Origin: a virus
Virus record (IMG/VR): IMGVR_UViG_3300035698_013865
Span: 1 to 28,245 of that record
Direction: 5' to 3' (one strand)
Length of the DNA stretch: 28,245 nt
Of the stretch, positions 1 through 28,245 are shown in pieces; within the stretch, counting starts at the first letter, position 1; every line of letters begins with the position of its first letter. The translations under genes and the position numbers were made by a program. A model generated the notes under the pieces. The model saw nothing but the letters and a program-made list of their open reading frames with translations. It ran no database searches and was not told the DNA's origin.

Positions 1-2
1 CC

Positions 3-410
3 GAATTCGGCACGCTGGCAGTCATTCTTGCAGCCCTCGCGGTTGTCAGCATCGTGCTGAATGCAGGCGGCTGCGCATTGCTCGGCGCCAAGCCTACGAT
101 CGAAGGGCAACGCATAGCCACATCTCAACCAACCAAAACCACCAATCTAGCCGGGGCCGTGAACGTGCAGGCCGACGTAGAGCCTGAGCTTACCACCGAC
201 GTTGGCGGCATAACCAACACCAACACCCCCCAAACATTGCCAACTGGAGCCGTGATACTGATGGGGCTCATGCTGTTGGCACAATTGCGGCTCACGAAAT
301 CCGTTATCCAGGAGTTCTCGAAGATCGTCCTGCATCAACTGGGCATTTCGCATGAGCGAGAGATGAAGCGGATCAACCGCACTAACCGGGGCGACGCCCC
401 AGAGGAGTAG
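3..410 (+). CDS. Lipoprotein/TM small protein, 5' end cut by window edge
   Basis: The reading frame is open from base 3, so the true start lies outside the window. A GTG at 54 is an alternative start but would cut the hydrophobic segment short. The frame encodes a hydrophobic stretch (LAVILAALAVVSIVLNAGGC) ending in AGGC, a good lipobox, so the Cys is a candidate for lipidation. A polar, Thr/Asn-rich middle follows, then a second hydrophobic segment (GAVILMGLMLLAQL) and a basic, charged tail. A short lipobox protein at the edge of a virion gene block, on the opposite strand, could be an outer-membrane spanin or another lysis factor. That role is inferred from topology alone; the second membrane segment is not typical of an o-spanin. 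Its stop is 5 bases before the next start and its last codons contain that gene's Shine-Dalgarno, so the two are probably co-transcribed. Confidence 0.55.
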   Translation, partial: EFGTLAVILAALAVVSIVLNAGGCALLGAKPTIEGQRIATSQPTKTTNLAGAVNVQADVEPELTTDVGGITNTNTPQTLPTGAVILMGLMLLAQLRLTKSVIQEFSKIVLHQLGISHEREMKRINRTNRGDAPEE

Positions 411-415
411 CTGTA

Positions 416-949
416 ATGAAGATCTTAATGACTGTTATCGTGCTTGTGTGTTTAGTGGCGCCCGTCGTGGCGCAGCACGTCGATTTAACGCTTATCCAGG
501 GCGAATCGGGCGTGTTTATCGATGCGACATCGGCCGAACCGACGTTTCTATACGGTGCCCAGTTCGTGATCCCCTATCCGCTGGGGATGGAATTGCTGGC
601 GGCTACGTCTGACGTGTTTCCGAACGTGTTTTTTCCTGACCATCCGGTCAACGACGATCTCGGCGATGGCGAGGCCGTACTGTTCGTAACCGTCCTGTTC
701 CCTTGGGAGGCGCCAGTGACGCCGTTTCACGCATGCGAGCTATTCTTTGGGCTGCCATGCGAGCCAGGCGTAATCACGCTCGACGAACCCGTCGTCGGTG
801 ACTATCAAGTGCCGATCGTAACGAAGGTGACAAACGGTGGCGGGAACATCGTCGGCGAAATGATTAGTCTCAACATGCTTTGCGAAAGAGTGCGAGGCGT
901 GGGCGACTTCATCATTAGCGACCAGCTCGGGCAGCCGCAACTCAAATAA
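416..949 (+). CDS. Secreted beta-sandwich (cohesin-like) protein
   Basis: A 177-residue protein with a clear Sec signal peptide at residues 1-19 (MKILMTVIVLVCLVAPVVA, cleavage before Q). The mature part has alternating hydrophobic strands. The pattern 'LYGAQFVIPYP..MELLAAT' followed by 'NDDLGDGEAVLFVTVLF' resembles cohesin/dockerin-type beta-sandwich modules of large secreted bacterial proteins; this is pattern recognition, not a search result. There are three Cys in the mature region (motifs HACELF, LPCEP, NMLCER). GAGGAG overlaps the upstream stop and is well spaced for this ATG. The gene is followed by a minigene and a terminator, so it closes a short plus-strand unit converging on the virion genes. 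It may be exported host-interaction cargo or a host-derived gene. Function unknown. Confidence 0.75.
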   Translation: MKILMTVIVLVCLVAPVVAQHVDLTLIQGESGVFIDATSAEPTFLYGAQFVIPYPLGMELLAATSDVFPNVFFPDHPVNDDLGDGEAVLFVTVLFPWEAPVTPFHACELFFGLPCEPGVITLDEPVVGDYQVPIVTKVTNGGGNIVGEMISLNMLCERVRGVGDFIISDQLGQPQLK

Positions 950-985
950 AGCTTTAGCGGCGGAAGCCGAGAAAGGAGGCCATCC

Positions 986-997
986 ATGGGAGACTAA
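986..997 (+). other. Three-codon minigene (Met-Gly-Asp-stop) with perfect SD
   Basis: AAAGGAGG at 972-979 is an ideal Shine-Dalgarno and lies 6 bases before ATG at 986. The frame is ATG GGA GAC TAA. It sits between the secreted-protein gene and the terminator. It may be a translated minigene or the remnant of a deleted gene; the sequence does not tell which. Confidence 0.35.
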
Positions 998-1030
998 TTA
1001 CCTGACAATCCATTTGCGACATAGACTACG

Positions 1031-1068
1031 AACCCCTCGGCAACCTGGGTCGCCGAGGGGTTCTTTTT
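1031..1068 (+). terminator. Intrinsic terminator ending the plus-strand unit
   Basis: An 11-bp perfect stem (AACCCCTCGGC at 1031-1041 with GCCGAGGGGTT at 1052-1062) encloses a 10-base loop and is followed by TTCTTTTT. The U-tract is only on the plus side. The hairpin lies 33-70 bases past the stop of the convergent giant gene but has no U-tract on that strand. Confidence 0.92.
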
Positions 1069-1100
1069 GCGCTCGCTGTTCACCGCAGCCGAAATTCAAC

Positions 1101-4100
1101 CTATGAAGCCTGTTTTTTGGGGGGTTTCATTTTCCTGAGTTGGCGGGCAAGCCGGGTCCGATACGATTGTTTCGTGCTCGGGTTCTTGAGCTTGGCGTTC
1201 AGGAATTGGTTGTGGATCCGCAGCACGTCCTTCGTGTCAAGCTCGTGGGCGGCGAGCCACTCGCGGGCTTCCGCGACGCCGGCGTTGTACTCCTCGCGTT
1301 TATCCTTCCTGGTCGGGATCGGCCTGGAAAGCTTCTTGACACGAGCCAGGATGTCGACGTTGCGGGATTCGGTGTACTTGGACGCCTCCCCTTCCTCTTC
1401 CGCCGCCCGTCCCCACCAGTGCCAGAGCGTGACCTCCAGCTCGCGGGCGTAATCGCGGGCGACGCGCAGCTTGCCCCGTTGGATCGACGTGAGAAACTCG
1501 GTCTCGAATTCCTTTTCGTCCTCGTAGCCCATTTTCTGAGCCAGCGGGTCAATATGCTTCAGCGATTTCAGGAAGTCCTTGTAGCCCTTGCTGGACGTTT
1601 CCTCGAACTTGCGACGGGCATCGACGAACGCTTTGTAGTCGTTCGCTATAGCGGCGTCTTGCATCGTTTTATGCGGCGATCGGCCGAACCCCTGAGCACG
1701 GGGCTTGCCCTTTTCCTTGTAATACTTGTCGCGAAGATCGTGCATCGCATACAGAGCGGTCCTGCGAGGATCGACGACGCCCAGGCCCGTGAATTTGGTC
1801 GCGTAGTTGGGTCGGGCTCGCGTGCCGTTGCCGGTGAGTCGCCCCTTGACTTCGCGGAATTCGTCGCGAACACCAGCGATGTTCGCCAGAGCTTCGCCGC
1901 GGTCCACTGATCGTGGATTCGCGAAGTCCGGGAACAAGCTCTTGCCGGTTGCGACCTCGAAGCCGCCCTTGATGTCCGGCCGCAATCCCTGAATGACCTT
2001 GTTGACCGGGTCTTTCGCCGCTTCGACCAGCAAATCCTTCATCGTGATCTGCCCGGATTCGTATTGCGGCAAAAGTGACGCGATCGTATTCACGCCGAAC
2101 CATTCGAGGAAATCGCCGAGGGCTCCGGTATTCCGCAAGACTCTTACCGAACCGTCGGGCGTGCGACCCATCGTGATATGCGGATTCGATCTGTCGTAGT
2201 CGCCAAGATCCTCTTCGTCGTCGGGATTCACCAGATTGTTCCAGGCCCACATGATCCCGTAGGGGACCGCAAGCTGTGACAATGCGAGCGATCCGAACAC
2301 GGCGCCGGCGAATGCGTTACCCTTGGCTTTGAGTCGGCCGTATCCAACGGCGTTGATCGCCAGCCGCGGCCAGCGTTTCAGGTTGATTTCTTGCCAGCTC
2401 CAGAACGGGCTGAGATTTTCGCGCATCCACTGGCCGAACACGGTCAGGTTTCCGTAATCGCCGAGCAGTTCGCGGGACAATTTCGCCGCCGCGACTTCTA
2501 CCCCCATCGTTGCTGCCAGGGAGTCAACGACTTCCTTTTTCGCGCTGCCGTAGGACTCCAACGTGCCAGCCTTGAGCTTGTCCAGGTAATGCAGATACGC
2601 GGCATATCGCAAGATGTTCTCGCGGAACGTGCTAAATTCGTGGACCGCGTCGAAATACTTCTGGACAAAGTTTCGCTCGCTAGCGTTCTCGGAATAGAAC
2701 CGCTGGAACACCGCCAGTTCTTTTAACTCGGGAATGTCGTTCGCCGTCATCGAAGACGACGTGACGCCGAGCTTGACAGCGCTCTGCAATTCCGGCGACA
2801 TCGACAGATTGCCGCGATACATCTTCCACAATTCCCCGATCGAGCGTTTCGCGTACTTCAGCGAGCCGGCCGCGCCGCCGATTACCGGATCGAGGTCGCC
2901 GGTCAGGTTGCGAGTCATGTAGCCGACGATCCGCGTCGGCGAGTACAGCATCAGAGCTTTCCACCATTTCATCGCGCCGCGGAGAACGTCGCTGACAGCG
3001 CCGTTCGGTTTGCCCTTTTCGAGTTCGCCGAGCTGATCGACTATTTCGATGGGCAATACGAACGACGCTCGCTTGCCGCCGATCACGCGAACCGCCTGGA
3101 GCTGGTCCTCGGTCAGCGGTACGGCCTCGCCGACGGCTTCCTGCAACGCCTCGATGATCTTCTCGGGGATCGTCAACGCCGTGTAGAACACGTTGCCGGG
3201 TTCGGGCTGCCATGCGGCGTAACCCTTATTCTCGCGTAACAGATCATTCCAATCGACCAGCTTGTTGCCGAGCACGTCGGCATAGAGCTTCCGCCGGTCG
3301 CTGATCGCCTTGAATACGCCCTTGGCGGCGATTTCGGCGGACTCGTTGCCGGAATGCCCGTCGGCGATCCAGTTCAAAAGCTGGAACCAGCGCGAGTCGA
3401 GGGAGGAGGAAGAGGCATCCTTAGACAGGTCCGCGATCCCGTCAAACGCATGAGTGTTGATCTGCCCATTCTTGATCATCTTGCGAATCTTGCCAGAGGT
3501 CCAGGCGATCTTCTGTCGCATGTAGTACGTCGGGTCCAGCTCCGAAAGCTCTTCGATCCAGCCGCGTCGTAATTCCCGCTGGTCGCTTTCGCCGCGATCC
3601 GGCGATCCCTGAGATTCTTTGACCAGGTCGCGCAGCTTGTGGATGCGGGCGACGTTCTCCGCCCCACCGACAAGCATCTCGAAATTGCGATCCTTGGCTT
3701 TTTCCTTCAACTGTCGAAGAATGCCGTACTCGCCGTCAAGCTCGGTTAACCGCTTTTTCTTTTCGATCTGAAGGTGGGCTTCGACCATCCAGGACTGTTC
3801 GGCTTCGATATAGCTTGTGTTGTAATCGAACTCGGGGCCGAGCTCTTCGACGCCCTTCACTCGTCGTTTCTGGAAGCCGCGCTTAGTCATATGGGCGCCC
3901 TGTTGCTGGGCAAACCGTTCAACCTGGAGATGCGACAGGACTTGCTGATGATAGTAGGTCTCGGCGGAGTTGAGCGCTTCGACCGGCAATAGTTCGTTCC
4001 CGACGAGGTCTTCGACCAACTCGACGATCATCTTCTGCCGTGTACTGAGCGCCTTGCGGACCGGAGCCAGCTCCTCGCTCGCAATCAGTTCGTCGAGGTA

Positions 4101-7100
4101 ATCGCGATACTCTTCGATTTCCTGGCGACTCTCAAATCCAAACCGGAGCGGTTCGCCGCGATCGAGCGACGCCAGCATATTTTCGACAATCACCTTGTCC
4201 GTGAATATTGCAAGCTGCTTCTTGCCCATCGGGTCGATGATTGCGGCGACGTCGCGATGGACCTTATCGGCGATCCAGTGCGGACCCTCTTTCAACAGGC
4301 GGAAGAATTCGTTCGCGGTCGCAAGGGGTCCACTGTTCGGCAGATACTCTTGCGCTCTGGTCGATTTACGCCATGCGGCGGATAGGACGCCCTTCGCCCT
4401 CTCCCTCCACGATTCAGATTGTGCTCCGCGAGCCGCAGCCATGCGATTAGCGACTTCGGGGCGAAGTTTGCCGCGTGCATGTTCCGGGATCGCATCCTCA
4501 CGGAGCGGCCTGCGCCCCTCGGGGATCGGAATGCCGGATGCGAGCGGCGGGGCCTCCTCGGGTCGTTCGTCGGCCTCGCGGCGTGCGACGTCGGCGGCGG
4601 ATTCGTTGCCGCCGGCGGCTGGCAGCCCAATGGGGTAATCGTGGGCGACAAGCTCGTGGGCGGTTACAGACAAGCGCACCGGCATAATCACCGCCAGGAA
4701 GCCGTTGCTAGCGTCGAGGCGCATCGGGCGGTCGCGTTCGCTATATCCCAGCGTGACAGTTCCGCTTTCGTTTGCCTGCATCCAGTCGAGGGCTTCCCAC
4801 AAGAACCGGGCGTTGTACCCGCCCAGCCTTCGCCCGTCGGGCTGGAGGTTGTACTGATACGTTATCTGGTTCTCTGTCGAGTGTTGCGAAAGCCCCAACG
4901 TGCCGTCCTGGTTTACATGCAACACGGCATCGTGATATACGCCCGATTTTGTACTGAGGCGTGCCCGGTTCAGCGCGAGCATGAACTTTTCAGTAACTTC
5001 AAATCTCGCGACCTGCTCGGTGTTCTCCGGGATTTTTTCTTTATATTCGGGAAAGCGGCCTTCGACCGTATCGCTCAAGTCTTTCGTATAAAGCCCGGGT
5101 TTCAAGCCCCACTTTTGCGGCTGGACGTGCATCCTTAGGCCGTCGGTCACGATGGCCTTGTCTTTTTCGACCTTGATCCCGTTGATCGCGTACCGGGAGG
5201 ATTCTGTCGCTGTTGCATAAGCCAGCAGCTTGACTTGGGCTTGCGTACGCGCCTTGCCCGGCTTCGTCGGAACCGGCTTCATGGTCATGGTTTTGTGCGA
5301 GGGTGTTTTCGGCACGCCGATGTCGTCGAGATCGAAGCCGACTTCCATCCCGGGCGTCAGTTCCCCGGCGCCGATTCCGAACACGTCAGGATCGATCCTG
5401 TACGCAACATCTTTCCACCGCCAGACAAGCTGGCGGTGTTTATCGACTACGAATACCGGATTGACCGCGAAGTCGCTTAAATTACGGGCGATATGGCGAA
5501 GCAACTCGGCGCCCGGGTCTTCTTTGGGGCCGCCAACGTCCAGCTCGCCGGCGCCGAGGACCATGTCAGCCTTGGTGCGGGTTTCGGGCCGAGCCCCCAT
5601 CTCGGCGAGAATGCCGTAGCGAGCCTCGTGAGCATTGAGCCAGTTAATATCTTCGTTTTCCCAAGCACTTACTACGCCCCGCCTCAGCGTTTTATTTTCT
5701 TCGCTAAGGCTTTCCGAAGACGTCCACTTTGAAGTATCGATTCCGGCGTCGCCGATCATCAATACGAGTTCCTTGAGAACCCTGCCCGACTTGCCCGATT
5801 GGAATAACAAACCTGACGGGGTGTGCCACAATCGCCATGCGTCCTCTTCTTGGCCTTTATCTGTCTTGCCCTTAAAAATGAAGAATTCGTCGCTGATTTG
5901 TTCGCCCGTGGCCTTGCCGGCGTCCCCGAGCGCAACCGTAGTCCTTTCGCCCTTCAACTTGCTCGCGCGATTTTTCAGGCCGCGGAAATACCGCAAGTTG
6001 GTCTGTCGTTTTTCGGCGGCCTCTCGATTGGCTTGGGCGTCTTCGACCGCTTTCTGTTCAGCTTCCTTGGCCCGCTTCTTGTTCTCTATGTCCGCTTTGC
6101 GAACCGCTTCTTTTTCCTGTTTCTCCCCGAGCTTGTCGGCGGCGGCGACTATCTCGTCGGCGCGGGCACGCCAGTTGGCGTCGTCCGCAGCGGCCTCTCG
6201 CAGCTTTGCTTCAATGTCGGCCAGCTCGTCTTCGGTCATGCGGGAGTAGCGGCCCCCGTGTTCCATTACTGCGCTGATCTCTTGCGACAAACGCCAAGTC
6301 CGAATTTCCTTGATAGCCGTTTCGGCGCTGGCTTTCATCGAACTGTCGCGCTGATAGCTTATTGACCATGACTGCACGGCACGGTCAACGACACGATTCC
6401 ATTCGTCCAGTTTCACAGCCTCCCGATCGAATCCGGCTTGCTCTACCGCGCTGGATGCAAGGTCGCGAAGCTGATCCATTATCTGTCGCTCGAAACGCTG
6501 GATTGCTTCCTTACGGGCGACATATGCGTCACGCCAATCCTTCACCGCCGCATGCCGCCCCGGTTGCTTGGTGAGGTCTAGGGCGACGGACAGGCGATAC
6601 TCTACCGGAGCCCCTTCGTCGTCGAGCCGCTCCCATTGGTACATGCGGTTGGATTCTTCGCTGTTTCGCTGTAACTGATCGTCAATCTCGTGATATTTTT
6701 CTTTCCGATTGTCTAGTTCGGAATCCAGCTTTCTACGCTTCTTGTGCGCGTTCCGCCGCGTTTTGACGATTTCGTTTTCGAGGTTGTTGATTTCCCTGCG
6801 AACCGGATCGAGCTTTTCGTGCAGAGCTGTCGATAAAACTTCGATCGCCTTGCGCCGCTTGTCGCGCGCCTCTTGCGACTGAGGGATGTTGAACACATTC
6901 GCGATTATTTTCAGGTCTTGGTCCGACGTGCGGGGTGCGCGGATCTCGGGGCGCTCCGCGAACGTCTTCGGCTTAGCCACCGGCGGGGCCTTGGCTGCCG
7001 GCTTCTTCTGCTCGGCCGTCGAGCCTGTTGGTTTCGCGAAGTGTTTGCGAAGAAACTGCTCGGCGCTGGCCTGCGCCGCATCGCTCGTCTTGCGCCGCCA

Positions 7101-9368
7101 CGTTTGGCTTGATGGGTTAAATTTCCACTTTAGCTTTTCTAATTCATGGCGCTGGTCTTCGTTTAATTCTTCGTCAAAAGTAATACGAACAGTTTCGCGA
7201 TACCGCACGTAAGAAGCACTGCCGTATTTTCTGCCGTTTGGAATCCGGGAGGAACCATCGGCCGCTGCAGTGGCGTCCTCGGTCTCTTTCTTCGTTTGCC
7301 AGGCTTCCTGGTCTTTGCGTTCCCCTGCCCGGCGCTTGTCGAAACGAATCGTGTCTTCGAGATCGTCAGGCTTGACCCATTCGTTGTACGACTCCCCGGC
7401 TTTCTTATCGCCCAGCGCTACCTCGAAGCCGTGTTCGGGGTGAACCCCTACAATGGTTCGTTTTCCGTCAGGGGATTCCCAAAAACTGCCGACCTTGGCG
7501 AGCTTGTCCCGCGTTTCGGGCGTAGAAGGTGGAGAAGCGGCGTCCAACTCCGCAAACTGCTTCAAGGCGCCTTCCTTGAACTTGTCGGCTTTGGTCCGCG
7601 TCAGGGAATCTATCGCCGGATCAGACAGAACCTCGTCAGAGTCGTCTATCGCCTCCTGGAGCGAAGCCCGTTTCTCCTCGACGGACAAGGCACCGGACGC
7701 TGGCGGTTCACCAATCATTTCATCCAGCCGTTCCCGATATCCCTTCCGGCGTTCCTCGGCAGCCTTGGCCTCGGCAGCGGCATCTTGCCGATTTAGCTCA
7801 ATTTGGGCCTCTAAGCGATTCTCCAGGCTTTTGGGACTCTTGGGTCCACTTGGCGGCGTAGCGTCGCTCTTGCGTGGCGTCTGTGGTTTTTTCGCCGGCT
7901 CTGTGGCCTCCGGCGGTCCCTTTGGCCCCTTCGGTTTGTCAACGGCCTGTTTCAGTTCCTCGACGAGTGCCGCCCGGTCGGGTTTGCTCGTATCGTCGGC
8001 ATTGATCCCGGCTTTCTCGAACGCCCCGCGGCTGGTCGGGTCTTCGGCGTCAATAATCGATTGGACGCCGACGGGATCCTCCTCGACCATCTTGGCCGCG
8101 AAGTCCGTCCGCTTCTTGCCGTCCTTCAGAACTGCGGCCAGGGCTACGCCACCGGCAGCCGGCACGGCGAACCCGGCGGCCATTTGGGCGGTTTCGTACC
8201 CGCTGGGGATTTTCCCTTCGAGCCCCGGCGTCAGGATCCGCATGGCCTCGCCGAGATACTCCTCGCCGATCTCCTCGGCGATCCCGTGATATCCGACACG
8301 CTTCATGTATTCCGCCGACTTGGCGAAATTCCAGCCGGTTTTCTTTGAGATTGCACTGACCAGGGCGGTTTTGAACCCGACGACTTTTTCAGCCGATACG
8401 CGGAGAGCGGGAGAAGTGCGTCCAAGGCCCCCGGCGACTTTTCTGCCAACCCTGCCGAATACGGCGCCCGATCGCTCGGAGACAATCTCAATCGCCGTGT
8501 CGGTAAATCCCTTGGGCAATGCCAACCACCATTCATCACCCAGGTGTTCGGGATTCTGGATGTACTTCAGGGCTTCTTTGTCACCCGGCTGAAGCGTGTA
8601 ACCCGGAATCATTCGTTGAAGAGTATTCGTCGCGACGCGAGTCCCCATCAAAGCCGTGCGTGCGGCGGTTTCGGCGGCCTGCTCTTTGAGCCAGCCACCG
8701 ACAAGTTTGGATAACGATTTCTTCGCGGCGTCCTCAGCGACTTTCTTGCCGCCCTTCTTGAGTATTTTCTTGCCAGCCGAGTACAGTCCGCCCGTCATGA
8801 GGAATTCGGCCGCAAACGGAAGCGATTCGGCGACAATGTCGGTCGCCCCACCCATGAATGTTTTGCCGCGGGCCGCGATGGCAAGCTGCTCGAAATACTG
8901 GGTGAGCGTTTCCATTTGCTTTTCGGACGCCTCCCCCTCCTCCTCCGCCTTGGCCGCGCCGAGAACTTTGTAGAGGTCCACTGCGTCTGCTCCGCTACCC
9001 AGGAACGGAACCTTGCGGATCAACCCCTTGCCGGTCGCGAATTGCTCGCCAGCCCTTTCGGCCATCGTAGCCGGCCCCCGGATAGCGGGGATCGCCGGCA
9101 GTCCGTACTGCTGTCGCACTTTATTCAGCTTGGCGACTCGCTGGGCGGGCATCATGTCGTCGTAGGTGGGCAGGTTGCGGATGTACAGCTCCGCGTTCGC
9201 GGCGGCGACTCGATCTCGGCGGTCCAGTTTGGGATCAGAAGCCTCCTCGATCGACATCGGCTGGGGCGTGATCCCGTCGCTGTTGCGGAAATCATCGATC
9301 GACATCGGCGCGGGTTTATTGCGCGACAGCTCGTGAAACTGGTCTAATGCCTGGGGAACCTGTGACAT
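1101..9368 (-). CDS. Giant internal/polyvalent virion protein (2755 aa) with a sliding-clamp-like module
   Basis: ATG at 9368 has GGAGG 8 bases upstream, lying in the last codons of the preceding gene. Layout by residue: 1-100 has two PMSI motifs (21-24, 37-40); 175-205 and 359-419 hold weakly hydrophobic segments separated by a Lys-rich stretch; 460-520 is Pro/Lys low complexity; 720-775 resembles the small domain found in phage and conjugative-element polyvalent proteins (F-x-W-x-R core); about 830-1135 is highly charged coiled coil; 1376-1566 resembles the DNA polymerase III beta clamp (see separate entry). The remaining C-terminal third has features typical of large polyvalent phage proteins, such as 'AETYYHQQVLSHL' and, near 2141, 'SPTRIVGYMTRNLTGDLDP'. 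It is the last gene of the minus-strand block, after two Gln/Ala-rich proteins, which is where podovirus ejection proteins sit. No protease, methylase or polymerase motif was recognised. The role as an injected internal virion protein is inferred from size and position. Confidence 0.85.
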   Translation of the reverse strand: MSQVPQALDQFHELSRNKPAPMSIDDFRNSDGITPQPMSIEEASDPKLDRRDRVAAANAELYIRNLPTYDDMMPAQRVAKLNKVRQQYGLPAIPAIRGPATMAERAGEQFATGKGLIRKVPFLGSGADAVDLYKVLGAAKAEEEGEASEKQMETLTQYFEQLAIAARGKTFMGGATDIVAESLPFAAEFLMTGGLYSAGKKILKKGGKKVAEDAAKKSLSKLVGGWLKEQAAETAARTALMGTRVATNTLQRMIPGYTLQPGDKEALKYIQNPEHLGDEWWLALPKGFTDTAIEIVSERSGAVFGRVGRKVAGGLGRTSPALRVSAEKVVGFKTALVSAISKKTGWNFAKSAEYMKRVGYHGIAEEIGEEYLGEAMRILTPGLEGKIPSGYETAQMAAGFAVPAAGGVALAAVLKDGKKRTDFAAKMVEEDPVGVQSIIDAEDPTSRGAFEKAGINADDTSKPDRAALVEELKQAVDKPKGPKGPPEATEPAKKPQTPRKSDATPPSGPKSPKSLENRLEAQIELNRQDAAAEAKAAEERRKGYRERLDEMIGEPPASGALSVEEKRASLQEAIDDSDEVLSDPAIDSLTRTKADKFKEGALKQFAELDAASPPSTPETRDKLAKVGSFWESPDGKRTIVGVHPEHGFEVALGDKKAGESYNEWVKPDDLEDTIRFDKRRAGERKDQEAWQTKKETEDATAAADGSSRIPNGRKYGSASYVRYRETVRITFDEELNEDQRHELEKLKWKFNPSSQTWRRKTSDAAQASAEQFLRKHFAKPTGSTAEQKKPAAKAPPVAKPKTFAERPEIRAPRTSDQDLKIIANVFNIPQSQEARDKRRKAIEVLSTALHEKLDPVRREINNLENEIVKTRRNAHKKRRKLDSELDNRKEKYHEIDDQLQRNSEESNRMYQWERLDDEGAPVEYRLSVALDLTKQPGRHAAVKDWRDAYVARKEAIQRFERQIMDQLRDLASSAVEQAGFDREAVKLDEWNRVVDRAVQSWSISYQRDSSMKASAETAIKEIRTWRLSQEISAVMEHGGRYSRMTEDELADIEAKLREAAADDANWRARADEIVAAADKLGEKQEKEAVRKADIENKKRAKEAEQKAVEDAQANREAAEKRQTNLRYFRGLKNRASKLKGERTTVALGDAGKATGEQISDEFFIFKGKTDKGQEEDAWRLWHTPSGLLFQSGKSGRVLKELVLMIGDAGIDTSKWTSSESLSEENKTLRRGVVSAWENEDINWLNAHEARYGILAEMGARPETRTKADMVLGAGELDVGGPKEDPGAELLRHIARNLSDFAVNPVFVVDKHRQLVWRWKDVAYRIDPDVFGIGAGELTPGMEVGFDLDDIGVPKTPSHKTMTMKPVPTKPGKARTQAQVKLLAYATATESSRYAINGIKVEKDKAIVTDGLRMHVQPQKWGLKPGLYTKDLSDTVEGRFPEYKEKIPENTEQVARFEVTEKFMLALNRARLSTKSGVYHDAVLHVNQDGTLGLSQHSTENQITYQYNLQPDGRRLGGYNARFLWEALDWMQANESGTVTLGYSERDRPMRLDASNGFLAVIMPVRLSVTAHELVAHDYPIGLPAAGGNESAADVARREADERPEEAPPLASGIPIPEGRRPLREDAIPEHARGKLRPEVANRMAAARGAQSESWRERAKGVLSAAWRKSTRAQEYLPNSGPLATANEFFRLLKEGPHWIADKVHRDVAAIIDPMGKKQLAIFTDKVIVENMLASLDRGEPLRFGFESRQEIEEYRDYLDELIASEELAPVRKALSTRQKMIVELVEDLVGNELLPVEALNSAETYYHQQVLSHLQVERFAQQQGAHMTKRGFQKRRVKGVEELGPEFDYNTSYIEAEQSWMVEAHLQIEKKKRLTELDGEYGILRQLKEKAKDRNFEMLVGGAENVARIHKLRDLVKESQGSPDRGESDQRELRRGWIEELSELDPTYYMRQKIAWTSGKIRKMIKNGQINTHAFDGIADLSKDASSSSLDSRWFQLLNWIADGHSGNESAEIAAKGVFKAISDRRKLYADVLGNKLVDWNDLLRENKGYAAWQPEPGNVFYTALTIPEKIIEALQEAVGEAVPLTEDQLQAVRVIGGKRASFVLPIEIVDQLGELEKGKPNGAVSDVLRGAMKWWKALMLYSPTRIVGYMTRNLTGDLDPVIGGAAGSLKYAKRSIGELWKMYRGNLSMSPELQSAVKLGVTSSSMTANDIPELKELAVFQRFYSENASERNFVQKYFDAVHEFSTFRENILRYAAYLHYLDKLKAGTLESYGSAKKEVVDSLAATMGVEVAAAKLSRELLGDYGNLTVFGQWMRENLSPFWSWQEINLKRWPRLAINAVGYGRLKAKGNAFAGAVFGSLALSQLAVPYGIMWAWNNLVNPDDEEDLGDYDRSNPHITMGRTPDGSVRVLRNTGALGDFLEWFGVNTIASLLPQYESGQITMKDLLVEAAKDPVNKVIQGLRPDIKGGFEVATGKSLFPDFANPRSVDRGEALANIAGVRDEFREVKGRLTGNGTRARPNYATKFTGLGVVDPRRTALYAMHDLRDKYYKEKGKPRAQGFGRSPHKTMQDAAIANDYKAFVDARRKFEETSSKGYKDFLKSLKHIDPLAQKMGYEDEKEFETEFLTSIQRGKLRVARDYARELEVTLWHWWGRAAEEEGEASKYTESRNVDILARVKKLSRPIPTRKDKREEYNAGVAEAREWLAAHELDTKDVLRIHNQFLNAKLKNPSTKQSYRTRLARQLRKMKPPKKQAS
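1380..1404 (-). repeat. Homopurine tract + GGAGGCGTCC, copy 1 (giant gene, 3' part)
   Basis: On the minus strand a purine run is followed by GGAGGCGTCC (1389-1380). It lies in frame as ...EEEGEAS in the C-terminal part of the giant protein. Confidence 0.6.
4671..5243 (-). other. Beta sliding-clamp-like module inside the giant protein
   Basis: Residues 1376-1566 of the 2755-aa protein. Visible matches to bacterial DnaN: 'SSRYAINGIKVE' (1390-1401) and 'VTDGLRM' (1407-1413) correspond to the RyxLnGi...ATDGhRL block of clamp domain II. 'VEGRFPEYKEKIP' (1435-1447) corresponds to the v(d/e)GrFPDYrrviP hinge before domain III. 'GYNARFLWEAL' (1517-1527) corresponds to the GFNarYLldaL strand/helix, and 'VIMPVRL' (1560-1566) to the C-terminal vvMPmRL that ends almost all bacterial clamps. 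The second half of domain II is shortened to about 20 residues and no separate domain I was seen. The module is therefore about 190 residues against about 370 in a full clamp. Confidence 0.75.
7044..7211 (-). other. PolyVal-type small domain inside the giant protein
   Basis: Residues about 720-775 contain a strand 'VRITFDEEL' (727-735), a helix 'NEDQRHELEKL' (736-746), then 'KWKFNPSSQTWRRKT' with W748, W757 and R758. A Ser/Ala-rich helix follows. The order strand, helix, GFxWxP-like turn, W-x-R, helix is that of a small domain often seen in polyvalent proteins of phages and conjugative elements. The assignment is by eye. Confidence 0.5.
8925..8948 (-). repeat. Homopurine tract + GGAGGCGTCC, copy 2 (giant gene, 5' part)
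   Basis: Same core at 8934-8925 after a GGAGGAGGAGG-type run. It encodes EEEGEASEK, so the same peptide occurs near both ends of the giant protein. Confidence 0.6.
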
Positions 9369-9371
9369 TCT

Positions 9372-10442
9372 CTAACCTCCGAATTCTGGACGCACGGCCT
9401 CCAGTTGCCCCGTCATCGGGTTGAACTTCCAGTACCAGCCGTTTCTTGGTCCCCAGAGTTGATTCGGGTCGATCTCGTCTGGATTCTTCGGCAACTGGTC
9501 GAACGGAAGCGGCTCGTTGGCGTCCCCTTGCCCTGGGACAGCATTCGCGCCAACGCCCTGGTCCTGCGCGCCCCACTCGCTGCCGTACCCCTGAGCGGCC
9601 AGATCTTCGGGTGTGACGCTTCCCGGATCCATGGATATCATGCCGTTGTCTCGCAGGTATTTCAGTTGAGCCAGCTCGGCTGCAATAGTCGCCTCTTTTT
9701 GGATTTGGTTGTTGATTTCGGCGGCAATCGCGTCTGCCGGAATTGGTAATTCAGCGCCGAGATCATCGAGATGTTCCATGCGACCGCGAATGGCTTCTTC
9801 GGCCGCCTTGGCACGCTTGGCGTCATAACCGCTGCCAGCGGAGCCGCTGTCCGCCTTGGGTTCGGGGATCGGCCGTCCAGTCATTTTGCCATCGGGCTGT
9901 ATCGTGTAATCCCACCATGTTCCGTTGGGCATTTCTTTTTGGAACGATCGCTCTGCAACCTGTTCCTCGATCGACTGCTTCCTTTCGCCGCGAGGCCGGC
10001 GAGACTTTTTGAATCCAGAAAGCTGAACCTTGGCGTCGCGTTCAACCTCTTCCAAGGCTGCGCCAACTATGCTGGGGTCGGCCCTTGCTGTCTCTACCGA
10101 CTCATATATCGCATCCATTTCCTCAAGGCTTTTCACTGACCACTTGTGTTCCCAAAGCTCATCTTCTTCTTTCTGCGCCTGCTCCGCGGCGACCTGTTGC
10201 TCCTGGATCGCCGCCCGTTGCTGCAACATTTCCTGCTGATGTTCCTGTGCTTGTTTCTGAGCGAACATTTGCTGGAGAATCGATGCGGCTTGCGACATGG
10301 CGGCCTGCTGCCGTTGGGCTTGAGCCGCCTGCTCCTGAGCGAGTCGTTGAGTTTGTCGTTGGTATCCGCGAGCCCGCGTTCCGGCGGCCGCCCCGGCGGC
10401 GATCATCGCCCCGCTCATGTTATTTTGAAAGACTGCTGGCAT
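9372..10442 (-). CDS. Gln/Ala-rich coiled-coil protein, candidate internal virion protein
   Basis: 356 residues. The N-terminus (3-22) is small-residue rich and mildly hydrophobic. Residues 25-95 are a long Gln/Ala/Glu coiled coil, with further charged helices to about 150. The middle is basic (KKSRRPRGERK). The C-terminal 60 residues are Pro/Asn/Gly-rich and end in a 'WGPRNGWYWKFNPMTGQLEAV' type block. AAAGGAA precedes ATG 10442. The stop is 3 bases before the start of the giant gene, whose Shine-Dalgarno overlaps this gene's end, so the two are translationally linked. Position and composition match the small internal/ejection proteins of podoviruses; there is no specific family match by eye. 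Confidence 0.75.
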   Translation of the reverse strand: MPAVFQNNMSGAMIAAGAAAGTRARGYQRQTQRLAQEQAAQAQRQQAAMSQAASILQQMFAQKQAQEHQQEMLQQRAAIQEQQVAAEQAQKEEDELWEHKWSVKSLEEMDAIYESVETARADPSIVGAALEEVERDAKVQLSGFKKSRRPRGERKQSIEEQVAERSFQKEMPNGTWWDYTIQPDGKMTGRPIPEPKADSGSAGSGYDAKRAKAAEEAIRGRMEHLDDLGAELPIPADAIAAEINNQIQKEATIAAELAQLKYLRDNGMISMDPGSVTPEDLAAQGYGSEWGAQDQGVGANAVPGQGDANEPLPFDQLPKNPDEIDPNQLWGPRNGWYWKFNPMTGQLEAVRPEFGG

Positions 10443-10462
10443 CGCGACATTCCTTTCAGCTA

Positions 10463-11611
10463 TTAAACAAATATGTTCGCAGCGCTACCGACCACCGGAA
10501 TCAACGATTCCCAATGAAATCCGGCCGCGTCTTTTTGGGCTTCAAGTTCCTTGCGGCTCTGCCAAGCTTCCGTGTTTCCTTGAATCGTCGCTGCCAGTGC
10601 ATTGGCATCAGGGTAGCCGACCTGCGTTTGATTCAGGCTGCCGAGCTGGTTCAGGCGAAGAGTCGTAACTGAGCTAACCTGTTGAGTGATTGCTCGCTCA
10701 TTGGACATGATTTGCTGGAGTCCAATTCGCTCTTTGGCGGTCAATTTGTCTTTCGTCAGCAGGTGATCCCATTTCGCCTTGTAGTCGGCGAGGGTTGCGT
10801 CAACCGCTTCGTGCGCTTCTCGCCGTTTCGCTTCCTGGCCTTGCTGCATAACCTGGAGGACAGATGACCCTGACATTCCGCGAGCCGTCATGTCCTGTCT
10901 CGATGTGGCGATCGAGTTTTTGAACTGTTTGTCGATCGCCAAATGGTCGGCTTTGCCAAGATTATCAAACGAACCCATGACGCGAGTATGAAGATCCTTG
11001 TACTGGCTCATCAGACCCCCGTCGGTCTCCTTTCCCGGCTGAGCAACCGACGCCTTCACCGCGGCCGTAGATTTGGCTTCTGATTCTTTTGCTATCCTGG
11101 CGTCGTTGGCTTCGCGATCTGCGTCAAATTGCGCCTGGGCGTTGGAGTTTTTCTCGGCGTCTACGCCTTCCTGAAGCTTGTCCATCCACGGCTTGCTCAA
11201 CACCAGCTTGGCAATTCTGGACCCTGGCAGTTGGAACGGATTCAACAGCGACGCGAATAATCCAGCCTTCGCCAACCTCTGCTTATTCAGGGCGTCACTG
11301 CTTTGCGGGGCCTCCACTTGGGGAGCGCCGGTCGCCGCATTCACCTGTGGAGTGCCAGCAGGCGGAGCGCTGGCAGCCGCCGGCGATCCGCCATTGAGCA
11401 AATTGCTGTAGCTGTTGTTGGAAGCGGTCTGGGCGTTACTGATAGTCGAATTGACCTCGCCAACCGCTTCGTCGAATCCGCCCTGGACCTTCCGACTAAG
11501 GAGCCAATTCATAAACCCGGCTCGGCGATTTTGTCTATTAAAATTCGCTGTCGCGCCGATGTTCATCAACTCCCGGAACCCGCGGCTGTCCAATAGTCCA
11601 CCCAAGCTCAT
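10463..11611 (-). CDS. Candidate internal virion / ejection protein
   Basis: 382 residues, no signal peptide. The N-terminus is 'MSLGGLLDSRGFRELMNIG', followed by an Asn/Ser-rich segment and a Pro/Ala-rich linker (75-110). A mildly amphipathic stretch is near 'AGLFASLLNPFQLPGSR' (115-131). Residues 155-330 are helical and charged, rich in Ala, Gln, Lys and Glu. The last residues are hydrophobic (SLIPVVGSAANIFV), as often seen in membrane-active ejection proteins. GAGGAG is well placed before ATG 11611 and overlaps the end of the upstream gene. It lies between the tail appendage genes and the 356 and 2755-aa genes. The function as an injected protein is inferred from place and composition. Confidence 0.75.
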   Translation of the reverse strand: MSLGGLLDSRGFRELMNIGATANFNRQNRRAGFMNWLLSRKVQGGFDEAVGEVNSTISNAQTASNNSYSNLLNGGSPAAASAPPAGTPQVNAATGAPQVEAPQSSDALNKQRLAKAGLFASLLNPFQLPGSRIAKLVLSKPWMDKLQEGVDAEKNSNAQAQFDADREANDARIAKESEAKSTAAVKASVAQPGKETDGGLMSQYKDLHTRVMGSFDNLGKADHLAIDKQFKNSIATSRQDMTARGMSGSSVLQVMQQGQEAKRREAHEAVDATLADYKAKWDHLLTKDKLTAKERIGLQQIMSNERAITQQVSSVTTLRLNQLGSLNQTQVGYPDANALAATIQGNTEAWQSRKELEAQKDAAGFHWESLIPVVGSAANIFV

Positions 11612-11621
11612 ATCAAACTCC

Positions 11622-11975
11622 TCATGCTGGCATCGCGTCTTCGATCAAAGTCATCCGGGATTCCCCGGAACTTGACCGAGTTTCGCTCGCTGCCAGTCTA
11701 ATCCGCAAAATGGTAATCGCAGTGGCCTGGGCGTTAATGGCTTTCGTCAGATCAGAATTCTTTTGGCCAATATGTTGTATCGCCTTCCGTAATTCAACAA
11801 GGCTCGCTTGACTGGCCCGAACCATGATCCCATCATCACCCATCCCCAAACGAGACGGCCAATAATCATCACCGCTGTCTACGGCGGCGACGCAAAGCAA
11901 TGAAGCCGCGGCGGCGGCAAACTCCGCAACTGCGAATCCATCGTGTACGAAAAAAAAGAAAGCTCTGCTTCGCAT
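11622..11975 (-). CDS. Small N-terminally hydrophobic coiled-coil protein
   Basis: 117 residues. The N-terminus has two Arg followed by four Phe, then an Ala-rich hydrophobic stretch to about residue 33, which could be a signal anchor. From the internal Met near residue 51 a charged coiled coil follows ('SLVELRKAIQHIGQKNSDLTK'). The codons for the Phe run contain a long homopolymer (T on the coding strand), so the N-terminus is sensitive to a sequencing slip. An alternative start at the internal ATG would give a soluble coiled-coil protein of about 67 residues. It could be a lysis accessory (i-spanin/holin-like) or a tail-associated coiled coil; unresolved. Confidence 0.6.
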   Translation of the reverse strand: MRSRAFFFFVHDGFAVAEFAAAAASLLCVAAVDSGDDYWPSRLGMGDDGIMVRASQASLVELRKAIQHIGQKNSDLTKAINAQATAITILRIRLAASETRSSSGESRMTLIEDAMPA

Positions 11976-11983
11976 TCCAGTCT

Positions 11984-12358
11984 CTATGCCGGAGCCGTGT
12001 ACGTCAATAAATCGATCGCAATCGGATCGCCGACTATCAGATTCACATTCGATAATTCGACGTCGCCGCCACTGCCCGCCAGCGTTACTGTCCCCGAAAA
12101 GATCGTCGTGCCAACCGCGTCCGTAATTTTGAACCCGTCGGCCTCTCCGCTGGCCGAAGCGTCAACCTGAGCAATCGCGCCGGCCGTCGCCGCGCCGCTG
12201 GCAGAATCGCCGAACGCCGGAGACGCCAGGGTGAAGGTCGCCAGGGTGACTGCGCCGTCCAGGATGATTAGTTGCCCGCCGTATCCGAGCGCGTCGATCA
12301 AATCGACTACCGCATCGGCGATCGTATTACGAACCGCAGTTTCGTGCGTCAAGGCCAC
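11984..12358 (-). CDS. Small phage structural (tail appendage-type) protein
   Basis: 124 residues starting at GTG 12358, directly after the upstream stop (TAAGTG), with GGGAGA in the upstream gene acting as ribosome binding site. The N-terminus 'MALTHETAVRNTIADAVVDLID' is followed by about 90 residues of beta strands rich in Gly, Ala, Thr and Asp, ending 'DPIAIDLLTYTAPA'. This type is familiar as a short all-beta tail protein in uncultured tailed phages, usually beside fibre or appendage genes as here. No enzymatic residues are visible. Role inferred. Confidence 0.7.
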   Translation of the reverse strand: MALTHETAVRNTIADAVVDLIDALGYGGQLIILDGAVTLATFTLASPAFGDSASGAATAGAIAQVDASASGEADGFKITDAVGTTIFSGTVTLAGSGGDVELSNVNLIVGDPIAIDLLTYTAPA

Positions 12359-13264
12359 TTACATTCTCCCGATCAAAATGAACTTGTTGCCGTTCGCCGG
12401 GGCGGAGAGAAAAGGGGCGTCCGGAGCGCCGACCGACCCGCTAAATGTAAAAGTTTTGGCTGAGCCGGTGTAGTCACTGATGCGACGATTCTGCCCCGCC
12501 AACGCACCATCCGTGAACGCGAGCAACATTCCGTTGTAAATATCGTCAGTTGCGGAAAGTCCCGCATCCCCATCGAATTCGCCAGCAGCCGGAGCGCCAT
12601 CTGTAACCGTGCCGCCAATCCACGCCGTTTCAGCAATCGTGTCAAGGATCAAGTCGAGCCGGCCGCCGTTGATCCAGTCAGTCAACGCCCCCATGCGCGC
12701 CGCCGTGATCTCGTCCGTCGCCGCGAGTTGCATATCAATGTCCAAGCCGCCCGCGTCGCTAATTGGCAGCCCGCCAGCAGCATCAGCTACCGCAGCCGGC
12801 AAAGCGGTTCCGGATAAGCCGCGGGTCGCACTGTAATTGTCGCACGCCAATTCGAGGTTGTCGGCGGCGGTCTCATCATCACTGATTCTAGTAACGTTAA
12901 CTTTTTGCAGCCCCTCACGAAACTCGATAACCGGCCCTCGCCAGGGCAATACGCCGGTACAGACGCCAGTGAACCACCCGAATCCCGCCGCGTTATTGTT
13001 GATCGTGCCGCCCGTGAACGGAATTTCGATCTTGTACATGCCGTCGCCGATAGCCGTCCAATCATGCACGCCGCCGGTCGTCGGCGTAACCGCCGTCTGT
13101 GTCTGTGCGCCGGCTGCGGTCTGAAAATTCCAGACGAGATCCATGCCCGCGGCGTCGTAAGCGATCGCGGCTTCGATCGTTTTGAAATCCGCATTGTCGC
13201 ACATCGGCAAAAGATTGACGGGCACGGTTACGGGCGTGTTTTGCGTGACTAGCATATCTGCCAT
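12359..13264 (-). CDS. Tail appendage / fibre-type protein
   Basis: 301 residues with GAGGA spaced 8 bases before ATG 13264. The N-terminal 115 residues are a beta domain resembling upper-baseplate/fibre N-terminal domains ('DFKTIEAAIAYDAAGMDLVWNF', 'DGMYKIEIPF'). The centre has 'LPAAVADAAGGLPISDAGGLDID', a module often repeated in fibre-like proteins of environmental phages. The C-terminus is a compact beta region ('NGMLLAFTDGALAGQNRRISDY'). It is flanked by a DNRLRE-like protein and a small beta protein, which supports a surface-exposed tail function. Receptor binding is an inference. Confidence 0.72.
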   Translation of the reverse strand: MADMLVTQNTPVTVPVNLLPMCDNADFKTIEAAIAYDAAGMDLVWNFQTAAGAQTQTAVTPTTGGVHDWTAIGDGMYKIEIPFTGGTINNNAAGFGWFTGVCTGVLPWRGPVIEFREGLQKVNVTRISDDETAADNLELACDNYSATRGLSGTALPAAVADAAGGLPISDAGGLDIDMQLAATDEITAARMGALTDWINGGRLDLILDTIAETAWIGGTVTDGAPAAGEFDGDAGLSATDDIYNGMLLAFTDGALAGQNRRISDYTGSAKTFTFSGSVGAPDAPFLSAPANGNKFILIGRM

Positions 13265-13276
13265 TTTGTGCGTCCT

Positions 13277-13882
13277 CTATTGTTGCGCTCTCGCGTGCTG
13301 CGGTACGCCGGCCAGCGTGACCACGTCCAGTCGCGGCCGATACGTGATCTCGGCCGCCTCTTGCGTGTACAATTGCACCTGTTCAATACTACCCGACGGC
13401 TCGTTGGCGGCGATCATGCGGCTCGACAATAGCGCGAACCCAGTCACGCCGTCGACGTCGATCCATCGCGGATCGAGCGGCGGCGACGTGTAAGGCACAT
13501 CTACCTCTATGCCAGACGTGTTACGCAACGTCGCGCCTTTACTCGCGGCCAGGGCTCCATCGTAAAACGTCTCGCGTGAATCCACGAGCGTCCCCGCCCA
13601 ATCATACGGAACGATCTCCATATCGAAATCGACACCCGAAACATAGACTTTCACGGTTAACGTCAGCGTGTAAGCGAGCGCGAGCGGAGACAATCCCGAA
13701 GTATCGAACCGAAGAAATCCAATATAACAAAATTTGAACGGCCCACCGACCAGTTGACCGACAATCAACATATCGCCAGCGACAACCGCCGCTGCCGACG
13801 AAGTACGTGCGACTGTATAAGTCGTATCCGCGCCGTAGATATGGCCATCCGCCGAATCGCCGTATACCGCAGTACTAGCCAT
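13277..13882 (-). CDS. DNRLRE/carbohydrate-binding-type tail protein
   Basis: 201 residues, start 2 bases after the nozzle stop. The sequence 'ADTTYTVARTSS', then 'YIGFLRFDTSGLSP' and 'VDFDMEIVPYDWAG' follows the pattern of DNRLRE/CBM-like beta sandwiches, in which a FLRFDLS..L strand is diagnostic. It is followed by 'WIDVDGVTGFALLSSRM' and a C-terminal 'AEITYRPRLDVVTLAG' strand, which also fits this fold. Such domains bind sugars or build extended appendages. Directly downstream of the nozzle gene, it is a candidate receptor-contact or fibre component. Confidence 0.72.
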   Translation of the reverse strand: MASTAVYGDSADGHIYGADTTYTVARTSSAAAVVAGDMLIVGQLVGGPFKFCYIGFLRFDTSGLSPLALAYTLTLTVKVYVSGVDFDMEIVPYDWAGTLVDSRETFYDGALAASKGATLRNTSGIEVDVPYTSPPLDPRWIDVDGVTGFALLSSRMIAANEPSGSIEQVQLYTQEAAEITYRPRLDVVTLAGVPQHARAQQ

Positions 13883-13884
13883 GG

Positions 13885-16521
13885 TTACACCATCCGAACT
13901 TCGCCGCCGAGTTTCAACTTGGCGGTAATTTGCTCAATCGCCCACGGATTAATCGAACCACTTTTGCTGTCGATCCGCAACACGGCGGCGTAGCCCCGCG
14001 CCCGAGGTCTGGCTCGTTTCCCCGAACCCGCAATCCAAGAACCCGTGAACCGCGTGATGTTGGACGCCTTCGCCTCCTCCACCGCCTCTTGGCCAGTTTT
14101 TCCGACATAGAGATTCCAAGTTATGTCGCCGCCGTTGCTGTCGAGTATCGCGGACAATTCCAGCAGTTGCCCGTCGTGATCGACGTTGCCCAGGCGAAAC
14201 GGTCCGATCAGGGCGTAATTGCTAATTTCGGTCAATTCGTCTTGAGCCGCTGCCTTATGCGGGCGGCGCAGCCATCCATCGGCGTTACCGATCCACATGC
14301 CGCGGTCAATGCTGATCTCACTTTCGCGATCGAAAGCAGAAGTGGGAGCGAAGGCGTCCGGAAGCTGATCTCTGAAAAACCCCTTGGTGCGCCAATCGAA
14401 CCACCAGTGTTTGAGCGAGCCGTGGCCCAACGGCGACAGGTAAATGTGGATGCCAAGGTTCTCGGTGTCGAACGCCATGAACACTTCATACTGGGTCGGA
14501 TCGACGTTCAGGAGCGCTTTCGGAAGCTGATTGCGCGAAAGCGATTCGGGAACAGAACTGGCACTTGGCGACAATGCGTAAAGCCCATCGCGAGACAGAA
14601 AGATCAGCCATTGGTCTGGAGTACGACACCACGCTTGCGGCCCGATGACTCCCGTGTTTCCCAGCGAATCTACCCGCCCGCCGTAGGTCGGATCGCCGCG
14701 CATAACCCAAAGGGTTTTGCTGCAACCGAAGATCAGATAGTCTTCCATGCTGGGGATCAACGCTGTAATGTGATCGCCCATGCGGCCGCTTTCGGACAAA
14801 ACAGACACCCGGGCGGCGCCAACATCTTCCGCAGCGTAATCCCAATCAAACGGATCACCTTGGCGACAGGCGTACCACGTAGTCCCTTCAGCCAGGAATA
14901 TCCGATCACTGAACTTGGCGATATGACTTGACGATGCCGGCAATTGCCCCTCTGTTACCAGCGAAGCCCAATACGAAATGGTTTCAGCGATCGGATCGTA
15001 CACTTTCAACGAACCGCTTCTGATTATGCCTTCAGCCCTATAATGCGTGCAAAGAGCCGATTCCGCGCCAGTCCAGTGTCCCAATCCATCCAATCGCTGG
15101 ACTTTCAGCCATGTCGGGCTTACTGGATCAAAATCCCAAAGAATCCCGGTAATTCGATAAGTCCCCTCGACACCGTTGGGGCCAGCTCCAGGCCTGGTAA
15201 ACCTTATTGTTACCGAATCGCCATAAGTAAAAAGTGCAAGCTCAGCTTCCGTTAATGCGTCCATACACTCGATCGCGTTGCTTTCGTAAGACATGTGATA
15301 GTACGCTTCGATAATCGGCCTCAAATATAAAGCGTCGTGCTGGGGATTGGCGATGAAAAGCTTTTGCTCGTAATCGACTGCCCGGAACGATTTGCCAGGG
15401 TCGAGCCTGGCAGCACACGGGATGATGGACATCCCCCCGCGGATGTCTTCGGCATACAAAAAACTCCCTTTGCTGCCAACGGTGATGTTGCGAACTTTCG
15501 GAGCTTGGTTTGAAACCGCATCACCTTCAGTTACCACGTCGCCTGAATCGACGGCGGGCCGCGTCCGGTAACGCACGTCGAAATGGTCCGCGACGCACAC
15601 TCCTCCGACAGCGAGGGCCGTCATAGCAAACCCGACTCCGTAACCCCAAATATTGGCGTAAAGGAGTCCGCCAGCAACCCCAGACGAATCGCCAGATGCA
15701 AGCGTTAAGCCGTTGGCCAGCAACTCCCATTCAACGTAATCGTCGGCGTAGGACAATGAACCTCGATTCCACGAAATTACCAACTGAAGCAGAATCGGGA
15801 CCGGGCCGTGCAGGTTGATTGCACCTTCACTGTCGTTGGCTTCGTTCCCGCCTCGGCAGTAATCCACAGTGCCGGTAATGGTTCCGGCGGCCCCTCCATC
15901 CGGGTTAATCACAACCGTTGCCCGAATTCCCTCTTTAGTCGTGCCCGAATAAGGGGACTCGTAATTCAATCCATCATCAGTCAACCTCAGCGATGAAAAG
16001 ATTTCATAGCTATTGCTGGTATACGCGCCTTCGTGCGGCAAGATTCGCAAGCTGTAAACGCTGGTGATTCCGCTCGTAATGCCATCCTTGGTGTACGGGT
16101 GGATCTGCAATTCATCCGCGGGCCGAATGGTTCCACCCATCTGGCTGGGATACGCGACGCTGACCTTGCCATCGGCAACGCCTGTCGGCAATCCGCCGGC
16201 AATCCAGCTTTCAGCTTGCCAGACGTCGCCCAGGGAATCGCCGTCGAAGTCTTCTTGCCACAACTCGAACGCCCGGTCGCCTGACGCCAAATAGCGCACG
16301 TTCGCCAACATGCGAACCGGCGTACGCGATCCGGTCAATCTCGACATTCCGCAGCGGGAGTAGCCCGGGCGGCGTCCAAGCCGTGCCCGCTCCTCCAGCA
16401 CGTCAATCGGGCGCACGTTCAGAGCCGCCGGCGTCGTATACGGCGGCTGGCTCTGAAAGGCTACGCTGTGACTTTCGCCCTTAAGCGGCGGCAGTAGCGT
16501 TATTCTGCGAGTCCTCGCCAT
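13885..16521 (-). CDS. Tail nozzle (tail tubular B / P22 gp10-like) with inserted lectin-like domain
   Basis: 878 residues. The start is ATG 16521, which shares its A with the upstream TAA (TAATG), replacing a longer frame that begins inside the upstream gene with unlikely Arg-rich sequence. The N-terminus (20-60) 'PPYTTPAALNVRPIDVLEER...GRRPGYSR' is typical of podovirus nozzle proteins. Residues about 88-320, beginning 'EDFDGDSLGDVW', look like a concanavalin-type jelly roll inserted after the N-terminal segment. From 330 on, repeated strands such as 'FSDRIFLAEGTTWYACRQGDPFDW', 'DYLIFGCSKTLWVMRGDP' and 'QWLIFLSRDGLYALSP' indicate a beta-propeller, as in P22 gp10 and T7 gp12. Nearby are adaptor and appendage genes. 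Expected to form the hexameric exit tube for DNA. Confidence 0.85.
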   Translation of the reverse strand: MARTRRITLLPPLKGESHSVAFQSQPPYTTPAALNVRPIDVLEERARLGRRPGYSRCGMSRLTGSRTPVRMLANVRYLASGDRAFELWQEDFDGDSLGDVWQAESWIAGGLPTGVADGKVSVAYPSQMGGTIRPADELQIHPYTKDGITSGITSVYSLRILPHEGAYTSNSYEIFSSLRLTDDGLNYESPYSGTTKEGIRATVVINPDGGAAGTITGTVDYCRGGNEANDSEGAINLHGPVPILLQLVISWNRGSLSYADDYVEWELLANGLTLASGDSSGVAGGLLYANIWGYGVGFAMTALAVGGVCVADHFDVRYRTRPAVDSGDVVTEGDAVSNQAPKVRNITVGSKGSFLYAEDIRGGMSIIPCAARLDPGKSFRAVDYEQKLFIANPQHDALYLRPIIEAYYHMSYESNAIECMDALTEAELALFTYGDSVTIRFTRPGAGPNGVEGTYRITGILWDFDPVSPTWLKVQRLDGLGHWTGAESALCTHYRAEGIIRSGSLKVYDPIAETISYWASLVTEGQLPASSSHIAKFSDRIFLAEGTTWYACRQGDPFDWDYAAEDVGAARVSVLSESGRMGDHITALIPSMEDYLIFGCSKTLWVMRGDPTYGGRVDSLGNTGVIGPQAWCRTPDQWLIFLSRDGLYALSPSASSVPESLSRNQLPKALLNVDPTQYEVFMAFDTENLGIHIYLSPLGHGSLKHWWFDWRTKGFFRDQLPDAFAPTSAFDRESEISIDRGMWIGNADGWLRRPHKAAAQDELTEISNYALIGPFRLGNVDHDGQLLELSAILDSNGGDITWNLYVGKTGQEAVEEAKASNITRFTGSWIAGSGKRARPRARGYAAVLRIDSKSGSINPWAIEQITAKLKLGGEVRMV

Positions 16522-16763
16522 TACGTGACCTGCGCTACCCAACTCGGTGCAGTGCCTTCGCCGGCATCTTCTTCGTTGATGTAGAGGGTCTCGTCGTCGG
16601 CGCCGTCGATCTTGATGAAAATGGCGCCCTTCGCCCAGATCGTTGTCACCGGAAGGGCGGTTCCCCACCCGAACAAATTCCCCTTGCCTGGAATGTAGAT
16701 GATGTTCCCCGACTGTTCGAATTCGCCATTCGCCAAAGTGTGTTGAATATTGTGCAGTCCCAT
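16521..16763 (-). CDS. Small beta-rich phage protein (80 aa)
   Basis: AAGGAGAG precedes ATG 16763. The protein is 'GIIYIPGKG'-like: a short strand 'NIIYIPGKGNLFGW', then 'WAKGAIFIKIDG' and 'ETLYINEEDAGEGTAPSWVAQV'. The GAIFI...YINE.G...W pattern is common in small proteins beside capsid and connector genes of tailed phages, where they may decorate or stabilise the particle. Translation is coupled to the nozzle gene by TAATG. Function not established. Confidence 0.72.
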   Translation of the reverse strand: MGLHNIQHTLANGEFEQSGNIIYIPGKGNLFGWGTALPVTTIWAKGAIFIKIDGADDETLYINEEDAGEGTAPSWVAQVT

Positions 16764-16776
16764 GAGAAATCTCTCC

Positions 16777-17142
16777 TTACCAAATGTTCCGCGGACGCAT
16801 CCAGATTTGAAGCGTGCCGCTGTCGTCGCCTAAAATAAACAAACTCGTACCGCCAAGCGTCTTCGCCGGGATAGTCAACCTTTCGCCGGCAGCTACCGTC
16901 AAGAAATCGCCGCCCGATTCCATTCGTACCTCAAGGCCCTTTGTCCCCCGAAACATGATCTCGCTCAGGCCGTCTGGAATCACATATTCTATCTCAACTA
17001 TGTCGATATCATCCGCGACCACCATGACTATTTGATCCGGATTGCTCGGATCGGAAAAAGGCGGATCCGGATCACCCGGCGACTCGAAGAAAAGGAGGAA
17101 GCCCAAAATCATGCCAAGGAAAAGAAAGGCGCTCAAAATCAT
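16777..17142 (-). CDS. Membrane-anchored copy of a small beta-domain protein
   Basis: 121 residues; ATG overlaps the upstream stop as ATGA. A single N-terminal TM helix (ILSAFLFLGMILGFLLFF, 2-19) is followed by an acidic, Pro-rich linker (SPGDPDPPFSDPSNPD) and a beta domain. The domain part lines up by eye with the neighbouring 97-aa protein: 'YVIPDGLSEIMFRGTKG' against 'YTIPDRTIDIRFRASGG', then 'ESGGDFLTVAAGERLTIPA' against 'ESAGDVFGIADGVTLAIEG'. The two genes therefore look like a tandem duplication in which one copy has gained a membrane anchor. Function unknown. Confidence 0.7.
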   Translation of the reverse strand: MILSAFLFLGMILGFLLFFESPGDPDPPFSDPSNPDQIVMVVADDIDIVEIEYVIPDGLSEIMFRGTKGLEVRMESGGDFLTVAAGERLTIPAKTLGGTSLFILGDDSGTLQIWMRPRNIW

Positions 17143-17432
17143 GTCAGCAAACCCGTTATGCAGAAAATTTGCAGATCAACATCTTCACTATCTGTCCCTT
17201 CCGCCACATCTACTCCATTGAAATACAGAATGTGCCCACCCGATCGACCCTCGATCGCCAACGTAACGCCGTCAGCGATTCCAAATACATCGCCCGCGGA
17301 TTCGCTTGCAACCTGCAAAGGGCCGCCGGAAGCTCGAAACCTGATGTCAATCGTACGATCTGGAATCGTGTAAGCGGTTTCCGCCTCGCCGGCCAGCATG
17401 TCTACGTTGCTGATTGTCAATGCATCAGCCAT
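17139..17432 (-). CDS. Small beta-domain protein (97 aa), paralogue of next gene
   Basis: GGGAG precedes ATG 17432. The protein is soluble and acidic, with 'TIPDRTIDIRFRASGGPLQVA' and 'GGHILYFNGVD' strands. It has no signal or TM segment, unlike the paralogue directly downstream, which it overlaps by 4 bases (ATGA). It lies between the adaptor and nozzle genes, so it may be a virion accessory protein. No family was recognised. Confidence 0.7.
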   Translation of the reverse strand: MADALTISNVDMLAGEAETAYTIPDRTIDIRFRASGGPLQVASESAGDVFGIADGVTLAIEGRSGGHILYFNGVDVAEGTDSEDVDLQIFCITGLLT

Positions 17433-17444
17433 TTCCGAAACTCC

Positions 17445-18446
17445 CTAATAAGAAACACCGTTGTACGTAGTCAACCCTTCGGTGCGGAACGCTCTTCGCC
17501 CGCCGTCAGAATTATCCGAATTATAGCCAAGCGATTCCGGTGCGGATGCCCGGCGATCTTTGCCGAGGCTGCCCGCAAGTCGTTGCGCGAATTCCGCTTG
17601 CTTGTCTTTTTCCCCATCGTTGAATCGCTTTTCGGCCGCGGCCAGGACAGAAGCCTTGATCGTGTTGGAATGCACCGCCCCGCCCAGCGGGTAAGGATTG
17701 TCGGCCGACAATTTGTTACTCGGGATCGCGTTGGTTTTATAGAGCAACGAGTAATACGTGTCGGGCGTCGGGTACAACAGCAAATTGAATCGTTGGCCGG
17801 CGCTGCTGTCGCTCGTTAGCCATTCAACCGCGGCATGCGTTGGCCGGCCGGTACGTGTTCCATCGTTGCGTCTCTTGCGAATGACTTCCCGCGACGTGAG
17901 TACAATCGACGGTCTTTGTACGGACCCGTCGTCCTCAAACATCAGGTCGCCTTCAGCGCCGGCAAAGGAATCCGGCAAACGATAATCGCCAGCACTGAGC
18001 GAACAAGTCCTGTTCGTGCTGGTCGCGTTCCCCGTAACCTTGATGACGGCCGCCGACACATACTCTGAAATAACAAAACTGCCAATGTCCATGACGAGGA
18101 ACGTCAGGCCGACCATCGACGGATAAAACGAGCCGGTCGAGCATGTTGCTGTAAGCGTCGTGGCGTCGGTTTCCGCATCATATACGCCCGTGACCGTCCT
18201 GACCTCTGAATCTGCCGTCAGGGCCGCCCATACGTCAAGCAGAGCCGTAGGCTTGAGGAACGACCACTCGTAATCGATTGGTGCATAGAGGAAGTCGCGA
18301 TAGCCGTCCTGGACGCAAATGTCTGCCTGCGTCGCCTCGTCTGCGGTCAAGCCCTCAGCCACGCTCCCGAAATAATCCCAGCCCAGGAACATGGCGACTT
18401 CTCGCATTAAATCGAGGTACGTCAGCGTCAATCCAGATTCGGCCAT
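17445..18446 (-). CDS. Head-tail adaptor (tail tubular A / gp4-gp11-type) candidate
   Basis: 333 residues from ATG 18446, with AGAGGGAA upstream; the GTG one codon earlier is a weaker start. The N-terminus 'TYLDLMREVAMFLGW' and 'ADICVQDGYRDFLYAP' is the helical opening of phage adaptor proteins. The C-terminal part 'FNLLLYPTPDTYYSLLYKTNAIP', then 'SNTIKASVLAAAEKRFND', is the typical end, with a beta hairpin and a long helix. A variable beta insert (about 70-150) rich in Thr and Val lies between. The position between capsid and nozzle genes fits a ring joining portal to nozzle. Confidence 0.78.
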   Translation of the reverse strand: MAESGLTLTYLDLMREVAMFLGWDYFGSVAEGLTADEATQADICVQDGYRDFLYAPIDYEWSFLKPTALLDVWAALTADSEVRTVTGVYDAETDATTLTATCSTGSFYPSMVGLTFLVMDIGSFVISEYVSAAVIKVTGNATSTNRTCSLSAGDYRLPDSFAGAEGDLMFEDDGSVQRPSIVLTSREVIRKRRNDGTRTGRPTHAAVEWLTSDSSAGQRFNLLLYPTPDTYYSLLYKTNAIPSNKLSADNPYPLGGAVHSNTIKASVLAAAEKRFNDGEKDKQAEFAQRLAGSLGKDRRASAPESLGYNSDNSDGGRRAFRTEGLTTYNGVSY

Positions 18447-18467
18447 CACATTTCCCTCTGTGCTCGA

Positions 18468-18995
18468 CTACAAGCCGAGCGGATTCTGCGTCGGATCCTG
18501 CTTCTGAGTCATGGAGGAGTCGTACAGCCGTTCAGCGGCAGCCGGCGGCGGCGCGCAGACGGCCGGGTCCGCCGATTTATCGATAACCGGCTTGGGTGAA
18601 TGATGCTCCGGTCCCGTCTCGGGTATTTCGGACGCCTCCTCTTCTTCCTCCCAACCGGACTCGTCGCCAGATTCTTCCTCGGGCTCCGGTTCCGGTTGGG
18701 AGGGCGGCTGTACGGGCTCGTGAGTGTCACACTCGCCCATGTTCAGGAGTTCGGCGTCGATGTTCAGCAGGTCGGCCTTCAGATTATTCAGTTCGGCCCA
18801 GATCGCACACAGCATCGCGACGCGCGGCGGAGCCGAAAATGCGATGCCACAGTCGAGCATGTCGCCGCACCTCTTGACTCGCCAGTAGAACGTCAGGAGG
18901 TCGGGCGGAAGGGATTCTTCATCCTTGAGTCCCAACATCCGCTTGAACAATTCTGCCGTGTGGTGCTCCATTTCAGGAAAATTAACAATGTCCAT
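18468..18995 (-). CDS. Acidic accessory protein with Pro/Glu-rich tail
   Basis: 175 residues from ATG 18995, preceded by GAGG with 9-base spacing. Longer frames upstream run through a stem-loop and are unlikely, and ATG 19010 lacks a ribosome binding site. Residues 1-95 are helical ('MEHHTAELFKRMLGLKDEE', 'LLTFYWRVKRCGDMLDCGI'). From about 98 it becomes Pro/Glu/Ser-rich with a run of Glu ('GWEEEEEASEIPE'), including one copy of the polypurine motif. It lies between the decoration and adaptor genes. No family recognised. Confidence 0.65.
   Translation of the reverse strand: MDIVNFPEMEHHTAELFKRMLGLKDEESLPPDLLTFYWRVKRCGDMLDCGIAFSAPPRVAMLCAIWAELNNLKADLLNIDAELLNMGECDTHEPVQPPSQPEPEPEEESGDESGWEEEEEASEIPETGPEHHSPKPVIDKSADPAVCAPPPAAAERLYDSSMTQKQDPTQNPLGL
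18630..18653 (-). repeat. Homopurine tract + GGAGGCGTCC, copy 3 (acidic accessory gene)
   Basis: Core at 18639-18630, preceded by GGGAGGAAGAAGA. It encodes EEEEEASE. Confidence 0.6.
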
Positions 18996-19025
18996 CGTAT
19001 GTCGCCTCATGATGAAAGTCAGCCG

Positions 19026-19054
19026 CCGAGGCCCCCGAACGCCGAGGGCCTCGG
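19026..19054 (-). terminator. GC-rich hairpin after the decoration gene (weak terminator or mRNA end)
   Basis: A 9-bp perfect stem (CCGAGGCCC 19026-19034 with GGGCCTCGG 19046-19054) lies 19 bases past the stop at 19073. No U-tract follows on the minus strand, so a partial terminator or an mRNA-stabilising end is more likely than a full stop. Confidence 0.4.
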
Positions 19055-19072
19055 AACGGCTTGATTTACTGC

Positions 19073-20323
19073 TTACGCGTACATCTGCGCGACGCGAATC
19101 CAATCCACATCGAGATTCGCGGGCGCCGAAGTCTGATCGACGTGGGCCGCCAAGCAGATTCCGAGCCCTTTTCCGGCCGTGGGAACCTTCGTCGGATCAA
19201 CGTGTGCGGTCCCCGCGACGCCGTTCACGTACGGCGTGACGGTCTGAACGCCAGCAGGCCATGTCACCTTGAAGCCGAGCTTGACCCAGGTTGCATCGAC
19301 CAGGGCAGCGGCGGCGCCGGTTGTGATTTTCTTAATATCCATTTTCGACGTGATGAACTCCAACGTCGCGGCCGTCGTTCCACTGTGCGAGTAAAACCCG
19401 ATCTTGTCCTCGATGTCATCGACAACACCGGAAGCGTGCATGGCCGCAACCGTGCCAATCAACCCAATGAAGAATTGATCGGGCGTGGTGTCGATGTCCG
19501 TCATGCGGACGCGAGCCTCAAACCACAACTCGCTCAGCGAAGTCGTGACGAACTGCGCTCCCCGAAACATCACGGTCAACCCATCGTCGGCCGAGGCGTT
19601 CGCCTCAGAACTGATTCGCAACGCCCCGCCAACGAAATCCACCACCGACGCCGTCAGCCCCGATGTAACTTCGGTCTGAATGTACTCGGCAACTTCAGTC
19701 GTCGAAGTTCCCGTTACCGGAATCTTCGGGTTAAGGAAATCTTCGAAGTATGCTTGTCCGAGATGCTGTTGGTTCTTGATAAGATTCCAGGGGCAATCTT
19801 TCCAAATCGTTGGCGATGCGCCCTTTCCTGCATCGGTGTCGAGGAAGCCATCGATTCTCGACGGACCGCCGACCAGCTCCACCAGGACCGTGCCTGACGT
19901 GCTGCTTCGATCGGCCGTCTGAAGTGCTCGCGCCAAGATTTCTGAACCCGAACCTAACGCGGTAAATGTACCCGCGTCATTCAGGCTCAGCAGCGTGACG
20001 CCGATCGTGCAAGACTGATCGGTGTACACCATGCAACAACTGCCCGGCGTCGCAATCTCGATCACTTGCCCGCCAGTCTTGGCGAGGTAAGCCTGTGTCG
20101 CAACCCCAGCGAAATCGCTGACATTGTCCTCGTTGGGCAGTTCGACTCGGTGATCCCGCTCGCCGCAAGCCTCTGTAGCGAGTTGGCCGGCTATAGCCCC
20201 GACGAAATCCCGCTCATAGCAGAATCCCTGGCCTTTCACGACGGCCGCGTCGCCCGTGTATTCAACCTTGCGGAGCCCGATCCCCGGCTGGCTCCCATGT
20301 TTGGCAATTCCTGTGTAAGTCAT
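19073..20323 (-). CDS. Capsid decoration-type protein with C-terminal lectin/LamG-like domain
   Basis: 416 residues. ATG 20323 is chosen because AAGGAG lies 8 bases upstream and the frame upstream is the antisense-like shadow of the capsid gene. Residues 1-55 ('VEYTGDAAVVKGQGFCYERD') resemble DUF2190-like decoration modules. Residues about 240-416 ('LWFEARVRMTDIDTTPDQFFIGLIG', 'TWVKLGFKVTWP', 'VTPYVNGVAGTAHV', 'LDVDWIRVAQMY') are a concanavalin-type jelly roll as found in polysaccharide-binding proteins. The gene directly follows the capsid gene, the usual place of a decoration or head-fibre protein. Binding of a host-surface or environmental sugar is inferred. Confidence 0.75.
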   Translation of the reverse strand: MTYTGIAKHGSQPGIGLRKVEYTGDAAVVKGQGFCYERDFVGAIAGQLATEACGERDHRVELPNEDNVSDFAGVATQAYLAKTGGQVIEIATPGSCCMVYTDQSCTIGVTLLSLNDAGTFTALGSGSEILARALQTADRSSTSGTVLVELVGGPSRIDGFLDTDAGKGASPTIWKDCPWNLIKNQQHLGQAYFEDFLNPKIPVTGTSTTEVAEYIQTEVTSGLTASVVDFVGGALRISSEANASADDGLTVMFRGAQFVTTSLSELWFEARVRMTDIDTTPDQFFIGLIGTVAAMHASGVVDDIEDKIGFYSHSGTTAATLEFITSKMDIKKITTGAAAALVDATWVKLGFKVTWPAGVQTVTPYVNGVAGTAHVDPTKVPTAGKGLGICLAAHVDQTSAPANLDVDWIRVAQMYA

Positions 20324-20373
20324 TTTATTACTCCTTGAAATCGAATTTTCAGTTTCAGTTCCGCCAAGGCTTT

Positions 20374-21414
20374 CTAGTCCTTGTACAGAATCGCCAAACG
20401 ACGACGATTCTTGCAGAAGAAGTTGTAACTCGTGTCGACGTTGCAGCGGATCACGTTGGGCTGTCGCGGGTCGCCGGCCGTCGGTTTCGTCAGCCGCATA
20501 AACCAGCCGCGAAGGAAGAACGGGAAGAATACCGCCCAGTTGATGAACAGGATCGGGTTGGTCGTGTCGGCGTCGAGGAACGGAGCCCACTTGATCGGGT
20601 TGCCGCGGAAAGTCATGCGGCCCGCATAATTCTGGAGTTCAGAACCATGGTTCTCGTTGCGTGCCTCGCCCAACTCTTCGAGCGCCTGCTTCGTCTCGTA
20701 ATTGACGTAGATCGCGTAGTCGTCGGCTCCCTGCTGGTTCTGGGGCATGTCGGTCGGCGACACGAAATGGATGTGGTCGTAAGCGTTTCCCATTTTGCGA
20801 AGCAGATCAGCTTTCGTGACGTGGGAATAAGTCCCGGTCCAGTTGCGCCACTTGGGATGCGTGACAGACGACAGACCGCCGTAGCCGCTGGCGAATCCCG
20901 CCGGATTACCGCCGTAGAACCCTTCGCTGGCATTTCGCACCAGCGACATGTAGACGCCCCAGGGCGTCGTCACGTCGTCCGAGTTCTCAGGCTTGCTCCA
21001 GAAGTCGGTCTCGATTCGCTCAACCAACGACGCCATCGAATCGGCATGCCGAACCTTGATGATGTCCACGATCTGTTCGTCGCCTTGGTTCATGTCCGGC
21101 TCGCGCAGGTCGAACGAATAGTTCGTGTTGACATGTCGCATCGGCACGCGAACGCTCGTCAGCACGTCCTGGACGTCGTAAGTGTTTTCCTGGAACAGGC
21201 CGACGTTCTTGGCCGCTCCGGAGTGTTTGGTCATTACGGTTGTCTTCCAACCACGCCCGCCGGCAAACTGGACCTTCTTTTTCTTCAGGATTTGCGGGAC
21301 CGCATGGAACTCCTGAAGATCGTGGACTAAATCGGTCCACACGAATTTGTCTTCTTTGTCGCGCGTCGCTACCACCATGTCGGTGATCGCATCCACGGTC
21401 AGTTCTGTCGCCAT
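20374..21414 (-). CDS. Major capsid protein candidate (HK97-type)
   Basis: 346 residues, with GAAGGAG before ATG 21414. It follows the scaffold candidate and precedes the decoration protein, the canonical place for the capsid gene. It opens 'ELTVDAITDMVVATRDKED' and has 'KKKKVQFAGGRGWKTTV', then 'NYSFDLREPDMNQGDEQIVD' and 'WTGTYSHVTKADLLRKM', a beta-helix-beta pattern of HK97-fold shells. The C-terminus 'MRLTKPTAGDPRQPNVIRC' and 'YNFFCKNRRRLAILY' is also typical for a capsid of uncultured podoviruses. The assignment rests on gene order plus fold-like features. Confidence 0.82.
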   Translation of the reverse strand: MATELTVDAITDMVVATRDKEDKFVWTDLVHDLQEFHAVPQILKKKKVQFAGGRGWKTTVMTKHSGAAKNVGLFQENTYDVQDVLTSVRVPMRHVNTNYSFDLREPDMNQGDEQIVDIIKVRHADSMASLVERIETDFWSKPENSDDVTTPWGVYMSLVRNASEGFYGGNPAGFASGYGGLSSVTHPKWRNWTGTYSHVTKADLLRKMGNAYDHIHFVSPTDMPQNQQGADDYAIYVNYETKQALEELGEARNENHGSELQNYAGRMTFRGNPIKWAPFLDADTTNPILFINWAVFFPFFLRGWFMRLTKPTAGDPRQPNVIRCNVDTSYNFFCKNRRRLAILYKD

Positions 21415-21455
21415 TTGAAGCTCCTTCTATTCGATGCCCGTTCGGGCCGCGTCAA

Positions 21456-22478
21456 TCAGTCAATGCCGTGTCTCTTTTTGACATCGCGAATTGCCTGAAG
21501 CTGTGCATTGCGCACAGCCTCGGGGTCGTTGCGGTCATAAGTCGCAGGGCGGCGTTCGCGATTGGCGGGTTTGGGTGATTTCGCCCCTTCCCAGTCGTCG
21601 CGTTTCTTGGCTAAATCGGCGGCCTTCTTGGCGTGTTTTTCTATTTCGTCTCCGAATTCGCTTTGGATCGCTCGCTTGAACAGCGTTTCGATCGGCGGCT
21701 TTTTTCCCGGGTCGCGCGAACGTGACATGGTCTCGAATTGATCCATCGCTTCCGCGATCGCTTGGCGATGCTGGTGGGCGTCGCCTGACGGATCGAGTTC
21801 CAACGTGTTCCCGTCACCGAAGAATTCGGGATTGCCGACGTCGGCAATCAACTTGTCGAACGACCGCAACGCTTCCCGCTGATGCGGTAGCATAACCGCC
21901 GCCGGGGCGTCGCTCTGTCGCGAAGCTTCCAGTTCGGCCAGCCGTTCGTTCTGTCGTTTAATGAAGTTGTTTTGATACTTGATGTACTCGACGATTTCGG
22001 GGTCGTGCCCGTCTTCGTCAATCTCCGGCGGCTCGTAAGCCGCGGGCGGATCAACTTTGTCGGACTCGCTCGGTTTGTCGTCCATCGTCGCGGTGGAAGC
22101 GGCGTCCTTGCGAATGCGTTGCAGGTGCGCCTTGTCCATCCGGGCCAACATCTTCCCGGCTTCCTCGGCGCCCATCTTGCGCAATTCGTCTTCGCCAACG
22201 TCCCAGTCACGAGCCTGCGTAAGCAGACCTTCATCGAATTCGGGCTTCTCTTCAGGCTTTTTCTGCCCAGATTCGGAATCATCCCCCTGGTTTTCAACCG
22301 TACTGCTATCATCCCCCGCGTCCTCGCCGACAGGTTCGTAGTCTGACGGCTCAGTGATTTCGTTTGTGGCGCCGGATTGGGCTTCCTTCTCTGCCTCGGC
22401 GTTGACTTTATTGACGACGTCGCCGGGGTAAATGTTCTTTTTCGGCGACTCTGCGGCGGATTCCATGATGCTTGCCAT
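21456..22478 (-). CDS. Scaffolding protein candidate
   Basis: 340 residues from ATG 22478 (MASIMES), because GGA at 22490-22488 is 9 bases upstream. The in-frame ATG at 22487 would have GGA touching it, which is too close. The protein is highly charged: acidic residues 35-80 (Asp/Glu/Ser, 'EDAGDDSSTVENQGDDSESG'), coiled-coil segments near 'YIKYQNNFIKRQNERLAELEA', and a basic C-terminal tail 'DRNDPEAVRNAQLQAIRDVKK'. No Cys and no membrane segment. This composition and the place between portal and capsid genes are those of a phage scaffold. A terminator-like hairpin lies right in front of it. Confidence 0.8.
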   Translation of the reverse strand: MASIMESAAESPKKNIYPGDVVNKVNAEAEKEAQSGATNEITEPSDYEPVGEDAGDDSSTVENQGDDSESGQKKPEEKPEFDEGLLTQARDWDVGEDELRKMGAEEAGKMLARMDKAHLQRIRKDAASTATMDDKPSESDKVDPPAAYEPPEIDEDGHDPEIVEYIKYQNNFIKRQNERLAELEASRQSDAPAAVMLPHQREALRSFDKLIADVGNPEFFGDGNTLELDPSGDAHQHRQAIAEAMDQFETMSRSRDPGKKPPIETLFKRAIQSEFGDEIEKHAKKAADLAKKRDDWEGAKSPKPANRERRPATYDRNDPEAVRNAQLQAIRDVKKRHGID

Positions 22479-22487
22479 TGTGCTCAT

Positions 22488-22647
22488 TCCTATAAAAAAG
22501 GCGGGAGAGCCACACGCTCAGCGTGGCTCTCCCGAAAGAGCACGTCAGGTTCGGGCCGGACTCCCAGGGCATGACTCCTGGTACAACCCTTTTTGGGCGC
22601 CGCGTTGGGCGGCGCTCTCCCATTAATTCATAACCGACTCTCGGTTA
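22488..22647 (-). other. Structured leader between membrane-protein and scaffold genes
   Basis: About 157 bases without a gene. Read on the minus strand it holds three hairpins in order: TAACCGA/TCGGTTA (22647-22631, overlapping the 99-aa stop), GCGCCGC/GCGGCGC (22615-22597) and the terminator (22534-22502). A spare copy of the terminator arm, GGGAGAGC (22621-22614), could pair with the terminator 3' arm GCTCTCCC (22510-22503) in place of its usual partner (22533-22526). No clear promoter was found in it. Confidence 0.6.
22491..22534 (-). terminator. Intrinsic terminator just upstream of the scaffold start
   Basis: On the minus strand a 12-bp stem (CGGGAGAGCCAC 22534-22523 with GTGGCTCTCCCG 22513-22502) is followed by CTTTTTTATA (22500-22491). 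Stem and six-T tract make a strong terminator, yet ATG 22478 of the scaffold is only 13 bases past it. It may act as an attenuator or as an mRNA 5'-end stem. Confidence 0.85.
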
Positions 22648-22944
22648 ATCTCCGTGTAGTAACCGTTGTTTTAGTATTTCCGGGACCGACGGCACGACCA
22701 TATCGATGTTTTCCCGTTCCAGCTGTAACGCCCAAATGTGCATGTCTTGCAACGTCCAACGGTCCCGTATTTGCTGTTCGATCCCAGCCAGCCTCATATC
22801 AACTCCAGCAAGCTTCATATCAACCCCGTGGTTTTGCTGGCCAACCCACGTTGCGGCGGTTACGCATACAACGATCGCCGTCAACGCCACTGCGATCGGA
22901 ACCCCGTGTTTTTTTGTTTCTGAGATTCGCTCTGAGGGCGTCAC
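22645..22944 (-). CDS. Small membrane protein with coiled coil
   Basis: 99 residues; GTG 22944 has AGGAG 6 bases upstream and lies 12 bases past the portal stop. A TM helix (14-34, 'GVPIAVALTAIVVCVTAATWV') is followed by two tandem 7-residue units (GVDMKLA, GVDMRLA) and a third partial one, then 'IRDRWTLQDMHIWALQLER' with Trp63 and Trp71. The pattern TM, short coiled coil, 'DRWT..DM..W' is familiar from small phage proteins near virion genes, often called holin-like or of unknown function. Lysis is possible but not shown. Confidence 0.72.
   Translation of the reverse strand: MTPSERISETKKHGVPIAVALTAIVVCVTAATWVGQQNHGVDMKLAGVDMRLAGIEQQIRDRWTLQDMHIWALQLERENIDMVVPSVPEILKQRLLHGD
22786..22827 (-). 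repeat. Two 21-bp tandem units in the 99-aa gene
   Basis: Two adjacent 21-base units differ at four positions and encode GVDMKLA and GVDMRLA; they are in frame and extend the coiled coil. Confidence 0.75.
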
Positions 22945-22956
22945 TTTTGCTCCTCG

Positions 22957-24681
22957 CTATCCATCCATCGCCGCCGCTTGCGAATTCTGCGTGCCGGCGC
23001 CCGCTAACATTTGCTGCATCATCTGGTCGTTCCCTCGCCGCGTAGCTCCAGGCGAGACATGCTCGTAAGTCCGTTTCGTGTTGGCCGGCATGCCGGGCTG
23101 TTTGGACGCCTCCCTCCTCCCTCCACCCTGCGATCCCATAAACAGGAAATCGGACATTTCGGGCTCGATCCCTTCCAGGCGAGCAAAGAGTTTCAGGAAC
23201 CCGCGGAAGTCGATCGTGATGCCTTGGGCGGCTATCGCTCCAGCCGCCGGCGTGATGAACTTTTCCCACAGCATGTACACGGACTTCAGAATGCTGTCCG
23301 GCGTGCGCGGTCTGAGCGAATACGGATCAATTTTGACGTGGTAGTCGTCGAAGTCGCCAATCCGATCCTCTGGACCCCATTCGACATGGAACGAGATCTT
23401 GCTGCGTCCGACATGCCGCGTCAGGCGATGCGTCGTGTCTGGATCGGACCACAAGTACCACGCCATCTTGTGCATGATGGCGCCGGTGAATTCGCTGACC
23501 CGGGCGGCCATCGAATCAATTTGCTGGCCGGCGTTGGCGTTGAGCAACTCGTCTTGGCGGGCCGTGCCAGATTGGGGTCCAAGCCCGCCCATCAGTTCAA
23601 GCCCGCCGGCTTGCACCATGAATGCGTCTTTGGCCCCCAGGTACGCTTGCTGCAAACTGGGACCGGGGCCGCCCCAGCTCATTTCCTTGACGCTGTCGAT
23701 CCGGTCTACTGTGATTACTTCGCCGTCTGACGATCTCTGGATTCGCGCGGCGTCTTTTTCGGCCCCCTTCTCCGCGACCGTTACCGTTTTCGCACGTTCG
23801 GCTTGTCGGCCAATTTTGCGGAACAATCGATTGGTGAGATCGTGCAGGTCTCGCGTCGTCATAACCGGCGCCAGCGGCATGGGATTGTCTGGTACGATTC
23901 CAAACCCGAGATATTCATACATGCCGTCTTCCGGGCCGCTCCAATCTTGCGTCATCAGGGCTTCGGTCGGATCCTCGGCGGCTGCCGTAACGATCAAGCT
24001 GCGTCGCGGCAGATAGAAATTGACCAGTTCGACCTCGTCTTCGAATGGCTCGTGGCTGCCGCTCTGGCCGACTGAGATTTCAGACGTCTTTTCCGTTCCG
24101 TCTGCGGCGGTGGCATGCGGCGACGTCGCACCCAGCTTTTTGCGAGCATCGGCGGCGTAACGCTTGTCGTTGCGGGCTTCTTCCAGATTGACCAGGAACC
24201 GATCGCCGACAAACGAGACCGTGTCGCGCCGCTTGGCGTTCATGTCGAACACAAAATCATCAAGGCTGATGTGCGTGGCGAACGGCAAATTCGTCGCCCT
24301 ATCGACGCCAGTCTTCATGATGCCTATGCAGTAAATCGCATCGATGACTGCGAATTCCAATTCACGCTTGAGCTTGATTTTCTTTATCGTTCGGCCAAGT
24401 GCAACTTCCAGGGCCGCGGCGTTGGGCTTCAGCGGCCCGTACTCGGTAGACGCCAACCCCCGCGGCTCGCCCCCGATCAACCGCCAGGACAAAATTTGAA
24501 CCAACATCTCCAACAGGTTCACGGGAACCTTGTCGTCGGCGCCCTCTTTGCCGTAGTGCTCGCCGACTACTTGCTTCACGACTTCGCTGCGTTTCGTGCG
24601 GAATATGCCGAATCGCAAATCGCTGTCTTTCGCCGCGTTGATAAGCCGATTGAATTCTTTATTGCTAAGAAAACCCGCCAT
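22957..24681 (-). CDS. Portal protein
   Basis: 574 residues from ATG 24681, which shares an A with the TerL stop (TAATG); a TTG two codons earlier is unlikely. It has 'SWRLIGGEPRGLAS', a central 'HISLDDFVFDMNAKRRDT', a 'VIPDNPMPLAPVMTTRDLHDLTNRLFRKIG' helix region and a long C-terminal helix ('GQQIDSMAARVSEFTGAIMH'), followed by a Gln/Met/Ala-rich tail. This order and its place directly after the large terminase fit the podovirus portal that forms the 12-subunit DNA gate. A polypurine motif copy lies at its 3' end (residues 'GGGRREASKQ'). Confidence 0.85.
   Translation of the reverse strand: MAGFLSNKEFNRLINAAKDSDLRFGIFRTKRSEVVKQVVGEHYGKEGADDKVPVNLLEMLVQILSWRLIGGEPRGLASTEYGPLKPNAAALEVALGRTIKKIKLKRELEFAVIDAIYCIGIMKTGVDRATNLPFATHISLDDFVFDMNAKRRDTVSFVGDRFLVNLEEARNDKRYAADARKKLGATSPHATAADGTEKTSEISVGQSGSHEPFEDEVELVNFYLPRRSLIVTAAAEDPTEALMTQDWSGPEDGMYEYLGFGIVPDNPMPLAPVMTTRDLHDLTNRLFRKIGRQAERAKTVTVAEKGAEKDAARIQRSSDGEVITVDRIDSVKEMSWGGPGPSLQQAYLGAKDAFMVQAGGLELMGGLGPQSGTARQDELLNANAGQQIDSMAARVSEFTGAIMHKMAWYLWSDPDTTHRLTRHVGRSKISFHVEWGPEDRIGDFDDYHVKIDPYSLRPRTPDSILKSVYMLWEKFITPAAGAIAAQGITIDFRGFLKLFARLEGIEPEMSDFLFMGSQGGGRREASKQPGMPANTKRTYEHVSPGATRRGNDQMMQQMLAGAGTQNSQAAAMDG
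23104..23128 (-). repeat. Homopurine tract + GGAGGCGTCC, copy 4 (portal gene)
   Basis: Core at 23113-23104 after GGAGGGAGGAGG. It encodes GGGRREASK, so here the peptide differs from the other copies upstream of EAS while the purine tract and core are kept. Confidence 0.6.
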
Positions 24682-26711
24682 TACCAAACCCCCGCTTCGG
24701 TTTCTTCCCGCATAGCCGATTCCATCCGGAACTTGATGCTGTCGACCGGCGCTTCCCGGTTATTAGCCAACACGTCGTCGCTTTCGTCATCATGGCTTTG
24801 AACCGAAACAAAGTGCCGGCGAATCCCCTTCCAGCATAGGCCGTCTGCAATTACGCGGTCGCCGTGGTTTTCACGCGCCCCGGTCGGATCGACCGTTCCC
24901 AGCCCGCCGATATGCTCGATCGACTGGTTCGGCAAAACGACATAGCTTTCACATTCTCGAATCGAAATTGCATCGCGGTTGACGCACTCGCCGGCGGCCA
25001 GGGCGCGGGCATACTCGCCGAGCATGGTCTTTTTGGTTTCGGTTGTAGCCCACCAGCCGGGGAAGAGCGTGCGTTTCCTCTTGATCGACTCTTCCACTTC
25101 GCGATAGTAGATGTAGCGGTAGCCAAGCCGAATCACTTCGCCGCCGAACTGTCTGCCCGGACCCGGAGCTTCCCAGATCAGGAACGCTCCGTTGCCGTCT
25201 TCGCCAATCGCCCATCGAGCGATCGCAACGCACAGCTTGGCGAACGCATACGGATCCATGCCGGTAACGGCGATCTTCCCGATCAGTTCGCCGGTCGATT
25301 CGTCGCCCAACGTCATCGTCGAATTGCTGGCCCCGTTTCCGTCGTTATCGACCGTCCCTGTCGCGATGTCGCAACCCATGACGTAATTGCGATCGCGGGC
25401 GAGGCGGCCGTGGGCGTCCAAGTGTGCCCACAATTTCAATCGCCCCATGGCTTTGTCGATAAACCCCTCAATCGGTTGAGCCGTGTCGGATTCGTATTCG
25501 ATCTCGCCGATGTGCCGCGCTGGGCGGGCGTCGCGCTTCTCAACTTCGACAAGCATCTCGCGATTGAAGAATAAAGCTTTCGACCCGGTGTAGTCGATGT
25601 CGAGTTCTTGGGCGATCAGCGACGGCAGCGGACATCGCCGGCACTCGCGATCGTACCAAGGTGATCGCATTTTGTTGTCGCAAATGAAGTCGTACAGTTG
25701 GCAAACCGATTGCTCCAAATCCAGCGGATCGGGATTCAGCCCGCGTTCCTTGAGCTGGCGCCGCCAATAATCCCTGTCAAGAATCCTAAGGTCGCCGTCG
25801 TCGTCAGACGCATACAGGCCAGGGCTTTTCAGGGGATGCGACGGCCAATGCAAATGCAGCCGCATCATTTCCATGTGCGAGTCGTGCATCACATCGTAGT
25901 AAGCCCCGATCGCCCCCTGCGGCGTGCTGAGGAAAACCCGCGTTTCGGTAGAGGCTTGCGTCGAAGACAACGCTTTGTAGCCGTCGTCCAGCGGGAAAGC
26001 AGCATTCTCATCAAGCAGTTCCGCAGTCCGCCGGCCGCCGCGGCCAATATTGCCAGTCGTCGAAGCCCCGTCGATCAAACTGTTGGTATGCGGGTTTTTC
26101 ATGTGCATATTCGATCGATCCTTGTTCGGGTCGATCCGGGGGCGCATGAACCGCGGCAAATGCTTAATCAGGAAGTCGATTTTCCACATCAGGGAGTCGG
26201 AATCGTCCGTCTTGTCGACGAGGTCTTGAGTTCGCGAGACCAGCAAAAAATTCTGGTACGGGAAAAACATCCAACGCCAAGCGAACAGGGTCAGCACGAT
26301 CCACGACATGCCCATGTCGCGCGACTTTTCAATGCCGACGTCGCATTTGCCGATCGCCGCGTCAATCGCCAGCAGCGTTTGATCCTGGAATTCGTAAGTG
26401 ATGAACGGCAAGACTCGCGGCGTCCGCGGCTCGTAAATCACGCCGGCGAAGTTCACGAAAAACAGCAGGTCCATTCGGCACATGTTGTACAGCCGGACCG
26501 CATGCTCCTTGTCGGTTCTCGCCAGCAGCGCGTGCTTTCGGCGGAACTCGATATTACCAGGGAGATCCTTCGGAATCAGGTGATAAAACGGGGTCAGCCG
26601 GGGAACCAGGTCGGCATCCGGCAGGCGAGTTATCAACGGCGACGTCTCCAGCCTCCGTAGCGTATCGCGTCCAGTCTGCAAGGAGTCTGTCGGCATCGCG
26701 ATCATCGCCAA
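24681..26711 (-). CDS. Terminase large subunit
   Basis: 676 residues from TTG 26711 (AGAGGA 5 bases upstream); in-frame ATGs at 26705 and 26696 are also possible. The packaging motor is clear. Walker A-like 'GIEKSRDMGMS' is at 126-136, Walker B 'ELLDE' at 231-235 and the coupling motif 'LSTP' at 261-264. The RNase H-like nuclease has D448 in 'MGCDIATG', E514 in 'IWEAPGPG' and D618 in 'HGDRVIADG'. A segment 'MRSPWYDRECRRCP' with C337, C344, C357 and C360 lies between the two domains. It overlaps the small terminase by about 150 bases and couples to the portal by TAATG. It drives ATP-dependent DNA packaging and cleavage. Confidence 0.93.
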   Translation of the reverse strand: MAMIAMPTDSLQTGRDTLRRLETSPLITRLPDADLVPRLTPFYHLIPKDLPGNIEFRRKHALLARTDKEHAVRLYNMCRMDLLFFVNFAGVIYEPRTPRVLPFITYEFQDQTLLAIDAAIGKCDVGIEKSRDMGMSWIVLTLFAWRWMFFPYQNFLLVSRTQDLVDKTDDSDSLMWKIDFLIKHLPRFMRPRIDPNKDRSNMHMKNPHTNSLIDGASTTGNIGRGGRRTAELLDENAAFPLDDGYKALSSTQASTETRVFLSTPQGAIGAYYDVMHDSHMEMMRLHLHWPSHPLKSPGLYASDDDGDLRILDRDYWRRQLKERGLNPDPLDLEQSVCQLYDFICDNKMRSPWYDRECRRCPLPSLIAQELDIDYTGSKALFFNREMLVEVEKRDARPARHIGEIEYESDTAQPIEGFIDKAMGRLKLWAHLDAHGRLARDRNYVMGCDIATGTVDNDGNGASNSTMTLGDESTGELIGKIAVTGMDPYAFAKLCVAIARWAIGEDGNGAFLIWEAPGPGRQFGGEVIRLGYRYIYYREVEESIKRKRTLFPGWWATTETKKTMLGEYARALAAGECVNRDAISIRECESYVVLPNQSIEHIGGLGTVDPTGARENHGDRVIADGLCWKGIRRHFVSVQSHDDESDDVLANNREAPVDSIKFRMESAMREETEAGVW

Positions 26712-27450
26712 AATCGTCCTCTTGATCCAACTTGCTTCGGTTGGGGATTGTTTTGGGGAATAATTTGAGAACGAAGTCCGCCAGATCGACGTCGGAACGG
26801 CGAGCCAGAAACAGAAGGGTCACAGCACCCGTGCATGGCACTCCCTCCGGGTCGATTTCGTCCAGTGGGACAAGCGAGTTGGCCATGGTCCAGCGGAGCA
26901 TTTCAATTTCGTTGGCTTGTTTCCCCTGGGACGCGGCAATGAGGAATTGAAAGTCAGCGCGGCACTCGACGCCTTTGGACGGCTTCTTTCCTCCACCCAC
27001 GCCCGCCGATTTTCCGCCCGAGGCAGTTCCCGCCGGAGGAGTTCCCGCCGGAGGGGGCGGTGGCAACGCAGGGCCGGTGGCTGGAGCCGGGGCCGGCCCC
27101 GCGTCGGTGTCGCCACCATGGGCAATCGTGTCCGGATCAGCGTCCGTACTTCCCTCGCCGACGTTTGCTGATCCGGCCAATTCCGCAAGCCGCTTGAGTC
27201 GTAGTGCGCGGGCAACTGGCGATTTCGGAAGATCGCGAGCCTTCCAGTGCTCGATGAATTCTTCAGATCCGACGCCGGGGCCATCAATGGCGTATGCGGC
27301 GTCCGTGATTCTATCGGCTTCCTTCGAATCATGGCCCTTCTCGATCTGCAACCAATCCCGATACGCTTTGAATTCCGGCCACTTGCCCGTCGGATAAAGT
27401 CGTTCTTTCCGGGCAACCCTCGATTCTTTCGCATTTTTGGGGGCGGGCAT
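26554..27450 (-). CDS. Small terminase candidate
   Basis: 298 residues from ATG 27450, 9 bases after the stop of the Tat-signal gene; no strong ribosome binding site. Residues 1-95 are basic and helical ('ESRVARKERLYPTGKWPEFK', 'AYRDWLQIEKG'), followed by a Gly/Pro/Ala linker (about 105-155) with a run of Pro. A second helical part follows ('RADFQFLIAASQGKQANEIE', 'ADFVLKLFPKTIP'). The place just before TerL is that of the small terminase, which recognises DNA and recruits TerL. The N-terminus could be a DNA-binding helix bundle. The call is mostly by position. Its last 50 or so codons overlap TerL in another frame. Confidence 0.62.
   Translation of the reverse strand: MPAPKNAKESRVARKERLYPTGKWPEFKAYRDWLQIEKGHDSKEADRITDAAYAIDGPGVGSEEFIEHWKARDLPKSPVARALRLKRLAELAGSANVGEGSTDADPDTIAHGGDTDAGPAPAPATGPALPPPPPAGTPPAGTASGGKSAGVGGGKKPSKGVECRADFQFLIAASQGKQANEIEMLRWTMANSLVPLDEIDPEGVPCTGAVTLLFLARRSDVDLADFVLKLFPKTIPNRSKLDQEDDFGDDRDADRLLADWTRYATEAGDVAVDNSPAGCRPGSPADPVLSPDSEGSPW
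27026..27055 (-). repeat. Two 15-bp tandem units in the small terminase linker
   Basis: Two copies of GTTCCCGCCGGAGG(A/G) in tandem; they encode PPAGT repeats in the Pro/Gly linker of the protein. Confidence 0.7.
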
Positions 27451-27459
27451 AAATCACGT

Positions 27460-27783
27460 TCAACCCATGGCTAAGATTGCGTTCCGCCGGCAGCTCTGGA
27501 CGATGGAATTCACACGCAGGTCGCATGTCGCTTGGTTGGCTCTGAACACCTTCACCATGTCGCCGTCGGAGACCCTTTCGAGAGATCCAAAAGCCAGGGC
27601 GTCGCCTTCGTGCAACGGCTCGCCGGCAATCACCGTCCGAATAACGCCGTCGCGACCGTCGCAACCGTCAGGCTTCCCGCACAAAACAGACGCTGCTAGA
27701 GCGAACCCGCCAGCCGCCGCGGCAACAACGCCAACAGCCGCCGTACCGAGCACTCCCAGAAATCCACGCCTCGAAACTTTCAT
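27460..27783 (-). CDS. Tat-signal peptide exported small protein
   Basis: 107 residues. The N-terminus MKVSRRGFLG has S-R-R-G-F-L, an excellent twin-arginine motif, then a hydrophobic h-region rich in Ala/Val/Gly to about residue 31 (ALA-A possible cleavage). The mature part has Cys35, Cys41, Cys87 and Cys98 and a beta-rich core 'VIAGEPLHEGDALAFG', 'SDGDMVKVFRAN', reminiscent of small SAF or DUF2190-like domains (AGE..xxGDA..). The stop is 9 bases before the small terminase. A Tat-exported protein at this place in a phage is unexpected. Folded export to the periplasm would allow a host-surface or superinfection role, but none is shown. Confidence 0.7.
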   Translation of the reverse strand: MKVSRRGFLGVLGTAAVGVVAAAAGGFALAASVLCGKPDGCDGRDGVIRTVIAGEPLHEGDALAFGSLERVSDGDMVKVFRANQATCDLRVNSIVQSCRRNAILAMG

Positions 27784-27917
27784 CAGTCCACCAAACGCCA
27801 GTCATCGGCCAGCATGTCCGTCTGGCTGGCAAGCCACGGAACGCGATCGCCCTGGACAGCCGGCTGTATGCTCACAAAGCTAGCACACCAAATGCGGCCC
27901 CGCAACTCCTGGGGAAA

Positions 27918-27930
27918 AATATTAAATATT
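27918..27930. promoter_or_regulatory. AT-rich inverted repeat upstream of the late block
   Basis: AATATT-A-AATATT in a GC-rich surrounding, about 135 bases before the Tat-signal start. Read on the minus strand it contains TAATATTT, a possible -10 element, with no good -35. It is a candidate operator or promoter only. Confidence 0.3.
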
Positions 27931-28131
27931 ATTTCGGGAACGGGGGCGATTACGGAACGAAAAGTGAAGGCTGTTCTCGCCAGGTAAGTAGTGGGGGTAG
28001 GACCTCGGCGCCGGGGGGGCGGTTTAAGAATTCCGGAGTCGAATGGGTCCCATCTGCATCTTTTTGGACGGCTTCATCTCCTTCACGCCCATCCATCGAG
28101 GGCCAGCTCTCCCAGTTTGACACCATCGGGC

Positions 28132-28157
28132 TGCACGGATGCGAACGCATCCGTGCA
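28132..28157. other. Perfect 11-bp hairpin, no U-tract
   Basis: TGCACGGATGC and GCATCCGTGCA flank the loop GAAC. There is no T-run on either side, so it is not a standard terminator. It may be a binding site or an mRNA processing stem. Confidence 0.6.
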
Positions 28158-28245
28158 AAATGGGTTTCGATTCGAGGATTCGGGCGTCGAGGGGTGGAAA
28201 GTTAAATGTCACTTAACTTCCACGCGCCGGGCAGCGGCGGCGGCC

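Follow-up and report, generated by a model that had tools for sequence, protein, structure and literature searches.

The structural operon and the giant gene at its end

The window, that is, the whole stretch of a 28,245-base virus record analysed here, contains a minus-strand operon in the order of terminase, portal, scaffold-like protein, capsid protein, connector and tail proteins, with a giant gene as the last member. All features described below lie on the minus strand. The terminase large subunit (24681..26711) matched phrog_2 (E = 1.3e-11), and the portal-type protein (22957..24687) had a weak match to phrog_332 and was related to 24 viral loci. The major capsid protein (20374..21414) matched phrog_9953 (E = 1.6e-4) and is kept in relatives. 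Furthermore, the head-tail connector-type protein (17445..18449) is kept across the group of related phages, and the tail (nozzle-like) protein (13885..16668), recognized by blastp, is kept in contigs G001 and G015. Upstream of the giant there is a candidate internal virion or accessory protein of 356 amino acids (9372..10442), proposed from its position and coiled-coil-like sequence only. No polymerase gene was found within the 28,245 bases; the window is a fragment, and the phage's own replication genes are outside view. In another virus record, L003 (IMGVR_UViG_3300029258_003415), the portal and capsid proteins are 79% and 83% identical to those of the window, and this contig stops short of the giant.

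The giant gene is an uninterrupted ORF of 2755 amino acids (1101..9368), predicted to encode a large polyvalent or internal virion protein. Whole-protein searches against viral contigs, phages and plasmids found no close relatives of it. Its N-terminal region (residues ~167-380; 8229..8870) is common to a 1368-aa Planctomycetota giant, and residues 291-382 gave a match to LPD14 that is below the cut-off (E = 0.048). In addition, a small beta-rich domain (residues ~1138-1220; 5709..5957; pLDDT ~75-85 in the predicted structure) is common to the giant of contig G015 and adjoins the clamp piece in both proteins. This domain had no Pfam or PHROG match and, apart from the G015 giant, was not found in 392 Planctomycetota genomes and viral contigs.

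Gene-order comparison showed that the giant is encoded where related phages have giants of their own. Portal-related contigs keep the gene order of the window and end in three giants, two of them complete (3675 and 3974 aa) and the third incomplete (at least 2643 aa). Both complete ones contain ART-PolyVal above the Pfam cut-off and, by eye, HExxH-like metallopeptidase motifs. No clamp was found in these syntenic giants, and blastp detected no sequence similarity between them and the giant of the window. Thus, a shared position is established and a shared protein identity is not. Since the giant ends the terminase-portal-capsid-tail operon and its syntenic counterparts carry ART-PolyVal or metallopeptidase-like motifs, the most plausible reading of this multidomain protein encoded among late virion genes is a large polyvalent protein. 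This agrees with the polyvalent, virion-associated setting that had been proposed in the initial annotation.

A truncated beta-clamp inside the giant

Residues 1376-1566 of the giant, which correspond exactly to nucleotides 5243-4671 (4671..5243, minus strand), form a truncated beta-clamp (DnaN) module, as judged by motifs, profile matches and predicted structure. The initial annotation had reported a chain of clamp signatures here without naming the strand. We found all five of them in the right order, namely RYAINGI (1392-1398), TDGLRM (1408-1413), VEGRFPEY (1435-1442), GYNARFLWEAL (1517-1527) and VIMPVRL (1560-1566). The similarity was also confirmed by searches. The NCBIfam profile TIGR00663 (dnaN) matched the segment with E = 5.3e-8 (32.2 bits) and the whole protein with E = 6.7e-5 (22 bits), both scores being far below the family cut-off of 137.65 bits. 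Meanwhile, the processivity factor profile phrog_947 matched the segment with E = 5.4e-9, the PDB DnaN sequence 7rzm with E = 1.1e-4 (phmmer), and DnaN proteins of other loci with E of about 1e-12 (blastp). Chance resemblance is ruled out by these several independent profiles (TIGR00663, phrog_947 and the PDB phmmer search), and the segment is confirmed as a homologue of the bacterial beta-clamp.

Two further checks that had been suggested gave mixed results. Pfam returned PF02767 below the cut-off (E = 0.22), and the curated search found no match of PF02768 in the segment, but TIGR00663 and phrog_947 were significant; Pfam family-level search is too insensitive for this segment. An AlphaFold model of the module (mean pLDDT 65, with ~75-86 in domain III and ~50-62 in half domain II) matched DnaN residues 135-366 (Foldseek E ~1e-9, VIA-align Z ~15-16). 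However, the model was built from an alignment of DnaN sequences, so the match means compatibility and not independent proof. In addition, the base composition of the module resembles the rest of the giant gene, and thus gives no sign of recent insertion.

The alignment to E. coli DnaN showed which parts of a clamp are kept. The first half of domain II (residues ~1376-1430; 5079..5243) runs from RYAINGI to TDGLRM, and the second half is deleted. It is followed by the inter-domain linker VEGRFPEYKEKIP (residues 1435-1447; 5028..5066), which aligns with the RFPDY linker at E. coli P242-P249, and by domain III (residues ~1448-1566; 4671..5027), which is covered by the profile matches and the best-modelled part of the structure and ends in VIMPVRL, the C-terminal [V/I]xMPxR motif. 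In domain II the module has nothing that corresponds to E. coli residues 181-195, 203-210 and 219-233, and smaller gaps occur elsewhere. The spacing between TDG and the VEGRFP linker is 24 residues, compared with 62 in E. coli DnaN; among 92 clamps it was 64-75 in 33 from Planctomycetota and 54-76 in 59 from phages. The initial annotation had described a shortened domain II and all of domain III, which holds for domain III and for part of domain II, but only the first half of the latter is present. Domain I is absent, since profile and Pfam matches begin in domain II and nothing was found upstream, and the known dimer interface therefore cannot form. On the domain III side of that interface, positions I272 and L273 are T and K in the module, and the acidic patch E298-E301 is partly deleted or changed. 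Judged from the sequence, the module is a defined truncation that cannot make a normal ring clamp.

The module shares with DnaN, TIGR00663 and phrog_947 domain III, the linker, the first half of domain II and the pocket positions. However, it differs from them by lacking domain I and half of domain II, by lying inside a 2755-aa protein and by scoring 32 bits against the cut-off of 137.65.

To describe the docking pocket, we used a list of 18 clamp pocket positions taken from a review (PMC11139829). All 18 positions are occupied in the module; the residue agrees with E. coli at 10 of them and with the Phycisphaerae DnaN consensus at 12. The matches include I155, F323 and D344, residues that the Phycisphaerae lineage also has. 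Subsite I is changed at three positions (H175>L, R246>E and V247>K). When pocket positions were compared with equally conserved non-pocket positions, 10 of 16 against 15 of 28 were kept with phage DnaN as reference (P = 0.75), and preferential retention of the pocket is unsupported by this comparison. With Phycisphaerae DnaN as reference, P was 0.12 and 0.02 at two thresholds, so that any retention suggested by the sequences would be at best weak. The pocket is thus kept in position, and any selection on it is hypothetical. With such an altered pocket, the proposal in the initial annotation that the module could recruit or sequester replication factors is a hypothesis.

The chromosomal DnaN of Phycisphaerae and Sedimentisphaerales (L122-L155) has its own peculiarities: RYAING replaces RYYLNG, and an acidic residue stands at the position of E. 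coli R246 (YEDIIP), which is D in Phycisphaerae DnaN. This acidic residue is a lineage-specific change in an otherwise conserved pocket.

Recurrence of the truncated clamp and its origin

A search of related giants for the same module, which had been recommended, was successful. Most hits of the clamp-alignment scan were stand-alone DnaN genes, but it also returned one giant of 2822 aa with the same clamp piece (L095, on contig G015 of 46,202 bp). G015, a distant relative, has gene order in common with the window, and the two terminases are 40% identical. Furthermore, residues 1068-1449 of the window's giant matched residues 929-1285 of the G015 giant (blastp, E = 5e-9), from the beta-rich domain into the clamp piece, and the TDG-to-linker spacing is 24 in both giants. 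The G015 clamp piece has no C-terminal MPxR motif, and the alignment of its last strand is unsure. Given this recurrence, the clamp piece of the window is no assembly artefact, and random decay becomes less likely. G015 also encodes a replication initiation protein, a DnaC-like loader, an integrase and a DNA methyltransferase; no polymerase was seen among the larger ORFs that were read. A 1042-residue frame on a 59.7-kb viral contig (L105:4720-7845, G016) was also considered and rejected as the same architecture: it is a complete three-domain clamp whose domain II carries an insertion and whose C-terminus has a long extension.

The same truncation was also found in stand-alone proteins of 203-231 aa (L190, L194 and L186). 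They were obtained by a DNA pattern search in which the 24-aa spacing was the criterion, so only the existence of stand-alone mini-clamps counts as evidence. Like the module, they consist of half domain II, the 24-aa spacing and then domain III; L190 is 38% identical to the window's piece over 73 residues. In contrast, they are single genes of ~200-230 aa with an even shorter domain III, and the window's clamp is built into a giant. Shewanella phage SppYZU01 has a relative (SppYZU01_33) that is 35% identical to L190 across 99% of L190 and overlaps a gene annotated "putative DNA polymerase", which suggests that mini-clamps of this type work with polymerases. The arrangement in the window is different, because here the clamp is not a separate ~200-aa gene beside a polymerase and is embedded at residues 1376-1566 of 2755.

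Short phage clamps of phrog_3007 and phrog_6615, such as gp31 of Burkholderia phage BcepC6B, also carry domain II-III signatures and lie beside a DNA polymerase gene. However, gp31 of BcepC6B is encoded by a gene of its own, and its domain II is long (spacing 67). In BcepC6B (L113:3091-3606) and many related records, the phrog_3007 protein is named "RusA-like Holliday junction resolvase" and carries RYYLNGV, TDGHK and VDGRYPDY; for several phages, GenBank lists this protein as DNA polymerase III beta and RefSeq lists it as RusA-like. The RusA-like name of these clamp proteins looks like a propagated misannotation.

Regarding the host, a prophage in the Planctomycetota genome G405 (L164-L165) has the structural operon of the window together with an 1825-aa giant (L164:3842-9319), which contains a HEYGH metallopeptidase-like motif and no clamp. 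In addition, the 1368-aa giant of G017, also from Planctomycetota (L166:8083-12189), matched residues 167-380 of the window's giant (E = 4e-9). Based on this syntenic prophage and the N-terminal match, a Planctomycetota host is plausible but unproven. A Planctomycetota origin of the clamp piece itself was considered as well. It was suggested by the segment ATAxESSRYAING, for which all 34 confirmed loci are from Planctomycetota, although the query itself selected for that motif. Such an origin is unsupported by the diagnostic positions outside ATAxESSRYAING (9 versus 8) and by the domain III tree, in which the module forms an unresolved and very long branch (3.4 changes per column).

Possible role of the module

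In bacteria, clamps are the hub at which replication and repair proteins dock. We propose, with a probability of roughly 40%, that the giant is a large polyvalent protein of podovirus-like phages whose replication depends on a host-type replisome, and that it carries the ring-incompetent clamp as an injected docking surface. The giant would be packaged in the virion and injected together with the DNA. Inside the cell, the module would not slide along DNA as a ring; host polymerase, loader or repair proteins may dock on its clamp-type surface, and may then be drawn to the incoming DNA or kept from it. Between these two outcomes we lean slightly towards recruitment, because the SppYZU01 relative overlaps a polymerase gene and G015 has an initiator and a DnaC-like loader with no polymerase seen. 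The specific claim that this virion-delivered clamp mimic captures host clamp-binding proteins at DNA entry is a tentative one, and somewhat doubtful.

Other explanations should be weighed against this. The injected mini-clamp could be a decoy that titrates polymerases, mismatch repair proteins, or clamp-targeting defence or toxin proteins, and so slows host replication or repair. The same facts as above would serve it, and loss of the ring suits a soluble competitor. Moreover, polyvalent proteins are described as conflict effectors in the survey by Iyer et al. 2017 (PMC5512222). However, one copy per giant means low stoichiometry relative to the cellular clamps and their partners, and the pocket chemistry is partly altered, which leaves titration unlikely. 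We consider it equally unlikely that the module is a structural relic, in which a captured clamp fragment serves as a folded spacer or scaffold and binds no clamp partners. The identical 24-aa truncation and most core motifs recur in two giants from phages with terminases of only ~40% identity, and this argues for selection on a defined shape. On the other side are the long branch in the tree, the pocket residues that are not preferentially kept and the C-terminal motif lost in G015; with an altered pocket and a long-branched lineage, the relic explanation is still to be reckoned with.

Two explanations would give the module a part in a ring. The module retains domain III, which forms one side of the dimer interface, and might act as a poison subunit that pairs with domain I of the host's clamp, opening or blocking the host ring; the changes at I272/L273 and in the acidic patch make this very improbable. 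Still less credible is a complete processivity factor, in which the missing parts come from elsewhere in the giant or from another subunit and a ring still forms. Clamps of two domains that trimerise are known, as in PCNA and gp45, and Foldseek alignments of a longer model extend into the upstream region. However, this upstream region has no sequence match to domain I, the module has lost half of domain II, and once the upstream part is included the TM-scores fall to ~0.33 with an rmsd of ~11 A.

Returning to the injected docking surface, the large polyvalent proteins of Iyer et al. 2017 (PMC5512222) are among the closest known systems: they too are giant multidomain ORFs among late virion genes, and the window's syntenic giants carry ART-PolyVal. 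However, the replication-type modules given there are primases and virion RNA polymerases, and clamp, DnaN, PCNA and processivity are absent from the main text of this founding survey. We found no report of a clamp in a polyvalent protein in the open-licence papers searched. Clamps, mini-clamps and polyvalent proteins have each been known before, and what is new is the clamp module inside a giant polyvalent-type protein. If the proposal is true, it would be a clamp-type module undescribed so far among injected polyvalent phage proteins. The finding adds a replication-hub module to the domain list of polyvalent proteins, and the same cut-down clamp in two distant giants suggests that phages may bring in a docking surface of the clamp type along with their DNA.
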